Source of the DNA: Pseudomonadota bacterium
GTDB lineage: Bacteria; Pseudomonadota; Alphaproteobacteria; SHVP01
Direction of reading: 5' to 3'
NCBI GenBank assembly: GCA_027622715.1
Contig: JAQBYN010000018.1
Span: forward strand, 1-61,988
DNA length: 61,988 nt
Positions within the stretch are counted from its first letter, which is position 1. Each line of letters opens with the position of its first letter. Under the pieces are notes generated by a model that was given only the letters and a program-made list of their open reading frames with translations, was not told the origin of the DNA and did no database searches. The translations under genes and the position numbers were made by a program. Positions 1-61,988 of the stretch are shown here, piece by piece.

Positions 1-494
1 ACGAAAACGACCAACCGGTTGTCGCGGAGGCCGTCGGCCGCATTCGCCAACGCGCACCCTGGCTGCCGGACGGTTTCTATCGCAACGAGGAAGAGACCAA
101 GAAGTCGTTTCGCGACGGTTGGTATTACACCGGCGATCTCGGCAAGATCGACGCGCAAGGTTATCTCTATGTCGTCGGTCGCGTGAAAGACATGATCATT
201 CGCGGCGGCATCAACATCTACCCGGCCGAGATCGAAGATCTCTTATGCAAACACGATGCGGTCCACGACGCCGCCGTCGTGGCATGGCCCTCGCGCCTGC
301 TGGGCGAAGAGGTCGCCGCTTTTGTCGTCACTAAAAGTGATGTCGACGAAACCGACTTGATCGCCTATTGCCGCGGCGCGCTGGCACCCTACAAAGTGCC
401 CAAGGCGATCTTCTTCATCGATGACCTACCAAAAAGTGCGCAAGGTAAAGTGCTCAAAAACGACCTTGCGGAGCGCCTGCCGAAACTGCCGTAG
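1..494 (+). CDS. Acyl-CoA synthetase (AMP-forming), C-terminal part, 5' truncated by window edge
   Basis: The frame is open from base 3, so the start lies before the window; 163 residues are visible. They form the end of the large domain and the small C-terminal domain of the adenylate-forming ligase superfamily. Visible family motifs are the GWYYTGDLG stretch, the hinge/core GRVKDMIIRGG, the INIYPAEIE segment that follows it, and the C-terminal AQGKVLK with the lysine used for adenylation. Family knowledge: activates a carboxylic acid with ATP and CoA; the substrate cannot be told from this end. It converges on the LysR gene, and both 3' ends touch a short tandem repeat. A second acyl-CoA ligase sits in the operon beyond the regulator. 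Confidence 0.9.
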   Translation, partial: ENDQPVVAEAVGRIRQRAPWLPDGFYRNEEETKKSFRDGWYYTGDLGKIDAQGYLYVVGRVKDMIIRGGINIYPAEIEDLLCKHDAVHDAAVVAWPSRLLGEEVAAFVVTKSDVDETDLIAYCRGALAPYKVPKAIFFIDDLPKSAQGKVLKNDLAERLPKLP

Positions 495-520
495 CCTGTC
501 AGCCTGTCAGCCTGTCAGCC
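493..520. repeat. 8-bp tandem repeat AGCCTGTC, 3.5 copies
   Basis: Units at 493-500, 501-508 and 509-516, then a partial AGCC. The repeat includes the last two bases of the ligase stop codon and the stop of the convergent LysR gene. It probably arose by slippage, and its copy number would alter the LysR C-terminus. Confidence 0.85.
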
Positions 521-1433
521 GCAGTGCGCCTGAATTGCGCCCTGCGACCATGAGCCAGTTGCGAAAAACGGCGACCTGCGGTTCGGCCAGCGCCGCTTGT
601 AGGCCGACGGCGAGATAGTCGAAAACAAAAGAAGAGGCCGTGCCGAGTGGCGCGACCAGCGTCCCCTCGGCCAGATCGCGCTCCACCAATGCGCCACGAC
701 CGAGGATCATGCCATGACCGTGGCGCGCGGCGACGATGGCCATACTGGCGCCGCCAAACCGGTGCCCCAAGGAAGAGTCGATGGCGTGGACCCCTCGACT
801 GGCCAACCACGTTTGCCATGTGGGGTACCAAGCATTGCGATGCATTGTGTCATCGTGGATCAACGGGATGGGTCGACGAAAATCCGAAGAATTCCCGAGT
901 TTATGCAAAGCTTGGAAGGCGGGGCTGCAGACCGGAAAAATCGTCTCGCTCATGATCTTCTGCACGACCAACCCCTGATACTGGCGCGGGCCGTAGGCGA
1001 TGGCCATGTGCGTCCGGTAGGTAAGCGCCGTGGGGTCCAACGGTCGTCCCAGCAACTCGACGACGATTCCAGGATAGTCCTTGGCGAAACGCTCCAGATG
1101 CGGAATGAGCCAGTGTTCCGCAAATGAGGCCTCGACGCTAACGCTCACCCGGCCCGGCCGTTGTGCGACCGTCATCCGGCGAACAGCCTCCTCAATGCCG
1201 TCCAGACCGGCGGACAATGCGGGAAGGCAGACCTGTCCGGCCGCGGTGAGGGAGACCTTGCGGGTCTCCCGCAAAAAGAGCTGGACCCCTAAAAATTCTT
1301 CAAGCTGGCGAACCTGGTGGCTAACCGCACCGGGCGACACGCCCAGCTCGCGGGCGGCCTTGGTCATGCTCATATTTCGTGCCGCCGCCTCAAAGGCGCG
1401 GATCGCGGTGAGGGGTGGGAGTTCGCGCGGCAA
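507..1433 (-). CDS. LysR-family transcriptional regulator (GcvA-like)
   Basis: 308 residues, the usual LysR length. Residues 1-65 form the winged HTH (PPLTAIRAFEAAARN, then TKAARELGVSPGAVSHQVRQLE), and about 90-300 the periplasmic-binding-like effector domain. The N-terminus matches the GcvA subgroup. The start is TTG: an in-frame stop lies a few codons upstream, and the next ATG, at residue 21, would cut into the HTH. It is divergent from the ABC substrate-binding gene across about 125 bp holding nested inverted repeats. Inference: it controls the 1559-13725 operon and itself in response to the transported compound or a metabolite. Confidence 0.93.
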   Translation of the reverse strand: MPRELPPLTAIRAFEAAARNMSMTKAARELGVSPGAVSHQVRQLEEFLGVQLFLRETRKVSLTAAGQVCLPALSAGLDGIEEAVRRMTVAQRPGRVSVSVEASFAEHWLIPHLERFAKDYPGIVVELLGRPLDPTALTYRTHMAIAYGPRQYQGLVVQKIMSETIFPVCSPAFQALHKLGNSSDFRRPIPLIHDDTMHRNAWYPTWQTWLASRGVHAIDSSLGHRFGGASMAIVAARHGHGMILGRGALVERDLAEGTLVAPLGTASSFVFDYLAVGLQAALAEPQVAVFRNWLMVAGRNSGALRLTG

Positions 1434-1470
1434 AGGGGCCCCATGAGTGAATTATTCTTAACCGTAAGAG

Positions 1471-1493
1471 GACAATATTTTTGTTGTCAATAT
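1471..1493. promoter_or_regulatory. Candidate LysR operator (nested inverted repeats)
   Basis: In the unusually AT-rich divergent gap, GACAA (1471-1475) pairs with TTGTC (1484-1488), and overlapping it ATATT (1475-1479) pairs with AATAT (1489-1493). The second dyad, 5 bp arms with a 9 bp spacer, has the size and T-N11-A character of LysR boxes. Binding is inferred from position only. Confidence 0.5.
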
Positions 1494-1558
1494 GGGGCCA
1501 GGGCGGTCTTATCTTTACCGGAGAAGGGCCGCAAAGGTCCGAATTTGGGAGGATTGGA

Positions 1559-3136
1559 ATGAATAAGCGCAATAATTGGCTGGGCAGCGCCGCCCTTGCC
1601 GCGGTCGTGGCCCTATCTGCAGGTGGGGCTGTGGCTCAAGAGAAGACATTCGTCTTTGGCGCAGTCGGTGCGCCGGCGGGTTTTGATACCGACGCCTGGC
1701 TGACCGGGACGCTGGAGACGACCGTCAACGTCTATGAAGGTCTGACCAAGCATGCCGTCATCAAGGACGCGACCGGTCGCGAGGTGATCGACGCCAGCAA
1801 GATCGAGCCGCACATGGCCGAAAGTTGGACGGTGAGCGACGGCGGCAAAGTCGTCACCTACAAGATTCGTCCCGGCGTGAAGAGCCCGTTCGGTAACGAA
1901 CTTTCGGCGCACGACGTAGCCCATTCTTGGGCCATGGCAAAGGACCGTAAGAAGGTCGGCAATTTCATGGTTCGCGTTGGCCGGGTCGAGTCCGTGGAGG
2001 CGATCTCCGACACCGAGGTCAAGTTTACGCTCGGCACAGCCAACAATATTTTTCCGCGAATTCTATCGACGGTCTTCCCAGCGCTTGTCGATTCGAAGGT
2101 CATCAAGGAAAACGCCACGGCCGACGACCAATGGGCGACCAAGTGGATGGCGAAGAACACGGCCGGCTACGGTCCCTATCATGTGGAATCGGTGCGGCCC
2201 GGCGAAGGCGCGGTGCTCGTCTACAACAAAAACTATTTCGGCGAGAAGCCATACTTCACCCGCGTGATTTTTCGTGAGGTACCCTCGGCCGCCAGTCGGG
2301 CGGCATTGGTGAAGAGCGGGGATATCCATTGGGCCGACCAAATGCCGATCCAGCAGCTTCTCGACCTCATCAAAGACCCGAAGGTCAAGGTAGATAGCGT
2401 GCCCGGTACCGGCGCGGCGACGCTCCGCATGAACCCGAATTTCAAACCTTTCGACGATGTCCGGGTGCGCAGGGCCATCAACCACGCTTTCGATTACGCG
2501 GCCGTGCACGAGGCGGTCTTCCGTGGTCTTGGCGAGCAGTCGGATTCGATCCTTGCTCCGGCATTCGGCGCTTACTACACGCCAGCTCAGACCTACAATA
2601 CCGACATCGGCAAAGCGAAGGCCCTGCTCTCGGAGGCGGGCTATGCCAACGGTCTGGAAATCCAACTTGAGTACAGTGACAACTGGTGGTGGGAAGAGCC
2701 TTTGGCGATTCAGACAAAGGACGCTTTGGGAAAGGCCGGCATCAATGTCGCCCTGAAGCGGATTCCCAAGACCGAGATGAATACGCGCCGTGCCATCGGC
2801 AAGCGCGACGTTCCGTTCTTCCCGCATCTTGCGAATGCCTTCGTGCTTGACCCCGGCTATGCCTTCTATCTATCGGCCCACAGCGAGGGGTCGTCGGACG
2901 TCAATGATTATAACAACCCCAAGTTCGATGCCCTGGTTGACGCGCTGATCGGCGAGACCGACACAGCAAAGGCAATCGAGTTGGCAAAGGAAGCGCAGAA
3001 GCTCCACGCCGACGATGCGACCTTCGTCATCTCGGACTTCCCGAAGACGTACGCGGTCACCGCCCCGTGCATCACGGGTTGGCTGTGGTATCAGCACGAC
3101 CGCGTCGTATGGAAGCACCTGCGCTGCGAGGGGTAG
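1559..3136 (+). CDS. ABC transporter substrate-binding protein, family 5 (Dpp/Opp type)
   Basis: 525 residues. The ATG at 1559 is preceded by GGGAGG at a good distance and begins a classic Sec signal peptide: MNKRNN, a hydrophobic core, and likely cleavage after AVA at residue 26. A longer frame from 1481 has no signal peptide and is rejected. The mature part has the SBP_bac_5 layout, with PHMAESW near the N-terminus and FDDVRVRRAINHAFD in the second lobe. The periplasmic protein delivers ligand (peptide or another polar organic compound) to the two permeases downstream. First gene of the run, and the likely target of the divergent LysR regulator. The ligand is unknown; family 5 proteins also bind opines, nickel chelates and glycosides. 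Confidence 0.93.
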   Translation: MNKRNNWLGSAALAAVVALSAGGAVAQEKTFVFGAVGAPAGFDTDAWLTGTLETTVNVYEGLTKHAVIKDATGREVIDASKIEPHMAESWTVSDGGKVVTYKIRPGVKSPFGNELSAHDVAHSWAMAKDRKKVGNFMVRVGRVESVEAISDTEVKFTLGTANNIFPRILSTVFPALVDSKVIKENATADDQWATKWMAKNTAGYGPYHVESVRPGEGAVLVYNKNYFGEKPYFTRVIFREVPSAASRAALVKSGDIHWADQMPIQQLLDLIKDPKVKVDSVPGTGAATLRMNPNFKPFDDVRVRRAINHAFDYAAVHEAVFRGLGEQSDSILAPAFGAYYTPAQTYNTDIGKAKALLSEAGYANGLEIQLEYSDNWWWEEPLAIQTKDALGKAGINVALKRIPKTEMNTRRAIGKRDVPFFPHLANAFVLDPGYAFYLSAHSEGSSDVNDYNNPKFDALVDALIGETDTAKAIELAKEAQKLHADDATFVISDFPKTYAVTAPCITGWLWYQHDRVVWKHLRCEG

Positions 3137-3140
3137 GCTT

Positions 3141-3166
3141 AGACTTAAGTCTGAACGTCTAGACGT
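3141..3166. repeat. Two adjacent perfect 12-bp palindromes
   Basis: AGACTTAAGTCT (3141-3152) and ACGTCTAGACGT (3155-3166) fill the 35 bp gap between the binding-protein gene and the first permease. Neither is followed by a T tract. Inference: mRNA hairpins that protect the 3' end of the binding-protein message or attenuate downstream expression, as often seen after binding-protein genes. Confidence 0.75.
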
Positions 3167-3171
3167 CAGGG

Positions 3172-4179
3172 ATGTCCGTCCGGAGATTTCTTCTAAGACG
3201 GCTGGTATTGGTGGTGCCCATTTTGTTGGGCATCACCTTCCTGACGTTCATGCTTGTCCGCATTGGCGAGCAAAGTCCGGTGGCGATGCTCGGCGGCCCG
3301 ATGGCCGACCAAGCCACCTTTGCCATCATCGAAGAAGAACTCGGGCTCGACAGGCCGTTCTTCGTCCAGTTCGGAATCTACTTGGGAAAACTTGTCCAGG
3401 GCGATCTCGGCGACTCCTGGCAGTCCTCCGAGCGGGTTGCCGACGAAATCAGAAACCGGCTGCCGGCAAGCCTCGAACTCTTGATCTTTTCGGTCCTGTT
3501 GGGCGCGCTCATCGGGGTGCCGGTCGGGTTGCGTTCGGCACAACGGCCCAACGGGCTCTTCGATCAGGTTAGTCGCTTTGTCTCGCTGTTTGGTTTTTCG
3601 GTGCCGACCTATTGGATCGCGCTGATGTCGATCTTCGTGTTTTTCTTTCTGCTGCGTTGGTCGCCGCCGCCGATGGGGCGCCTTAATATTATGTCGTTTC
3701 CACCGCCGCGTTTAACCGGTAGCTACTTTATCGACAGCATTGTTTCGGGCAATTGGTCGACTGCGTGGTCTGCGCTTGGGCACCTGACGCTTCCCGTAAT
3801 TCTGTTCTCGATTATTGTGGCCGCGCCGATCATCAAACACACGCGGGCGATCGCCCTAGAAGTCCTCTCGAGCGACTATGCGCGCGCCCAGGGACTGCGC
3901 CCAAAGACCGTCCGGCGTATCGCGTTGCGAAACGCTATCGTGCCGATCCTCACGTTCATCGGCACCGAATTAACCGGTTTGCTCGCGGCGGTATCCTTGC
4001 TTGAACTCATTTTTGCGTGGGGTGGCCTTGGGCAGTGGGGACTGAATGCAATTCTGTTGGGGGACTTCGCGGCGGTTCAAGGCTATGTCTTGGTGCTTGC
4101 CGTATTCTCCGTGTCAATTTTTGTCGTGATCGACTTGTTGGTGCTGGTGCTTGAACCGCGCGCCACGCTGCGCTCATGA
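3172..4179 (+). CDS. ABC transporter permease, DppB/OppB type
   Basis: 335 residues with an N-terminal membrane segment (RFLLRRLVLVVPILLGITF), a large periplasmic loop and about five more membrane helices, as in the BPD_transp_1 family. The cytoplasmic coupling loop (EAA motif) is visible as DYARAQGLRPKTVRRIALRNA about 90 residues from the C-terminus. It forms the channel together with the next gene product, which starts four bases before this stop. The start lies 35 bp after the binding-protein gene, past two palindromes, which may set the expected excess of binding protein. Confidence 0.93.
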   Translation: MSVRRFLLRRLVLVVPILLGITFLTFMLVRIGEQSPVAMLGGPMADQATFAIIEEELGLDRPFFVQFGIYLGKLVQGDLGDSWQSSERVADEIRNRLPASLELLIFSVLLGALIGVPVGLRSAQRPNGLFDQVSRFVSLFGFSVPTYWIALMSIFVFFFLLRWSPPPMGRLNIMSFPPPRLTGSYFIDSIVSGNWSTAWSALGHLTLPVILFSIIVAAPIIKHTRAIALEVLSSDYARAQGLRPKTVRRIALRNAIVPILTFIGTELTGLLAAVSLLELIFAWGGLGQWGLNAILLGDFAAVQGYVLVLAVFSVSIFVVIDLLVLVLEPRATLRS

Positions 4180-5066
4180 CCGACGTCTCCTTGACCGGCA
4201 CAGCACTCTCCGGCTTCAGTTGGCGAGGGCGAATTTTTGGCATTGCCCGGCGCAGCCCGACCTTTGCGATCGGCTTCGCCATCGTCGCGGCCTTCGCGCT
4301 CATCGCCATCTTTGCCGATATCATCGCGCCCTTCGGTCCGATTGAGACTTTTTCTCGCGAAGTCCTGATCCCGCCGGGTGCCAAGTTCATTTTCGGCGCC
4401 GACGGCAACGGTATGGACGTCTTCAGCCGCGTCCTCCATGGCGCGCGCTATGCCTTTGGGATCGCCGTCCCCTCGGCTGCTTTGATGCTGGTCATTGGTG
4501 TCCCACTCGGGCTTATCGCCGGTTACAAGGGCGGGGTTCTTGACGAGATTGTCTTGCGGATCATGGATGTCCTCCGCTCGTTTCCCTCTATCGTCTTGGC
4601 GCTCGCCGTCGTCGCCGCGACGGGGCAATCGCTTGTTAATGTCGTATTGGTTATCGGGTTTCTCGACGCGCCGATTTTCGCTCGCTTGGTGCGCTCTGAG
4701 GTGTTGGCGCTGCGTTCTAGCGGTTTCATTGAGTCCGCCGTCGCCGCGGGCAATCCGACCTGGCGTATCCTTTTCGTCCATCTCATGCCCAATGCTATCC
4801 GCGGCTCGACCGCCATGATTGCCGTCCGTATGGCATGGGCGGTGCGGATCAGCGCCACCTTGGCCTTCATCGGGGTGGGTATTCAGGCGCCGACCCCGGA
4901 ATGGGGCGCGATGATTCGGCAGGGCGCGGAATTCATCATCAGCGGCGAGTGGTGGGTCGCGCTGTTTCCGGGTGCGGCATTGGTGGGCGTTGTGTTGGGC
5001 TTCAACCTACTCGGCGACGGTCTCCAAGATCTGTTGGATCCGCGCCGAAAGGCGACCGGCAAATGA
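4176..5066 (+). CDS. ABC transporter permease, DppC/OppC type
   Basis: 296 residues. The N-terminal cytoplasmic segment and first helix are typical of OppC_N, followed by about five membrane helices. The coupling loop reads ESAVAAGNPTWRILFVHLMPN. Its ATG overlaps the DppB-type stop (ATGA), and its own stop overlaps the following ATPase start, so the three genes are probably translationally coupled. Partner of the DppB-type permease in the heterodimeric inner-membrane channel. Confidence 0.93.
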   Translation: MTDVSLTGTALSGFSWRGRIFGIARRSPTFAIGFAIVAAFALIAIFADIIAPFGPIETFSREVLIPPGAKFIFGADGNGMDVFSRVLHGARYAFGIAVPSAALMLVIGVPLGLIAGYKGGVLDEIVLRIMDVLRSFPSIVLALAVVAATGQSLVNVVLVIGFLDAPIFARLVRSEVLALRSSGFIESAVAAGNPTWRILFVHLMPNAIRGSTAMIAVRMAWAVRISATLAFIGVGIQAPTPEWGAMIRQGAEFIISGEWWVALFPGAALVGVVLGFNLLGDGLQDLLDPRRKATGK

Positions 5067-6067
5067 GTCTGCTCGAGGTCAATAATTTGCACACGCACTT
5101 CGTGTCGCACGACCTCAACAACCGGCTACGGGTGGCCAAGGGGTTGAACGGGGTTTCCTTCGAGGTCGACAAAGGCGAGATCGTTGGCATTGTCGGTGAG
5201 ACTGGTGCAGGCAAATCGCTGACTGCCATGTCCATCATGGGCCTGTTGCAACTGCCGGCGCGCATTGTCGAGGGGTCGGTGCGTTTTGATGCTAACGAGC
5301 TGGTCGGCCTTGGCGTCGAAGAGCTCAATAAGATCCGCGGCACCCAACTGACGATGATCGTGCAATCACCGCTCTCATCGCTCGACCCGTTGTCGCGCGT
5401 TGGCAAGCAACTGGTCCGCGCGCAGCAGGAGCATCGCTCGATCTCCGCTGATGACGCTTGGCGCGCCGGCGCCGACATGCTGGCGACAGTAGGTATTCCG
5501 GACGCCGAGCGCCGAATGCGCGCGTGGCCTCACGAACTTTCTGGGGGAATGGCGCAACGCGTCCTCATCGCGCTTGCGCTCATCAATGGCCCGCGCATGC
5601 TTATTGCCGACGAGCCCACCACGGGTCTTGATGTGACCGTGCAGGCGCAGATTCTGGATCTACTTCGGACTCTCGTTGCCGACCGTGACATGGCCGCCAT
5701 GATCATCACCCACGACCTCGGCGTGGTCGCCCACTACTGCACCCGCATGTGCGTCATGTTTGCCGGTTCGATCGTCGAAAGCGGGCCGGTGCGACAGGTC
5801 TTCAACGACGCGCGGCACCCCTATACCCAAGCCTTGATTTCATCGACACCGAAACGCATTGCCCAAAAGGGCTACGGCCAAATTGGTGGACCGCCGCCGA
5901 ACCTCTACGACCTGCCCCTCGGGTGCCACTATCGCGACCGCTGTTCGCGCGCGGCTGACATCTGCCACTCGACGCCGCCGGTGACCGGTGTTGGTGATAA
6001 GCACGAGGCGATGTGCCATTTCGCAGACGAGAGTGGGGCCAACCCCGCGGCGGCACACCATGGCTGA
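5063..6067 (+). CDS. ABC transporter ATP-binding protein, DppD/OppD type
   Basis: 334 residues from the ATG that overlaps the preceding stop (ATGA). Walker A GETGAGKS, signature LSGGMAQRV, Walker B LIADEPTTGLD and the H-loop ITHDLG are intact. The C-terminal oligopeptide-transporter extension (HPYTQALISSTPK) leads into a cysteine cluster (GCHYRDRC, DIC, MC), which in Dpp/Opp ATPases can hold a [4Fe-4S] cluster. Pairs with the next ATPase to power import. Confidence 0.93.
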   Translation: MSLLEVNNLHTHFVSHDLNNRLRVAKGLNGVSFEVDKGEIVGIVGETGAGKSLTAMSIMGLLQLPARIVEGSVRFDANELVGLGVEELNKIRGTQLTMIVQSPLSSLDPLSRVGKQLVRAQQEHRSISADDAWRAGADMLATVGIPDAERRMRAWPHELSGGMAQRVLIALALINGPRMLIADEPTTGLDVTVQAQILDLLRTLVADRDMAAMIITHDLGVVAHYCTRMCVMFAGSIVESGPVRQVFNDARHPYTQALISSTPKRIAQKGYGQIGGPPPNLYDLPLGCHYRDRCSRAADICHSTPPVTGVGDKHEAMCHFADESGANPAAAHHG

Positions 6068-7103
6068 ACCGATCCTTCAGGTGCGCAATCTGGTGAAGCA
6101 TTTTCCGGGTAACCGACCCGGCGAAACAATCCATGCCGTGAACGGTGTTTCCTTCGATCTAATACCCGGTCAGACGCTTGGGCTGGTTGGTGAGAGCGGT
6201 TCCGGTAAATCGACGATCGGTCGGTGCGTGGTTCGCCTTCTGCGGCCCACGTCCGGGAAGATTCAATTCGGCGCGCACGACATCACGACCATCGGTGAAG
6301 GTCAGATGCGGCCGCTTCGCAAGGAAATCCAGATCGTTTTCCAAGATCCATACAGCGCGCTCAATCCGCGAATGAGGGCAGGAAATTTGATTGGCGAGTT
6401 GGTCAAATTGCATAGCGATCTTGGACCCCAGGCGCGCCGGGAAAGAGTAGCTGCGCTGGCTGCACGCGTGCATCTCAATGCGGATCTCTTGACCCGGTTT
6501 CCCAACGAATTGTCGGGTGGACAGCTACAGCGCGTTTGTATCGCGCGGGCGCTCGCCACCAATCCGAAGGTCATCGTTCTTGATGAACCCACTAGTTCAC
6601 TCGACTTGTCGGTCCGGGCTGGGATTTTGGAACTGCTGGGCGAGTTGCAGCGCGAGACCGGGGTCGCAATGCTGTTCATTTCTCACGACTTGGAAACCGT
6701 TCAGCTCGTCAGCCATCGCATTTTAGTGCTGTATCTGGGGTTCGTTATCGAAGACGGGCCCGCCAATGCTGTTTTCGCCAAGCCATCACATCCCTATTCA
6801 CAGGCGCTTTTGTCGGCCGACCTGCCGCCAGATCCTGACGTCGTTCTCGACCGTCAAATTCTACAGGGTGAAGTGCCCGGTCCAGTCAATTTGCCGCCGG
6901 GCTGCGCGTTCGCGCCGCGGTGTCCCTTGGCGCGCGATGAGTGCACCGGCGCCAGACCGCCCCTGGTCGGGGTCGGCGAGAATCATCATGCGGCCTGCGT
7001 GCGCATCGCGGATGGGACCAACGATATCCGGGCGGCTCAAATCGCCGCAGCCGGCGATATTCACAAGAAATTTCAAGATCAGTTCGTTAGGAGAACGACA
7101 TGA
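6060..7103 (+). CDS. ABC transporter ATP-binding protein, DppF/OppF type
   Basis: 347 residues. The ATG at 6060 lies inside the end of the preceding gene (8 bp overlap). Walker A GESGSGKS, signature LSGGQLQRV, Walker B IVLDEPTSSLD and the H-loop ISHDLE are present. The C-terminal cysteines (PPGCAFAPRCPLARDEC, AAC) match the Dpp/Opp extension. It completes a five-component importer (binding protein, two permeases, two ATPases). Its stop overlaps the start of the amidohydrolase-fold gene by four bases, tying transport to downstream metabolism. Confidence 0.93.
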   Translation: MAEPILQVRNLVKHFPGNRPGETIHAVNGVSFDLIPGQTLGLVGESGSGKSTIGRCVVRLLRPTSGKIQFGAHDITTIGEGQMRPLRKEIQIVFQDPYSALNPRMRAGNLIGELVKLHSDLGPQARRERVAALAARVHLNADLLTRFPNELSGGQLQRVCIARALATNPKVIVLDEPTSSLDLSVRAGILELLGELQRETGVAMLFISHDLETVQLVSHRILVLYLGFVIEDGPANAVFAKPSHPYSQALLSADLPPDPDVVLDRQILQGEVPGPVNLPPGCAFAPRCPLARDECTGARPPLVGVGENHHAACVRIADGTNDIRAAQIAAAGDIHKKFQDQFVRRTT

Positions 7104-8035
7104 GCGTCAAAGGGACCATCGACATCGTCGTCAACGTGACGACACCAGACCTGATCAAACGCGGCGGGTCGCCAAGCGACGAGACCTTCAAGGATCAAGT
7201 TCGCCAGCCCAAGGGAGCGCGAAAAGGCGTTAGCATTGCCGACTATCTGCGCAAGATGGACCGTGCCGGTATCGAACGCTCGTTGCTGATTGCCGTGCGC
7301 GCCGGCGATATGCGCATGGAGGGATCAAAGGAAATCTCCTACAAATATGTCGCCGACATTTGCCGCAAATACCCCGACCGGTTCTCTGGCCTCGCGGGTG
7401 TTAACCCGATGCTCGGGATGCAGCAGCTGCGCGATCTGGAAGAGGCGGTCGACAAATACGGCTTCGTTGGTGCCCATTTCTACCCGCACTGGTTCGATAT
7501 GGCGCCCGACCACCCGTACATCTTTCCGGTCTACGCAAAATGTATCGAACTCGACATTCCGATCATGATGCAGGTCGGACACAACCTGATCTATCAACGC
7601 GACCGGCGGCTGCCCAGCATGGCGCAGCCCATTACGTTGGATCGCATTGCCATTCTGTACCCCGAGCTCAAACTCTTGGGAATCCATTTGGGCGTGCCGT
7701 GGACAGATGAGATGATCTCAATGGCCTGGAAGCACGAGAACATCTATATCGGTGGCGATGCCTATGCGCCGAGCTATTGGCCCAAACAGATGGTGCACTA
7801 CGCCAACACATACGGATCGCACAAGTTCCTCTTCGGCACCGACTGGATGGTGATCGATCCAGAGCGCGCGGTCCGCGACGTCGAAGAACTCGGGTTCCGG
7901 CCCGATTCTAAGGTAAAGATCATGCGGGATAACGCCCTGCGTATTTTCAAGTTGCCAAAAGGCGGTCTCAAGACGACGCCGCGCAATTGGGGGGCAGCGC
8001 TTGCCGATGCCCCTTCTAAGAAGGGAAAGAAATAA
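7100..8035 (+). CDS. Amidohydrolase-2 family (metal-dependent TIM barrel) protein, atypical metal site
   Basis: 311 residues resembling the amidohydrolase_2/ACMSD-like family of hydrolases and decarboxylases: KYPDRFSGLAGVNP, GFVGAHFYPHW, LGIHLGVPW and the near-C-terminal FGTDWM that supplies the metal- or acid-binding aspartate. The usual N-terminal D-x-H-x-H metal motif is missing; the equivalent strand reads TIDIVVNVTTPD. The histidine in GIHLG and the late aspartate remain. It overlaps DppF by 4 bp and the cupin by 1 bp (TAATG). Inference: hydrolysis or decarboxylation of the imported compound or its CoA-pathway intermediate, possibly with reduced metal content. Confidence 0.8.
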   Translation: MSVKGTIDIVVNVTTPDLIKRGGSPSDETFKDQVRQPKGARKGVSIADYLRKMDRAGIERSLLIAVRAGDMRMEGSKEISYKYVADICRKYPDRFSGLAGVNPMLGMQQLRDLEEAVDKYGFVGAHFYPHWFDMAPDHPYIFPVYAKCIELDIPIMMQVGHNLIYQRDRRLPSMAQPITLDRIAILYPELKLLGIHLGVPWTDEMISMAWKHENIYIGGDAYAPSYWPKQMVHYANTYGSHKFLFGTDWMVIDPERAVRDVEELGFRPDSKVKIMRDNALRIFKLPKGGLKTTPRNWGAALADAPSKKGKK

Positions 8036-8886
8036 TGCCTCGCCCGCACATCGAATTTATACAGGCCCAAGCATTATCATGGGCCGATGGCCTGCCTGCC
8101 GGCGCCGCGCGCGCCGATGTCGGTTGCAAGACCCTCAGCATCGACGTTGCCACGGGCGCCGCGACCTGCGTCGTCCGCTATCCGGCTGGCTGGAAACGGG
8201 CCGAAGGGGAATACCTCTCGACCGACGAAGAGTTCTATGTGCTCGATGGCGCGCTTTCGATCAACGGAATCACCTACGAGCGCGACAGTTACGCGCACCT
8301 GCCGGCTGGTTACCTACGAAAGGCCGCCGCGTCGGATAAGGGCGCCGTTTTGCTGACATTCTTCGACGGTCCGGTCGATGCCGTCGCAGCCAATGCGCCA
8401 GGTTCAATGTTTCGTACCGATCGTCTGGTTGAGAAGGTCTCGGTGCCCACTGCCGACTGGGGCAATGCCGACGTCGATGCGATGGGCCTGCGCGATATAT
8501 CGACCAGCTCGCGCCTGCTCTCGTTGTTCACCGACCCAGACACCGGCGAGATCACCTATCTAACCGGCGTCGTGCCGTTCAAATCTGAGTCCTCGCCAGA
8601 ACGTCATCCCGTCGGGCAGGAGTTCTACATTTTAGGCGGCTCCCTTGCCGGCGTCGGCGGGTTCATGCAAGGCGGCGCTTATTGCTGGCGCCCGCCGATG
8701 GTGACACATGGGCCCTATGGCAGCCCGACCGGCGCATTGATCATTTTGCGCAGCGTCGGTGGTCCGCTCACCACCGAGCTCGATGCGCCGGTGTCGCATA
8801 ACTATGCCCCCGACCATCGCCCGGTCTTGCCGCCCGAATTGGCCGCGGCCGGATCGAAGCCTTTCCCACCGCCGGCCCGGTACTAG
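8035..8886 (+). CDS. Bicupin-fold protein
   Basis: 283 residues with two cupin-like halves, one around EEFYVLDGALSINGITYERDSYAHLPAG and one around QEFYILGGSL to MVTHGPYG. The metal histidines of classic cupin motifs are sparse, so it may be a weak-metal or non-metal bicupin related to ChrR-type or dioxygenase-like cupins. The start shares one base with the amidohydrolase stop. Its position between a hydrolase and a CoA ligase suggests a catabolic enzyme (isomerase or dioxygenase) rather than a regulator, but the reaction is unknown. Confidence 0.7.
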   Translation: MPRPHIEFIQAQALSWADGLPAGAARADVGCKTLSIDVATGAATCVVRYPAGWKRAEGEYLSTDEEFYVLDGALSINGITYERDSYAHLPAGYLRKAAASDKGAVLLTFFDGPVDAVAANAPGSMFRTDRLVEKVSVPTADWGNADVDAMGLRDISTSSRLLSLFTDPDTGEITYLTGVVPFKSESSPERHPVGQEFYILGGSLAGVGGFMQGGAYCWRPPMVTHGPYGSPTGALIILRSVGGPLTTELDAPVSHNYAPDHRPVLPPELAAAGSKPFPPPARY

Positions 8887-8892
8887 ATCGCG

Positions 8893-10467
8893 ATGAACGC
8901 CGGAATCATTGCCAACCGCCCCGCGTCCTACCGCGCGGTTACCATCACCGAAGGGTTGCGGACCAGTGCGCGCCGGACACCGGACAAACTGGCCCTCACG
9001 GAAGAAGGGCGCAAACTCACGCACGGGCAACTCATCCGCCGGATTAATCGGGTGTCCAATGCCGGCCTCGGCCTTGGCCTAAAGCCCGGCGATCACGTGG
9101 CGCTCATGTGCACGAATTGCATCGAGTTTGTCGAAGTCACCTGCGGCATGTCCGAGATCGGCGTCGCGCCGGCGATGATCAACGCGCGCTCCACCGCGCA
9201 CGAGACGTCCTATATCTGCAACGACGCTGGGGCCAAAATCCTGTTCGTCCATGCCGATAACCAAGAAGCGGCGTTTGCCGCCGACCTGCAGACGGTTGAG
9301 CGCATCGTGGTCATCGATCCCGGCAACGACAACAGCGATTATGAGAAACTTCTGGCCGCCGCATCGAGCGAACAATCCTCGATTGCGCTTGAAGAGTGGG
9401 ATGTTTTCTCGATCCCCTATACCTCGGGAACGACCGGCAATCCCAAAGGCGTCTTGCTGTCGCACCGCTCACGGGTGAATCACATGCTGTTCACCATGGC
9501 CGCCAACTATGGCTGCTACACCCCCGAGGCCCGACCGCTCGCGACCTCGCCGTTTCACAACGGCGCCGGTTTCATCAATGCGTTGGCGGGTCCCTTCTTC
9601 GGTGGCACGACCCACATCCTGCCCAAGTACGAACCGGAACTGATGCTGCGCGCGCTACAGGAACGCAACATTACCAGCATGTTCATGGTGCCGACGCACT
9701 TTCACGCCATGTTTAATCTCGGACAAGACACCCTCCATAAGTACGACAAGAGTTCGCTGCAGGTGATCCATTCCAATGCCGCGCCGCTGCCGCAAGCGAC
9801 AAAGGAAAAGATCGTCGACTTCTTCGGTGAAGGAATCTTGTTCGAATCCTACGGGTCGACCGAAGCCGGCGGTTGTACCTTCCTGCGCCCCGAAGACCAG
9901 TTACGCAAGATGAGTTGCGTCGGCCAACCCGGACCCAGCGTATGGCTCGAAATCCGCAATGATCAGGGCGACGTTCTGGGAAACGACGAGGTCGGCGAAG
10001 TCTGGATCAAGAATGCTTGGCTGTTCAACGGCTATTGGAACAATCCCGAAGCGACGGCCGAAGGGCTGGTCGACGGATGGTGCACCGTGGGCGATCTCGG
10101 CAAGACCGACGACGAGGGCTATCTCTACCTCGTCGACCGCAAGAAAAACGTCATCATCTCCGGCGGTCAGAATATCTTCCCACGCGAGATCGAAGAGGTG
10201 CTGCACCATCACCCGGCGGTTGGCGAAGTGGCCGTCGTCGGCAAGAAGGACGACTATTGGGGCGAGTCCGTTACCGCCTTCGTCGTCCTGCGCCCAGGCC
10301 AGGCCGCCGGTGCTGACGAACTCAAAGAACGCTGCGGCCGCGAACTCGCGCGTTACAAGTTGCCCAAGGAATTTCATTTCGTCGAGGCGCTGCCAAAAAA
10401 CGCGACGGGAAAAATCCTGCACCGCGAATTGCGCGATCGGTTGAACAAGGGGGAGTTCGACACATGA
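8893..10467 (+). CDS. Acyl-CoA synthetase (AMP-forming ligase)
   Basis: 524 residues, complete adenylate-forming enzyme. P-loop YTSGTTGNPKGV, adenine-binding YGSTEAGG, hinge LVDRKKNVIISGG, and C-terminal LPKNATGKIL with the catalytic lysine. The pocket (FHNGAGF and neighbours) resembles fatty- or aryl-acid ligases but does not fix the substrate. It lies 6 bp after the bicupin, and its stop overlaps the start of the tandem hydrolase. Inference: CoA activation of the acid released from the imported compound. Confidence 0.9.
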   Translation: MNAGIIANRPASYRAVTITEGLRTSARRTPDKLALTEEGRKLTHGQLIRRINRVSNAGLGLGLKPGDHVALMCTNCIEFVEVTCGMSEIGVAPAMINARSTAHETSYICNDAGAKILFVHADNQEAAFAADLQTVERIVVIDPGNDNSDYEKLLAAASSEQSSIALEEWDVFSIPYTSGTTGNPKGVLLSHRSRVNHMLFTMAANYGCYTPEARPLATSPFHNGAGFINALAGPFFGGTTHILPKYEPELMLRALQERNITSMFMVPTHFHAMFNLGQDTLHKYDKSSLQVIHSNAAPLPQATKEKIVDFFGEGILFESYGSTEAGGCTFLRPEDQLRKMSCVGQPGPSVWLEIRNDQGDVLGNDEVGEVWIKNAWLFNGYWNNPEATAEGLVDGWCTVGDLGKTDDEGYLYLVDRKKNVIISGGQNIFPREIEEVLHHHPAVGEVAVVGKKDDYWGESVTAFVVLRPGQAAGADELKERCGRELARYKLPKEFHFVEALPKNATGKILHRELRDRLNKGEFDT

Positions 10468-12149
10468 TGATCACGCGCCACTATGCGACCGTTGGTAATC
10501 GGCGGGTGCACTACAGGCGTGCGGGGCAGGGGCCGGCCATTGTCCTGCTCCATGCCTCCCCGGTGTCGAGCGAGGTGTTCGAAGCCGTTCATTTTCCCGT
10601 CCTTGCCAAAGAATTCACCGTCATTGCGATTGATACGCCGGGGCAGGGCCTATCGGACAAGTTGGACCTTGGCCGCCAGGAAAAGATCGAAGACCTTGCT
10701 GACGCACTCGCTGAAACGCTTGAAGTCCTCGGCGTCGATCATTGCGCGCTCTACGGTCGCCATACCGGCGCCTCGATTGCTGTCGAATACGCCCGCCGAT
10801 TCCCGGCGCGCGCGGCACTGGTCATCACCGACGGATTCCCGCTCTTCCCACCGGAAGTACGCGACGACTATCTGAAGAACTACCTTGCCGACATTGTGCC
10901 CGATTGGGCCGGCTCGCATCTGTTGTGGTGGTGGTTCCGTTACCGCGAACAGCATGTCTTTTGGCCTTGGCACAAACACAAAGGCGCCAACCGCGCCGAC
11001 CAAGACGTGCCCGATCTCGCCTTCCTCCAGCGTGGGACGCGCGAAATTCTTGTCGCCGGCAATACCTATAAGAGCCCCTACGCGGCGGCGTTCCTTCATG
11101 AAGGCCCGGCAGCCGTTGATGCCATCCTCAAGGGGCCGGTACCGGTGTGTTTCGGTGGGCGGCCGGGCGATTCCGTATTCTCCGCGCTCGAGCGGATGGA
11201 CAAAAAATCGTGGATCAAGGAATTCGCGCGCGATAAGCGCGATGCCGCGATGCAAGAATTGGAAATCTTTCGTCAGCATCCGGCGAAGGGGGAGCCGCCA
11301 CCGCCGCCTGATACGGTGGACCTGCCCGGACGTGTCACCATCCGTTACGCTGCCGTCGGCGGCCGCCAGGTCGCGGTTCGGTCGTTTGGCGATCACGCCG
11401 GCACCCCGGTTGTGCTGCTGCACCGCTTCCCGGGGTCGGGAAAATTTCTCGAACCGCTACTGCTCGAACTCGGAAAATCGCGCCGCGCTATCGCGATCGA
11501 CCTGCCGGGCCACGGCGATTCGGATCGGTTGGGCGATCACAGCGTGACCGCTTATGCCGCTGTCGTCGCCGCAACGCTTGATCATCTTGGACTGCCGTCG
11601 GCGCATATCTACGGCCACAACGCCGGCGCATCGGTTGCGATCGCGCTTGCGCTCGATCGCCCGCGTGCCGTTGCAAGCCTGATGCTCGAAGGGCCGATGG
11701 TGATGACGGCGACCGACCGCGCGCGATTCGCGGCGCAGTGGGCGTTGCCGGCCGATCCAGTATGGGATGGCCACCACCTCACGACCATCTGGCACCAAAC
11801 GCGCGACAAGCGCCTGTACTATCCTTGGTACGAGAAAACGCTTGCCGCCAGTCGCTTTATCGAGCCCGAAGTCGAACCCGAGAGAATTCACGACCAAGTC
11901 GTCGAGATGATCAAGCATCCGTGGTCGTTCAAACCCGCGTGGGACGCGGCCTTCGCTTATCCGACCCGCGAAGGCCTATCGGAAGTGCGCGTCCCGACGT
12001 GGATCGGGGTCGCCGACGCCGACGACTTCGCGCCCTGCCGTGAGGCCACGGAACGCCTTCTTGGGCAGGACGTCACGGCCCTGGGGCCCACACCATCGCC
12101 GGCGGCCACGGCGCAGGCGATCAACGCCTTCCTCAAAGCACAAGCGTGA
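10464..12149 (+). CDS. Tandem-duplicated alpha/beta-hydrolase protein, non-canonical nucleophiles
   Basis: 561 residues made of two alpha/beta-hydrolase domains of about 280 residues each. Half 1 shows IVLLHASP, AIDTPGQGLSD and a nucleophile elbow YGRHTGAS. Half 2 shows VVLLHRFPGSG, AIDLPGHGDSD and YGHNAGAS. The elbow consensus G-x-S-x-G should carry Ser, Asp or Cys, but here it has His in half 1 and Asn in half 2. Family knowledge: a subset of the fold with G-x-H-T-G elbows exists. Inference: a non-hydrolytic lyase, a C-C bond enzyme with unusual chemistry, or a pseudoenzyme. A pair of ATGs at 10464 and 10467 overlaps the ligase stop. Confidence 0.82.
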   Translation: MMITRHYATVGNRRVHYRRAGQGPAIVLLHASPVSSEVFEAVHFPVLAKEFTVIAIDTPGQGLSDKLDLGRQEKIEDLADALAETLEVLGVDHCALYGRHTGASIAVEYARRFPARAALVITDGFPLFPPEVRDDYLKNYLADIVPDWAGSHLLWWWFRYREQHVFWPWHKHKGANRADQDVPDLAFLQRGTREILVAGNTYKSPYAAAFLHEGPAAVDAILKGPVPVCFGGRPGDSVFSALERMDKKSWIKEFARDKRDAAMQELEIFRQHPAKGEPPPPPDTVDLPGRVTIRYAAVGGRQVAVRSFGDHAGTPVVLLHRFPGSGKFLEPLLLELGKSRRAIAIDLPGHGDSDRLGDHSVTAYAAVVAATLDHLGLPSAHIYGHNAGASVAIALALDRPRAVASLMLEGPMVMTATDRARFAAQWALPADPVWDGHHLTTIWHQTRDKRLYYPWYEKTLAASRFIEPEVEPERIHDQVVEMIKHPWSFKPAWDAAFAYPTREGLSEVRVPTWIGVADADDFAPCREATERLLGQDVTALGPTPSPAATAQAINAFLKAQA

Positions 12150-12156
12150 GGACGAG

Positions 12157-13725
12157 ATGACGGCTCCCGCGGTCGATCCCGCTGATCCAGCCGCCATCGC
12201 TGCACGAGCGGTGTCCATCGTCGGCGCCGACAACGTGGTCAGCGACGCGGACGAACGCGCGGTCTACTCGCAAGATATCGTCCAATGGGATGCGCCCATC
12301 GCCGATCTCGTCGTGCGCCCCGCTTCGGAGACTGACGTCTCTGCACTGCTCCGGCTCGCCGGCGAGCTTGGCTTGGCGGTCGCGCCGCGCGGTGGCGGGC
12401 TTTCCTACACACGGGGTTATGTGCCGGAAAAACCCGGCACGATGATCCTCGACCTCACACGCCTCAACGTCATCCACGAGGTCAACGAGGAGGACCGCTA
12501 CATCACGCTCGGGCCTGCCGTGACCTGGCAACAGGTGATGGACGAACTGCGCCCACGCGGCATGCGCACCGTCCTAACTGGGCCGATCTCAGGCATTTAT
12601 TCGACGGTCGGCGGCGCCGCGTCCCAGAACATTCCTGGCAGTATGGACACGATCCTCGGGCTCGAGGTGGTGTTGGCCGATGGCCGCATCGTGCACACCG
12701 GGTCCGCCGCGATTTCGCGCGCCGACTCGCCGTTCTATCGCTACTACGGACCCGACCTGACCGGATTGTTTCTCGGCGATACCGGCACCTACGGTGTTAA
12801 GACGCGGCTCACCCTACGGATTGAACGAATCCCTGAGGGCGTTGCCTTCGGTTCGTTTGCGTTTGAAACGTTGAGCGATATGGCCGCCGCCATGACCGAC
12901 GTCTCGCGTCTCGGGGTCGCCGCCAAGAGTTTCGGCATGGACCCGCTCAAAAACCGTACCGCCACCAAGGTCGGCTTGCGCGAAGGCGCCGAAACGTTGC
13001 GGGACGTCGCGCGCGGCTCGGGATCGCTGGTCCGCGGCCTCAAGGATGCGGCGCGGATCGTCGCGGCCGGGCGCGACGCCTATGACGACGTCAAATGGTC
13101 GCTCCACCTCACCGTCGAAGGGTTCGATCAACGCGCCGCCGACACCGCAATGGGGGCGGCGCGCAAGGCCTGCGCGGTCCACGGCGGCCGTGACATCGAA
13201 CCCAGCATCCCCATCGCCATGCGCGCCAAACCGTTCTCCATCCGCGGCTTCCTTGGCCTGAACGGCGAAAGTTGGGTGCCCGTGCACGGCGTCTTCCCGA
13301 TGTCCAAGGCGCGCGATGTGGTTCGCGTCGTCGAGAATTTCTTTGCCGAACGCCAACCGCTGCTCGACGAACACGACATCCAGGTCTCGTACCTGTCGTC
13401 AATCAACGGTCAATTCTGGTTGCTCGAGCCGATGTTCTATTGGATGGACGCGGTCAGCGAGTTCCACATGCGCTACCTCGACCGCAAGCGTTACGCCAAG
13501 TTCCAAGCGATTCCCGCCAACCCGGATGCGCGGGCAGCGGTGATGCGCATGCGCGGCGAGCTGCGCGACCTGTTCTTCGGCCTCGGCGCCGTGTCGGCAC
13601 AAATCGGCAAGTTCTACAATCTAGCCGACGCGCTCGAGCCCGAGACCTACGCCGTCCTCACATCGATCAAGGACCTGCTCGATCCCGACCGCCGTCTCAA
13701 TCCGGGCAACCTCGGCTGGCGGTAA
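12157..13725 (+). CDS. FAD-binding oxidase/dehydrogenase (PCMH/VAO-type)
   Basis: 522 residues. The start at 12157 follows GAGGACGAG, seven bases after the hydrolase stop; an upstream ATG in this frame lies inside that gene and is rejected. The PCMH FAD domain is seen at about 40-215: VRPASETDVSALLRLA, the GGGLSYTRGY loop, and GIYSTVGGAASQN. The C-terminus ends LDPDRRLNPGN, the usual end of glycolate-oxidase/VAO-type flavoenzymes. It should oxidise a hydroxy acid or phenolic alcohol. Last gene of the operon; its stop lies in the A tract of the opposing terminator. Confidence 0.88.
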   Translation: MTAPAVDPADPAAIAARAVSIVGADNVVSDADERAVYSQDIVQWDAPIADLVVRPASETDVSALLRLAGELGLAVAPRGGGLSYTRGYVPEKPGTMILDLTRLNVIHEVNEEDRYITLGPAVTWQQVMDELRPRGMRTVLTGPISGIYSTVGGAASQNIPGSMDTILGLEVVLADGRIVHTGSAAISRADSPFYRYYGPDLTGLFLGDTGTYGVKTRLTLRIERIPEGVAFGSFAFETLSDMAAAMTDVSRLGVAAKSFGMDPLKNRTATKVGLREGAETLRDVARGSGSLVRGLKDAARIVAAGRDAYDDVKWSLHLTVEGFDQRAADTAMGAARKACAVHGGRDIEPSIPIAMRAKPFSIRGFLGLNGESWVPVHGVFPMSKARDVVRVVENFFAERQPLLDEHDIQVSYLSSINGQFWLLEPMFYWMDAVSEFHMRYLDRKRYAKFQAIPANPDARAAVMRMRGELRDLFFGLGAVSAQIGKFYNLADALEPETYAVLTSIKDLLDPDRRLNPGNLGWR

Positions 13726-13757
13726 AAAAAAGTAGCCCGCCGTTCAAAGCGCTACTT
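13724..13757 (-). terminator. Rho-independent terminator for the diiron gene
   Basis: On the minus strand AAGTAGC, a 14-nt loop and GCTACTT are followed by a run of T (seen as A at 13724-13730). It lies just past the diiron gene stop at 13767. The A tract overlaps the stop codon of the convergent FAD oxidase. Confidence 0.72.
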
Positions 13758-13766
13758 GGAAGACGC

Positions 13767-14687
13767 TCAAGAAAACATTTCTGCGGCCACCTGTACCATG
13801 GCGTGCGCCTTTGGGCCGATCCGCTTGACCGACTCGACAAAGCGCGGATGGGTCATGCCGGAGCCCAGGAACGTCCATCGCATCGCTTGATGTTGCGTCT
13901 CGACGTAGCGCTGGCGTTCGTCTGTTTTGAACGATCGCCCAGTCGCTGCAACAAAAGCGTCGGCGTCGAACTCGGTTTGTTGCCGCAGCCCGTCGTCGAG
14001 CATGCTGCCAATTTGAAAATACTCTTGGATCGCCATGTCGATCTCGGCAGGATCCGATGCATCCACCAATGACTCGACCATCAGGGTGTCGATCTTGGCG
14101 TGCTGCGCTTCCTCCATCCAATGATGGCGCAACAGCGACTTGAACTGCGGATCGAGTGCGGCGTCGCACTTAATGCTGTCGACATAGTGGCCTTGCGACA
14201 TCCACTCGATGTGCAAGATCGTCAACGCGACGGCAAGGGGATGGTGCGAGAGAACGGCGCGGGCGATCTCCGACGGTGGGCCGATCACCTCACAGGGTGT
14301 GCCGAAATCCGCGATGAACGCCTTACGGAAAGTCTTGAACAGATGGATGTGTTTGGCTTCTTCGGCGGCGAATTGAAGCAACGCCCGGACCCGGTAGTCG
14401 TCGGCGTCCTTGAGTTGCGGCCGCGTATGGTCCAACACGAACGGTAAGATAAATTCCTCCACCAATCCAAACATGTACAGATAGTTGTGGCCCCGAATCT
14501 GGTTGGCCACGGTCCGTTCCTCCGGTTCAAGGAAGGTCATTGCGTCGGTTCTAGCCAAGGTTTCCGGCATGAAGGGCCGGTCAAAATCCAGCGGCTTGTC
14601 TTCGCCGATGATGTCTTCAACCCGCCAGTGAACCCGCTCCGAGGCGGCTAGCACGTCGCGGTAGGTGTATTCCGGTTGCGTGTTCAT
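13767..14687 (-). CDS. Ferritin-like diiron protein (AurF/p-aminobenzoate N-oxygenase-like)
   Basis: 306 residues, all helical. It shows the repeated carboxylate/histidine pattern of non-haem diiron proteins: E77/E78, E109-E110 with H113 (EEAKH), E161 (HIEW), and E192-E193 with H196 (EEAQHAK). Family knowledge: such proteins activate O2 for oxygenation or N-oxygenation, or act as iron-dependent oxidases. The start is supported by AAAGGA six bases upstream. It lies 33 bp downstream of a DUF1127-like gene on the same strand, and both are divergent from a large BTAD regulator. The substrate is unknown. Confidence 0.82.
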   Translation of the reverse strand: MNTQPEYTYRDVLAASERVHWRVEDIIGEDKPLDFDRPFMPETLARTDAMTFLEPEERTVANQIRGHNYLYMFGLVEEFILPFVLDHTRPQLKDADDYRVRALLQFAAEEAKHIHLFKTFRKAFIADFGTPCEVIGPPSEIARAVLSHHPLAVALTILHIEWMSQGHYVDSIKCDAALDPQFKSLLRHHWMEEAQHAKIDTLMVESLVDASDPAEIDMAIQEYFQIGSMLDDGLRQQTEFDADAFVAATGRSFKTDERQRYVETQHQAMRWTFLGSGMTHPRFVESVKRIGPKAHAMVQVAAEMFS

Positions 14688-14720
14688 GATCGTTCCTTTC
14701 CGTTAAAGGGATTGTGTTGT

Positions 14721-14942
14721 TCAGTCTTCGCTAGCGGGGACGGGTACGCCGTAGCGCACGGCCAATGCCTGGGGCGATCGCAGCCCCATGGCGCGCAGTT
14801 GCTGCATCGTCATGGATCTGGTCTGGGCCGCCGCGCGGCGCCGAGCCTCCCAGCGCCTGACCGCAAAAAGGGTCGTTTGGCCGCTGGCGACGAACCGCTG
14901 CCAGGGCCCGAAACTGGGTGTGCTAGGTGCGAATGCGGTCAT
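14721..14942 (-). CDS. Small DUF1127-like basic protein
   Basis: 73 residues. The second half, AVRRWEARRRAAAQTRSM followed by LRAMGL, matches the arginine-rich tryptophan-containing DUF1127 pattern (W-x-x-R-R-R, then L-x-x-M-G-L). The ATG at 14942 has GGAGAAG upstream; a longer frame reaches 15101 but has a low-quality N-terminus. Family knowledge: small alphaproteobacterial proteins linked to RNA metabolism and phosphate or stress adaptation. Cotranscription with the diiron gene is inferred from spacing. Confidence 0.65.
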   Translation of the reverse strand: MTAFAPSTPSFGPWQRFVASGQTTLFAVRRWEARRRAAAQTRSMTMQQLRAMGLRSPQALAVRYGVPVPASED

Positions 14943-15101
14943 TTTCTTCTCCGTCCTGTTGTGCAGCCCCCGTGGCCGCAGACCGAAGATGGACGCGCAC
15001 CGTGTGAGACAACGTTGGAACCGGCGTGGAAAATGCTCAAAATGAGGTTCATTCGGCCGTTTGACCGTGTGAACAAGCGGTCGGCGGCGAGGAAGCGGCA
15101 A

Positions 15102-18100
15102 ATGTCGGTGGAACTGAAGGTCCTGGGGGAATTGGAGGTCGTTCGCGACGGCGCGCGCCTCACCATGCCTCAGTCCAAGAAAACCAAGGCTTTACTCGCT
15201 TATTTGGCGGTAACCGGCCGACCGCACCGTCGCGAGCGGCTTTGCGAGATGTTCTGGGAGCTGGCTGATGATCCGCGCGGCTCCCTACGGTGGTCGCTGA
15301 GCAAACTTAGGCCGTTGCTGGATGAACCCGGTGACCGTCACATTGTGGCCGATCGCGAAACGGTGACGCTGGCAGGCGTCGCGGTGGACCTCCTGGCCCT
15401 GGAGAAAGCCGCCGACGCGCCCTTGGATGCCCAAGTCGCGGCGCTCGAAGCCTGCCGCGGCGAGTTGCTCGAGGGCCTCGATATGTTGAATCTGCTCGAT
15501 TACCAGGCTTGGCTGGTGGCGCAGCGTGAAGATATGCGGGCCAAACGCATTGGTCTTCTCGACGCCGTGCTCGGGTCTTCTGCGGGCGAAGAGGGCGCGT
15601 TGGTCAGGCATGCCCGCACCCGGGTCAACATCGATCCCTACAATGGCGAGGCCCGGGCGCGGTTCATTCGTCTGCTGCACAGCGCCGGTCATGGCGATGA
15701 AGCGGAAGAACAGTATCGCGCGGGTTGTCGGTTGTTGGCCGAAGTGGGCGCGACGACCACGCCGATCGACACTACTTGGCAGGAGATTCGGCGCCCGACG
15801 GGTGCCCCGGCGCTGGCGCCGGCGCTAACTGAGAGGCCCCGCGCCATCACAGAAGGTTTCGTCGGTCGGGTGGAGGAACTCAACAGTCTGCTCAGCATTC
15901 TTGAGGGAGCGGGGTCGCGCAGAGAGGCGCGCGTCGTGGTCATCGCGGGCGAACCTGGAATCGGGAAAACATCGCTCGTCGCCGAGCTCAAGTCACGCGC
16001 CGCAGATCAAGGCGCGACGGTTCTGTCCGGTGCCGCTTTTGAAGCTGAATCGGGGCGACCTTACGGCCCCTGGGTCGAGGCGCTGCGGGAGATTCGCGCC
16101 GCCGCGATCGGGCCCGCCTTGTCCGCCGACCTTGCACCTCTTCTCCCGCGCCTTGAGAAGGAGCCAGTCCAGGAGCATTCGCGCGACCGCCTCTATGGTG
16201 GGGTCGTCGAGCTTTTGGCCTCGCTGGCCCATACCGCGCCTCCGGTTGTCCTTTCTTTCGATGATATTCACTGGGCCGACGGTGCCACCTGCGAACTACT
16301 CCACTACGTCGTTCGCATGTCGCGTCATCGCCCTTTACTCGTCGTCCTCACGGCGCGCGATGGTGAGCTGCCCGACAATGAGGCGGCCACCGGAACCCTG
16401 GCGGCGCTGCGTCGCGAGGGGTTGTTGGACGAGATCATGTTGGGGCCGTTTACGCAGGCAGAATCCAACGCGCTGATCGCCGGCCTGCCGACGGAAGACC
16501 TTCAACGAGTTTTTCATCAAAGCGCGGGCAACCCGCTGTTTGCAATTCAGCTGGCGCATGCCGTAAGCGAGCACGCGGGGACTGGGGACAGCGTCGCTCA
16601 GACGGTGCGTGACCGGTTGGATCGACTACCCCCGTTTGCCGGAGATGTGCTGCGTTGGGCGGCAGCGCTTGGCCAGGCTTTCAGCAGTGATGTCCTACGC
16701 AACGTGGTTGGGGGTGACGATGAAGAATTTGTAGCCACGCTGGAACTTCTTGGACGTCACGGATTGATCCGCGAGACCGGTGACCGCAACGGGCGCTACG
16801 TCTTTGCCCATGACATCGTCCGCGCCGCGGTCTACGACCAACTTTCCGGCCCGCGTCGGCGCCTGATCCACCTAAAGATCGCCAAATTCCTGGAGGCGAA
16901 CGCAGAGGGGGAATCGGACTCGGCAAGCGATATTGCCCGCCACGCCGCGCTGGCTGGCGAAAACGGCATGGCTGCGCGCGCCTGTGTTCACGCAGGACGT
17001 CGATACCTTCGGCAGTTTGCTGGCACCGAGGCCGACGCCGTCGCCAAGCGCGGGCTCCGCTACGCAGAGGCTTTAAGCGAACAAAAGCGCATCAAGATTA
17101 CGTTGAGGCTCTTGGCGATTCGCCACCAAGCCCACCGTCCCTCAGACCCTGAGGCGGCCGCAGCCGAGATCAAGACTTTGGCTGAGCGCGCTCTCGACCT
17201 GGGGCTCTTAGACACCGCGCGGGCCGGATTTCATTTCCTATCGGATCTGCGCTGGGAAGTCGGCGACATGACGAGCGCGGGTACATACATTCGGCGTGCC
17301 GAATTCCTCAGCCGCACTGGCAACGATAACGCCCGAATCGTGGGCTTGGGTGAAGCGGCGCGGTGTCTGGTCTTGCTGGACCGCGATCTCCCTGATGCCG
17401 AGGCCATGCTGTTGGAAGCGCGGGCACTTGCCCAGCGTGCCGGTATCGAGCACGAATCGCTGGAGGACGCCCAGGGACTGTTGAGCCAGTTTCACGGGGA
17501 CGTCGAGGGCGCCAGTCAGGGTTTTGGTAAGGCGCGCGATCTGTCTCGGCGGAACGGCAACAGACTGTATGAATTCTACGCTCTCGAACACTTAGTCATT
17601 GCGGAAATGGAGCGCGGGCGTCGCGATTCAGCAAGAGCTCTGTGCGCCGAATTGGAACAATTGGGCGAAAAACTGCGCGACGGTAGCGAACTGCCGATGG
17701 CGCGCGCTCTCGCCGCCCTCTGCCGCTACAATCATGATGAAAGCGAAGTGACCGAGGCCGATTTGGCGGCGTGTACGGATGCGTTGCGCCTGACGGACGC
17801 AAAGCATCGGCTTTCCGTGGTTTTGACCGCCTCGTCGCGCATTCATTTTGAGAGGGGGCGGCCCGCGCAAGCCCGGATTCTGGGCGAAGAAGCGCTGTCC
17901 TGTGTGCGCCATCTTGAACGGCCTAACGATATCGCGCGCATTCTGTCGTTTCTTGTCCAGGCTTGCACCGCGCAGGGTGACGACGACGCGCATGACCGCT
18001 ATTTTGACGAATTGTTACGATTGACCCAGCGGCCTCTGTCTATCCAAGTCAAACGTCTGGTGGATGCGACGCTCGTTGCGGGGCAAACGGGCGCGGAACC

Positions 18101-18113
18101 GGAATCGGAGTAG
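15102..18113 (+). CDS. SARP/BTAD-type transcriptional regulator with STAND ATPase and TPR region
   Basis: 1003 residues from the ATG preceded by GAGGAAG. Domains in order: OmpR-like winged helix (1-95; KVLGELEVVRDG, RRERLCEMFWEL), bacterial transcriptional activation domain (about 96-240), FVGRVEEL linker, AAA/NACHT-like ATPase with Walker A GEPGIGKT near 283 and Walker B VVLSFDDIHWAD near 386, then helical TPR-like repeats to the C-terminus. There is no C-terminal LuxR HTH, so DNA binding must be N-terminal. Such AfsR-like proteins are common in actinobacteria and less so here. The frame stays open upstream to 14676, but that part overlaps the divergent DUF1127 gene and is rejected. Likely regulates its neighbours. 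Confidence 0.85.
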   Translation: MSVELKVLGELEVVRDGARLTMPQSKKTKALLAYLAVTGRPHRRERLCEMFWELADDPRGSLRWSLSKLRPLLDEPGDRHIVADRETVTLAGVAVDLLALEKAADAPLDAQVAALEACRGELLEGLDMLNLLDYQAWLVAQREDMRAKRIGLLDAVLGSSAGEEGALVRHARTRVNIDPYNGEARARFIRLLHSAGHGDEAEEQYRAGCRLLAEVGATTTPIDTTWQEIRRPTGAPALAPALTERPRAITEGFVGRVEELNSLLSILEGAGSRREARVVVIAGEPGIGKTSLVAELKSRAADQGATVLSGAAFEAESGRPYGPWVEALREIRAAAIGPALSADLAPLLPRLEKEPVQEHSRDRLYGGVVELLASLAHTAPPVVLSFDDIHWADGATCELLHYVVRMSRHRPLLVVLTARDGELPDNEAATGTLAALRREGLLDEIMLGPFTQAESNALIAGLPTEDLQRVFHQSAGNPLFAIQLAHAVSEHAGTGDSVAQTVRDRLDRLPPFAGDVLRWAAALGQAFSSDVLRNVVGGDDEEFVATLELLGRHGLIRETGDRNGRYVFAHDIVRAAVYDQLSGPRRRLIHLKIAKFLEANAEGESDSASDIARHAALAGENGMAARACVHAGRRYLRQFAGTEADAVAKRGLRYAEALSEQKRIKITLRLLAIRHQAHRPSDPEAAAAEIKTLAERALDLGLLDTARAGFHFLSDLRWEVGDMTSAGTYIRRAEFLSRTGNDNARIVGLGEAARCLVLLDRDLPDAEAMLLEARALAQRAGIEHESLEDAQGLLSQFHGDVEGASQGFGKARDLSRRNGNRLYEFYALEHLVIAEMERGRRDSARALCAELEQLGEKLRDGSELPMARALAALCRYNHDESEVTEADLAACTDALRLTDAKHRLSVVLTASSRIHFERGRPAQARILGEEALSCVRHLERPNDIARILSFLVQACTAQGDDDAHDRYFDELLRLTQRPLSIQVKRLVDATLVAGQTGAEPESE

Positions 18114-18116
18114 GTG

Positions 18117-18374
18117 ATGCCCAAGATTGTAGTCGAACGGCTTTTCGACGAGCCGGTGGCTTTTGAAGATTTGCAGAAAATGGAAGACAACGCCCAGTGG
18201 TGTCTCGAGCTGTACAACGTAAAGTTCCTTCAGTCACTTTTTGCGGCAGATAGGAAGCGCATGATTTGTGTCTACGAGGCGCCCGACGCCGAAGCCGTGC
18301 GTTCCGCCAACCGCAAGGCCGGACTGCCTTTCGAGGCTGTATGGAGTGCCGACGTATTTGAGGGCCGGAGGTAG
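18117..18374 (+). CDS. DUF4242 family protein
   Basis: 85 residues: PKIVVERLFDEP, then RMICVYEAPDAEAVR and a C-terminal PFEAVWSADVF. This matches the small DUF4242 ferredoxin-like fold, some members of which bind nickel or other metals. A GTG three bases upstream could also serve as start; the ATG has GGAG six bases ahead. It begins three bases after the regulator stop, so the two are probably cotranscribed. Possible roles are metal or ligand sensor, or metallochaperone. Confidence 0.75.
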   Translation: MPKIVVERLFDEPVAFEDLQKMEDNAQWCLELYNVKFLQSLFAADRKRMICVYEAPDAEAVRSANRKAGLPFEAVWSADVFEGRR

Positions 18375-18439
18375 CGATCTCTTCCGACTCCGATTCGGCA
18401 CCGCTCGCGACCGATTGGCGGCCGCCGCCCGAGCCCTAC

Positions 18440-19387
18440 TTGCCACCGAAGGCCCAGCGCGATCTGTGGCCTGACGTTTCGGGCAATACGATCAACGGCC
18501 TAGGCGAGAGCGCCGTGCGCCGACCCGAACCGATCTACCACCACGACCCCGAACGGACGCGCTTCGCAGCGCTTCAAACCTGGTTTCGCGGCCTGCCGTC
18601 CCATCCATTGATCGGCAAAGCCCGGCGCGACCGGATTCCCATCATGGAGGAGCCACTCGCCCCGCTCGCGCCGACGCCCTTACAAAGAACGTCTGCCGAT
18701 TGGAGCGCCGTCGTCAAACAAAAGGCGCGCGACCTCGGTGCCGAACTCGTGGGCATCGCGCGCATGCAGCCAGAATGGGTGTTCGACGGATTCGATGTGT
18801 CACAGAAATGGGCGGTGATGCTCGGTATCGCGATGGATCACGCCGAGCTACGCACGGCACCCCATCCGCGCGCCATTGCCGAGGTGGTGCGCCAATACGG
18901 TCGCGGCACCCAGGTTGCCAAGCGGCTAGCAAGTTGGTTGCGCGCCCAGGGTTGGGATGGCTTTCCCCACGGCGGCCCCGATGCCGGCCCGGTCCTGATG
19001 ATCCCGCCCGCCTTGGCGTGTGGTTTCGGCGAACTCGGCAAACACGGATCGATCATCAACCCGGATTTGGGGTCAAGCTTTCGGCTAGCCTATGTCCTTA
19101 CCGACGTGCCGCTAGAACCCGATGCCCCTGAAGCTTTTGGCGCCGATGGGTTCTGCCAGCATTGCCGCGTCTGCGAAACGGCGTGTCCCCCGGTCGCGCT
19201 TACCCCTGCGAAGCATCTCGTGCGCGGTGAAACAAAGTGGTACGTCGACTTTGATAAGTGCGTCCCGTACTTCAACGACACCACCGGGTGTGGCATTTGC
19301 ATTGCCGTCTGCCCGTGGAGCCTGCCCGGTGTGGCGCCAAAGCTCGCGGCAAAGCTAACCCGCCGTCAGCAGCGCCAAGTCGCCTAG
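18440..19387 (+). CDS. Reductive-dehalogenase/QueG-like [4Fe-4S] protein, start uncertain
   Basis: 315 residues from a TTG. The C-terminal half has GFGELGKHGSIINPDLG (corrinoid-domain-like), then two [4Fe-4S] motifs: CQHCRVCETACP (C-x2-C-x2-C-x3-C-P) and a second with one distant Cys followed by CGICIAVCP. This is the arrangement of reductive dehalogenase catalytic subunits and epoxyqueuosine reductase. No Tat signal is visible, so it is probably cytoplasmic. Oddity: 26 coding-like codons precede the TTG (open from 18362) with no ATG, GTG or TTG, so the true start may be non-standard or the sequence may hold an error. It follows DUF4242 closely. Confidence 0.78.
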   Translation: MPPKAQRDLWPDVSGNTINGLGESAVRRPEPIYHHDPERTRFAALQTWFRGLPSHPLIGKARRDRIPIMEEPLAPLAPTPLQRTSADWSAVVKQKARDLGAELVGIARMQPEWVFDGFDVSQKWAVMLGIAMDHAELRTAPHPRAIAEVVRQYGRGTQVAKRLASWLRAQGWDGFPHGGPDAGPVLMIPPALACGFGELGKHGSIINPDLGSSFRLAYVLTDVPLEPDAPEAFGADGFCQHCRVCETACPPVALTPAKHLVRGETKWYVDFDKCVPYFNDTTGCGICIAVCPWSLPGVAPKLAAKLTRRQQRQVA

Positions 19388-19434
19388 AGCCTAGAACCTA
19401 GAACGAGAACGCGCGGCAAACCCGGCTTGCGCAC

Positions 19435-21318
19435 TTACGTGGCCGAGCGATTGTCGGCGGCGCGCCGAGCCAGGGCCGCGGGCATGTCGTCAAACGATGC
19501 ATAGTTCAGCGCATAAAGATTGGCATACAACCCGTTCTGCTCGATCAGGGTGTCGTGCGGCCCAGTTTCTACGATGCGGCCGTCTTGCAGGACAATGATA
19601 CGATTCGCGCCGCGTATGGTGGCCAGTCGGTGCGCAATCACGATCCCGGTGCGGCCTTCCAGCAGGCGCGCCAAGGCTTTTTGGATTTGGCGTTCGGTAT
19701 AGCTGTCGATGTTGGCCGTGGCTTCGTCGAGAATCAAGATTCGGGTGTCGGCAACCAACGCGCGGGCAAAGCTCAACAGCTGGCGCTGGCCCAGCGACAG
19801 ATTGCGCCCCAGCTCGACCAACATCGTGTCGTAACCGTCAGGCAAACGCATGATGAAATCGTGTGCGCCAACGGTCTGCGCGGCGCTCTCCACGTCCGCG
19901 CGCGACGCACTGTCCTTGTTGTAACGAATGTTCTCGAAGATCGTGCCGGTAAACAGGAACGGATCTTGTAAAACCATACTCACGTGGCGCGACAGCGCCT
20001 CTTTGGCGTAGTCCCGCACGTCCACGCCGTCGATCAGAATGGACCCTTCCCAAACCTCATAGAACCGGTGGAGCAGGGCGGTGATGCAGGTCTTGCCGGA
20101 CCCCGTCGGCCCGACCAACGCGACCGTCTCGCCGGGCTGAACGTGAAAACTGACATCGTGGAGAACCGGGCGGTTTCGGTCGTATCCAAACGTGACGTGG
20201 CGGAATTCGACCGATCCTTCGACGTTTTGCGGGGCGACGGCATCCGGTTTGTCCGAAATCGCGAGCGGCACATCCAGTACTTCAAAAATACGCTGGCCCG
20301 ACACCATGGCGCGTTGCATCACGCTGTATTGCATCGTCAGCGAACGAATGGGGTCGAAGAACCGCTGGACATAAAAAACGAACGCGACGATGACGCCGAT
20401 CTCAAGTTTGCTCTCCAGTACGAGCGTACCGCCCAGCACGATGACGATCGCCAGCGCCACGCCGGTCAGCGAATCGACGATTGGCACCATGGTCTGGCCA
20501 AACTTGGCCGCCCGCAGGTGCGCCTTCAGATTGTCATGCGCCTTGGTGTCGAACAGATCGTAGTTCACTGCCTCGCGCCGCATCGCTTGAACGGTGCGAA
20601 CCGCGCGAATGCCTTCTGCCATCGCGCCGCTTACAACGGAATTGGTCTCGCGGGCGTGTCGAAAGGCGCGCCGCGCGCGGGGCAGCCAAACGATGCGCAC
20701 CAAGAACAGGGTCGGCACGATAGCCAGGGTCAGCAAGCCCAGTTCAAAATTCATGGTCAGCATGATCACCACGATCCCGACCAGCAGCACGAGGTCGCCA
20801 ATCGCGGTGATCGAGTTATCGAGGAATTCCTGCAGCGAATTCACGTCGCCTTGGAGCCGTGACATCATGCGGCCCACCTCGGTCCGGTCCATGAAAGTCA
20901 GTGCGACGTTCTGCAAATGCGCGAACATAGCCCGGCGGAGCTCGAAAATAACGCGCTCGCCAGTCCAGCCGACCAGCCAATCCTGCAACCAGTTCGCGGC
21001 GTAGTTTATCACCACGACCGCGGCGAACACGCCGACGATGATGGCGAGCATCGCTTGGCCGCCAACATCGGAGAGCAGTGCATCGTCGATGGCCCACCGA
21101 ATGACCAAGGGAATTGCCAACTGGGTCGCGGTAAAGGTCAAGACAGCGCCGATGGCGAGGATGATGGCGCCTCGGAATGGTCGGACATAGCCCATGAACC
21201 GGCGGACAACCTGCCGGTCGAACGCCGCGCCGAACATTTCTTCATCGCGGCTGATTTGCGAGCCGACCACCGCCCGAAGCTTTCGTCCGCCATTGTCGGC
21301 GGGATCAAGCGATGTCAT
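19435..21318 (-). CDS. ABC exporter half-transporter, consensus-NBD subunit
   Basis: 627 residues: six-helix ABC_membrane domain (about 40-330) then nucleotide-binding domain. Walker A GPTGSGKT, Walker B ILILDEATANID with the catalytic glutamate, H-loop IAHRLATI. The signature is altered to LSLGQRQ. The start overlaps the stop of the upstream half-transporter by four bases. With that partner it forms a heterodimer: this subunit supplies the functional Walker B, the other the intact signature. Substrate unknown (lipid, drug or peptide). Confidence 0.92.
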   Translation of the reverse strand: MTSLDPADNGGRKLRAVVGSQISRDEEMFGAAFDRQVVRRFMGYVRPFRGAIILAIGAVLTFTATQLAIPLVIRWAIDDALLSDVGGQAMLAIIVGVFAAVVVINYAANWLQDWLVGWTGERVIFELRRAMFAHLQNVALTFMDRTEVGRMMSRLQGDVNSLQEFLDNSITAIGDLVLLVGIVVIMLTMNFELGLLTLAIVPTLFLVRIVWLPRARRAFRHARETNSVVSGAMAEGIRAVRTVQAMRREAVNYDLFDTKAHDNLKAHLRAAKFGQTMVPIVDSLTGVALAIVIVLGGTLVLESKLEIGVIVAFVFYVQRFFDPIRSLTMQYSVMQRAMVSGQRIFEVLDVPLAISDKPDAVAPQNVEGSVEFRHVTFGYDRNRPVLHDVSFHVQPGETVALVGPTGSGKTCITALLHRFYEVWEGSILIDGVDVRDYAKEALSRHVSMVLQDPFLFTGTIFENIRYNKDSASRADVESAAQTVGAHDFIMRLPDGYDTMLVELGRNLSLGQRQLLSFARALVADTRILILDEATANIDSYTERQIQKALARLLEGRTGIVIAHRLATIRGANRIIVLQDGRIVETGPHDTLIEQNGLYANLYALNYASFDDMPAALARRAADNRSAT

Positions 21319-23150
21319 TCCGCAACCTCCAACGCTTCGGCGGCCGACTCTTCGCCGGTGGTCTGCAGCCGGTAGAGCGCCGCATACCTACCGCCCTGCG
21401 CCAACAGCCCGTCATGGGTGCCGCGCTCGACGATCTGGCCCTCTTCGAGAAACACAATTTCGTCGGCGTGTTTCAGGGCGCTTAACCTGTGGGACACGAT
21501 GAACGTCGTGCGGTCCGCCGCGCCCGTTTCCAGCGCCTGTTGGATCATCCGCTCGGTGCCGGCGTCGATCGCCGCCGTCGAATCGTCCAACACCAGAACG
21601 GCGGGTTGCAGGAGGGCCGCGCGCGCGATCGCCACCCGCTGCTTTTGTCCGCCCGATAGCGATACACCGCGCTCGCCGACCAGGGTCTCGTACCCGGCGG
21701 GCAGCGTGTCGATAAACGTGCCGATCTGCGCCGCACCCGCGGCATCGCGGATGTCGGTCTCTTCGGCCCATGGATCGCCGTAGGCGATGTTGTTTTCGAT
21801 CGATGAGGTGAACAAATAGGGGTCTTGCGCAACAACACAGACCGCTTCGCGCAGCGACGTTCCAGTTACCTCGCGGATGTCCTGACCGTTGATCGTGATA
21901 CGCCCTTCCGTCGGATCGTAATGCCGCGGCAATAACTGGGAGATGGTCGACTTGCCGCTACCCGGCGGCCCGACGATGCCGATGGTCTTGCCGCGACCCA
22001 CCGAGAACGAAACATCGCGGAGCACCGGTGGGCTAACACCGGGGTCATAGGAAAATGTCACGTTCTCGAAGGTCACCGTGCCGTCGCCGGGTGCCAGGGC
22101 GTGGGCACCGTCCGCATCCGCGATCACCACGTCGGCGTCCAGAACCGCGAACAGCCGGTTACCGCAGGTTGATGCGCGGGCGAATGAATTCACCACCATC
22201 CCGATCTGACGCACCGGTTGCTGGAGGATCGTCATGAACGTTAGAAACTCGGTGAGGGTCCCAATGGTCATGCTGCCATCCAACACTCGCAGGCCGCCAA
22301 CCCAAATCACCAACCCCATCGCGGCAAGGAAAGTGAATGACATAGCGCTGGTCGCTGAAGAACGCGCGCTGATGCGCTCGCGTGAGATATCGAGTGCCGG
22401 AAGGGCCGTCTCATCGTATTTCGACATCTCGAAGTTCTCGGCGCCGAACGCACGGACGACCCGAATGCCGGTCAGGTTCTCATCCATGATCCGGCCCAAA
22501 ACGCCAAGGCTCTCTTGCAGCTTCAGCCACAACCCGCGCAAGCGCAGACGAATGGTTGCCGAACGCCATGCGACGAACGGCACAAAACTCAGGCTCAGCA
22601 ATCCGAGGACGACATCGGTGGACAGCATCAGTGCCGCGCCCACCGCCACCATGACCACCAGCAACAGCGACCGCAGGATCGCCATGTTGAAAAACATACG
22701 GACCCCCTCGATGTCGAGTAGGGCGCGTGTCACAAGATCGCCGGTGTGAACGCTATCGTGAAAAGAAAAATTGAGCTTTTGCAGCTTGGCGTAGAAGTCG
22801 AGCCGAAGCTGGTAGCCCACTAAATGGCCGATCGACTCACCGCTGTAGTTGTGCACCAACGTAAAGGCACCGCGCAGAACCGACACGGCGAACAGAATGC
22901 CCGCTGTGGCCCACAAGGTGTCCCGGGCGGCCTCAATATCGATGGTGCGCTCGCCCAGCGACAATAGGGCGCCGTCGACGGCGTCGCCGAGCAATCGCGG
23001 CACCATCAGTTGCAAGACCACGGCAACCAAGGTCGAGCCGACGGCAATCGCCACCCGCCCGCGATTACCCAGAGCGAGCTTCACGATCCGCCATAGAACA
23101 GCGGAATCGCCCGCCGCCCGGCGGTCGCCAGAAGAGTCGTCGCTACGCAT
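21315..23150 (-). CDS. ABC exporter half-transporter, degenerate-NBD subunit
   Basis: 611 residues from the ATG at 23150; an alternative start at 23261 adds 37 residues and lies 18 bp from the RidA stop. ABC_membrane domain followed by an NBD with Walker A GPPGSGKS, intact signature LSGGQKQRV, but Walker B VLVLDDSTAAID, where Asp replaces the catalytic Glu. H-loop VSHRLSAL. This Asp together with the LSLGQ of the partner forms the degenerate ATP site of a heterodimeric exporter. Cotranscribed with the partner gene (4 bp overlap). Confidence 0.9.
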   Translation of the reverse strand: MRSDDSSGDRRAAGDSAVLWRIVKLALGNRGRVAIAVGSTLVAVVLQLMVPRLLGDAVDGALLSLGERTIDIEAARDTLWATAGILFAVSVLRGAFTLVHNYSGESIGHLVGYQLRLDFYAKLQKLNFSFHDSVHTGDLVTRALLDIEGVRMFFNMAILRSLLLVVMVAVGAALMLSTDVVLGLLSLSFVPFVAWRSATIRLRLRGLWLKLQESLGVLGRIMDENLTGIRVVRAFGAENFEMSKYDETALPALDISRERISARSSATSAMSFTFLAAMGLVIWVGGLRVLDGSMTIGTLTEFLTFMTILQQPVRQIGMVVNSFARASTCGNRLFAVLDADVVIADADGAHALAPGDGTVTFENVTFSYDPGVSPPVLRDVSFSVGRGKTIGIVGPPGSGKSTISQLLPRHYDPTEGRITINGQDIREVTGTSLREAVCVVAQDPYLFTSSIENNIAYGDPWAEETDIRDAAGAAQIGTFIDTLPAGYETLVGERGVSLSGGQKQRVAIARAALLQPAVLVLDDSTAAIDAGTERMIQQALETGAADRTTFIVSHRLSALKHADEIVFLEEGQIVERGTHDGLLAQGGRYAALYRLQTTGEESAAEALEVAE

Positions 23151-23279
23151 CAAGGGCTGATTATGGGGGTTCGGTTGAAGGTCACTGTTTGGACGATATT
23201 GCCACTTTAGGGACGGTTTGGCCAAACCTTCCCCGGCGGCGCCCAAAAGGCGAACGGCCATCCCGCACGGTACGACGGT

Positions 23280-23681
23280 CTAGGCCAGGACGCGCCCGTC
23301 GGCCAGGGCGGTCGCGTCGATCTCAATCAGGCGATCCGGTCGCCCGAGCGCCGCCACCGCAACGAACGTGTCGGCCGGATAGGGTTCTTTGAACCAGCGT
23401 TGGCGCAAAGCAAAGACGTTGGGCCGGTAGGCCATATCGGTCACGTAGATCGTCACTTTGACGATTCGGTCAACGTCGCTTCCGGCAGCCTGCAACGCCC
23501 GCTGGATGTTGCGCATCGCCTGATCGGCCTGCGCGTCAAAATCGCCAACCCCGACCGCGTTGCCCGAGTCGTCCATGCCGACCTGCCCGGACAGCAAGAT
23601 CAGATCGCCAATGCGGAATCCCTGCGAAATGAAGAACGGTTTGAACGGGTCGGGGTCAAGGGTGATTCGCTGTGCGTCCAT
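23280..23681 (-). CDS. RidA/YjgF-family protein
   Basis: 133 residues, typical RidA length: LLSGQVGMD, AMRNIQRALQAAG, VDRIVKVTIYVTDM and the C-terminal IEIDATALAD. Family knowledge: enamine/imine deaminase or a related hydrolase that clears reactive intermediates; specialised members sit in aromatic and amine catabolism. It lies upstream of the exporter genes on the same strand and divergent from the DszC-like gene, so it could belong to either unit. Confidence 0.88.
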   Translation of the reverse strand: MDAQRITLDPDPFKPFFISQGFRIGDLILLSGQVGMDDSGNAVGVGDFDAQADQAMRNIQRALQAAGSDVDRIVKVTIYVTDMAYRPNVFALRQRWFKEPYPADTFVAVAALGRPDRLIEIDATALADGRVLA

Positions 23682-23752
23682 AGTGGTGTTCCTCCTGTGA
23701 CGGCGAAATCGCGGTGTGCCATGCTGGCGCGCAAAGAATGGCAGAGGGGACG

Positions 23753-24982
23753 ATGGTGGCAACAGGCAACGACGCGGCCGTGGTGGGCGACGCCGTGCGC
23801 GAGACCGCGAGGGCTCTACGGCGCGACTTCTCCCACACCGCCGCGGAGATCGATCGCACCGGACGCGATCCCGCGGAAAACATGGCCCGGATTCACGCCG
23901 CCGGCCTGACCCGCCTGTTGCTGCCGCAAACCTACGGCGGCATCGCCTCCGCCCAGGCATTGGCCGCCGACCTACCGTTGGTCACCGACATACTGACCGA
24001 GATCAGCGCCGGCGAAAGCGCGACGGCGCAGATTTGGAGCATTCATCTCGTGGCCGCGCGGTTGATTTTCGGCGGTGCCTTGCGCGTGGGCGAATCGGTC
24101 CGGCGTGAAATCGCGGGCGCGCTCCTTGACGACGGCATGCGCCTCGCGAATTCGGCGGCAGAGGGCGGCAAACGCCGGGGCGAATACCACACGTTGGCCG
24201 ATTCCGTCGACGGCGGCTACCGGCTCAGCGGCGTCAAGCTGTTCAACACCGGCACGGTGGGCGCGGCCTACACCATCACCCCGGTCCGCATTCGCGGTAA
24301 AGAGGATGATGGCGTTGTGTATCTCCTGGTGGCGATGGACGCCGACGGCGTGCGGCCCCACAACGACTGGGACAATATGGGGCAACGCGCGACCGGCAGC
24401 GGCACGATTACTTTTGACAACGTCTTCGTGCCGGCGCGGTTTTGCTTTCCGATGGTTGCCGGTCCGGACGGCTTGACGGGTGCGGGTAGTGTCATCGGGC
24501 CGTTCTTTCAGATGCTGATCGGCGCCACAATTCTTGGCATGGGTTTCGGTGCGCTCGAGGCGGCGGCGACGTTCGTGCGCGACCATGCGCGACCCAACCT
24601 GCCGACGTTGAACAGCGCCGCCGACGATCCGGTCAACCGGCTTCACCTCGGTCGCGCGTCGGCGGCCTTGGCGGCAGCGCAGGCGTTGCAGCGCGAAGCG
24701 AGCCAAATGGTGGTTGATGCCGAGGCCGGCAGGGCCGACCGGGGGGCCTGCGCGATTCATATGATGCGCTCCAAAGTCACCACCGTTGCCGCCGTTCTCG
24801 ACGTGACCGGTCAACTCCATGGCCTGGCCGGTGGCCGCGCGACCAGCAACAAATATCGCCTCGACCGGTTCTGGCGGAACGCGCGGACACTCTCGGTGCA
24901 TGACCCCATCGATGTTATGGCGCAGCAAATCGGCGGGTTCGAGGTCGACGGTGCGCCGCCCGCGCCGTCGGTTGGGTCCTGA
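23753..24982 (+). CDS. Acyl-CoA dehydrogenase-fold flavoprotein (DszC/SfnB monooxygenase-like)
   Basis: 409 residues. The N-terminal helical domain (NMARIHAAGLTRLLLP), middle beta domain (GYRLSGVKLFNTG) and C-terminal helices are those of the acyl-CoA dehydrogenase fold. The C-terminal RNARTLSVHDPIDVM is typical of the group-D flavin monooxygenases (DszC, SfnB) rather than true dehydrogenases. ATG 23753 has GAGGGG four bases upstream; ATG 23738 is an alternative. Expected to use reduced FMN from a separate reductase; a luciferase-like enzyme lies 1 kb downstream. Confidence 0.82.
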   Translation: MVATGNDAAVVGDAVRETARALRRDFSHTAAEIDRTGRDPAENMARIHAAGLTRLLLPQTYGGIASAQALAADLPLVTDILTEISAGESATAQIWSIHLVAARLIFGGALRVGESVRREIAGALLDDGMRLANSAAEGGKRRGEYHTLADSVDGGYRLSGVKLFNTGTVGAAYTITPVRIRGKEDDGVVYLLVAMDADGVRPHNDWDNMGQRATGSGTITFDNVFVPARFCFPMVAGPDGLTGAGSVIGPFFQMLIGATILGMGFGALEAAATFVRDHARPNLPTLNSAADDPVNRLHLGRASAALAAAQALQREASQMVVDAEAGRADRGACAIHMMRSKVTTVAAVLDVTGQLHGLAGGRATSNKYRLDRFWRNARTLSVHDPIDVMAQQIGGFEVDGAPPAPSVGS

Positions 24983-25072
24983 CAGACGGCGTTTTCCCAG
25001 GCTTCCCGAGATAGCCCTGTACCCCCAGGCGCCGGACCGGCACAATCGGCGAGTCCAGAATCGGAGACGCCC

Positions 25073-25840
25073 GTGGTTAACGTCGTAGCGACCCAAGACG
25101 CTTTCGCCCGCCGCCAAATCTTGTCGGTGCCCGGCTACACCGAGACCGGCAGCGACGAGAATTACTACGTCACGCCCTTCTTCGGCGCGCTCCCCGCCAA
25201 TGTCGATCCGAATCCGTCCGCCGAGGCGATGGGCCGCCCGCAGGCTTACTACGTTGAACAACCGCCCCGCGCGACGGTTCCCCCGCACTACCACGACACC
25301 AATCAATTCCAGGCGTTTCTGCGGGGCGATGTCGTATTCGGCAAGAAGACCGTCGCGGCGCTAACGGTTCACTACGCCGGCGGTCACACCCCCTATGGCC
25401 CGATCGTCACCACCGAACGCGCCACCCACTATCTGACCATGCGCAACCGTTGGGATTCCGGCGGTAAGACCATGCCGCAAAGCCGCCCGACGTTGCGCGC
25501 GATCCGCCGGCGCTTCCGCATGGTCGAGGAATTCATCTTGCCGCAGTGCGATGCGTTGCCGGCAGGCACCGCCGAACGCTACGACGCGATGCCCTGCGAG
25601 AGCGACGGTCTCGGCGTCGCGACATTCGGATTGGGCGCCAACGCCGAATCCGATCTTGCGCTCGCGGCGCCGGGCGACGGCCGGTTTGGGCTCGTCATGA
25701 CGGGCGTCTTGCGCGGCCAAGAGACCGACCTCGATGCCGGTAGCTGCGTCTATATCGGGCCGGGCGATACCGAAACCTTCACGGCAGGGCCTCAAGGCGC
25801 CGCCGTACTTGTGATGCAGTTTCCGCCCGAACCGGCTTAA
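25073..25840 (+). CDS. Cupin-fold protein, function unknown
   Basis: 255 residues from GTG (CGGAGACGCCC upstream). Two beta-rich halves: the first with PPHYHDTNQFQAFLRG, which carries candidate metal histidines of a cupin motif 1; the second with GVLRGQETDLDAGSCVYIGPGDT. It lies between two flavin-dependent oxidoreductase genes on the same strand. Possible dioxygenase or ligand-binding accessory protein; no specific reaction can be assigned. Confidence 0.7.
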   Translation: MVNVVATQDAFARRQILSVPGYTETGSDENYYVTPFFGALPANVDPNPSAEAMGRPQAYYVEQPPRATVPPHYHDTNQFQAFLRGDVVFGKKTVAALTVHYAGGHTPYGPIVTTERATHYLTMRNRWDSGGKTMPQSRPTLRAIRRRFRMVEEFILPQCDALPAGTAERYDAMPCESDGLGVATFGLGANAESDLALAAPGDGRFGLVMTGVLRGQETDLDAGSCVYIGPGDTETFTAGPQGAAVLVMQFPPEPA

Positions 25841-25931
25841 TTCTGCCGCCCACCGGGCATGCCCGCCTCGGCCCTAGGACTCTCATCGGGACGCTGACAC
25901 AATTGGCGACTTACGAAGGAAGAGCAAGACG

Positions 25932-27107
25932 ATGACCCATTTGCGTTTCGGCACTTTCATTCCACCGATACATCCCGTGGGCGAGAATCCGACCCTGTGC
26001 ATCGATCGCGACATGCAACTCGTGCAGCACCTCGATGCGCTGGGGTATGACGAGGCCTGGATCGGCGAGCACCATTCAGCGGGCACTGAGGTCATCGCGT
26101 CGCCGGAGTTGGTCATCGCCGTGCTCGGCGATCGCACCAAACGCATCCGCTTGGGGACCGGCGTTTCGTCGCTGCCCTACCACCATCCGCTGATCCTGGC
26201 CGACCGCATGATGCAGTTGCACCACATGACCCGGGGCCGCGCGATGATGGGCGCAGGCCCCGGCGCGCTGGTCTCGGACGCCAAGGCAATGGGTATCGTC
26301 GCCGAACGCCAGCGCGACATGATGGACGAATCGCTCGACGTCATCATGCGCCTGTTCCGCGGCGAGACCGTGACCATGAAAACCGACTGGTTCGCACTCA
26401 AAGAGGCGCGCCTTCAACTGCGACCCTATGCGGACGAACCGATGGAGGTAGCAACCGCCAGCGTCGTGTCGCCCTCTGGCGCGCGTTCCGCTGGGCGCTT
26501 CGGCACCGGGCTGATGGCAATCGGTGGCACCTCGCCGGACGGCATTGCCGCGGCGTCTCGCAACTGGGACATCGCCTGCGAGATGGCGGCCAAGCACGGC
26601 AATACCATGGCGCGCCGCGATTGGCGCCTGGTCGGTCTGGTGCATATCGCCGAAACCCGGGAACAAGCGTTCGCCGACGTCCGCTACGGGATCGACGAAT
26701 GGATCCAGTATTTCGAGGACGTCGCCACCCACCCCATGGTGCCGCCCGAAGGCAAAGGCGATCCGGCGACGCATTTGGTCAACATCGGCCGCGCCGTCAT
26801 CGGTTCGCCTGAGGACGCCATCGAACAGATCGAAAAGCTGCAAGACAAGACAGGCGGTTTCGGCTGCTATCTCATGGCCGACCACAACTGGGCGCGCTTC
26901 GAGGACAAGCTCAAGTCATACGAACTCATCGCCCGGCACGTCATGCCGCACTTCCAAGGCCAGAATCTCCAGCGCCGGCAATCCTACGACTGGGTGCGCG
27001 ACAGCCAGGACGATTTCAAAGCGTCCGCGCGGCGCGCCCAGCAGCTCATCATCGACCGCCAAAAGGGCGAGGAAGCCGCGCCCAAGAAAAGCGACGCTGC
27101 CGAATAA
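25932..27107 (+). CDS. LLM-class flavin-dependent oxidoreductase
   Basis: 391 residues with the luciferase-like TIM barrel: RFGTFIPP, QHLDALGYDEAWIGEHHS, RIRLGTGVSSLPYHHP and the FMN-region motif RGRAMMGAGPGAL. AAGGAAG precedes the ATG. Such enzymes are FMNH2-dependent monooxygenases or F420-type oxidoreductases; the context favours an oxygenase acting with the DszC-like gene. The C-terminal tail is charged (KGEEAAPKK). Confidence 0.9.
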   Translation: MTHLRFGTFIPPIHPVGENPTLCIDRDMQLVQHLDALGYDEAWIGEHHSAGTEVIASPELVIAVLGDRTKRIRLGTGVSSLPYHHPLILADRMMQLHHMTRGRAMMGAGPGALVSDAKAMGIVAERQRDMMDESLDVIMRLFRGETVTMKTDWFALKEARLQLRPYADEPMEVATASVVSPSGARSAGRFGTGLMAIGGTSPDGIAAASRNWDIACEMAAKHGNTMARRDWRLVGLVHIAETREQAFADVRYGIDEWIQYFEDVATHPMVPPEGKGDPATHLVNIGRAVIGSPEDAIEQIEKLQDKTGGFGCYLMADHNWARFEDKLKSYELIARHVMPHFQGQNLQRRQSYDWVRDSQDDFKASARRAQQLIIDRQKGEEAAPKKSDAAE

Positions 27108-27157
27108 GAGCACTCGCCGCAGCGAATAGACATGGTGCGGACCGGTAAGGGCCAACG

Positions 27158-28543
27158 ATGAGCAAACCTTTTCCCGATTCTTTCCAAGGCAATGCGATCC
27201 CCTGGCTGCTCGAGGGCGACGTAAACGATCTGCCCGTGATCGGCACGTTGCCGCCGGGGTTGAGCGGCACCTTCTATCGCAATGGGCCCAACCCTCAGTA
27301 CCCGCCGCGCGGGCACTATGCCAACTGGTATGACGGCGACGGCATGGTGCACGCCTTTCATTTCGGCGGGGATCGCGTGCGTTACGTCAACCGGTGGGTC
27401 CGTACCGAACGTTTCGAGCGCGAGCGCGAAGCGGGCGAGGCGCTGCTCGGCACGCTCTTCGCGCCGCAATCGGTGGCGTCCACCGCGCGCGACATCAGCC
27501 GCAATGCGGCTAACGCCACCATCGTGTGCCACGCGGGCAAGGTATTGGCGACGTGGGAAACCGGTCTGCCCCACGAGATCGATCCGATCACGCTGGAAAC
27601 GCGTGGGCTGTACAATTTTGGCGGCGCGATCCCGCACGACATGATGGTGCACCCCAAGATCGATCCGGCAACCGGCGACATGCATGTGTTCGGCCGCACC
27701 ACGCCGCATCCTGAACCGGGCAACATGACCTACCATGTCGTCGATCGCACCGGCGTCGTGACGCACACCACGGAAATCGCGGTGCCTTACGACAGCATGA
27801 CCCACGACATGTTCATGACCGAAAACTTTGTCGTCCTGACGGTCTTTCCGGCGGTCTACGACCACGCCCGCGAATCCGCCGGCGGTCCCTACGTCGCCTG
27901 GGAAAAAGAACGCTCGTCGTTTCTAGGGGCTCTGCCCAAAGGGGGAGCGGGCACTGAGGTTGTATGGATCGAGTTTGAGGGCTGCTGGGGGTCGCACACG
28001 ATGAACGCCTACGAACAAGGCGGCATGCTGCTGTGCGACGTCATGCGGTACCCGCGCGCGATGCTCTTTCCCGACCCCGATGGGTCGTGGCCGACCGACC
28101 TTGAGTTTCCCGCGCTGCATCGCTGGACGGTCGATCCGGCGGCGCGCACCGTGGCGCAGCGGCGCTTCGACGACGCCAACGGCGAAATGCCAGTCATGGA
28201 TGTCCGCTTCCGCGGTCGGCCCTACCGTCACGGTTATAGCGCCGGGTGGAGCGGGGCGGTGCGCGGGCTCGACGCAATCCACCATTACGACTGGGACACC
28301 GGTCGGCGCCGCAGTTTCGTGCCGGGCGACGGTTGTCTCGTGCAGGAACCGGTCTTCGTACCCTCCGCGCCGGATGCAGCGGAGGGTGATGGCTATCTTC
28401 TCGCCTTGGTCTACCGCGGTGGCGAGAACCGCTCTGACTTAGTGGTCCTCGATGCCCAAGCGATCGACCAAGACCCGATCGCAACGATCAAACTGCCGCA
28501 TCGTATCGTCACTGGCCTGCACGGCGCGTGGCGACCGGCCTAG
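27158..28543 (+). CDS. Carotenoid/stilbene oxygenase family (RPE65-type) protein
   Basis: 461 residues. Characteristic DGDGMVHAFHF near the N-terminus, and the four iron-ligand histidine regions of the beta-propeller: IPHDMMVHPK, DSMTHDMF, GSHTMNAYE and the C-terminal GLHGAW. Family knowledge: Fe(II)-dependent oxidative cleavage of carotenoid, apocarotenoid, stilbene or isoeugenol-type double bonds. No carotenoid synthesis genes are in the window, so a lignostilbene or phenylpropenoid substrate is as likely. It starts 50 bp after the LLM gene. Confidence 0.92.
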   Translation: MSKPFPDSFQGNAIPWLLEGDVNDLPVIGTLPPGLSGTFYRNGPNPQYPPRGHYANWYDGDGMVHAFHFGGDRVRYVNRWVRTERFEREREAGEALLGTLFAPQSVASTARDISRNAANATIVCHAGKVLATWETGLPHEIDPITLETRGLYNFGGAIPHDMMVHPKIDPATGDMHVFGRTTPHPEPGNMTYHVVDRTGVVTHTTEIAVPYDSMTHDMFMTENFVVLTVFPAVYDHARESAGGPYVAWEKERSSFLGALPKGGAGTEVVWIEFEGCWGSHTMNAYEQGGMLLCDVMRYPRAMLFPDPDGSWPTDLEFPALHRWTVDPAARTVAQRRFDDANGEMPVMDVRFRGRPYRHGYSAGWSGAVRGLDAIHHYDWDTGRRRSFVPGDGCLVQEPVFVPSAPDAAEGDGYLLALVYRGGENRSDLVVLDAQAIDQDPIATIKLPHRIVTGLHGAWRPA

Positions 28544-28643
28544 GTCGTTTCGCCCGCAACGATACGTAACGAAACTATAGCGAGCGTTTTCAATGTCTTA
28601 GCGCACGGGGGGACGGCCGACGCGCCGACCACCGCATACCTGC

Positions 28644-28649
28644 TAGAAT
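28644..28649 (+). promoter_or_regulatory. Possible -10 box (TAGAAT) before the methyltransferase gene
   Basis: TAGAAT in the context GCTAGAATGG, about 30 bp before the ATG. The same ten bases occur before the PaiB-like gene. No convincing -35 is seen. Confidence 0.3.
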
Positions 28650-28679
28650 GGCCGCGCACCCTTGCCCTTGGAGGCGTCG

Positions 28680-29864
28680 ATGTTCGAACCCTATCCCCAC
28701 CGCATGATGCCGCGCGCGAGCCACGATGAATTGGCGCGCCAGAATTATGTCGCGGCGTTCAAAATTCACGCCGAAGAAGAGGTCTACCCCAAGAGCAAGG
28801 ACGTCTACCGCGCCCGCGTCGCGCCCGCGATCACCAAAGCGTCGGGGCAGGCGCCGCAGAATCGCCACGCGGCGCGCCGTGCCTTGTTGAAGGACGACTT
28901 TTGTCAGACCTGGAGTGCGGTGGCGCGCACCCTGCAAGAAATGCTGTGGGACAATGTCGGCGAGACCATCGAACGCCAACTGCCCGATCTGATCGATCGT
29001 GCCAAGATCAAACATCCGAAAGGCACATTGCGGCTCAATCCCGACATCAAGATTCCGCGCTACAACGCGGCCATCGACATTCACTGTATGCCCGGCGGCT
29101 ACGGCGGCGAAATCACCGAAGACGACGTCTACGCCGGCGCATTGGTTGACCGCGGCGGCTACTACTATGTCGTCCCGTTCATGGGGCACCGCGCCGATAC
29201 CTTCAAGGACACCCGCGAACGGCTCTACGGCGGCGCCGCCGGCAACAACATCATCCGGCTAATCAAGCGCGAGTTTCCCGAGCTGAAGCCGCGGCGCATT
29301 CTCGATATGGGCTGCGGCATCGGTCGCGGGACATTCCCCTATGTCGAGACCTACCCCGACGCCGAGATCCACGCCATCGATGTTGCGGCACCCCAGCTGC
29401 GCTACGGCCATGCCCGCGCCGAAGCCTTCGACCGCCGCATTCATTTTTCTCAGCAGAGCGCCGAGCGGACCGATTTTCCGGACGACTATTTCGATCTCGT
29501 CGTCTCCCACGGCCTGTGCCACGAAACCTCGGGCAAGGCGGTGCGCAACATCATGAACGAGATCCACCGCGTGCTACGGCCCGGCGGCGTGACGATGCAC
29601 TCAGATCCCCAGTTGGGGCGCGGTCTCGATCCGCACGATGCGTTCGTGCATGACTGGGACACGTACTACAACAACGAACCCTTCTGGGGGCCGCTGCACG
29701 ATATCGGCGCCACCGATTTGTTCGTCAAAGCGGGCTTTCCTGCCGAGTCGGTGCGCGAAGCCTGGGCCACGGTCGATGCGTCGGGTTCGCCGGCTATCGT
29801 CACGACCAACGACACCGACAGTGCCCTGAACCGCAGCAGCCTGTTCGGCGCCCGCAAAGGCTAA
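28680..29864 (+). CDS. SAM-dependent class I methyltransferase
   Basis: 394 residues; ATG 28680 preceded by GGAGG (an in-frame start six codons earlier lacks a site). The first 190 residues are a poorly recognised helical region (RHAARRALLKDDFCQTWSA). The methyltransferase domain begins near 206 with ILDMGCGIGRGTF, the acidic strand IHAIDVAAPQL, and motif IV DDYFDLVVSHGLCHET; HRVLRPGG follows. The large N-terminal extension is unusual and could bind the substrate. It follows the oxygenase gene after a 136 bp gap. Acceptor unknown. Confidence 0.88.
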   Translation: MFEPYPHRMMPRASHDELARQNYVAAFKIHAEEEVYPKSKDVYRARVAPAITKASGQAPQNRHAARRALLKDDFCQTWSAVARTLQEMLWDNVGETIERQLPDLIDRAKIKHPKGTLRLNPDIKIPRYNAAIDIHCMPGGYGGEITEDDVYAGALVDRGGYYYVVPFMGHRADTFKDTRERLYGGAAGNNIIRLIKREFPELKPRRILDMGCGIGRGTFPYVETYPDAEIHAIDVAAPQLRYGHARAEAFDRRIHFSQQSAERTDFPDDYFDLVVSHGLCHETSGKAVRNIMNEIHRVLRPGGVTMHSDPQLGRGLDPHDAFVHDWDTYYNNEPFWGPLHDIGATDLFVKAGFPAESVREAWATVDASGSPAIVTTNDTDSALNRSSLFGARKG

Positions 29865-29894
29865 CGCCGAGGGTCGATCAGGACGGCGGTTCGA

Positions 29895-30584
29895 CTAAGA
29901 ATTACCCCGCGCCTGCAAAACGGCATCGATCTGGCGCGCTAGGTTCTCGGCCGAATCGTCGCCCGCCTCCGTGGCGCGTTGCGCGACCACCGATGGGCGT
30001 GCCGACTGCGCCTCGTACCACCGCGCCAACGCAGGCCGCCCCGGCCGCCAGTCGTAATGGGGATGCAGCGGGTCTTCGGCGCCCCGCGCCGGGTCGATGT
30101 AGCTCAGTGGGTGCAGTGTCGCGACACGGCCGATGTCCCAGGAGTCTTCAAGAATCACGGCGTCGCGCTCCATTTGATCCAACCCACGAACTATTTTAGG
30201 CCACTGCCGCTCAAAGTGATCGCGCCGCCGGGTTGCCGCCGGGCGACCGTTCTCCAAATTGATCGCCACCATCGTCTCGAACACCGTGTCGGCCAGCGCC
30301 ATCCGCCGCAACGCGTCCCAGCGCGCCGGGCCCGCCGGTGGGAACAACAACGGTTCGGGTGTCAGCGAGTCGAGGTACTCGCAAATCAATTGGCTGCCGT
30401 ACAGCGCGGTCCCATCATCCAGCGTCAACGTCGGTGTTTTGGCGAGCGGGTTTATTGCACCAATGTCGTAGGCCGGTTTGTAGGGATAGACCGGCACCAC
30501 CTCGATCCTGGGCCACACGCCTTTTTCGCGCGCGACGATTGGCGCCTTGTGCAGGCTCGGTGTCGGCGAATAGAACAGCTTCAC
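29895..30584 (-). CDS. Glutathione S-transferase family protein
   Basis: 229 residues. N-terminal thioredoxin-like domain (KLFYSPTPSLHKAPIVARE, NPLAKTPTLTLDDG, the glutathione-binding SQLICEYLDSL), then an all-helical C-terminal domain. A Ser/Cys-type GST, likely for detoxification or glutathione-dependent ring chemistry. Start and aldo/keto-reductase stop overlap by 4 bp, so it is cotranscribed downstream of that gene. Confidence 0.9.
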   Translation of the reverse strand: MKLFYSPTPSLHKAPIVAREKGVWPRIEVVPVYPYKPAYDIGAINPLAKTPTLTLDDGTALYGSQLICEYLDSLTPEPLLFPPAGPARWDALRRMALADTVFETMVAINLENGRPAATRRRDHFERQWPKIVRGLDQMERDAVILEDSWDIGRVATLHPLSYIDPARGAEDPLHPHYDWRPGRPALARWYEAQSARPSVVAQRATEAGDDSAENLARQIDAVLQARGNS

Positions 30585-31525
30585 ACAGCGCTCGTAATCC
30601 GGTCGATCTCGATCATATCGGCAGCGCTCAACGACCAGCCCACCGCGGCGGCGTTCTGGTCGATCTGATCGGGATGGGTCGCGCCGGCAATCACACTTGA
30701 AACATTCGGTCGTGCAGCAAGCCAGGCAAACGCCAGTTCGAGCAGTGAGCGGTTATGTTTCTTCGCGAACGCCGCAAGACCCTCAACGATGTCCCAGTTA
30801 TGGTCGGTCAAATAGCGCTTTGCCATGGCTGGCATGTTGGCCATGCGTGTGCCCGCCGGCGGTGGATTGTCGCGTGAGTATTTGCCGGTCAGGAAGCCGC
30901 TCGCCAACGGGAAAAACGGCAACAGCCCGAGGCCGCGGCGGCCGATCGCCGGCATGAGCGTCTCGTCGATGTCGCGGGCGAGCAAGCTGTAGTGATCCTG
31001 GCAGCTGACAAAACCTGGCCACCCGTTACCGGTTGCGGTGTCCTGAGCGTCATCGAGTTGGCTTTCGGAGAAATTGGAACACCCGATGTGCCGCACTTTG
31101 CCTTGCTGCACCAAGTCGTCCAGCGCCTCCAGCGTTTCCGCGATTGGCGTCGTGTCGTCGGGCTGATGGACTTGGTAAAGATCGATCCAGTCGGTTTTCA
31201 ACCGCTTCAGGCTCGCCTCGCAGGCCTTCATGATGTAGGCGCGCGACGCACCGCGCCTCGTACCGTCGTCGCTCATCGGCATGGCGAACTTGGTGGCCAG
31301 GATGATGTTCTTGCGGCGGGCACCCAAGACCTGTCCCAGGCAGTCTTCCGACCCGCCCCGGTTGCCATAAACGTCCGCGGTATCGAAGAAATTGATCCCG
31401 CGCTCGATTGCCTGGTCCACCACGGCGCGGGTTTCGTCGACGCCAATGCGGCCGCCGAAATTGTTGCAGCCCAGCCCGACGAGCGACACCGAAAGGCCCG
31501 ACGGCCCCAGCTTGCGATGCTCCAC
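30581..31525 (-). CDS. Aldo/keto reductase
   Basis: 314 residues from GTG 31525 (GGGAGAAG upstream). The family tetrad is visible: Asp and Tyr in FFDTADVYG, Lys in LATKFAMP, His in QVHQPD. TIM barrel; NADPH-binding C-terminal part with SVIAGATHPDQIDQN. Reduces a carbonyl or oxidises an alcohol; substrate unknown. Operonic with the GST gene, which suggests carbonyl detoxification. Confidence 0.93.
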   Translation of the reverse strand: MEHRKLGPSGLSVSLVGLGCNNFGGRIGVDETRAVVDQAIERGINFFDTADVYGNRGGSEDCLGQVLGARRKNIILATKFAMPMSDDGTRRGASRAYIMKACEASLKRLKTDWIDLYQVHQPDDTTPIAETLEALDDLVQQGKVRHIGCSNFSESQLDDAQDTATGNGWPGFVSCQDHYSLLARDIDETLMPAIGRRGLGLLPFFPLASGFLTGKYSRDNPPPAGTRMANMPAMAKRYLTDHNWDIVEGLAAFAKKHNRSLLELAFAWLAARPNVSSVIAGATHPDQIDQNAAAVGWSLSAADMIEIDRITSAV

Positions 31526-31641
31526 GTTTCTTCTCCCTAAGTTTGTGGCCGATATCATCGGCGCCGCGACGCCGCGTGTCACCCCGGCGCCAAAGCGCGT
31601 CCGCCTGCCGGTTAGCTGGCGACGCCGTATCCCACCACGCG

Positions 31642-33279
31642 CTAACCGTCGCGCAGTCTAAAGCGCTGCACCTTGCCAGTTTGCGTTTTGGGCAAGGCCT
31701 CAACGAAGGCGATGGCGCGTGGATACTTATAGGGCGCGATCGTCGCTTTAACATGGTCCTGCAACGACTTCACCAACACGGCGTCGCCCACTGCCTCGCT
31801 CGTGGGCACGACGAACGCTTTCACCAGCTGGCCGCGTGCCTCATCGGCCACGCCGACCACGGCGCATTCCTGCACCGCCGGATGGGTCAGCAACGCGTTC
31901 TCCACCTCCGGCCCGGCAATGTTGTAGCCGGCTGAAATAATCATGTCGTCGGACCGCGCGACGTAATGCAGATAGCCGTCCAGGTCTTGACGGTAAACGT
32001 CACCAGTCAGGTTCCAGCCGTCTAGGACATAGCCCTTTTGACGCTCTGGATCGGCGAGGTATCGGCACCCGGTTGGTCCCCGTACCGCTAGGCGTCCCTC
32101 GTTGCCTGGCGGCAGCGGTAGGCCGTCGCCATCGATGAGGCGCGCCTCGTATCCCGCGACAGCCTTGCCGGTCGCGCCCGGACGGATGGCCGCACCGGCC
32201 GCGGAAATAAAGATGTGCAGCAGCTCGGTCGCGCCTATCCCATCGACCAACTCAATGCCTGTGACGTCGTGCCAAGCATCCCAGGTCGCCTTGGGTAAAT
32301 GCTCGCCGGCCGAAACGCACACTCTCAGGCTCGACAGGTCGTACCCGCCAACCTTTGGCAGCATGGCGCGGTACGCGGTGGGCGCGGTGTAAATGCCGGT
32401 ACAGCGATAGCGCGCGATGGTGTCCAGCATCGTGTCGGCGCCGAATCGCTCGACCAAGACTGACGAGGCGCCATAGCGCATCGGGAAAATCACCAAAGCG
32501 CCGAGCCCAAACGTGAAGGCCAGGGGGGGCGAGGCGGCAAACACGTCGTCGCGCTCGATGGCAATCATCTCGCGTGGAAACATATCGGCGATCGCGAGGA
32601 CATCGCGGTGAAAATGAATGGTTCCCTTCGGGCCGCCGGTGGTGCCTGAGGTAAAGGCAATAAGCGCCACGTCGTCGGCGGCGGTATCGACCGTGTCGAA
32701 CGACGCCGACTTGCCGGCCATCGCCTGTTCCAAGGCGCGCGCGCCGGTGCCGTCCGCGCTGAAAAGCATCACCGCCCGCAGTGATGCTGCGCTCTTGCGC
32801 GCTTCGCCGAGGTCTGCGGCTAGCGCCGCGTCGCACAGCGCATGCGTCACCTGGGCCTTATCAATCAGCGGGACCAGCTCGCCGGCGCGCAACATCGGCA
32901 TTGTCGTGACGCAAATCCCGCCGGCCTTTAGGACCGCGAACCACGCCGCGACCAACATCGGGTTATTGGGCGCACGCAGCAAGACCCGGTTGCCGGTCTC
33001 AAGGCCCATATCCTCGACGAGAACCCGGGCGATCCGGTTGGCCCGCGCCTGCAATTCGGCGTAGCGCCACTGCGCGCCATTGAAGTGCAGGGCAGGTCGG
33101 TCCCCGAATCCAGCGGTGACATGCGCATCCAATAAATCGCGCGCGACGTTGATCTGGTTGGGGTAGGCGTCCAGCGCCGGCAGCACGCCATAGTCCATCT
33201 CCGGCCACAGGTCGCGCGGCGGCAGGTTGTCGCGCGCGAACGTGTCGCGGTGGGCGCTGTGGCCGTGGGGCTGGAACAT
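31642..33279 (-). CDS. 2-aminobenzoate-type CoA ligase (benzoate-CoA ligase family)
   Basis: 545 residues; ATG 33279 has AGGAGA upstream. The N-terminal HRDTFARDNLPPRDLWP and YPNQINVARDLLD segments resemble 2-aminobenzoate and benzoate CoA ligases. P-loop FTSGTTGGPKGT, ATP site GIGATELLHIF, hinge ARSDDMIISAGYN, and C-terminal KTQTGKVQRF. Activates an aromatic acid with CoA. Aromatic specificity is inferred from the N-terminal signature. No ring-cleaving partner is adjacent. Confidence 0.87.
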   Translation of the reverse strand: MFQPHGHSAHRDTFARDNLPPRDLWPEMDYGVLPALDAYPNQINVARDLLDAHVTAGFGDRPALHFNGAQWRYAELQARANRIARVLVEDMGLETGNRVLLRAPNNPMLVAAWFAVLKAGGICVTTMPMLRAGELVPLIDKAQVTHALCDAALAADLGEARKSAASLRAVMLFSADGTGARALEQAMAGKSASFDTVDTAADDVALIAFTSGTTGGPKGTIHFHRDVLAIADMFPREMIAIERDDVFAASPPLAFTFGLGALVIFPMRYGASSVLVERFGADTMLDTIARYRCTGIYTAPTAYRAMLPKVGGYDLSSLRVCVSAGEHLPKATWDAWHDVTGIELVDGIGATELLHIFISAAGAAIRPGATGKAVAGYEARLIDGDGLPLPPGNEGRLAVRGPTGCRYLADPERQKGYVLDGWNLTGDVYRQDLDGYLHYVARSDDMIISAGYNIAGPEVENALLTHPAVQECAVVGVADEARGQLVKAFVVPTSEAVGDAVLVKSLQDHVKATIAPYKYPRAIAFVEALPKTQTGKVQRFRLRDG

Positions 33280-33361
33280 CGGCGTTCTCCTCGCGCCAAT
33301 TGTGCCCCCGCGACGCCGTGGCCCGCAAACGCAGAGGAAACCGGTCCCCAGACGCGGCGTC

Positions 33362-33676
33362 CTAGTCGGTGTCTTGCGGCTCAGACGACATGGCGCGTGG
33401 CCCTGCGGCGGCATGGAGAAGGTGGTGCACGCTCGACGCCTCGTGCCGGATGTCGGCCAGGGTGTCCAATACGCGGCCCATGGCAATCAGAATGAGCGCG
33501 CTGCTGAGCCCGGCGATCCAGACCGTCAGGACACTGAGGTTTCCCGATATCCATGCCGGGTAGGTCAGGACCGAACCCACGACATTCACAGTAAAGGCCG
33601 CGATTCCGATGACGAACAATACGCGCCCCAATACCGGTTCGCGGTAGTGGGGATGATGGTGGTTTCGATCGAACAT
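33362..33676 (-). CDS. Small inner-membrane protein, unknown function
   Basis: 104 residues: a histidine-rich N-terminus (MFDRNHHHPHYREP), two hydrophobic helices (about 17-38 and 46-66), then a cytoplasmic or periplasmic tail. GGAGGGG lies six bases before the ATG. No family recognised. It sits in a run of minus-strand small envelope-related genes. Confidence 0.65.
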   Translation of the reverse strand: MFDRNHHHPHYREPVLGRVLFVIGIAAFTVNVVGSVLTYPAWISGNLSVLTVWIAGLSSALILIAMGRVLDTLADIRHEASSVHHLLHAAAGPRAMSSEPQDTD

Positions 33677-33799
33677 GTCTTACCCCTCCATATGAGCAGC
33701 CAATGATCGCAGATCGGGTTCGCCGCGACGTTGCGTCGGATCAATCCTGATAACTCGAAAGTTGACGCGCGCGCGCCCAGAGGCGAACCGCCGCCGGAC

Positions 33800-34015
33800 T
33801 CATTCCATATGACAAGTGATACGCGCGAGCGTCGAGCCGGCGCCGACAATGACGCATTCTTCAACGATCTCGCGCACAAAGCCGCCCAAATTTTCGATAT
33901 CCGTCGCCGCTAGGCGGGGGGCTTCGGCGGCCTGCGGACCCCACGAAGACGTACCGAGGATGCCGGCAGCCAAGCCCAGCGCGAAGGCGGCGGTAATCGC
34001 CAAGCGTATTTTCAT
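33800..34015 (-). CDS. Small exported protein, unknown function
   Basis: 71 residues with a signal-like N-terminus (MKIRLAITAAFALGLAAGILG) and possible cleavage after QAAEA. The short mature part has two cysteines (EECVIVG and ITCHME) that could form a disulphide. AAGGCGAG lies just upstream of the ATG. It lies 34 bp after the host-attachment-family gene. No family recognised. Confidence 0.5.
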   Translation of the reverse strand: MKIRLAITAAFALGLAAGILGTSSWGPQAAEAPRLAATDIENLGGFVREIVEECVIVGAGSTLARITCHME

Positions 34016-34049
34016 TCTCGCCTTTCTGGCGGCTTAGTCGCCCGCCAAA

Positions 34050-34496
34050 TCAGAAGTTCACGATATCGCGAAGATGCGGTTCCAAATCGTTGGTCGCGAT
34101 ATGGGTGAGATCCTTTGACAGGGACGTGTCGATCGCGATCCGTCCGTCCAACATTCTGCGCAGATCGCCTAAGACCTTCGGCGCGGCGACGACGATCAAT
34201 CGCTCAAAAGCTTTATGTTTGGCCGCTTCCTCAAGATACGCGGTCAATGTGCGCTCGAACCCTTCGGTCGCGATTTCTTTCGGCGTGCGATGCGGTTCCA
34301 TCGCGTGGCGGCTGGCAACGTTCCGGCCCGTCGTCCGGCGGCCAGGGCGGTCGGAATCGAGATCGCTTCCGGCCTTGCGGCCCTCAGCAGCGTCGAACGA
34401 GGTGATGTCCTCGATCCCCTTGCCGGGGCCCGACATTGCGACAATTCGGGCGTGACCGGCGTCAGCCAGGATCACCCAAGTGGTGATGTTGTGCAT
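34050..34496 (-). CDS. Host-attachment protein family (eRF1-like fold)
   Basis: 148 residues from ATG 34496 with GGAGG upstream. TWVILADAGHARIVA opens the protein; a charged middle (GRRTTGRNVASRHAMEPH) and LIVVAAPKVLGDLRRML close to the C-terminus match the family called 'required for attachment to host cells', an archaeal eRF1/Pelota-like fold. The biochemical role is unknown; possibly ribosome- or RNA-linked rather than adhesion, since no export signal is present. Confidence 0.8.
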   Translation of the reverse strand: MHNITTWVILADAGHARIVAMSGPGKGIEDITSFDAAEGRKAGSDLDSDRPGRRTTGRNVASRHAMEPHRTPKEIATEGFERTLTAYLEEAAKHKAFERLIVVAAPKVLGDLRRMLDGRIAIDTSLSKDLTHIATNDLEPHLRDIVNF

Positions 34497-34565
34497 CGCA
34501 GTCCTCCAATGGGTACGAGACGGCGCCAGGGTGCACCGCGCCGCCGCTGCGCGCATTGATTGCCG

Positions 34566-36089
34566 TCAAGCGCCCGTGCTGCCCCCTGAAAAGGTCCCGC
34601 CATACGTGTCGCGCAGGGTCTTTTTCGTCACCTTCCCCATGGCGTTGCGGGGCAGCGTGTCAACGAAGAACACGCGCTTGGGCCGCTTAAATCGTGCCAA
34701 CCGACCGTCGAGAGCGCCGAGGACAGCGGCTTCGTCGATGCCCGCGTCAACCCGTGTGACCACCGCCACCACCGCCTCGCCGAAGTCGCCATGCGGCACG
34801 CCGATCACCGCGCTTTCGCCAACGCCGGGCACGGCATCGATTTCGGCTTCAATTTCTTTGGGATAGATGTTCAGACCGCCGCTGATAATCAGGTCCTTCG
34901 CCCGGCCCACGAGAGATACCCGACCGTCATCCGACATTGTCGCCATGTCGCCGGTGCGAAAATAGCCGTCGCTCGACATGTCCTCGGCGGTCTTTTCGGG
35001 CATCCGCCAGTACCCTTTGAACAGGTTCGGCCCCGCCACCTCAAGACCGCCGACCGCACCGGGTTCGAGTGCCCGGCCGTCGTCGCCGACCACCCTCACA
35101 CGCACGTCGGATAGCGCGTAGCCGACGGTGCCGGCAAGCCGCGCACCCTCAAGCGGGTTGGAGGCAATCATCCCCGCCTCGGTCATCCCGTAGCGCTCCA
35201 AGATGGTGTGCCCGGTACGCGCCTGGAATGCGTCAAATGTCTCCGGCAACAGCGGCGCCGAGCCCGAGATGAACAGCCGTATGTCTTGGCAGGCCGCCGC
35301 CGTGAAACGCGCCTCGCCAAGCAGCCGCGTATAGAACGTCGGCACGCCCATCATCACCGTGGCACGCGATAGCGCGTCGATCACCTCGCTTGCGCTAAAC
35401 GAGTCGTGAAAAATCATCCCCGATCCATTCAACAGCGCGCAATGCGTGGCCACGAACAACCCGTGCACATGGTAAATCGGCAACGCGTGCAACAGGACGT
35501 CGCCCGGTACGAATCCCCATATGTCGTGCAGCGTGAGCGCGTTCGACGACAAATTGTCGTGGCTCAGCATCGCGCCCTTGGGTTTGCCGGTGGTGCCGCT
35601 GGTGTAGATGATCGAGGCGAGGTCGCGGCCAGCGACCGGGTGAATGTCGGACGCACCGCCGCCACACCCCGCGCTGGCATCGATCAACGTGCCGGTGCCG
35701 TCGGCGTTCAGCGTGTGCACCGGCGTGCCGCCAACGGCGCCGGCAATCTTCGGCCGCGCCGCGTCGGACGTGACGAACAAGCGCGGCTCGGCATCCGCGA
35801 CAAAGTAGCGAACTTCTGCCGCCTCATAGCCCGTGTTCAACGGCAAATAGACCAAGCCCGCCTTAAGGCAAGCAAGATAAAGAAAAATGGCCTCGGGCGA
35901 TTTGTCGACCTGGACCGCGATCCGGTCGCCGGGCACCGCCCCGCCCGCCCGCAGGAATTGGGCAAACCGGTCGCTCCAAGCCGCGAGATCGGCGTAGGAA
36001 AATACGCCGCGTGTCGGGCTGTCGATAAAGACCGCCCCGCGGTCGGCAGGAAATCGGCTTTCAAACAATGCGAACAGGTTGCCGGTCAC
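34566..36089 (-). CDS. Malonyl-CoA synthase-like ligase
   Basis: 507 residues from GTG (GGAG upstream). YTSGTTGKPKGAMLSHDNLSSN, ALPIYHVHGLFVA, RYGMTEAGM and C-terminal PRNAMGKVTK are typical of the MatB group of adenylate-forming enzymes. Would form malonyl-CoA (or methylmalonyl-CoA) from the free diacid, ATP and CoA. No malonyl-CoA decarboxylase or malonate transporter is adjacent in the window, so the physiological role is open. Confidence 0.87.
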   Translation of the reverse strand: MTGNLFALFESRFPADRGAVFIDSPTRGVFSYADLAAWSDRFAQFLRAGGAVPGDRIAVQVDKSPEAIFLYLACLKAGLVYLPLNTGYEAAEVRYFVADAEPRLFVTSDAARPKIAGAVGGTPVHTLNADGTGTLIDASAGCGGGASDIHPVAGRDLASIIYTSGTTGKPKGAMLSHDNLSSNALTLHDIWGFVPGDVLLHALPIYHVHGLFVATHCALLNGSGMIFHDSFSASEVIDALSRATVMMGVPTFYTRLLGEARFTAAACQDIRLFISGSAPLLPETFDAFQARTGHTILERYGMTEAGMIASNPLEGARLAGTVGYALSDVRVRVVGDDGRALEPGAVGGLEVAGPNLFKGYWRMPEKTAEDMSSDGYFRTGDMATMSDDGRVSLVGRAKDLIISGGLNIYPKEIEAEIDAVPGVGESAVIGVPHGDFGEAVVAVVTRVDAGIDEAAVLGALDGRLARFKRPKRVFFVDTLPRNAMGKVTKKTLRDTYGGTFSGGSTGA

Positions 36090-36240
36090 GCAGGCTCCGC
36101 CGGTTGGTCATGAAAAGCGGCCGGCATGGTGGCATCTGGACCGCGGTGCGCCAAGCGCTGCCCGGATCGTGGGCCGCAAACCAGCCGGGCCCGTTGGGCG
36201 ACACCGTAGCGCGCCACCTGCACAAGCTCACCGAGGACGC

Positions 36241-36246
36241 TAGAAT
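36241..36246 (+). promoter_or_regulatory. Possible -10 box (TAGAAT) before the PaiB-like gene
   Basis: TAGAAT in the same GCTAGAATGG context seen before the methyltransferase gene; the ATG lies about 60 bp downstream. No clear -35. Confidence 0.3.
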
Positions 36247-36306
36247 GGGCCCATCCTAACAGACCCAACCGCCTGGGCATGCCGCCCGCCGGGGAGACCC
36301 ACCATC

Positions 36307-36936
36307 ATGTATGTGCCTGCGCCGTTTGCATTTCCGCCGCACCAACGCGGCGCGCTGTTCGATATCATCGAAACCCACCCCTTTGCGCTGATGACGGTGG
36401 CCACCGGCGGCACGCTGGATGCCGTTCACGTCCCGCTCTTGATCGATCGCGAACGCGGGGCATCTGGCACACTGCGCGGCCATGTCGCGCGCGCTAATCC
36501 GATCTGGCAGGCGTTTGGCGGCGACGCGCTGGTCGTATTCCACGGGCCGCACGCTTATGTGTCGCCAGATTGGTACACGACGCCGGGACTAGTGCCGACT
36601 TGGAACTACGTCGCGGTGCACGCTTACGGCGTCCCGCAGGTGATCGGCGAACCCGACCGCGTCCTCGCTCTCCTCGCCGATCTAAGTGCGGCTGCCGAGG
36701 CAACATTGGCGCCCAAGCCGCCGTGGACACTCGACAAGGTGCCGGGGGCATCGCGCGATGCGCTCCTCGGCGGCATCGTCGCCTTTGAAATCGGGGTCAC
36801 CCGGTTGGAAGGCAAACAAAAACTCAGTCAGAACCGGCACCCTGCCGACATCGCCGGTGTCGAAACCGCCCTGCGCACGCGCGGCGACGAAGCGAACCGC
36901 GCGGTGGCGAACCTGATGGCAGCGACGAAGGCCTAA
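36307..36936 (+). CDS. FMN-binding protein of the PaiB family
   Basis: 209 residues: MYVPAPFAFP start, HPFALMTVATGG, HAYVSPDWY with PTWNYVAVHAYG, and KQKLSQNR near the C-terminus. These are hallmark PaiB segments (split-barrel FMN-binding fold). PaiB is called a negative regulator of sporulation and protease genes in Bacillus; in Gram-negatives it may act as a flavin reductase or heme-related protein. Divergent from the malonyl-CoA synthase-like gene across 217 bp. Confidence 0.9.
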   Translation: MYVPAPFAFPPHQRGALFDIIETHPFALMTVATGGTLDAVHVPLLIDRERGASGTLRGHVARANPIWQAFGGDALVVFHGPHAYVSPDWYTTPGLVPTWNYVAVHAYGVPQVIGEPDRVLALLADLSAAAEATLAPKPPWTLDKVPGASRDALLGGIVAFEIGVTRLEGKQKLSQNRHPADIAGVETALRTRGDEANRAVANLMAATKA

Positions 36937-36960
36937 CGCCGCGGTGCCCGCTAGGTCGAT

Positions 36961-37662
36961 CTAGTTGCCGCGTTTGTCCATGCCATAGACAAACCTGTAG
37001 AGCCCAATTTGTGGCGCGCTCTCGACGCCGTACGCGTTGAGCGCCTCTGGCCCAAAGGCGTCGCGCGCCGCGGCGCGCACGATCTGATCGGTGCTGGCCT
37101 CGATCACCGCCAGCCATTCGACTTTTTCTAAAACCGGCATTGCCCCGCCCAGGGCTCGCGCCTTCGCGCCGGTGGCATTGGCGGCCTCAAGAATGTTCTC
37201 CGCCAGGCAGACGCCAACGACGCCCTCAAGCTTGACCATCGGTGCAAAAACCGTATCGCGCAGATGGTCGCGCAGCTTCTTCTGACCGGCGTCGTCTTGC
37301 GGCGGAAAAAACCGCACCGCCGCCACCGCCCCACCAACGCCATGCATCATGTCGATGGTCAGTCGCGCCGTCATACGGTCGAGGACCGCCAGTTGCGGGA
37401 TGACTTTACGGCTCCACTCGGTTTGGTTGCCGACCCGTTCGCCGTATCCTGCACCGGTCAGGACCGAATAGTTCTCGGTCTCGTACGTCGCGAAGTATTC
37501 CACCTTGGCATCGACGGCGTCGTAGAACCGCGCACGGTAAAATCCGGGGGTGTCCAACGCGCGTTCGTCGATATGCTCGCGCACAAACCACTCGCGCAGC
37601 TCTGTATCGAAGGTGGGATTGGTTTCGGTCCACGAAACCAGCATGCCTTTGTCGTCAGCCAT
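36961..37662 (-). CDS. Hypothetical protein, possible dimeric alpha/beta-barrel (two repeats)
   Basis: 233 residues, no family recognised with confidence. Two similar halves may be present: MLVSWTETNPTFDTELREWF with FYRARFYDAVDAKVEYFATYE, and a later KLRDHLRDTVF with VEWLAVIEAST. The pattern is reminiscent of EthD/ABM-type ferredoxin-like folds. It starts two bases after the stop of the next upstream gene, so the two form a unit. Confidence 0.6.
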   Translation of the reverse strand: MADDKGMLVSWTETNPTFDTELREWFVREHIDERALDTPGFYRARFYDAVDAKVEYFATYETENYSVLTGAGYGERVGNQTEWSRKVIPQLAVLDRMTARLTIDMMHGVGGAVAAVRFFPPQDDAGQKKLRDHLRDTVFAPMVKLEGVVGVCLAENILEAANATGAKARALGGAMPVLEKVEWLAVIEASTDQIVRAAARDAFGPEALNAYGVESAPQIGLYRFVYGMDKRGN

Positions 37663-37664
37663 TT

Positions 37665-38378
37665 CTACCTCTGCAACTCGACAAGTTCGTAGTGTGTCAT
37701 CATGTAGCCCGTCACCGCGCCTTTAAGAAAGATATAGTCGCCGTCAGCGGTGCACCACATATCATAGGGCGGATGCGTTTCAGGCAACTGCCCATCCGTG
37801 CCGACGATGCGAAAATGCAAGGACGCGAAACTCCCGGCGGCCACCACACATTTTTCCTCACCGACAAATTCTATCCCGAATCCAAGGCGAAAGATGGTTG
37901 GCCCGGTCGCCCCGCGATGATCGGGCGACGAGATCATCATGTCGTTCATGAATTGCGTGCCGGGCCCCTTACTCAGGTCATAGCAATTGAGCAGCCAGCC
38001 GTCCGACGCGATCGCGTGGTTGCCAAAGCCGCGCGGCTTCTCGGCAACCGCGACGCGCTGCTCTAACCGTCCTTCGGCTGCACTAAACGTCTGACATTCG
38101 GCCTCGGTATCGGAAAACCGAAACCAGCCCGAACCAACAAAATCACCGCCCACGGTCAGCCGCACCGACGAATCATTGGGTCGCCAATCCTGGCCAACGG
38201 TCACCGATACATCACGGATCACCGCCGGCGCGTCATCAATTTCGCAATGCGCGGTCAGCGTACGCGAACCGCCGCTGTGCTTGGTCATTGTGAACCATTC
38301 GCGGCCCCGCTCCGCGTCCATCCGGTCCGGTTTCTTGCTGGTATAGCGGATCCGCCCGAAGGCCGTTTGGTGGGTCAT
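37665..38378 (-). CDS. Hypothetical protein, beta-rich, function unknown
   Basis: 237 residues from ATG 38378 (GAGGGGA upstream, spacing long). Alternating polar/hydrophobic strands (LTAHCEIDDAPAVIRDVSV, TADGDYIFLKGAV) suggest a beta-barrel or lipocalin-like fold; no signal peptide. Two bases separate it from the downstream hypothetical gene. No function can be assigned. Confidence 0.6.
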   Translation of the reverse strand: MTHQTAFGRIRYTSKKPDRMDAERGREWFTMTKHSGGSRTLTAHCEIDDAPAVIRDVSVTVGQDWRPNDSSVRLTVGGDFVGSGWFRFSDTEAECQTFSAAEGRLEQRVAVAEKPRGFGNHAIASDGWLLNCYDLSKGPGTQFMNDMMISSPDHRGATGPTIFRLGFGIEFVGEEKCVVAAGSFASLHFRIVGTDGQLPETHPPYDMWCTADGDYIFLKGAVTGYMMTHYELVELQR

Positions 38379-38472
38379 ATATCTGGTTCCCCTCAATCCC
38401 CGACTGGCGTTGTGCCGCTAGCTTTGGTAGCACCTTGGGGACAGGCCCGCCAGTAGGGCGAAAGGTTGCACG

Positions 38473-40212
38473 ATGCCCCCCGACGCGACAACCACCGTCA
38501 TGGTTGATGTATTCATCTTCTTGATCGCCGCGGTGGTGATCGTGCCGATTTTTCATCGCCTCCGCGCAAGCCCCATCCTCGGCTATCTCGCAATCGGCGT
38601 GTTCATTGGCCCGCACGGCTTCGGCCTTATCGACGACGTCGAGAGCGTCGCCAGCTTGGCCGAACTCGGCGTGGTCTTTTTGCTGTTCACCATCGGTCTG
38701 GAACTCCCGCTGCGCCGTCTTTGGGCGATGCGCCGGCTGGTGTTCGGAATGGGGGCGGTACAGGTCCTAACCACCGCGGTTGTCATCGGTGGTGTCGCCT
38801 TCGCCTGGGGCAACACATTCAATGCCGCCGTGGTTCTCGGGCTGTGCCTCGCTTTATCGTCAACCGCCATTGTCGTCCAGCTGCTGGCCGAACGCGGTGA
38901 ACTGGCGACGCCGGCCGGTCACGGCGCGTTCTCGGTTCTGCTCTTTCAGGACTTGGCCGTGGTGCCGATTTTGTTCCTGCTGCCGGTGTTGGGCGGCAAT
39001 GCCGGTAACTTTGCCGTCGACCTGGCGGTGGCGCTCGGCACCGCAGTCGGCGCGGTGTTTTTGATCTACGTCGTGGGACGTCGCGCGTTGCGCCCCTTGT
39101 TTCGCGTCATTGCCGGCACCCGCAGCGCCGAGCTATTCGTTGCCACCACCTTGCTGGTCACGTTGGGCATTGCCACGCTCACCAACCTCGCCGGGCTGTC
39201 GATGGCGCTGGGCGCGTTCTTGGCGGGCCTCCTGTTGGCGGAGACCGAATTCCGTCATCAGGTTGAAACCGACATCCAGCCGTTCAAAGGGTTGCTGCTC
39301 GGCCTCTTCTTTATCTCGGTTGGGATGGGGGTCGACTTCGCCGCCGTCGCCGACCGTTTGCATTGGGTGGCAATTTCGGTGCTCGGCTTAATGGCGCTCA
39401 AGGGCGTACTGGCGGCCGGTGCGGCGCTGGCCTTTCGCCAACCGCGCACGGTGGCGCTGCAGGTTGGTTTCTTGTTGTCGCAATCGGGCGAGTTCGCCTT
39501 CATCGTCGTGGGGGCCGCGCTTGCGCTTCGGATACTGCCGGGCGAGGTGGCGCAATTCATGATCATCGTCGCCGGCGTCACCATGATGGCAACACCGGTC
39601 GTCGTCGCGATCGGTCGCCGCGCCGTGTTGCTCATGGACCATCATGCGCTCGAAATCCGCCCCAATGCCCAAATGGCCGCGCCGGATTTAGAAGATCACA
39701 TCGTGTTGGCTGGTTTCGGCAGGGTCGGGCAGACCATCGGCCGGCTCCTCGAAGCGCAAAAGGTGCCCTACATCGCGCTCGATCTGGATGCCCGCCGCCT
39801 CGGTGCGTGTCGCGCCCATGGTTTGCCGGTCTTCTACGGCGACGCGTGCCGCAAAGATGTTCTCGAACGCGCCCGCGCGGGCCATGCCGCCTGTATCGTC
39901 GTGACGATGGACGATCCCGCGCGGGCCGCGCTCACGCTTGCCACGATGCGACAGACTTGGCCGGGGGTGCCTGTTCTGCTGCGCGCCCGTGACCGCAAAC
40001 ACGCGACCGAACTCGAACACGCCGGCGCCGCCGGCACGGTGCCGGAAACCGTTGAGGCGAGCCTCCAACTCGCCGCCAAAACCCTGCGCTTGCTCGGCAT
40101 GCCGCACGAATCCGTCACCCCGCTCATCGAAACCGCCCGCGACGATGAATACGCCGCCCCAACACCCATTCTCGGCGAGCCGGCGGACCCAAAGGCGGAG
40201 GAGAGCCCCTAA
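38473..40212 (+). CDS. CPA2-family monovalent cation:proton antiporter (KefB/KefC-like)
   Basis: 579 residues: about 12 membrane segments of the Na/H-exchanger fold (LGYLAIGVFIGPHG, LFQDLAVVPILF, QSGEFAFIV), then a cytoplasmic RCK/TrkA-N domain (HIVLAGFGRVGQTIG, with a nucleotide-binding glycine loop, and VFYGDACRKDVLERA). Exports K+ or Na+ in exchange for protons, gated by a nucleotide or glutathione-like ligand. Its stop overlaps the convergent DinB stop. Confidence 0.93.
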   Translation: MPPDATTTVMVDVFIFLIAAVVIVPIFHRLRASPILGYLAIGVFIGPHGFGLIDDVESVASLAELGVVFLLFTIGLELPLRRLWAMRRLVFGMGAVQVLTTAVVIGGVAFAWGNTFNAAVVLGLCLALSSTAIVVQLLAERGELATPAGHGAFSVLLFQDLAVVPILFLLPVLGGNAGNFAVDLAVALGTAVGAVFLIYVVGRRALRPLFRVIAGTRSAELFVATTLLVTLGIATLTNLAGLSMALGAFLAGLLLAETEFRHQVETDIQPFKGLLLGLFFISVGMGVDFAAVADRLHWVAISVLGLMALKGVLAAGAALAFRQPRTVALQVGFLLSQSGEFAFIVVGAALALRILPGEVAQFMIIVAGVTMMATPVVVAIGRRAVLLMDHHALEIRPNAQMAAPDLEDHIVLAGFGRVGQTIGRLLEAQKVPYIALDLDARRLGACRAHGLPVFYGDACRKDVLERARAGHAACIVVTMDDPARAALTLATMRQTWPGVPVLLRARDRKHATELEHAGAAGTVPETVEASLQLAAKTLRLLGMPHESVTPLIETARDDEYAAPTPILGEPADPKAEESP

Positions 40213-40718
40213 CCCTTCGACCGGCCCGTCGCCATCAGGAACGGGAAGAAGTCGAGCGGCGGCACCTCTTGGCCAAATGCGGTCAGCATCGCGTGGACCT
40301 GGCCGCGGTGGTGGGTTTCATGGTTGAACAAGTTGGCCACCATCAGGTTCGTTGCGATCGCCACGTCCTCGCCGTTGCGCGCCTTGAACCGAATCGGCGC
40401 TTTGAGGCCGGCGTCGTCTAACCCATCCACCGCCGCAACAATGCGTGCGTCTAGCGCCACCCGCGCTGCGCGCGTGTCGGCAAACGTCGCGTGCTGCACC
40501 GCGCCCAACCCGTCGGGTGCGTCGCCGTTGCCGTCGATCCGGTGCATCCAGAACAGGTCGGTCGCGACAATATGATTCAACGTCTTGTGCACGGAGCCAA
40601 AAAACGCGCCTCTGTCGGCAAAATAGTCGGCCTCGCTCAGCAGGGCCGCCACGTCGAACAGCCGCGCGTTGACCCACTGGTTGTGTTCGGCGCGCAGCGT
40701 TAAATAGTGCTTCATCAT
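40209..40718 (-). CDS. DinB-family protein (putative metal-dependent thiol transferase/hydrolase)
   Basis: 169 residues; ATG at 40718 or 40715 (tandem). The metal-triad histidines of the DinB four-helix bundle are visible in KTLNHIVATDLFW and NHETHHRGQVHAML. Family members bind Zn or Ni and act with bacillithiol, mycothiol or similar thiols; the actual partner is unknown here. Convergent with, and stop-overlapping, the antiporter gene. Confidence 0.88.
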   Translation of the reverse strand: MMKHYLTLRAEHNQWVNARLFDVAALLSEADYFADRGAFFGSVHKTLNHIVATDLFWMHRIDGNGDAPDGLGAVQHATFADTRAARVALDARIVAAVDGLDDAGLKAPIRFKARNGEDVAIATNLMVANLFNHETHHRGQVHAMLTAFGQEVPPLDFFPFLMATGRSKG

Positions 40719-40734
40719 GGTGTGGTCTCCCGCT

Positions 40735-41718
40735 TTATGGTTTGCGCGTGATGGCTGCCGCGAAGGTCGCCGCATCGACGTTGCCACCGGACGCCACCAC
40801 CACAACCGTCTTACCCTTAAGATCGAGTTTGCCGGACAGCACCGCTGCCAACGCCACCGCGCCGCCCGGTTCGGTGACGACTTTCAAATGCTCGAACGCT
40901 GCGGCCATCGCATCCCGGACCTCGTCGTCGCTCACCGCGACCCCGCCCGAGAGAAGTGCAGCGTTCACGGCAAAAGTCAGGACACCCGGTTCGGGCACCA
41001 ATAACGCATCACAGATCGAATGCGCCCCCGGCTCATTGGCCACGCGCTCGCCCGCTACCAGCGATCGTGCCGTGTCGTCAAAGCCGGCCGGTTCAACACC
41101 GTACAGCGCCGCCGCCGGAAAATGCATCTTGATCGCGGTTGCGGTCCCGGCCATCAACCCGCCGCCGCCGCACGGCACTAACACCACATCGGGCACGATG
41201 CCGCGTGCGGTCAGGTCCTCCGCGATCTCCAGCCCCACGGTTCCCTGGCCTGCGATGACAAAGGGATCGTCGAACGGCGGCACCAACACCCGGCCCTCGG
41301 TCTCGGCCATTTCGGTGGCGCGCGCCACCATGCTGTGGCGGTCGCCCTCGTGGAGCACCACCGTCGCACCGAACGCGCGACACCGTGCAACCTTCAGCGC
41401 CGGCGCCGTCGCCGGCATGACGACAATCGACGAGGTCCCCGCCAACGTCGCAGAAGCCGCTACGGCCTGCGCGTGATTGCCGGACGAGTAACACAACACG
41501 CCGCGCTTCTTTTCGGCTTCGCTCAAGCGGCTGATCCGGTTCCACGCGCCGCGCAACTTGAACGCCCCGGTTTTCTGCAGCATCTCCGCTTTGATAATAA
41601 TCCGCGCGCCAGCGCGTTCGTTGAGCAGCGCGGCTTCCAGCAACGGCGTGCGCGCCGCCACCCCCTTCAGGCGGCTCGCGGCCTCAACGATGTCGTCGTA
41701 TGTCGGTGGCTTAGTCAC
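40735..41718 (-). CDS. Threonine/serine dehydratase (PLP fold type II)
   Basis: 327 residues from GTG. The Schiff-base lysine lies in KTGAFKLRGA; SSGNHAQAVA and the phosphate-binding PCGGGGLMAG loop are intact. The short form lacks a C-terminal ACT regulatory domain, so it is likely a catabolic L-threonine/L-serine (or beta-hydroxyaspartate-type) ammonia-lyase. It is 16 bp upstream of the DinB-family gene on the same strand. Confidence 0.92.
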   Translation of the reverse strand: MTKPPTYDDIVEAASRLKGVAARTPLLEAALLNERAGARIIIKAEMLQKTGAFKLRGAWNRISRLSEAEKKRGVLCYSSGNHAQAVAASATLAGTSSIVVMPATAPALKVARCRAFGATVVLHEGDRHSMVARATEMAETEGRVLVPPFDDPFVIAGQGTVGLEIAEDLTARGIVPDVVLVPCGGGGLMAGTATAIKMHFPAAALYGVEPAGFDDTARSLVAGERVANEPGAHSICDALLVPEPGVLTFAVNAALLSGGVAVSDDEVRDAMAAAFEHLKVVTEPGGAVALAAVLSGKLDLKGKTVVVVASGGNVDAATFAAAITRKP

Positions 41719-41745
41719 GTTGCCTCGTGCCCAAACTTGTCAGCC

Positions 41746-42600
41746 TCACGGCAAATCCTTGAAAAACGCGTCGATCGCCGCCAGCGATTCGGGCTCGTCC
41801 AGCAGCGGCGTGTGACCCCGGTTCGGAATCGTCGCGGCTTGCAGATCCGGTTTCGCTTGGCGCATTTCTTCGACCGTTTCAGCCGTCAGGATGCCCGACC
41901 ATGCGCCACGAATCGACAAGATCGGTTTATCTTTCAGCGCCTCGAACTTGGCCCAACTGTGCGGCGGGTTGGTGCGCCCGCGGTAGGCGTCGCCCATCTT
42001 GGGGTCGAAATCGAATCGCACCCGGGCATCGCGGGTCTCGACGAATGTCGCCCGCGCGCGGTCCATCCATTGCGCATCACTCAAGCCCGGCGTGGTTTTT
42101 TCCGACCAGGCGCGAAACGCCGCACAGGCCGCGTCCCAATCGGGGTAGGCGTAGGGCAGGTCGAAATACTTGCCGACCTTACCGCGGCCGCCGCTGCGCA
42201 CTGCTGGGCCGACATCGTTCAGCACGACCGCGGCAATCAAATCGGGCCGGCTCAGTGCCAAGGTCATCGTCACCAACCCGCCACGCGAGGTGCCGACGAA
42301 GATCGCTGCTTTGACGCTGGTGCCATCGAGTAGATCGACGACATCGGCGGCATCGTTGTTGACCTGATAGTTCATGTAATCCAAATCGCGGTCGGATCGT
42401 CCGCAGCCGCGATAATCCAGGCAAATAACCTGGCGCTCAGCCGCAAGATGCGTGGCCAGGGCGTGAAAGTCGCGCGAATTACGCGTCAACCCGCTCAGGC
42501 ACAAAACCGGTGTGCGTGCGCTCTCTTCCGGACCATAGCTGCGGAAATGAAGCGCCAGCCCGTTGCGGGTCTGATGGGTGTATTCGCGGTATTCGGCCAC
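41746..42600 (-). CDS. Alpha/beta hydrolase, paralogue 1
   Basis: 284 residues from GTG with AGGAGA upstream. VLCLSGLTRNSRDFH, LDYRGCGRSD, the nucleophile elbow GTSRGG with Ser, and a late GHTPLLDEP with the catalytic His. Closely related to the next gene upstream (same LSGLTRNS and YRGxGRSD segments), so the pair comes from a tandem duplication. Unlike the tandem hydrolase in the 10.5 kb operon, the catalytic Ser is intact. Possible esterase or enol-lactone hydrolase. Confidence 0.9.
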   Translation of the reverse strand: MAEYREYTHQTRNGLALHFRSYGPEESARTPVLCLSGLTRNSRDFHALATHLAAERQVICLDYRGCGRSDRDLDYMNYQVNNDAADVVDLLDGTSVKAAIFVGTSRGGLVTMTLALSRPDLIAAVVLNDVGPAVRSGGRGKVGKYFDLPYAYPDWDAACAAFRAWSEKTTPGLSDAQWMDRARATFVETRDARVRFDFDPKMGDAYRGRTNPPHSWAKFEALKDKPILSIRGAWSGILTAETVEEMRQAKPDLQAATIPNRGHTPLLDEPESLAAIDAFFKDLP

Positions 42601-42651
42601 GGCGTCTCCTGGTCGGGCGCCGCGGACTCTATCGGCACAGATTGACGCGCG

Positions 42652-43539
42652 CTACCCGTGCGTTGTTTCCCGCCCATCGATGCGGGCGACCAAAGGATCC
42701 AGCGCCGCACGAACCTCGGGTTCGTCCAAAACTGGGTTGTGCCCACAATTGGGCACCGTCACGCGTATCAGATCGGGTTTCACGTCGGCCATTTTGTCGA
42801 ACGTTGCCGCCGTCAACACATCGGACAGATCGCCGCGGATAGCCAGGACGGGAACGTTGGCCAGGGCACCGAACAAAGCCCACAGGTCTGGAGGCGTCCC
42901 GCTCGGGCGTGCCTTGGCAATGCGAATATCGTAGTCGGGCACGATGCGACCAGCTTTCTCGACAAAGCTATCGTGGGTTAGGTCGTCCCAGTCGGCGTCC
43001 GACTTGCCGGGGTGCGCCAGCCCATAACGGTTCTTGCACTCGGCGACTGCCTCGGCCCAGCTGCCATACGATTCGTCCTTGCCGGCGTAGCTGCCGATCC
43101 GCGCAATCGCGGCCGCCGGAATTTCGGGCCCGATATCGTTCATCACCACCCCGGCAAGCAACGTCGGCCGCGCAACGGCCAACCCCATCGCCACCAGTCC
43201 GCCCAGCGATGTACCGATGACAATGGCGCGGTGCACGCTGGTTACCGCCGCCAGGTCGAGCACGTCGCGAACATAGGTCTCGGGCTGATAATTCTGCGGG
43301 TTTTGATCGTAGTCCGATCGCCCGCGTCCGCGATAATCCAGCGCGACGACCCGGCGCTCGGCCGCCATTCGCATCGCCAGCCGGTGAAAATCTTTGGAAT
43401 TCCGGGTCAGACCCGACAGGCAAAAGACCGCCGTCTTCGTCGACAGGCGGTCGCCGTAGTCGCGGAAATAGAGTTGCGTGCCGTCGCCCACCGTAAAGGT
43501 GCGCGCGCGGTAGCCTGCCTCGGGCGCCGCAGCATTCAT
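42652..43539 (-). CDS. Alpha/beta hydrolase, paralogue 2
   Basis: 295 residues; AAAGGA precedes the ATG. VFCLSGLTRNSKDFH, LDYRGRGRSD, the nucleophile elbow GTSLGG and the terminal GHNPVLDEPE with His. It shares motifs with the following gene at matching positions. The two are separated by 51 bp and likely cotranscribed. Substrate unknown; the two copies may have diverged in specificity. Confidence 0.9.
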   Translation of the reverse strand: MNAAAPEAGYRARTFTVGDGTQLYFRDYGDRLSTKTAVFCLSGLTRNSKDFHRLAMRMAAERRVVALDYRGRGRSDYDQNPQNYQPETYVRDVLDLAAVTSVHRAIVIGTSLGGLVAMGLAVARPTLLAGVVMNDIGPEIPAAAIARIGSYAGKDESYGSWAEAVAECKNRYGLAHPGKSDADWDDLTHDSFVEKAGRIVPDYDIRIAKARPSGTPPDLWALFGALANVPVLAIRGDLSDVLTAATFDKMADVKPDLIRVTVPNCGHNPVLDEPEVRAALDPLVARIDGRETTHG

Positions 43540-43549
43540 TGCCGGTCCT

Positions 43550-45529
43550 TTAGTTGGTTAGGTCTTGGCTAAGTCTTAGCGGTACTTCGTTGCCATCGGC
43601 AAGGCGGGTGCGATAGACCTGAAGATTGCCCATCACGCGCTGCACGTAGTCGCGTGTCTCAGTAAAAGGAATAAGTTCGATCCAATCGACCGCATCGACC
43701 GCGTCGGTGCGTGGGTCGCCGCTTTGGCGCATCCAACGTCGTACGCGGCCCCCGCCTGCGTTGTACGCGGCGACCGCCAATACATAGTTGCCATCGAACG
43801 TCTCCAACAACTCTTTCAGATGCGCCGACCCCAACATGGCGTTGTAATCCGCATCGCTGGTCAATTTGTCCACGCTATAGCGCACCTTGATGTTCTTGGC
43901 CGTGCGCCGCGCGGTGGCGGGCATCAATTGCATCAGTCCGCGCGCGCCGGCATGGCTGATCGCCTCCGGGTCGAACGCGCTTTCTTGGCGCGACATCGCC
44001 AGCAGAAGGGCGCTGTCTTGAATGTAGGTTTGGGGCATCTTGATGATCGGGTAGGCGCGGCTCGTCAGATAGACGCCGTCCTGTTCGGCGCTCTTGGCAA
44101 CGCGAACCGACAGGTCGCGGCGGCCAATCGCATCGGCCAGCACGGCGACCAAGACCCGTTCGCCGGCGGTCCGGACCTGCCCGTCGAGTTGCATGACGAA
44201 GGGGTCGGCTTGGCGGCCTTCACCCAGATCCGCCAGCAGGCGGGACACTTGTGTCATTTCCCGTCCAGGGAACTCTTCGGCCTCCGCGATGGTCGGGGCC
44301 GGCTCGTCAGGCAGCTTCAAACTTGGCGCGGAACCCAGGCGCTCGATCGCCAGCTGGCCGTGATAGGTCAGCGGATATACGGCCGCGTCGCTATACCACT
44401 TCGCCGCCAATTCCGGATCGTCCAGCGCGTCTGCGGCGCGTCCCGCCCAATAGGCGGCCCGAGAAATGCTCACCGGAAAGAACACCGCGCTGTGAAGCCG
44501 TGCAAAATGATCCAGGGCCAGATCGGGCTGTTCCAGGAACCGAAGCGCGATCCAGCCCGCCAGCCATTCGGCTTCGGCATAGTCCGGACCGCCGGGCTCG
44601 AGATCGCTCAACGTCGCCACCACGTAGGCATCGGTGACGTCGCCTTCATAGAGCGCGTTGCGCACCTGAATGCGCCGTTCGCGCCACCATTTGTCGGCGC
44701 GCAATTCGCTCAACCGCGGCTCCAGCATGATTTCGCGCGCGCGATCGTCAAAGCCCTTGGTCCGGCGCCACCGTGCGCGCTCAAAAGCAAGTCCCGGGTT
44801 GCCCCGGTGTGCTTCGGGTACCCGACCGATCAGCGTGTCGACGTTACCAGCCGAGGCGATCAGCCCGATGCGCGCCAAACTCAGCGCGCGCAAATCCGGC
44901 GAGACCCTTGGCAACAGGCGCGTCGCGTCGGACCGGCGCCGATCCCATAGCAGTCGGTCGAGCCGGTCGGCGTGATCGTCGCGCGTCAAAAGCTGACGAT
45001 GTCGGCGCAGCAGTGTCCGCTCGTCGCTGCGGGCGAAATTGCCTTCGATCCAGGCCTCGCGCAGCAGTTTATAGCCGGCGTCATGCAGACCGCCGCGCAG
45101 CTGGGCTTCAGCCAAGCGAACTTTGCCCGTCGTGCTAACCGGCTGGTGACGTTCGAACCAGTCCAGCACGAACGTATCGTCACTCTCGGGGCGATCTTGC
45201 AAAAGCGCTTCGGCATTGCGCAGCATCCGCGCCACGTCTGGCCAATCGGGATGTTCGTCGATGAACGACGCAATTTCATTGAACGTCGGTGTCGCGCCCG
45301 GTTGAATGTAATAGCGCCAGCGAAAGTAGGTCGTGGCCAGCGGGTCGCGGCCTTTCGCGGCGGCGTCGAGCGACGCGGACCATTGCCCTTTAGCAGCGGC
45401 GGCGAAGGCCTCGCCGTAAATCAGGCGGTCGCCCGGCGACACACCGCTGGCGGTCTGGGCGTTTGGTGCGCCCGTCCAGATACCCAAAGCAACGGTACCG
45501 GCGATGATCGACCCGAGTAGTCGGCCCAT
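43550..45529 (-). CDS. Soluble lytic murein transglycosylase (Slt type)
   Basis: 659 residues with a signal peptide ([18 protein letters not shown] to PNAQTA), a long superhelical middle of TPR-like helices, and a C-terminal goose-lysozyme-like SLT domain. The catalytic Glu lies in [11 protein letters not shown] (near residue 515), followed by [10 protein letters not shown] and AYNAGGGRV. Cleaves peptidoglycan glycan strands in the periplasm to 1,6-anhydro products. Divergent from dapA, and a frequent neighbour of it in alphaproteobacteria. Confidence 0.93.
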
Positions 45530-45572
45530 GGTCCTCTCACCTCATTCCGCGGCAACCATACACCACACTCGC

Positions 45573-45601
45573 TTGCGAGGGTGTTCCCATGGCGCTATGG
45601 T
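45573..45601 (+). promoter_or_regulatory. Candidate sigma70-type promoter for dapA
   Basis: TTGCGA (45573-45578), a 17-base spacer and TATGGT (45596-45601). The predicted transcript start, near 45608, leaves about 30 bases before the dapA ATG. Confidence 0.4.
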
Positions 45602-45636
45602 CGCGCGAATTTCACATTGTCTATATGGGGTTAGCC

Positions 45637-46512
45637 ATGTTCAAGGGCTCCATCGTCGCGTTGGTCACACCATTCAACAATGGTGCCATCGACGAAAAAG
45701 CCTTTCAGGACCTCGTGGAGTGGCACATTTCCGAGGGCACTCACGGTATTGTCCCCGTCGGAACGACGGGGGAATCGCCGACGCTCACGCATGAAGAACA
45801 CAAGCGTGTGACAGAGCTTTGCGTCGAAGCAGCGACCGGCCGGGTTCCCGTCATCGCCGGCACCGGGTCCAACGCAACCGCCGAAGCCATCGAATACACC
45901 CAGCACGCCCAGAAGGCGGGCGCCGATGCGGCGCTCATCGTGGCGCCTTATTACAACAAGCCGACCCAAGACGGCCTCTTCGCCCATTTCAAGGCGATCC
46001 ACGATGCGACCGACATCCCAATCATTCTGTACAACGTCCCCTCCAGAACCGTCGCGGATATCGCGCAAGAAACGATTGTCCGGCTCGCCGATCTGCCGAA
46101 CATTGTCGGCATCAAGGATGCGACGGCCAATCTTGCGCGGGTGTCGTCGACGCGCTTGTTGCTCGGCCCGCAATTTTGCCAACTGTCGGGTGAAGACCCG
46201 ACGGTCCTCGCCTTCATGGCCCATGGCGGGCACGGTTGTATCTCGGTGACAGCGAACATCGCGCCGCGCCTGTGCGCCGAATTCCAGAATGTCTGGGCAG
46301 AGGGGCGTCCGCTCGACGCGCTGGCGCTTCACGACCGGTTGATGCCGTTGCATATCGCGTTGTTTCTTGAGACCAGCCCGGCGCCGGCCAAATACGCGCT
46401 AAGCCTACTTGGCAAGTGCACCGACGAATTGCGTCTGCCACTTGTGGGCCTCGGCGATCAAACCAAGGAGCGCGTCCGGACGGCCATGAAGTCTGCCGGC
46501 TTGATCGAGTGA
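45637..46512 (+). CDS. dapA: 4-hydroxy-tetrahydrodipicolinate synthase
   Basis: 291 residues; the start at 45637 gives the family N-terminus [13 protein letters not shown] (an ATG 48 bases earlier adds non-conserved sequence). The pyruvate-binding TTGESPTL, the Tyr in ILYNVPSRT and the Schiff-base Lys in VGIKDAT are intact. Condenses pyruvate and aspartate semialdehyde in lysine/diaminopimelate synthesis. smpB follows within 4 bp, a common arrangement in this class. Confidence 0.96.
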
Positions 46513-46516
46513 CACC

Positions 46517-46990
46517 ATGGCAGCAAAGCCGCCGCGGGTCGGCCACACCGTCGCGGTCAACCGGAAGGCGCGGCGCGACTATCACATTGAGGACACGCTC
46601 GAAGTCGGGATCATTCTAACCGGCAGCGAGGTCAAAAGCCTGCGCGCTGGCGGCGGCAGCATCGCCGAAGCCTATGCCGCCGAACGTGAGGGTGGCTTGT
46701 GGCTCGTGAACGCCCACATCCCCGAGTTCAAAGCGGCCAATCGCAACAACCACGAACCGACGCGCCCGCGCAAACTGCTGCTGCATAAAAAACAGCTGGA
46801 GAAATATCTCGGCGAGGTTCGGCGTGGCGGCATGACCATCATCCCGCTCAAGATTTATTTCAACCCGCGCGGCATCGCCAAGCTCGAACTCGCCTTGGGT
46901 CAAGGCAAGAAGAATTACGACAAGCGCGCCGACATCAAGGCGCGCGATTGGAAGTTGAGCCAGGCCCGACTCTTGCGCGGCCGCGGCTAA
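46517..46990 (+). CDS. smpB: SsrA-binding protein
   Basis: 157 residues: VAVNRKARRDYHIEDTLE, EVKSLRAGGGSI, the tmRNA-binding VNAHIPEF and KKNYDKRADIKARDW near the C-terminus. Binds tmRNA and brings it to stalled ribosomes for trans-translation. It starts four bases after dapA. The tmRNA gene itself is not in the window. Its stop overlaps the convergent DUF1801 gene. Confidence 0.96.
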   Translation: MAAKPPRVGHTVAVNRKARRDYHIEDTLEVGIILTGSEVKSLRAGGGSIAEAYAAEREGGLWLVNAHIPEFKAANRNNHEPTRPRKLLLHKKQLEKYLGEVRRGGMTIIPLKIYFNPRGIAKLELALGQGKKNYDKRADIKARDWKLSQARLLRGRG

Positions 46991-47415
46991 CCTGCCGCAG
47001 CGCGCTTTCGCGTCTTGCGGGCGTGATAGGTCAGCGCCAGGGTGACGCAATGCCGCACCGCCCGTTTCGGCAACGTCGCACCCGGCTTGAATAGAATCGC
47101 TCGGTTGCCCTGAAACGTCAGGTCGTCGCCGAACAGGCTGCGATAGGTATCAATCAAGTTGGTCTGACAATGCACGAACAGTGCGCAGGCTTCGGGCGCC
47201 TCGCGCACATCGCCCAATCTAATCGTGGTCCCGGTCCGCGCGTTGCCGGGCAAATACGCGGGCTGGCCCCATTTCAGGGTCTCGACAACGCCGCCGACTT
47301 CCTCGGTCTCGGCCGCCGCGTAGATAAGTTCGCGCAGTTGCATCATCGTGCGCCGCGCTTTCGGTGGATACGCGTCGAACGCCGCGCGCACTGCTGCGTT
47401 CTTGAAGGCTCTCAT
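46987..47415 (-). CDS. DUF1801 (YdhG/YjbR-like) protein
   Basis: 142 residues from ATG 47415; a start 17 codons upstream overlaps the neighbouring gene and is less likely. WGQPAYLPGN, the FVHCQTNLIDTY stretch and the basic C-terminus ARKTRKRAA fit the small DUF1801 family of unknown function. Convergent with smpB. Confidence 0.72.
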   Translation of the reverse strand: MRAFKNAAVRAAFDAYPPKARRTMMQLRELIYAAAETEEVGGVVETLKWGQPAYLPGNARTGTTIRLGDVREAPEACALFVHCQTNLIDTYRSLFGDDLTFQGNRAILFKPGATLPKRAVRHCVTLALTYHARKTRKRAAAG

Positions 47416-47416
47416 C

Positions 47417-47941
47417 TCAATAGAGCCATGCGGCCCAGGCCGGGTCCTCGTCTTTGTGCGCGGCATAGATCCGCGTCATCTCGTCCAGGAAGTAGAGCTT
47501 GCCAAGAATCGTCACAGCCGCCCCCACAATTGCTGCCCACAAAATCAGATCAATCAAACCGTAGCCCAGCAGCACGATGCCCACTAGGGCGATTGCGTTG
47601 CCGACGTGCGGCATCACACGCTCACGTGCGGTCAACGCGAGTGTTTTGCGGACCAGCCACAGCCGCTCGCCCAGCACGCTGCGTGACGACCAATGCATCG
47701 TCGACCGTGGCTTCGGGAATACCCGCGGGTTCAACCAGGTCCACACCATTACCGCGGCCAGCGGCACGAGGCACCACCAGCCGAGCCAAACGCGCGCCCA
47801 AATCGCCAGCGCCAACAGCGCGACGATCGGCATGCGCGTCCACACGCTTAAGGGATTCACGTGGCGCGCCCACACCTCATCGCGCATACCGAACAGCCGC
47901 AGCAGGAATCCTTCCATAGGCGCAAAGTCTAGAAGCGCCAT
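47417..47941 (-). CDS. DUF6653-like integral membrane protein
   Basis: 174 residues; ATG 47941. The N-terminal MRDEVWARHVNPLSVWTR, two pairs of hydrophobic helices (WTRMPIVALLALAIW, WWCLVPLAAVMVW; then AIALVGIVLLGYGL, LWAAIVGAAVTILG), and the NPRVFPKPRSTMHWSSR loop agree with DUF6653. Function unknown. One base separates it from DUF1801 on the same strand. Confidence 0.65.
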   Translation of the reverse strand: MALLDFAPMEGFLLRLFGMRDEVWARHVNPLSVWTRMPIVALLALAIWARVWLGWWCLVPLAAVMVWTWLNPRVFPKPRSTMHWSSRSVLGERLWLVRKTLALTARERVMPHVGNAIALVGIVLLGYGLIDLILWAAIVGAAVTILGKLYFLDEMTRIYAAHKDEDPAWAAWLY

Positions 47942-47982
47942 GGGCTCTTGACGAATCACCGCCACGGTCACAGCGTGGCCGG

Positions 47983-49188
47983 ATGAGCCCGCCTGCAACC
48001 GCGACACCCACCGTCACCGTGCCCTACCTGATGGTCGCCACCATGGTGTCGGTGGTGGCGGCGACAATCTATGTGCCGTCGCTGCCGTCGATCGTCGCCG
48101 ACCTCGGTACGTCGCCCACGCTGGCGCAGTTCTCGCTCACCGCGTTTGTCCTCACCTTCGGCATAGTTCAGCTGTGGCATGGCCCGGCATCAGACCGCCT
48201 GGGCCGCTACCGTGTCCTGGCCGGAAGCCTGGTGGTCTTCATCGTCGGTACTGCGGTTTGCGCCGTCGCACCGAGTATCGAAGTTCTTATTGTGGGCCGT
48301 ATGCTCCAAGGCCTCGGCGCAGCCGGGGTCGGCGTGTTGCCGCGGGCCATCGCGCGAGATCAATTCGGCCATGAAGCGAGCGCGAGGGTCTTTACCTACC
48401 TGTCCATGGCAGCGTCGGCGGCGGCCACCGCATCGCCAGTCATCGGTGGCGGCCTTGAGGGGCTTACCGGTAGCTGGCGACTAAGTTTCGTCTTGCTTGG
48501 TCTATTTGCTGCTTGGGTGCTTTTTCTCTCGGCTCGCCGCGCACCGTTCCTCGCCGCCGGTAGTATCGAACGGCCCGCCGGTTTGCGTGGCTACATCGCC
48601 GACTATTGGTCGTTGATGCGCCGCGCGCCGTTCGCCTTCAACGTCATTGGCGGCGGCTTCTTGCGAACCGGCTTTTACGCCTTCATCGTGTCGGTTCCCT
48701 TCGTGCTCACCAACATGTACGGCACCTCGGTCGCCGGCGTCGGTGTCATCATGATGACGTTGACCGGTGCGTTTCTCGGCGCCTACTTTATTGTTGTGCG
48801 CATCGCACATCGCTTTCGACCTGACACTCTCGTCGTTGCCGGCACTGCAATCTCCATGCTGTCGCCTGTTGCACTTGCGCTCCTGACCTTGACCGACGCT
48901 GGGCCGGTTGTTGCCGTTTCGCTGCCCGTCGCGCTCTTTGGGTTCGGTAATGGCTTCGCGATACCGATGGCCAACGCGCTCGCGGTTGGCGCTAACCCGC
49001 GCATGGCTGGGGCCGGGTCGTCACTGTTGGGGTTTTGGGCTTACACGATGGGGGCGGGCGGTACGGTGGCTGCGGGGTTGCTCACTCATGACACGGCCCT
49101 GCCGCTCGCGATCCTGTTGGCTATTGCGACAACAGGCGCGCTCGCCTGTTTCGTCGTCGCGCGCATCGCGGCACTGCGCAGCATCTAA
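47983..49188 (+). CDS. MFS transporter, DHA1 (Bcr/CflA-type)
   Basis: 401 residues, 12 predicted helices. Motif-A-like GPASDRLGRYRVL after helix 2, FIVGTAVCAVAPSIEVLIVGRMLQGLGAAG and ARDQFG are typical of Bcr/CflA drug or metabolite efflux proteins. Probably exports a small toxic molecule. Its stop overlaps the convergent uracil-DNA glycosylase gene. Confidence 0.92.
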   Translation: MSPPATATPTVTVPYLMVATMVSVVAATIYVPSLPSIVADLGTSPTLAQFSLTAFVLTFGIVQLWHGPASDRLGRYRVLAGSLVVFIVGTAVCAVAPSIEVLIVGRMLQGLGAAGVGVLPRAIARDQFGHEASARVFTYLSMAASAAATASPVIGGGLEGLTGSWRLSFVLLGLFAAWVLFLSARRAPFLAAGSIERPAGLRGYIADYWSLMRRAPFAFNVIGGGFLRTGFYAFIVSVPFVLTNMYGTSVAGVGVIMMTLTGAFLGAYFIVVRIAHRFRPDTLVVAGTAISMLSPVALALLTLTDAGPVVAVSLPVALFGFGNGFAIPMANALAVGANPRMAGAGSSLLGFWAYTMGAGGTVAAGLLTHDTALPLAILLAIATTGALACFVVARIAALRSI

Positions 49189-49817
49189 TCTTTGAGTCGA
49201 CGGGCCGCCGCGCTGACAACATCCTCAAACATCTCTGTCGTCAGCCGCCGGGTGTTGGTGTTGTAGCGCGAGCAGTGATAGCTGTCGGCAAGCCACAAGC
49301 CGTTGGCCATCGCGTGCACCGCGCCGTGTGCGAACTTATGGGCCGACTGTTTTTCCGCCAGCGTCGTCAACACGGCGTCGTGCGCGAGCTTGCCCAAGGC
49401 GAGCACGCCCCTCAGCTTCGCCATGCCCGACATTTCGCTAACCAGGAATGGCCGACAGGTGCGTGCCTCGATGCCGGTCGGTTTGTTCTGTGGTGGCACG
49501 CAGCGCACCGCGTTGGTGATTCGGCAATTGACCAAATGCATCCCGTCATCGGCGCGTTCGTCATAGGGGCCGACAGCGAGCCCGAACTTCAACAACGTCG
49601 GGTACAACAACTGCCCGGCATAGTCGCCCGTGAACGGTCGCCCGGTGCGGTTCGCGCCGCGCAACCCAGGTGCGAGCCCGACGATCAACAGCGCTGCATC
49701 GCTGCCGCCAAACGACGCCACCGGCGCATTGTGCCAATCAGGAAAGGCGGTGGTATTGGCTTCCCGGAACGCGGCGAGCCGCGGGCACAGCGAACAATCG
49801 AGGGTCGGGGCGTCCAT
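49185..49817 (-). CDS. Uracil-DNA glycosylase, family 5 (UDGb type)
   Basis: 210 residues. N-terminal CSLCPRL cysteine pair (part of an Fe-S site), active-site region LIVGLAPGLRGANRTGRPFTGDYAG, VNCRITNAVRC with two more cysteines, LALGKLAHDA, and the C-terminal SYHCSRYNTNT. This fits UDGb, which removes uracil and other deaminated bases from DNA. It replaces or supplements family 1 UDG. Confidence 0.88.
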   Translation of the reverse strand: MDAPTLDCSLCPRLAAFREANTTAFPDWHNAPVASFGGSDAALLIVGLAPGLRGANRTGRPFTGDYAGQLLYPTLLKFGLAVGPYDERADDGMHLVNCRITNAVRCVPPQNKPTGIEARTCRPFLVSEMSGMAKLRGVLALGKLAHDAVLTTLAEKQSAHKFAHGAVHAMANGLWLADSYHCSRYNTNTRRLTTEMFEDVVSAAARRLKD

Positions 49818-49833
49818 GCCCCAACCTTACGGG

Positions 49834-50424
49834 TCAGGCGCTTTCGCGCAACGCTGGGGGCGTATCGGGTTCGTTGGCTGCGGTTTGCTGGTCGCGGTGA
49901 ACCCGCGCGATCCGCGGCATCAAGTCGGCCAATTCGATGAACGCGTCGGCCTGGCGCCGCAGGTCATCGGCGATCATCGGCGGGCTGGTAGCGATCGAGC
50001 TGACGACCGTCACCCGCACCGCTTTGCGCTGGACCGATTCGACCAATCGCCGAAAATCGCCGTCGCCCGAAAACAAGTAGACATGATCGAGATGCGGCGC
50101 CATTTCCATCAAATCGACGGCCAATTCGATGTCCATGTTGCCCTTGATCTTGCGCCGGCCGGCGTGATCGGTGAATTCCTTCGCCGGTTTGGTCACCAGC
50201 GTGTAACCGTTGTAGTCCAGCCAATCGACCAACGGACGGATCGGCGAGTATTCCTGATCCTCGATCAACGCGGTGTAATAGAGCGCGCGGACCACGCGCC
50301 CGCGCTCGTTGAAAACGTCCAGCAGGTTTTTGTAGTCGATGTCGAATCCGAGGGCGCGCGCCGCGGCATATAGATTGGAGCCGTCGATGAACAGCGCGAT
50401 GCGCTCAGCTGATAAAGCAGTCAT
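49834..50424 (-). CDS. NYN-domain (LabA/DUF88-like) protein
   Basis: 196 residues. The PIN-like fold acidic residues are visible in IALFIDGSNLYAAARALG, MDIELAVDLMEMA and LFSGDGDFRRLVE. Family knowledge: RNase-like domain; in cyanobacteria LabA affects clock output. Here a probable RNA-processing nuclease. Divergent from folK across about 140 bp. Confidence 0.88.
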   Translation of the reverse strand: MTALSAERIALFIDGSNLYAAARALGFDIDYKNLLDVFNERGRVVRALYYTALIEDQEYSPIRPLVDWLDYNGYTLVTKPAKEFTDHAGRRKIKGNMDIELAVDLMEMAPHLDHVYLFSGDGDFRRLVESVQRKAVRVTVVSSIATSPPMIADDLRRQADAFIELADLMPRIARVHRDQQTAANEPDTPPALRESA

Positions 50425-50497
50425 TTCAAGCCTATCTGTGTGACCGCGGCACCGGTCGTCGGCCTAGGGGCAGACGCCAAAACACGGCGGGTCGTAC

Positions 50498-50503
50498 TAT
50501 GAT
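50498..50503 (+). promoter_or_regulatory. Possible -10 box for folK (TATGAT)
   Basis: TATGAT with only a weak -35 match. A transcript starting near 50510 would leave almost no leader for the GTG at 50517 but a normal leader for the GTG at 50562, supporting the later start. Confidence 0.35.
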
Positions 50504-50561
50504 CGTTATGTAGCGTGTGACAAACCGCCCGCAAGGGCCGTTTCAGGGAAAGCACATCACC

Positions 50562-51098
50562 GTGATTTTGATCGGTTTGGGCGCCAATCTACCGCATCCG
50601 CAACTCGGACCGCCTGCGGCCACCCTCAGCGCCGCGTTGCGCCACTTTCCGGCGGAAAAGCTCCGCGTTGTGGCCTGTTCGCGGCTTTTTGAAAGCGCGC
50701 CGGTCCCGGCCTCTGATCAGCCCTGGTTCGTCAATGCGGTGGCGCGGATCGAGACCGGCCTGGATCCTGCGGGCGTCTTAGCGGCGCTCCACCGCGTCGA
50801 GGCTGCTTTCGGCCGGGTCCGGCACCAACGCTGGGAGGCCCGCGTTCTGGACCTCGATCTCCTCGATTATGCCGGTGCCGTCCATACCGGGGTCCCGCCT
50901 GACCTCACCGGGGTCCCGCCTGACCTCGAACTCCCACACCCCCGCATGGCGGCGCGCGGCTTCGTGCTCCTGCCCCTGGCCGATCTCGCGCCAGATTGGG
51001 TCCACCCGATTAGCGGCAAGACCCTGGCCCAGCTGGTTGCCGCCTTGGACCCCGACCAGGTCGTTCGCTCCTGCGCTGAGGCGCCGCCAATCCCTTGA
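50562..51098 (+). CDS. folK: 2-amino-4-hydroxy-6-hydroxymethyldihydropteridine diphosphokinase
   Basis: 178 residues from GTG 50562, giving the family-like N-terminus (M)ILIGLGANL; an in-frame GTG at 50517 adds 15 unlike residues. FESAPVPASDQPWFVNAV, and the catalytic-site VRHQRWEARVLDLDLLDY with ELPHPRMAARGFVLLPL further on, are intact. Transfers pyrophosphate from ATP in folate synthesis. Oddity: an exact 21-bp duplication inserts seven extra residues (TGVPPDL twice) in the loop before ELPHPR. Confidence 0.92.
   Translation: MILIGLGANLPHPQLGPPAATLSAALRHFPAEKLRVVACSRLFESAPVPASDQPWFVNAVARIETGLDPAGVLAALHRVEAAFGRVRHQRWEARVLDLDLLDYAGAVHTGVPPDLTGVPPDLELPHPRMAARGFVLLPLADLAPDWVHPISGKTLAQLVAALDPDQVVRSCAEAPPIP
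50886..50927. repeat. Exact 21-bp tandem duplication inside folK
   Basis: Units 50886-50906 and 50907-50927 are identical and in frame, each coding TGVPPDL. Recent slippage or duplication is likely since no base differs. Confidence 0.95.
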
Positions 51099-51114
51099 AA
51101 TGCCTCACAAACCC

Positions 51115-51143
51115 TTGCGTTGTGCAACGCAACCGCATATCTA
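51115..51143 (+). promoter_or_regulatory. rpoZ-rsh promoter with 18-bp dyad over the -35
   Basis: TTGCGT (51115-51120), a 17-base spacer and TATCTA (51138-51143) form a good sigma70-type promoter about 65 bp before rpoZ. The -35 lies inside a perfect inverted repeat, TTGCGTTG-TG-CAACGCAA (51115-51132), a plausible repressor site or folK-transcript hairpin. No T tract follows, so a terminator is less likely. Confidence 0.6.
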
Positions 51144-51209
51144 AGGGCAGTATCCCCGCGCCCCAAGGCGGCGGCGGGGTGCTGCCGGATAGCCGTATTG
51201 GAGAGTTGA

Positions 51210-51596
51210 ATGGCCCGCGTCACCGTCGAGGATTGCGTCGAAATCGTCCCCAACCGTTTTGAGCTCGTGGTTTTGGCGGCCCAGCGGTCGCGCGAAATCT
51301 CGGCCGGTGCGCCGCTGACGATCGAACGCGACAACGACAAAAACCCAGTCATCGCGCTGCGCGAAATCGCCGATCGCACGGTGTCGACCGACGAGCTCGA
51401 TGATTCGCTCATCCTCAGCTTGCAAAAGCAGGTCGAGTCCGACGAGCCCGAAGAAGACGATATGGCGATGCTCATGTCGAGCGATTGGACGCCTGAGCCG
51501 GCGCCCCCCGCCAAGCCCGAGCCTGAATACAATGAGGAAGATGTTTTCCGCAAGCCCGCGAGCGCGACCGATGCCGCCGGGCCGGAGGGAATTTAG
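51210..51596 (+). CDS. rpoZ: RNA polymerase omega subunit
   Basis: 128 residues: [30 protein letters not shown] and the [10 protein letters not shown] segment are the omega hallmark. The acidic C-terminal tail (ESDEPEEDD, then a proline-rich end) is longer than in enterobacteria, as usual in alphaproteobacteria. Helps fold the beta' subunit and forms part of the ppGpp site. It is followed by rsh after 83 bp, a conserved pairing. Confidence 0.96.
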
Positions 51597-51679
51597 CGCA
51601 GCACTGCGCACCGTCTCGCCGATGACGGTTGGCGTGCCGCGTGTGACGGCGCCTTACGCGCTGTACCGACCGGCATGCG

Positions 51680-53833
51680 ATGATTGATCAAGCCGATTTC
51701 GTTGCCCGGGTTCAGCGTAATGATCCCGACGCTGATCTGAGCCTCGTCGCGCGGGCCTTCGATTTTTCGCATGACGCCCACGGCACCCAGACTCGGGCAA
51801 GCGGCGAACCCTATTTTTCTCACCCGCTCGAAGTCGCCGGCATCGTCACCGATATGCGGCTCGACGCGACCACGGTTGCGACCGCGCTGCTCCACGACAC
51901 GGTCGAGGACACCGTCGCGACCCTCGAGCAAATTGATGACCAGTTCGGGGCCGAAATCGCTCAACTCGTGGACGGCGTTACCAAGCTCACGATGCTGGAG
52001 CACGTGCGGCCGACCCAGCGGTCGCGCGAAGCAGAGAACTTTCGAAAACTGCTTCTCGCGATGTCGAACGACCTGCGCGTCTTGATCGTCAAACTAGCCG
52101 ACCGATTGCACAACATGCGGACCCTTAGTTTCATCGACCAGCCTGACAAGCGCGGCCGGATCGCCGCCGAAACCATGGACATCTACGCTCCCTTGGCCGA
52201 GCGGATCGGCATGCACGCAATCAAGGACGAACTCGAAGATTTAGCGTTCGCCGAGCTCAACTCGGAGGCGCGCAACTCGGTCGTCGGCCGCCTCGACTTT
52301 CTACGCAGCGAGACCGGCGACATCATTGTGCGCATCACCCATGAGCTGGAGCGGACACTCAACGGTGCCGGTCTCAGCGCCACGGTGTTTGGCCGCGAAA
52401 AGAGGCCTTACTCGATTTGGCGCAAGATGGAGCGCAAGAACATTTCGTTCGAGCAACTCGCCGACGTCATGGCCTTCCGAATCCTGGTCGACAGCGACGA
52501 TGATTGCTACCGCGCATTGGGGATCGTTCATCGCCGCTACTCGATGGTCCCGGAGCGCTTCAAGGACTTTATTTCGACGCCCAAACCAAACGGCTACCGG
52601 TCGGTCCACACGACCGTCATTGGTCCCGAGAGGCGGCGGATCGAAATCCAAATCAGAACCCGCGACATGAACGAAGTCGCCGAGCACGGGGTTGCCGCAC
52701 ACTGGCAATACAAGGACGGTGTCAAACTCAAAGAGGGCGCCCAGCAATTCAGCTGGATTCGCCAGTTATTGGAAATGCTTGAACACGGTGGCCAACCAGA
52801 AGAATTCCTCGAGCATACCAAGCTCGAAATGTACCAAGACCAAGTCTTTTGTTTTTCGCCTAAAGGCGATCTGATTGCGCTGCCGCGCGGGGCGACGCCG
52901 GTCGACTTCGCCTACGCGGTGCATTCAGATGTCGGCGACACGTGCGTCGGATCGAAGGTCAACGGACGCATCGCGCCGCTGCGGACCACGCTCGAAAACG
53001 GCGATCAGGTCGAGATCATGCGTTCCTCAGCGCAGACCCCGTCGCCGACGTGGCTCAACTTCGTGGTAACCGGCAAGGCACGATCCGCGATCCGCCGCTT
53101 CGTGCGGGTCCAGCAAGACCAACAGTATGTCGATCTCGGCACGGCGATCCTGCGCCGCGCATTCCAAAAGGCCGGGCACGATCTCAATGACAAGGCGCTG
53201 GAGCGCGCGCTCACCGTCCTCAGCCTGAAGACGCCTAACGAACTCTATGCCCACGTCGGGCAGGGCTTTATGTCCGGCAAAGAAGTGCTCGACGTGGTCT
53301 TTCCGACCGAGGGTGAGCGCCGGATTCCCAATTTTGTTCGGGCGGCAATTCGGCGCGTCCGCGCTGGGCGTGACGTCGAGCAGGCGATCCCGATCAAGGG
53401 GCTGATCCAGGGCGTGGCCGTACACTACGCCGATTGCTGCCATCCCCTGCCGGGCGACCGTATCGTCGGTATCCTGACCGAGGGCAAGGGCGTGCGCATC
53501 CACACAATCGACTGCGAGACCTTGGGCAGTTTTGGCAGTTCGCCAGAGCGCTGGCTCGATGTATCGTGGGACGTCGGGCCGAGTAGCGACGAAGTTCATC
53601 TCGGTCGGATTAAAGTTACTCTGACCAACGAACCGGGCGCGCTCAACGCGTTGACCGGTGTCATCGCCAACAACAACGCCAATATCACTAATCTCAAGGT
53701 AAGCAACAGATCGGATGACTTCTTCGAGTTCTTGGTCGATGTTGAGGTGCGCGACGTGAAACACATGACCGGCATGATCGCTGCGCTGCGCGCAGAAGAG
53801 CGTATTCACAAAGTCGATCGGGTGCGCTCGTGA
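51680..53833 (+). CDS. rsh: Bifunctional (p)ppGpp synthase/hydrolase (RelA/SpoT homologue)
   Basis: 717 residues. HD hydrolase domain with LLHDTVEDT (the HDxxED motif intact), synthetase domain with RPYSIWRKM and YRSVHTTV, and the loop RFKD (RXKD type, found in bifunctional and SpoT-like enzymes, versus EXDD of RelA). Then a TGS domain (VDFAYAVHSDVGD), a conserved-cysteine/helical region (HYADCCHPLPGD) and a C-terminal ACT domain. Makes and degrades the stringent-response alarmone. pyrE begins four bases before its stop. Confidence 0.96.
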   Translation: MIDQADFVARVQRNDPDADLSLVARAFDFSHDAHGTQTRASGEPYFSHPLEVAGIVTDMRLDATTVATALLHDTVEDTVATLEQIDDQFGAEIAQLVDGVTKLTMLEHVRPTQRSREAENFRKLLLAMSNDLRVLIVKLADRLHNMRTLSFIDQPDKRGRIAAETMDIYAPLAERIGMHAIKDELEDLAFAELNSEARNSVVGRLDFLRSETGDIIVRITHELERTLNGAGLSATVFGREKRPYSIWRKMERKNISFEQLADVMAFRILVDSDDDCYRALGIVHRRYSMVPERFKDFISTPKPNGYRSVHTTVIGPERRRIEIQIRTRDMNEVAEHGVAAHWQYKDGVKLKEGAQQFSWIRQLLEMLEHGGQPEEFLEHTKLEMYQDQVFCFSPKGDLIALPRGATPVDFAYAVHSDVGDTCVGSKVNGRIAPLRTTLENGDQVEIMRSSAQTPSPTWLNFVVTGKARSAIRRFVRVQQDQQYVDLGTAILRRAFQKAGHDLNDKALERALTVLSLKTPNELYAHVGQGFMSGKEVLDVVFPTEGERRIPNFVRAAIRRVRAGRDVEQAIPIKGLIQGVAVHYADCCHPLPGDRIVGILTEGKGVRIHTIDCETLGSFGSSPERWLDVSWDVGPSSDEVHLGRIKVTLTNEPGALNALTGVIANNNANITNLKVSNRSDDFFEFLVDVEVRDVKHMTGMIAALRAEERIHKVDRVRS

Positions 53834-54417
53834 CCCACGACGAGGTCTTGCAACACTTCCGTGACGCGGGGGCGCTCCTCGACGGACATTTCTTGCTCAG
53901 TTCCGGTCTCCATAGCCCGGTCTTTTTGCAATGCGCGCGGGTGATGATGGATCCGGCCCGCGGCGCCCTGCTGTGCCGGGCCTTGGCCGACAAGATAACG
54001 GCGCGGCTCGGCGCCGGTGCGATTGATCTGGTGGTTTCGCCGGCGATGGGCGGGGTCGTGGTGGGTTATGAAGTGGCGCGCCAGCTCGGCGCTCCCTCGA
54101 TCTTCACCGAGCGTGTCGACAACGTGTTCACCTTGCGCCGGGGCTTCGAAATACCCGACGGTGCGCGCGTTCTCATGGCCGAAGACATTGTGACGACGGG
54201 CAAAAGTTCTTTGGAATGCATCGACTGCATATCGGCCTTCGGCGGCCGGGTGGTGGCGGCGTCGTGCCTGATCGATCGCAGCGATGGCGCGGTCGATCTC
54301 GGTGTCCCGCTGATATCTCTGACCGGTTACAAAGTCCCGGCGTATGCCGAAAACGATTTGCCACCGTCGCTGGCGGCGACCCCAGCGGTCAAACCCGGCA
54401 GTCGAGGCCTCAAGTAA
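53830..54417 (+). CDS. pyrE: Orotate phosphoribosyltransferase
   Basis: 195 residues from GTG that overlaps the rsh stop. [34 protein letters not shown] and the PRPP-binding loop [13 protein letters not shown] are present. Adds phosphoribose to orotate in pyrimidine synthesis. The overlap with rsh suggests translational coupling. Confidence 0.94.
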
Positions 54418-54420
54418 GTC

Positions 54421-55002
54421 GTGCTGTTCAAACCCCGCACACCGCGCACCATTCTCTACCGCGCCCGCAACATTGTTTGGCCGCGCGCCGGCTGGGGCCG
54501 GACGTTGTCCTATTTGCGGCACCGCGTGGCGCGCCTGCCGGGCTCGCCGGAAAGTATAGCGCTCGGTCTCGCGTGCGGCATTGCGATCTCATTCACACCA
54601 CTGATTGGCTTTCATTTTCTGGTTGCTGCGTTGCTGGCCTGGGCAATGGGCGGCAACTTTCTCGCCTCCGCGCTGGGCACGGCGTTCGGCAACCCCTGGA
54701 CGTTTCCACTGATCTGGCTGTGGATATTCAAGCTCGGGACCTGGATTTTGGGCGCCGAAGCCGATGTCTCAGAGGAGCTCACCCAGGCGACGATCCGCGA
54801 CAATATTTTCGACATCTTCTTGCCGATGCTTGTGGGCGGTATCCCAACCGCGATCGTGGTGTGGTTTGGGTCCTATTATCCGCTGAAGTACGTCATTCGG
54901 TCTTACCGCCGAGCGCGGCGCCACCGGGTCGAACGCATGGTCCGCCAGCGCATGATTCGACGCAAAGGCATGATGGCGGCGGGAAAGGAGCCCGCGCCAT
55001 GA
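54421..55002 (+). CDS. DUF2062 membrane protein
   Basis: 193 residues from GTG. The core [21 protein letters not shown] and [12 protein letters not shown] is diagnostic for DUF2062, with three hydrophobic helices, a basic N-terminus and a basic C-terminus ([19 protein letters not shown]). Function unknown; it often sits next to pdxJ/acpS in alphaproteobacteria. It starts four bases after pyrE and overlaps pdxJ by four. Confidence 0.9.
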
Positions 55003-55775
55003 CAACGCGACTGCGGCTTGGCGTGAACATCGATCACGTGGCGACAATTCGCAATGCGCGCGGCGGGCCGCATCCTGACCCGGTCCGTGCGGCGCGCCTC
55101 GCGGCCGAGGCTGGCGCCGATGGCATCACCGCCCACTTGCGCGAAGACCGACGCCATATTTCCGACGGCGATATCGAACGCTTGGGGCAGGAGACCGTGC
55201 TGCCGCTCAATCTAGAAATGGCCGCGACCGCGGAGATGCTCGAGATCGCCCTGCGCCACCGGCCGCATGCGGCGTGTCTGGTGCCCGAGCGCCGCGAAGA
55301 GCGGACGACCGAGGGCGGCCTCGAAGTCCACCGCGCGCAGAACGTTTTGCGCCCCTTTGTTTCGCGCCTCAACGACGCCGGCATCCGGGTTTCGTTGTTT
55401 GTCGCGCCCGATCCGCATCAGCTTGAGGCCGCGGTCCGTATCGGCGCGCCGGTCGTTGAATTGCACACCGGCGCCTATTGCCATGCCGAGGGCGCCGCGC
55501 GCGACGAAGAATTGGCGCGCCTCGTCAAAGGCGCAGCGCTTGCCGCGGAGTTCGGTCTGGAATGCCATGCCGGCCACGGTCTGTCCTATGACACCGTGCC
55601 GCCGATCGCCCAAATCCCCAATGTGGTGGAGCTCAACATCGGGCACTTCCTGATCGGTGAAGCCATTTTCGGCGGCCTCGATTCCGCCATCAAACGGATG
55701 CGCGCGATCATGGACCAGGCGCGGGCGGCAACCGACGGGGGCACCGCGCGCGTGATGGACCAGCCTGCTTCATGA
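54999..55775 (+). CDS. pdxJ: Pyridoxine 5'-phosphate synthase
   Basis: 258 residues; the start at 54999 gives [20 protein letters not shown], the family opening. [19 protein letters not shown], the Glu/His region VELHTGAYC and [13 protein letters not shown] are conserved. Joins 1-deoxyxylulose 5-phosphate and 3-amino-2-oxopropyl phosphate to make vitamin B6. Overlaps DUF2062 and acpS by four bases each. Confidence 0.96.
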
Positions 55776-56185
55776 TTATCGGTCTGGGCAGTGACTTGAT
55801 CGACATTCGCCGCGTTGAAAAGACGCTGGAGCGGTTCGGCGAGCGTTTCATTGCCCGCTGCTTTACCCCAGTAGAACAACGAAAGTCCGACCGCCGAACC
55901 AACCGTGCCGCCTCTTACGCAAAACGCTTTGCCGCCAAAGAGGCCTGCTCCAAGGCGCTCGGCACGGGATTTCGCCGCGGCGTTTTCTGGCGCGATCTCG
56001 GGGTCGTGAATTTGCCGTCGGGCAAACCGACCATGGAACTGACCGGTGGGGCGTTGAAACGCTTGCACGAGTTGCTACCGGCGGGCATGAAAGCGCAGAT
56101 TGATCTCACCATCACCGACGATCACCCGCTGGCCCAGGCCATTGTGGTGATTTCCGCCGTGCCGCCCGGCGCGGCGTCTGTCTGA
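55772..56185 (+). CDS. acpS: Holo-[acyl-carrier-protein] synthase
   Basis: 137 residues: [18 protein letters not shown] with the Mg-binding Asp, [15 protein letters not shown] with the second acidic ligand, and a C-terminal SITDDH-like [12 protein letters not shown]. Transfers 4'-phosphopantetheine from CoA to ACP. Its ATG overlaps the pdxJ stop. Confidence 0.95.
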
Positions 56186-56204
56186 CCTTTAGAGGATTTC
56201 CGTC

Positions 56205-56978
56205 TTGGCGAATGCGCGTGCTACCCGCAAGGGCAAGGGAGGAGTTGGCGAGACGGTCCGCACCTTAGTCTATGCGGTCCTGATCGCGGTGGTCATTCGC
56301 ACCGTCGCGTTCGAGCCGTTTAACATCCCGTCCGGTTCGATGGAACCAACGTTGCTGGTTGGCGACTACCTGTTCGTGTCCAAGTTTTCCTACGGCTATA
56401 GCCGCTATTCCTTGCCGTTCGGCCCCGACTTGTTTTCCGGTCGGCTTTTCCGCCAGACGCCAGAGCGTGGCGATGTCGCCGTGTTCAAGTTGCCCAGCGA
56501 TCCCTCGACCGATTTTATTAAACGCGTGATTGGCCTGCCGGGCGACCGCATTCAAATGATCGAAAGCGTCCTCCACATCAACGGCGCCCCTGTGGAACGC
56601 GAACTCATCGACGATTTTATCGTCACGCACCGCAATGGCGTGGCGCTGCGCGTGCCGCAGCGCGTCCCACAATATATTGAAACCCTGCCCAACGGGCGGC
56701 GCTACCGCACGCTCGATCAGGGGCCGAATGAACCCCTCGACAACACCGCGGTATTCCAGATCCGCCAGGGCTTCTACTTTATGATGGGCGATAATCGCGA
56801 CAACTCGCAAGACAGCCGTGTCACCTTTGCCGTCGGCCAGGTGCCCGAGCAAAACCTCGTCGGCCGCGCCGAGGTCATGTTCTTCTCGACCAACGGCACC
56901 GGCCATTTCTGGGAGTTCTGGAAGTGGCCCACTGCCATTCGTTGGCGCCGCCTGTTCAAGACCGTCCAGGAATTCTGA
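56205..56978 (+). CDS. lepB: Signal peptidase I
   Basis: 257 residues from TTG. One membrane helix near the N-terminus (TLVYAVLIAVVIRTVAFEPF), catalytic Ser in IPSGSMEPTLLVGDY, catalytic Lys in FIKRVIGLPGD, and MMGDNRDNSQDSR (box E). Cleaves Sec/Tat signal peptides at the outer face of the inner membrane. It lies 19 bases after acpS and seven before rnc. Confidence 0.95.
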   Translation: MANARATRKGKGGVGETVRTLVYAVLIAVVIRTVAFEPFNIPSGSMEPTLLVGDYLFVSKFSYGYSRYSLPFGPDLFSGRLFRQTPERGDVAVFKLPSDPSTDFIKRVIGLPGDRIQMIESVLHINGAPVERELIDDFIVTHRNGVALRVPQRVPQYIETLPNGRRYRTLDQGPNEPLDNTAVFQIRQGFYFMMGDNRDNSQDSRVTFAVGQVPEQNLVGRAEVMFFSTNGTGHFWEFWKWPTAIRWRRLFKTVQEF

Positions 56979-56984
56979 GCGCGC

Positions 56985-57704
56985 ATGCCACCGCGCACCG
57001 AAGAAGAGTTCTGTGCGCTAATCGGTTATCGCTTTCGCGATCCCGCGTTGCTTACCGAAGCGTTGACCCATTCCAGTCTGGACGGCGGCCGCCCGAAAAC
57101 GCACGGGCCCGACAACGACCGGCTCGAGTTCCTCGGCGACCGCGTGCTGGGTCTCGTCATCGCGGCACATCTGGTGGCGACCTTCGAGGATGCCGATGCC
57201 GGTGGCTTGGCGCGCCGTTACAACAGCTTGGTGCGCCGCGAGACCCTGGCCAAAGTCGCCCGCAGCCTTGAAATGGGCGACTTCCTGCGCATGTCCAAAG
57301 CCGAACAAGACTCCGGCGGGCGCAACAAATCGGCCATGCTCGCCGATACCGCCGAGGCGGGCATCGCCGCCCTATTCCTCGACGGCGGGTTTGAGGCGGC
57401 GTCGGCCTTCATTCACCGCCACTGGGACCCGTTGGTCGAACGCGAGGGCCATGCCCGCCGCGATGCCAAGACCGCGCTGCAAGAATGGGCGCACGCCGCC
57501 GGTTTGCACCCGCCGATGTACGAAGAAGTAGAACGCTCAGGCCCCGCGCACGACCCGCATTTCGTGATCGCCGCGTCGCTCGAGGGCATCGCGCCGGTCC
57601 CCGGCGAAGGCAGCTCAAAGCGCCGCGCCCAACAAGCCGCCGCCGCGGCGCTCCTTGAGGCCGTAACCAAGGACGATGCGGCGAGCAAGGACGCCAAAGA
57701 ATGA
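56985..57704 (+). CDS. rnc: Ribonuclease III
   Basis: 239 residues: the nuclease signature reads NDRLEFLGDRVLGLVIA (Arg where most have Ser after GD), acidic metal ligands in ADTAEAGIAALFLDGG, then a C-terminal dsRNA-binding domain (TALQEWAHAAG, then GSSKRRAQQAAAAALLE). Cleaves double-stranded RNA in rRNA and mRNA processing. era follows after 208 bp, which include a hairpin repeat. Confidence 0.95.
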   Translation: MPPRTEEEFCALIGYRFRDPALLTEALTHSSLDGGRPKTHGPDNDRLEFLGDRVLGLVIAAHLVATFEDADAGGLARRYNSLVRRETLAKVARSLEMGDFLRMSKAEQDSGGRNKSAMLADTAEAGIAALFLDGGFEAASAFIHRHWDPLVEREGHARRDAKTALQEWAHAAGLHPPMYEEVERSGPAHDPHFVIAASLEGIAPVPGEGSSKRRAQQAAAAALLEAVTKDDAASKDAKE

Positions 57705-57785
57705 CGCCCACCATGCCAGCCAGCGGCGCCTGCCCGACCACGAACGGCGCCCCAGTATTGACCACAACCGGCGCTCAAAGAATCT

Positions 57786-57820
57786 CCTCCCCCTGCCTGC
57801 AGGGGGAGGGCAGGGAGGGG
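57786..57820. repeat. Dispersed hairpin repeat between rnc and era
   Basis: Inverted arms CCTCCCCCT (57786-57794) and AGGGGGAGG (57801-57809) with a 6-nt loop, then GCAGGGAGGGG. The same GGGGGAGGGCAGGGAGGGG tail ends the window, so this is a dispersed genomic repeat. The rest of the rnc-era gap (57705-57912) shows no gene. Confidence 0.8.
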
Positions 57821-57912
57821 GTCGCACCCCGACATACCCGGGATGAAACCAACCGCCTGCACACCCCCACCGTCACCAACCTGAAAGACGAACAAATGGA
57901 CTTGACGCGCCG

Positions 57913-58830
57913 ATGAGCGAACCCGAACCACGCTGCGGCTTTTTCGCCATCATCGGCGCGCCCAACGCGGGCAAGTCGACGCTGCTCAACCGCGTCGTCG
58001 GCGCCAAGATCGCGATCGTCACCCCCAAGGTGCAGACCACCCGCAACCGCATCATCGGCATCGCGCTGCACGGCGCGGCGCAGCTCGTCTTCATCGACAC
58101 CCCCGGCATCTTCGCCCCGACCCGGCGCTTGGAGCGCGCGATGGTCGAGGCCGCCTGGGGCGGTGTCGCCGATACCGACGGGATCGTGCTGTTGATCGAC
58201 GCCCACGCCGCGCGTAACGGCGTCCCCGACAAAGATGCCCAAGCCATCGTCGCCAAGCTCAAACAACAAAATCGCCGCGCCGTGGTCATCCTCAACAAGA
58301 TCGACGCGGTCGACCGCGCCATGCTGCTCAACCTCGCCGCTTGGATCGATGCGCAAGGAATCGCCGATTCGGTATTCATGATTTCCGCGCTCAACGGCGA
58401 CGGCGTCAATGATCTGCTCGACGACCTCGCCGCGCACGCGCCGCAAGGCCCGTGGCACTACCCCGAAGACCAACTCTCCGAGGTCCCACTGCGCCAACTC
58501 GCCTCCGAAATCACCCGCGAAAAACTGTTCCTCGGCCTGCGCCAGGAACTGCCCTACGCGCTCACGGTCGAAACCGAAACCTGGGAAGAACGCAACGACG
58601 GCTCGGTCAAGATCGACCAAGTCATCTACGTGCGCCGCGATTCGCAAAAGAAAATCGTGTTGGGCAAAGGCGGCCAGCAAATCAAAAAAGTCGGCGCCGA
58701 AGCCCGCGCCGACCTCGAAACCATCCTGGCCCGCCGCGTCCACCTCTTCCTCTTCGTCAAAGTCCGCGACAACTGGGTCGACGACCCCGAACGCTACCGC
58801 GCCATGGGCCTAGATTTCCCCAAGGGGTAG
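57913..58830 (+). CDS. era: GTPase Era
   Basis: 305 residues. G1 GAPNAGKST, G2 region TRNRIIGI, G3 DTPG, G4 NKID and G5 SALNGDG; the C-terminal KH domain has the signature IVLGKGGQQIKKVG. Assembles the 30S subunit by binding the 3' end of 16S rRNA. Its 3' side is followed by an intergenic repeat array rather than recO. Confidence 0.96.
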   Translation: MSEPEPRCGFFAIIGAPNAGKSTLLNRVVGAKIAIVTPKVQTTRNRIIGIALHGAAQLVFIDTPGIFAPTRRLERAMVEAAWGGVADTDGIVLLIDAHAARNGVPDKDAQAIVAKLKQQNRRAVVILNKIDAVDRAMLLNLAAWIDAQGIADSVFMISALNGDGVNDLLDDLAAHAPQGPWHYPEDQLSEVPLRQLASEITREKLFLGLRQELPYALTVETETWEERNDGSVKIDQVIYVRRDSQKKIVLGKGGQQIKKVGAEARADLETILARRVHLFLFVKVRDNWVDDPERYRAMGLDFPKG

Positions 58831-58864
58831 GGCACGGCCCCCTCGGCGCCTCACAACCACCCCC

Positions 58865-59022
58865 GTCATCCTGAGGAGCGCCCAACGGGCGCGTCTCGAA
58901 GGGCGCCGCGCCGCACAGCCACCCCCGTCATCCTGAGGAGCGCCCAAAGCGCGCGTCTCGAAGGGCCAAACAAACACAACCCGCTCATCCTGAGGAGCGC
59001 CCATAGGGCGCGTCCCGAAGGA
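58865..59022. repeat. Array of three 39-nt hairpin repeats after era
   Basis: Copies at 58865-58903, 58927-58965 and 58984-59022, each with TCATCCTGAGGAGCGCCC, a 3-nt loop, a GGGCGC-like arm, and TCTCGAAGG or TCCCGAAGG. Copies differ mainly in the loop (AAC, AAA, ATA). Spacing is 62 and 57 bases. This looks like an alphaproteobacterial REP-type intergenic element; it could also end the era transcript. The rest of 58831-59079 holds no gene. Confidence 0.85.
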
Positions 59023-59079
59023 CGGCTATAGCCAACCCCCCTCCACCCGCTAAACTCCCGGTTGCAAAGGGGTTATTGC

Positions 59080-61059
59080 ATGCTGTTCAGCGTTTCACCC
59101 ATATCGATTGCTGGTGCATCGCCGAGCTTGGCGTCGGGATCGGTGGTCCAGATCAACATCGGTGGCAAGGCCATGCCGCCCAGGGTCGAACTGAGTCCAG
59201 GGTACAACCCGGACCCGCTCGAAGTCGGTCATCGAAGCCTCGCCGCCATGTTGCATTGGCGAAATCTCGGTGGCGCGTTCCGAGGGCGCGCCGCCGCGCT
59301 GAACGCGCTCAAAGAATGGGCCGAGGGTGATGAACTCGCCAAGGTCAAAGTGATCAGCGGCGAAGGCGGCATTGGCAAGACCGCGCTCGCCGCGAGATTG
59401 GCCAGCGAACTGCGGCAAAACAAATGGTCGGCAGGCATGGCCGCACCGCTAGCCTCGGCGGCGTCATACGAGTCGGGCAAAAGCGGGACGCTGCTAATTC
59501 TGGACTATCCCGAACAGAACATTCCCCTCGTAACTTCCTTCCTCCAAGTACTGGTGGAGGAACGGGGGAAACAGACCTTCAAAAAACTCAGACGTTTCCG
59601 GGTTCTGCTCCTGTCGCGCGACCCGCTGGAGGCTTGGCTGGACCGGACTGGGCTTGAGAAAACAGGCCTCTTCGATCCCACGCCATTGCCATGGGATAAC
59701 GGCCCGGCCGATGCCTATGACATGTTTGACGCGCTGCTCGCGGAGGCCAACCGCGTGATCGGTGTCAGCGCACCGCAAGTCGATCAGAAGATTTTTCGCG
59801 CATGGCTGGATTCGGGCGCTGCCGAGAACCGGCGCCCCCTCTATATCGCGGCCGCTGCGGTCCATCACGCCGACCATTGGAAAAGAACAGCCGGACAAAG
59901 CCCAACTTTTGGTTTCCGCGGCCGCGAGATCATGATCGCGCTGGCGGATCGCGAAGTGCAAAAACTGCGTGACATCAGTGAAAGCGCAACCGTCGGCCTT
60001 GACCCGTGGGCTCTCCCACTGCTCAGTGCCTACGCCGCAATGTCGGGCGGCCTCGTGTTCGAACAATTGCAGGCGATCCACGAATCGGACGAACCGCCCG
60101 CGGTGCTGTCCGCAGCCGAGCTTGCGCCGAAACTCGATAACGCGGGTCTTTGGACGCGCCACAAGGAGAAGCCGGGCGAGCCCCATCGCGTCCCGCCGCC
60201 GGAACCCGATGTGCTGGCCGCCGCCCTAGTGGTGCATGTCCTGCGCCAATACGAAAAGTTCTCGCCACCGGCTGAAATCATGTGGCAGGCGATCAATCTG
60301 GCGACCGAGGAGTTTCCTCTCGCGAACCTCGAGCGCCTGATGCACGACGCCGAAACCGATCTGGCCATGGGCGAGGAGGGCGGCGGCGTGCCGAGTGTGT
60401 GGCTGGAGGGTTTCGTCGACCGGGCGATTGCTGCCGCCACACCGCGCGCACGGGAACTTCTTGAACGGCTCGACACGCTGTCGCAACGCTTGCCGACACG
60501 CGGATTCATGCGCGCGTTAATCGCGGCGCGGCGATTCCTGGCCGACACCGAGGGGGACCCCGCCAAGAAGGCATCGTTCCTGAACAACCTGTCCAATGAC
60601 CTATCCGCCGCGGGCCGCAACCCCGAGGCGCTGGCGGCGGTCGAGGAGGCGGTGAAAATCCGCCGTGATCTGGCGGCGGCGAACCCGGCGCGCTACGCCC
60701 CCGATCTGGCGAGCAGCCTGAACAACCTGTCGAACCGCCTATCCGCCGCGGGCGGCAATCCCGAGGCGCTGGCGGCGGTCGAGGAGGCGGTGAAGGTCTA
60801 CCGTGATCTGGCGGCGGCGAACCCGGCGCGCTACGCCCCCGATCTGGCGAGCAGCCTGGGGGCACGGGGAAAGATTCTCCAAACCTTGGACCGACTCGGC
60901 GCCGCCGCTGCGTCGTTTGAGGAGGGCGCCGCGCAGGTTCGGCCCATCGCGGCGCAGAACCCCGACGCGCCCCCCGCACGTGTGTTGCGGGCGCTCGAAG
61001 CCGACGCGGCGCAGACGCGCCAACTGATCGCAGACAAGACCGCGCCGGACCCGGCCTAG
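59080..61059 (+). CDS. STAND-type P-loop NTPase with C-terminal TPR-like repeats
   Basis: 659 residues; ATG 59080 follows AAGGGG (a TTG at 59062 would add six residues). The N-terminal 90 residues are unrecognised (VVQINIGGKA segment). Walker A GEGGIGKT is at 94-101 with Lys100, Walker B LLILDYPEQ at Asp142, and a later RVLLLSRDP may be the STAND sensor arginine. A helical region runs to about 500, then two near-identical 46-residue TPR-like repeats (NNLSN to LASSL, 502-593) and a degenerate third. Such proteins act as ligand-triggered switches, including in anti-phage defence. No obvious effector (nuclease, TIR, protease) domain is seen. It stands alone after the era repeats and is followed by a convergent toxin-antitoxin pair. 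Confidence 0.78.
   Translation: MLFSVSPISIAGASPSLASGSVVQINIGGKAMPPRVELSPGYNPDPLEVGHRSLAAMLHWRNLGGAFRGRAAALNALKEWAEGDELAKVKVISGEGGIGKTALAARLASELRQNKWSAGMAAPLASAASYESGKSGTLLILDYPEQNIPLVTSFLQVLVEERGKQTFKKLRRFRVLLLSRDPLEAWLDRTGLEKTGLFDPTPLPWDNGPADAYDMFDALLAEANRVIGVSAPQVDQKIFRAWLDSGAAENRRPLYIAAAAVHHADHWKRTAGQSPTFGFRGREIMIALADREVQKLRDISESATVGLDPWALPLLSAYAAMSGGLVFEQLQAIHESDEPPAVLSAAELAPKLDNAGLWTRHKEKPGEPHRVPPPEPDVLAAALVVHVLRQYEKFSPPAEIMWQAINLATEEFPLANLERLMHDAETDLAMGEEGGGVPSVWLEGFVDRAIAAATPRARELLERLDTLSQRLPTRGFMRALIAARRFLADTEGDPAKKASFLNNLSNDLSAAGRNPEALAAVEEAVKIRRDLAAANPARYAPDLASSLNNLSNRLSAAGGNPEALAAVEEAVKVYRDLAAANPARYAPDLASSLGARGKILQTLDRLGAAAASFEEGAAQVRPIAAQNPDAPPARVLRALEADAAQTRQLIADKTAPDPA
60583..60858. 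repeat. Two 138-bp direct repeats coding TPR-like units
   Basis: Copies 60583-60720 and 60721-60858 match at 128 of 138 positions by eye, with the last 58 bases identical. This suggests recent duplication or gene conversion and a copy number that may vary among strains or collapse in assembly. Confidence 0.92.
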
Positions 61060-61064
61060 CGCCT

Positions 61065-61457
61065 CTACGCGAACGACTCCCCCGTCAAATCCGCCAGCTC
61101 AATCTCCAACACCCCGGCAATCGCCCGTAGCACGCGCAGCGTACCCGTGCGCTTCCCGGTCTCGATCTGTGACAGATAGCCCGCGCTGATCCCCGCCGCC
61201 GTCGCCAGCTCGGCGGCGGACATGGCGCGCCAGGCGCGCCAGGCGCGCACCAGCGGCTGGCCGTCCAGCGCGGCTTCTACGGCGGCGAAGGGAATCGCCT
61301 GTTCGCGTGTTTGTTTCATACGCCGCTCCACGGCGCGCAATTGCGCGCGGTCCTCGCGGTCGGCGGCGCGGACCAGTGCCTCGTATTCGGTGCGCGGCAG
61401 CACCGCGAGTTGGCCGCCCTTGGGCGCGCGGATGAACTGAACTTTCGACATACTCAT
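61065..61457 (-). CDS. XRE-family antitoxin (HTH) of a toxin-antitoxin pair
   Basis: 130 residues. The N-terminal part has a beta/helical segment (KVQFIRAPKGGQLAVLPRTEYEALV). The C-terminal HTH_3 domain reads MSAAELATAAGISAGYLSQIE, followed by IELADLTGE. ATG 61457 overlaps the toxin stop by four bases. Toxin-first order and the HTH antitoxin match HigBA-type modules. Likely also represses the module's promoter. Confidence 0.88.
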   Translation of the reverse strand: MSMSKVQFIRAPKGGQLAVLPRTEYEALVRAADREDRAQLRAVERRMKQTREQAIPFAAVEAALDGQPLVRAWRAWRAMSAAELATAAGISAGYLSQIETGKRTGTLRVLRAIAGVLEIELADLTGESFA

Positions 61458-61723
61458 CTCCTCACGCGGTAGGCACTGCCCCGGCTGGCGATGACCCGAA
61501 CGTGCATGACGTCTTGGTCGAGCCGAAACACAATCCGCCAGTCGCCCACCTTCAAACGAAACGCACCGAATTCGCCCACGATGGCTTCGACGTTGTTGTC
61601 CAGGCTCGCCGGGTCTGTCGCGTATTGGCGAATCTTGGAGCGCAACCGTTCTGCGGTGTTGCGCGGCATACGCAAAAGTGCGCGTGCGGCGACTTTACTA
61701 AACGCAATATCTTGGATTGGCAA
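61454..61723 (-). CDS. RelE/HigB/ParE-superfamily toxin
   Basis: 89 residues from TTG (in-frame stop two codons upstream, so no earlier start). FSKVAARALLRMPRN, SKIRQYATDP, and the C-terminal core GAFRLKVGDWRIVFRLD with VRVIASRGSAYR are typical of RelE/ParE-fold toxins. Probably an mRNA interferase inhibiting translation. It precedes the antitoxin gene with 4 bp overlap. Confidence 0.87.
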   Translation of the reverse strand: MPIQDIAFSKVAARALLRMPRNTAERLRSKIRQYATDPASLDNNVEAIVGEFGAFRLKVGDWRIVFRLDQDVMHVRVIASRGSAYRVRR

Positions 61724-61726
61724 TTC

Positions 61727-61741
61727 TTAGCTATCTGCTAA
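61727..61741. promoter_or_regulatory. Inverted repeat before the toxin gene (candidate operator)
   Basis: TTAGC (61727-61731), a 5-base spacer and GCTAA (61737-61741), perfect arms, three bases upstream of the toxin start codon. Position fits an autoregulatory site for the XRE antitoxin. Confidence 0.5.
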
Positions 61742-61957
61742 TATCGCGAGAGGCATCACCGGTCGATTTATGCGCGGGGCAGAGCGCCTTTCCGGGACAG
61801 AGAAGTTGATTCGCCCGCCCCCGCGACCCCGACTAGACTCGTCCGATCGTTTCCCCACCGCGCGAGGCGGGCTCCTGGCCCAGGCATCGGTTTGGCTTTT
61901 CTTTCCCACGGCACCGGGTTAGCCCGGATCACCGGCGCGGTCGCACCCCATATTCCC

Positions 61958-61988
61958 CCCCCTCACCGAGGGGGAGGGCAGGGAGGGG
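61958..61988. repeat. Dispersed hairpin repeat, cut by window end
   Basis: CCCCCTC (61958-61964), loop ACC, GAGGGGG (61968-61974), then AGGGCAGGGAGGGG to the edge. It shares its tail with the repeat between rnc and era. The 61742-61957 stretch holds no convincing gene. Confidence 0.75.

Follow-up and report, generated by a model that had tools for sequence, protein, structure and literature searches.

What does a protein do that carries two alpha/beta-hydrolase (ABH) domains in one chain and a nucleophilic serine in neither? Few enzyme superfamilies are as large as that of the ABH proteins. In the window, the 61,988-nucleotide alphaproteobacterial contig analyzed here over its whole length (JAQBYN010000018.1), an ORF at 10464-12149 on the forward strand, with an ATG start, encodes such a protein of 561 residues. 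The first-pass annotation had described it as a fused double ABH with His (GRHTG) and Asn (GHNAG) at its elbows, and this description was confirmed. Pfam Abhydrolase_1 matched both halves of the protein (E 4.8e-25; 89.1 bits against a gathering score of 25.8), and in an alignment with five canonical ABH proteins His100 and Asn386 both fell on the nucleophile Ser. The parts of the protein are listed below.

10464..12149 (+): fused double ABH-fold protein with N-type and C-type domains, 561 aa
10755..10769 (+): N-domain nucleophile elbow GRHTG, residues 98-102; His100 (10761-10763) at the nucleophile position
10839..11099 (+): N-domain cap, residues 126-212, approximate boundaries; conserved G-x-H-L-x3-W-x3-R with His152, Trp157 and Arg161
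11169..11171 (+): Asp236, acid after strand beta7, present in 68/71 N-type domains
11274..11342 (+): inter-domain linker, lowest conservation along the protein
11613..11627 (+): C-domain degenerate elbow GHNAG, residues 384-388; Asn386 (11619-11621) at a drifting position
11694..11963 (+): C-domain cap, residues 411-500; conserved His438, Trp443, Arg447, Asp448, Pro454-Trp455 and Lys484

Family assignment and predicted structure

The window protein scored below the curated cut-off of every NCBIfam equivalog listed (HsaD, BphD, PcaD, MenH, RutD, BchO), with 94.8 against 400 for HsaD, and it reached 137.9 against 307 for PRK14875. The Asp nucleophile of haloalkane dehalogenases and epoxide hydrolases was not present, the elbow residues being His and Asn, and NCBIfam dehalogenase matches were far under their cut-offs. 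Neither half contained a Ser in GxSxG or a His after beta8; among the features of serine hydrolases, the N-half kept the acid after beta7 (Asp236), and it also retained HxSP in the oxyanion loop. We define the GxHTG family here by a basic elbow in GxHTG, a post-beta7 Asp, no beta8 His and a conserved Trp/Arg cap motif, and each of these was found in the N-half. Judged by its sequence, the window protein is an ABH-fold protein outside the serine hydrolases, and its family appears to be little described.

The best PDB profile and fold matches were canonical ABH esterases, lactonases and C-C hydrolases; the PDB search identified no GxHTG member and gave generic ABH matches only, at low identity. 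The full-length AlphaFold model, made without an alignment, was unusable (pLDDT 38.3). A model of the N-domain from an 18-row alignment reached pLDDT 59.5 and pTM 0.68, with core elements mostly above 70 and a poor cap and beta7 loop. VIA-align comparison with esterases (Est1) and lactonases gave Z of about 20. The ABH core is recovered in this predicted model, whose alignment held canonical phage ABHs and is thereby biased towards the ABH fold.

Operon and genomic context

The first-pass annotation had also placed a duplicated, doubly non-canonical hydrolase within a catabolic operon. The neighboring amidohydrolase, cupin, CoA ligase and FAD oxidase genes agree with this placement.

507..1433 (-): LysR-type regulator, divergent, upstream of the operon (Pfam HTH_1 and LysR_substrate)
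1481..7103 (+): ABC transporter genes (solute-binding protein, two permeases, two ATPases), ORFs with recognizable sequence; operon start
7100..8035 (+): Amidohydro_2 family protein (Pfam PF04909, E 3.8e-34)
8035..8886 (+): ChrR-type cupin (Pfam PF12973)
8893..10467 (+): AMP-forming acyl-CoA ligase (Pfam AMP-binding, E 1.7e-77), directly upstream of the fused gene
12157..13725 (+): FAD_binding_4 oxidase, glycolate/lactate oxidase or VAO-like (Pfam E 1e-29, PDB relatives)

The ABC transporter, Amidohydro_2, cupin, CoA ligase, fused ABH and FAD oxidase genes apparently form one catabolic operon. The transporter genes are syntenic in a same-genus relative (L050), Amidohydro_2 partners 48-87% identical lie beside HTG genes elsewhere, and a cupin homologue adjoins HTG genes on sphingomonad plasmids. 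On Comamonas and Variovorax plasmids, the amidohydrolase and CoA ligase genes stand beside single-domain HTG proteins. Homologues of the neighbors recurred at 71 HTG loci, in plain counts that are not enrichments over background: FAD oxidase at 19, SAM methyltransferase at 18, CoA ligase at 17, isochorismatase-type amidase at 14, Amidohydro_2 at 13 and cupin at 8. Three of the four relatives with a Lys elbow (L008, L098, L102) were found in the amidohydrolase-CoA ligase-FAD oxidase context.

In six relatives, a comparable stretch lacks the fused protein; it combines genes for Amidohydro_2, isochorismatase-type amidases, a CoA ligase and an FAD oxidase, and UbiD and Asp/Glu racemase genes lie nearby.

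L174-L179 (genomes G005, G008, G007, G002, G004, G009): operon without the fused protein

The protein is therefore not essential to the pathway or is supplied from elsewhere in these six; it is a frequent, non-obligatory partner of the operon. In G005, a DsbD-like gene adjoins the operon.

A catabolic island on plasmid pJE1 of Sphingomonas sp. JE1 (L153, 1-45000) contains a single GSHTG gene and a fused double. It also holds an FAD oxidase, a cupin, two LeuCD pairs, a PEP-mutase/ICL family gene, an HMG-CoA lyase and an isochorismatase, together with two polysaccharide-deacetylase-family genes, hydantoinase A/B and a HapK-like gene; a near copy lies on a Sphingobium TomTYG65 plasmid (L140). The island resembles a route via substituted maleimides or maleates, and a literature search on maleimide or maleamate in such sphingomonad clusters found no supporting paper. 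The amidases, the racemase and the LeuCD-, PEP-mutase- and deacetylase-family genes of pJE1 hint that the substrates may contain nitrogen. An attempt to match the window operon to a known pathway gave no match.

Beyond the operon, the window contains a gene with a weak AurF-like (p-aminobenzoate N-oxygenase) match, convergent with the operon (13767-14687, -), and a large regulator-like protein of about 1110 aa with an AAA_16 ATPase domain (14778-18113, +). An RPE65-family (carotenoid-cleavage-type) oxygenase gene (27158-28543, +) adjoins one for a luciferase-like monooxygenase (25932-27107). Two adjacent ordinary single ABHs at 41749-43539 (-) have Ser elbows, GTSRG and GTSLG, and GH after beta8; the first of them served as a control.

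Conservation of the elbow, acid and histidine positions

The search for single-polypeptide homologues and elbow conservation that the first-pass annotation had called for yielded 84 distinct double ABH proteins, in which the N elbow is conserved and the C elbow drifts. Their domains were aligned with single-domain relatives and canonical ABHs. The N-type elbow (n = 71) was His in 65 domains, Lys in 4, Arg in 1 and Asp in 1, figures that, like the elbow and acid counts below, rest on related sequences aligned automatically and do not represent independent events. His occupied the elbow in 13/13 single-domain HTG proteins, a set that includes two Azospirillum second halves, and in 24/24 domains of the His/His clade, two outlying singles among them. 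When all HTG-type domains (N-type, singles and His/His; n = 108) were pooled, the elbow was His in 102, Lys in 4, Arg in 1 and Asp in 1, with Ser or Cys in 0/108. A basic elbow variant or GxHTG is thus nearly fixed in the first half of the 71 doubles, which span several families of Alphaproteobacteria and one further class. The post-beta7 acid was Asp in 104/108 HTG-type and 50/73 C-type domains.

The C-type elbow (n = 73) was Gly in 25, Asn in 14, Trp in 10, Gln in 6, Asp in 6, His in 5, Ser in 4 and other residues in 3. The C elbow read N, N, N, S, S and G in six orthologues or close relatives of the window protein, all of which had GRHTG at the N elbow. Homologues with an ordinary Ser at these positions had been named beforehand as the finding that would speak for a local mutation or sequencing error. 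For the N-half there were none among the 108 HTG-type domains; for the C-half they existed (4/73), as drift and not as a working triad, and two of the nearest orthologues, which have Ser at the C elbow, lack a triad His. Sequencing error or local mutation was rejected, since orthologues carry the same elbow residues: proteins 81-82% identical in the same-genus genome G001 and on a MAG contig (L009 and L011 being one contig) keep both. These alignments indicate that the two substitutions are not equivalent, with His100 conserved and Asn386 just one of several residues at a position that drifts.

At the aligned position after beta8, 5/5 canonical ABHs carry the canonical His, as do 14/22 domains of the His/His clade; it is missing from all 13 singles and all 73 first halves and occurs in 1/73 second halves. 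This pattern across the groups suggests that the elbow His came first and the beta8 His was lost later, an order read from the distribution rather than from a reconstruction, and it is consistent with relocation of the His to the elbow. No triad is left in the C-half of the window protein. The suggestion that the protein is a pseudo-enzyme is thus well supported for the C-half, with its degenerate elbow and missing triad; the halves are not equally odd, and the His of the N-half is conserved. Substrate channelling, proposed in the same annotation, found no specific support.

The most conserved columns of the N-half included the basic elbow residue, the post-beta7 Asp and the cap His and Trp; those of the C-half included Trp443, Trp455, His438, Ser353 and Lys484. 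The C-half retains the cap motif common to single-domain relatives. Lys484 is kept in C-type domains (about 60/71) and in singles (12/13) and is absent at the aligned N-type position, where other cap residues are retained. One may speculate from this division of cap residues that active sites are shared between the halves.

Selection, phylogeny and distribution

Against the two nearest same-genus orthologues, dN/dS was 0.04-0.06 for the N-half and 0.11-0.15 for the C-half, rough values with synonymous sites near saturation. These values indicate that the C-half is under purifying selection, though apparently not at its former active site. FastTree and IQ-TREE, the latter run with the elbow columns left out, placed the N-type domains in one clade (0.98; SH-aLRT 99) beside the single HTG proteins, and the C-type domains apart. 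A double in Azospirillum has the reverse order: its second half lay near the singles and its first half near the C-types, a placement that rests on long branches. A Rosetta-stone test looked for C-type domains encoded on their own; no complete gene of this kind was found, and the sole fragment lay at a contig end.

The window genome contains nine full-length N-type/C-type doubles, the window's own counted. Matches were found in 10/10 genomes of its family. Elsewhere the fused type was rare among the genomes sampled: it occurred in 16/289 genomes of the class sample, four of them from this family, and in 3/398 of the phylum sample, the window genome counted. Fused doubles were also found in Azospirillum and on plasmids of Novosphingobium, Sphingomonas and Sphingobium. 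A single-HTG profile found none in the viral collection; the one viral relative listed (L144) has no evident ABH ORF, looks like a chance match and was rejected.

The 3.1 Mb window genome holds some 20 GxHTG genes in all (the nine doubles, about six singles, and His/His doubles). Its contigs C67 and C66 (genome G000; L039, L040, L041, L042) carry fused doubles of a second class, in which each half has GxHTG; many of these His/His doubles still have a His after beta8, and several stand in tandem. On another contig (C18; L048, 5570-7383), two adjacent unfused single-domain GxHTG genes possibly encode a heterodimer.

Proposed mechanism and alternative explanations

Our preferred reading, to which we give about an even chance, is that the protein is an asymmetric fused pseudo-dimer with a catalytic N-half and a dead C-half. 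The N-half would be a non-serine ABH enzyme in which the elbow His (or Lys), assisted by Asp236, acts as a general base or as a cationic stabilizer of an anionic intermediate (enolate, carbanion or similar). The reaction would proceed without an acyl-enzyme, as in a C-C or C-X lyase, an isomerase or a cofactor-free oxygenation, and the substrate may be an organic acid or a CoA thioester of the operon's pathway. The C-half would stand in for one subunit of an ancestral homodimer, contributing that subunit's cap surface. The chemistry of the GxHTG family is probably other than ordinary ester hydrolysis.

His100 might instead be a covalent nucleophile, the N-half being a hydrolase or acyltransferase that works via an acyl-imidazole on CoA thioesters from the neighboring ligase. 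The high frequency of His at the elbow (102/108 domains), accompanied by the oxyanion-loop HxSP and the post-beta7 Asp, is in line with this, as is the acyl-CoA ligase gene immediately upstream, which recurs beside relatives. However, Lys and Arg occur naturally at the elbow, three of the Lys forms in the same operon context, and there is no second His at beta8 to activate the nucleophile. We regard this explanation as unlikely, since the natural exchange of His, Lys and Arg is easier to reconcile with a basic or cationic role than with a covalent one. A basic role is retained if the N-half is a cofactor-free oxygenase like HOD/QDO, with the elbow His deprotonating the substrate and O2 in the oxyanion hole. 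HOD, an ABH-fold enzyme whose nucleophile is dispensable, provides a precedent (PMC10548524), and the neighborhoods of several relatives include isochorismatase-type amidase, UbiD and Asp/Glu racemase genes, which suggests N-containing substrates. HOD, however, relies on a beta8 His-Asp dyad and has Ser or Ala at its elbow, and the beta8 His is missing here, which makes this alternative very unlikely.

Both halves might also be catalytically dead, in which case the protein would serve the catabolic operon in binding, as a scaffold or as a sensor. The canonical triad is found in neither half, and inactive or serine-less ABH proteins such as Arb2 and CGI-58 exist (PMC11878206). Against this stand the elbow base, post-beta7 Asp and cap His and Trp among the top-conserved columns of the N-half, its dN/dS of about 0.05, and the recurrence of relatives in catabolic gene clusters across different classes; we consider a wholly inactive protein quite unlikely.

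The reading as an active/dead pseudo-dimer can be carried further, to a proposal that we find possible but doubtful. GxHTG proteins would then constitute an undescribed mechanistic class of ABHs, non-hydrolytic, in which the triad His, formerly on the beta8 loop, now sits at the elbow and forms a collapsed His-Asp dyad with the beta7 Asp. The fused N-type/C-type proteins would be obligate active/dead pseudo-heterodimers that arose with either half in first place and underwent expansion in a single alphaproteobacterial family for the degradation of acids from N-containing rings.

Comparison with known systems

A 2024 survey of ABH active sites gives Ser as the invariable elbow residue and locates His on the beta8 loop, with Asp, Cys or a missing nucleophile as variants (PMC11878206). 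The GxHTG motifs searched appear in no paper of the open-access literature covered, and searches of that literature for His replacing the ABH nucleophile gave nothing specific. A family with a conserved elbow His and no beta8 His would add a further layout of the ABH active site. With its series of intermediates (His with a beta8 His, His without it, and a dead partner), the family offers a way to test the change of chemistry. Single-domain GxHTG proteins are annotated in records merely as alpha/beta hydrolase or hypothetical protein, and for GxHTG genes the label 'alpha/beta hydrolase' is probably misleading.

Canonical ABHs (Est1, 3-oxoadipate enol-lactonase and BphD/HsaD-type enzymes) share with the window protein the fold, the oxyanion loop, the cap domain and the post-beta7 acid. 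Compared with them, the window protein has His for Ser and no beta8 His in its N-half, a triad-less C-half and a fused duplication. HOD/QDO resemble it in the ABH fold and, for HOD, in an elbow nucleophile that is not required, whereas the general base of HOD is the beta8 His paired with Asp, beside an elbow Ser or Ala (PMC10548524), and the window protein has an elbow His and no beta8 His. Serine-less ABHs (carboxy-lyases with a D/E-H dyad, CGI-58) resemble it as ABH folds that work without serine; going by their descriptions, which set them apart, they lack serine and are neither carriers of an elbow His nor fused doubles. The single-domain GxHTG proteins on Comamonas, Variovorax, Sphingomonas and Novosphingobium plasmids share the elbow, the post-beta7 Asp, the cap motif and the absence of a beta8 His, and some adjoin an amidohydrolase and a CoA ligase; unlike the window protein, they consist of one domain.

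Follow-up and report, generated by a model that had tools for sequence, protein, structure and literature searches.

The reductive dehalogenases (RDHs) comprise respiratory, transmembrane, and two catabolic classes, and in the account given in PMC10463259 the catabolic enzymes carry a vestigial second core. The respiratory enzyme PceA is exported through the Tat system and has a membrane partner, and in NpRdhA a proton-donor dyad is formed by Tyr426 and Lys488, as outlined in PMC7565698. Ros_A3X954 is described in PMC13101508 as a Tat-less Roseobacter enzyme that debrominates 2,6-dibromophenol. In T7RdhA, according to PMC10008544, a Lys-His pair is positioned at a hairpin that touches an Fe-S cluster.

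The window referred to throughout is a stretch of 61,988 nucleotides from contig JAQBYN010000018.1 of an alphaproteobacterial genome (assembly GCA_027622715.1). It encodes an RDH-like protein that is very likely a small B12- and Fe-S-containing enzyme and that, with moderate confidence, we take to be a soluble class III cobalamin enzyme with a single core, cytoplasmic and of the catabolic type, most likely a dehalogenase, that has been added to a catabolic operon. The fold, family, conserved residues, selection, and synteny presented here were computed. Like NpRdhA, BhbA, and JtRdhA, the protein is Tat-less and presumably cytoplasmic, displays the predicted fold for a cobamide and two [4Fe-4S] clusters, occurs in a catabolic context, and retains a putative tyrosine proton donor together with a basic residue at the position of Lys488. 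Those enzymes have a second, vestigial core and most of them a fused reductase (PMC10463259), whereas the window protein consists of one core of ~336 residues. Neither of the respiratory hallmarks, a Tat signal and an rdhB neighbor, is seen in the window. In the open-license PMC papers searched, no paper on a member of this subfamily or assay of one was found, although an assay may exist under another name.

The RDH-like gene and its product

The gene is positioned as follows.

18377..19387, + strand: RDH-like corrinoid/Fe-S protein, ~336 residues if begun at ATC 18377, with Tyr174, Arg236, and eight cysteines

Residue numbers are counted from 18377. The reading frame is open to 19387, and its listed start is TTG 18440. 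That codon is too internal, because similarity to the congeners begins ~10-20 residues 5' of it, where a W-x-PP-x-EPY motif is kept. There is no in-frame ATG, GTG, or TTG within this conserved upstream stretch, and ATC 18377, which lies behind a GGAGG sequence, is the sole well-spaced candidate. In the congeneric genome G002 the orthologue starts with a GTG that overlaps the stop codon of the preceding DUF4242 gene, and the window reads GTA at that position. The true start is probably near 18377. As for the canonical start that is missing from 18372-18440, a non-standard start, a base error, or initiation at TTG 18440 are all possible.

A pattern scan of a species-genome collection yielded 247 relatives, of which the best 80 were kept. 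The first-pass annotation of this DNA had described an Fe-S protein with both ferredoxin-type motifs, no Tat signal, and no fused reductase, and each of these points is borne out. The motifs read C-x2-C-x2-C-x3-CP and C-x9-C-x2-C-x3-CP, and all eight cluster cysteines are invariant in the 80 aligned members listed. An RRx[FLIM] motif, and with it a Tat signal, is missing from the N-terminal region, the highest 19-residue Kyte-Doolittle mean is 1.39, and no reductase domain is attached to the single core. The gene is under purifying selection, with a dN/dS of 0.066 over 310 codons against its counterpart in the congener G001.

Family assignment and predicted fold

The window protein scores 107.7 bits with the RDH model TIGR02486 and 48.1 bits with the QueG model TIGR00276. 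The former value lies under the curated cut-off of 160.35 bits, and the protein is therefore filed as RDH-like without canonical RDH status; the latter falls short of a cut-off of 200 bits. Both models match all 80 aligned members listed, that for QueG more weakly. The Pfam family PF13486 matches one of these 80 (E<=0.01) and, in the Pfam search at E<=1, not the window protein. The nearest sequences with solved structures are those of the PceA type and NpRdhA. A profile built from the 80 members listed finds the structure 8q4h with an E-value of 2.1e-43, PceA with 4.4e-40, NpRdhA with 6.4e-38, and QueG with 8.8e-11.

An AlphaFold2 model was calculated from alignment A1, from which locus L098 was excluded for a stop or X in frame. 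The model has a pLDDT of 94.8 and a pTM of 0.92. With Foldseek its match to PceA has an E-value of 4.9e-18 as compared to 5.5e-8 for the best QueG. Superpositions with VIA-align gave a Z-score of 28.3 for 8q4h (3.2 Å, 290 residues aligned), 27.9 for NpRdhA (3.4 Å, 291 aligned), 27.1 for PceA (3.2 Å, 280 aligned), 15.4 for QueG (2.5 Å, 194 aligned), and 7.4 for MMACHC (3.6 Å, 163 aligned). On the basis of the model, the window protein is a complete single-core RDH fold, since the alignments with the RDHs span residues 42-330 or beyond and those with QueG are confined to residues 104-319. This predicted fold is the one in which PceA, NpRdhA, and QueG bind base-off cobalamin. The first-pass annotation had called the protein RDH/QueG-like and had proposed a model search and a structure prediction as checks. 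The RDH half of that description stands, with QueG the more distant relative; the best model match was to the RDHs rather than to canonical QueG, and the predicted structure has a fold suited to the cofactor.

The match to MMACHC raises the question of whether the protein might process or store cobalamin without itself turning over a substrate. Such a role is very improbable, given that the match is far weaker than those to the RDHs and that strict conservation extends to both Fe-S clusters and to the proton-donor pair.

With QueG the window protein shares the class III cobalamin fold, the clusters, one tyrosine, and a GKH motif that is common to the QueGs of the family genomes. QueG has an extra C-terminal part, which is lacking here. 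In the description of PMC4646009, QueG has no equivalent of Arg305 of PceA and contains a D-Y-H motif; the window protein lacks the DYH motif and has Arg236. Furthermore, the genome already contains a separate QueG homologue (C86, L004). A QueG paralogue acting on tRNA would agree with the GKH motif and with the match of the QueG model to every member listed, but in light of these differences, and of the lower Z-score and shorter alignment with QueG, it is extremely improbable.

Genomic context

The features that precede the RDH-like gene in the window are listed below.

507..1433, - strand: LysR regulator, transcribed away from the operon, with a counterpart of 63.8% identity at the corresponding site in G001
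1481..3136, + strand: extracellular solute-binding protein, SBP_bac_5
3172..4179, + strand: ABC permease, DppB-like, BPD_transp_1
4176..5066, + strand: second ABC permease, by eye from the frame translation
4835..6067, + strand: oligopeptide/dipeptide-type ABC ATPase, probably beginning at about 5066 or beyond
5988..7103, + strand: oligopeptide/dipeptide-type ABC ATPase, DppF/OppF-like
7100..8035, + strand: Amidohydro_2 protein
8035..8886, + strand: Cupin_7 (ChrR cupin-like) protein
8893..10467, + strand: AMP-forming acyl/aryl-CoA ligase
10464..12149, + strand: tandem alpha/beta hydrolase, two domains
12040..13725, + strand: FAD-linked oxidase of the VAO/GlcD superfamily, probably initiated at ATG 12157
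13767..14687, - strand: AurF-like (diiron N-oxygenase-like) protein, PF11583 28.3 bits, cut-off 29.6
14676..18113, + strand: AAA_16 ATPase regulator, N-terminus SARP/BTAD-like as judged by eye, probably initiated at ATG 15102
18114 or 18117..18374, + strand: DUF4242/SCO4226-like protein without histidine, beginning at GTG 18114 or ATG 18117

The second permease overlaps an ORF listed on the opposite strand (4083-4781) that has no Pfam match. In G001 the run consists of the divergent LysR gene followed by genes for SBP_bac_5, the ABC permease(s), two ABC ATPases, Amidohydro_2, Cupin_7, the CoA ligase, the hydrolase, the flavoprotein, and the RDH, with the last of these beginning 5 nt after the flavoprotein gene and closing the operon. 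The window contains the same run at 507-13725 with protein identities of 64-91%, followed by the AurF-like gene in the opposite orientation and then by the regulator-DUF4242-RDH series. In G002 the ligase-hydrolase-flavoprotein part lies on a contig other than that bearing the regulator, DUF4242, and the RDH, which keep their order on one contig. The Amidohydro_2/Cupin_7/ligase/hydrolase/flavoprotein run also occurs in other genera of the family, namely in G003, G009, and G006 (in G006 cut by the contig end), and the matches to the RDH-like protein in these three genomes are at the level of QueG only (best E 7e-13 to 1e-9). The core pathway thus needs no RDH step, and the RDH seems to have been appended to an older catabolic operon. 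The regulator-DUF4242 stretch, in turn, looks like a further insertion or a loss in G001.

Several minor observations concern the operon genes. The hydrolase is a 561-residue protein of two fused domains with full-length relatives in G001, G002, G003, G006, and G009; its comparison with solved structures gave no match at E<=1e-15. The VAO-type flavoprotein belongs to a paralogue-rich family, every one of the 10 family genomes containing between 3 and 11 matches. The AurF-like gene sits between the operon and the regulator, and no counterpart was found in the syntenic loci examined.

The gene next to the window RDH encodes an ABC transporter on the other strand, and no ferredoxin, reductase, or rdhB gene adjoins it. 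The operon contains no halogen-specific gene. In a census of 136 of the 138 same-strand neighbors of the relatives (two neighbors dropped for size, the congener L025 excluded), the commonest Pfam family occurs 6 times in the 136, and no theme is shared outside the genus. The RDH-like gene is thus mostly an orphan outside the genus and linked to the operon within it. Clustering had pointed to the flavoprotein as a general partner (L041, L056, L075), a candidate that was dropped when tblastn at E<=1e-8 returned G001 loci only. No relationship (E 0.56 at best) exists between the flavoprotein of the window and the one encoded next to a fused RDH in TM1040.

Gaps of just 0-3 nt separate the regulator, DUF4242, and RDH genes in the window. 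The first-pass annotation had envisaged a possible corrinoid-dependent reductase system comprising a DUF4242 protein, some members of whose family bind metals, and a BTAD regulator. The ORF at 18117 is, as it had stated, a DUF4242 protein, scoring 60.1 bits with PF14026 against a gathering cut-off of 28.5. It scores 16.7 bits with NF033706, the model for the nickel-binding SCO4226 proteins, for which the cut-off is 125. In SCO4226, as described in PMC4186839, each nickel ion is coordinated by one or more histidines. The window protein has no histidine at all, and therefore the nickel site of SCO4226 is absent and the suggested metal-binding role is not supported. A search of solved structures gave no match to it at E<=10. 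The 1145-residue regulator has Pfam matches to AAA_16 and, more weakly, to other ATPase-type families, with no BTAD match at E<=1; its putative BTAD/SARP identity comes from the N-terminus as read by eye.

Protein searches find DUF4242 in two of the 10 family genomes, that of the window and G002, and not in G001 or G007; the regulator is likewise not found in the G001 genome. Upstream of the other relatives no DUF4242 gene was accepted, either by tblastn across 116 loci or with a two-sequence profile run against 754 stop-to-stop stretches. One match, at L048 (E 0.023), was taken as chance, another frame there being fully open and reading as the end of a longer protein. A conserved DUF4242-RDH linkage was consequently rejected, as the pairing was seen only in the window and in a single congener, G002. 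The placement of DUF4242 and the AAA/SARP-like regulator before the RDH is specific to this lineage, and neither belongs to the enzyme itself. A functional system of all three genes, with DUF4242 serving as the metal or cofactor partner of the reductase, would fit the close spacing and the order kept in G002, but given the narrow distribution of DUF4242 and its lack of histidine it is quite improbable. What survives of the system first envisaged is a predicted cytoplasmic corrinoid/Fe-S protein of the reductase type, which in G001 adjoins the flavoprotein gene.

Active site and proposed function

Residue equivalences were obtained by counting along the printed alignments to PceA and NpRdhA. 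Tyr174 corresponds to Tyr246 of PceA and Tyr426 of NpRdhA and is a tyrosine in 79 of the 80 aligned members listed. Its partner, Arg236, occupies the position of Arg305 in PceA and Lys488 in NpRdhA and is conserved in all 80. The window protein resembles PceA from S. multivorans in its predicted fold, its clusters, and this Tyr246-Arg305 pair, but Asn272 and Trp376 of PceA are replaced by Gly200 and Phe299, each invariant among the 80 listed. Val170 (79/80) lies at the position of Ser422 in NpRdhA, Phe299 at that of Arg552, and Glu169 is found in 74 of the 80. The substrate residues Ser422, Lys488, and Arg552 of the catabolic RDHs are thus unmatched, with valine, arginine, and phenylalanine in their places. 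Judging from the alignments, the catalytic Tyr-Arg pair is kept and the phenol-hydroxyl site of the characterized catabolic RDHs is lost, because Ser422 and Arg552 have given way to Val170 and Phe299. The signature of the subfamily consists of GELGKHGS, VRGxxKWYVDFDKC, the glycine in place of Asn272, and the hydrophobic residues at the phenol-hydroxyl-binding positions of NpRdhA.

The Lys222-His223 pair (each residue in 79 of the 80 listed) is shared with QueG. T7RdhA (PMC10008544) and a second RDH of the window genome, on contig C1, have a Lys/Arg-His pair at the hairpin as well, and by analogy the contact between hairpin and cluster in T7RdhA may explain its conservation. Ros_A3X954 contains the motifs CDICTKCADACP and CAICMRVCP (PMC13101508), to which the C1 gene has a similar look. 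The window subfamily has the Tat-less plan and the fold class in common with that enzyme and differs from it in signature and pocket. These relationships to Ros_A3X954 and T7RdhA were judged by motifs and residue spacing, not from published sequences.

We infer the binding of the cofactor, the electron donor and route, and the dehalogenation itself as follows. A base-off cobamide would be held between the core and the two-[4Fe-4S] domain, and electrons would pass from a general ferredoxin or flavodoxin through the two clusters to the cobalt. The substrate, bound above the cobalt, would be reduced, with Tyr174, partnered by Arg236, donating a proton, and a halide or other group would leave. Within the genus the enzyme would have joined the 3' end of the LysR/ABC/amidohydrolase/cupin/CoA-ligase/hydrolase/flavoprotein operon, and the halogen would most likely be removed in the cytoplasm from the operon substrate or a pathway intermediate.

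The altered pocket would also be compatible with another reaction of the same fold and cofactors, such as the cobamide-dependent reductive cleavage of a C-O bond, an epoxide, or an activated double bond in a pathway intermediate. The invariant glycine for Asn272, the hydrophobic Val170 and Phe299, and the subfamily-wide Glu169 would all be in keeping with such a change, halogen-related families are not prominent beside the other members, and QueG provides a precedent for a class III enzyme with a non-halogen reaction (PMC4646009). On the other hand, the Tyr-Arg pair of the RDHs is retained, and QueG has no such arginine. The equivalent of Asn272 is missing from other aligned RDHs, namely BhbA (alanine), two fused types (valine), and a Dehalococcoides RDH (isoleucine), and thus the loss of the asparagine alone does not exclude dehalogenation; from these alignments the residue seems dispensable for it. 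We regard a different reaction as possible but unlikely, and dehalogenation as the preferred reading.

A broader and similarly doubtful suggestion is that the GELGKHGS/VRGxxKWYVDFDKC proteins constitute a third functional lineage of class III enzymes beside the dehalogenases and QueG: stand-alone cytoplasmic reductases, mostly of marine Proteobacteria, in which the site has been rebuilt (glycine for Asn272, the Val/Phe pair, Glu169) for a B12 substrate class or bond that is novel. If the proposed function is correct, the single-core cytoplasmic type of ~330 residues would represent dehalogenase chemistry in a very simple natural form, and marine bacteria would gain a link with the turnover of organohalides or with a novel reaction of B12. 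The altered pocket provides a sharp test of which residues are needed for dehalogenation.

Distribution and paralogues

The best 80 of the 247 relatives come mainly from alpha- and gammaproteobacteria, many with marine names (Ruegeria, Falsiruegeria, Tropicibacter, Woeseiaceae MAGs). Loci L025, L026, and L059 match contigs of G002 and G007 in length, such that the 80 loci are partly non-independent of the family genomes. The organisms that carry these relatives are mostly aerobes. By profile search at E<=1e-60, 17 of the 289 genomes from the class to which the window belongs encode the subfamily, or 15 of the 282 of good quality (~5%). There are at most four matches per genome, and one of those four is a contig-end fragment. 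The proteins are ~330 residues in length, with one core, no Tat signal, and no reductase domain; an RRxF sequence occurs in one of the 80 aligned members listed, upstream of its likely start. A plasmid search returned 44 matching records, none covering 80% of the query, the best of which were RDHs at ~32%, mostly fused.

A tree of 61 chosen rows sets the subfamily apart from four QueGs and from nine RDHs of other types, and the QueGs and the nine RDHs each make up one side of a starred branch. As long branches meet in this midpoint-rooted tree, we claim only that the subfamily is separate, and no order of branching among it, QueG, and the other RDHs.

The window genome contains three matches to B12-binding domains over the cut-off, and the cell therefore uses B12. 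A search of the genome for CobS found none, so that import is possible; the cell may import its cobamide. The genome also encodes a 50% paralogue of the RDH-like protein (C26) and the RDH of another type on C1 (L003), with 34% identity. The latter keeps the asparagine and tryptophan at the positions altered in the window protein. This second RDH of ~408 residues, with cluster motifs like those of Ros_A3X954, falls within L109 (G000:C1:122000-141000), where the match lies at C1:130970-131644.
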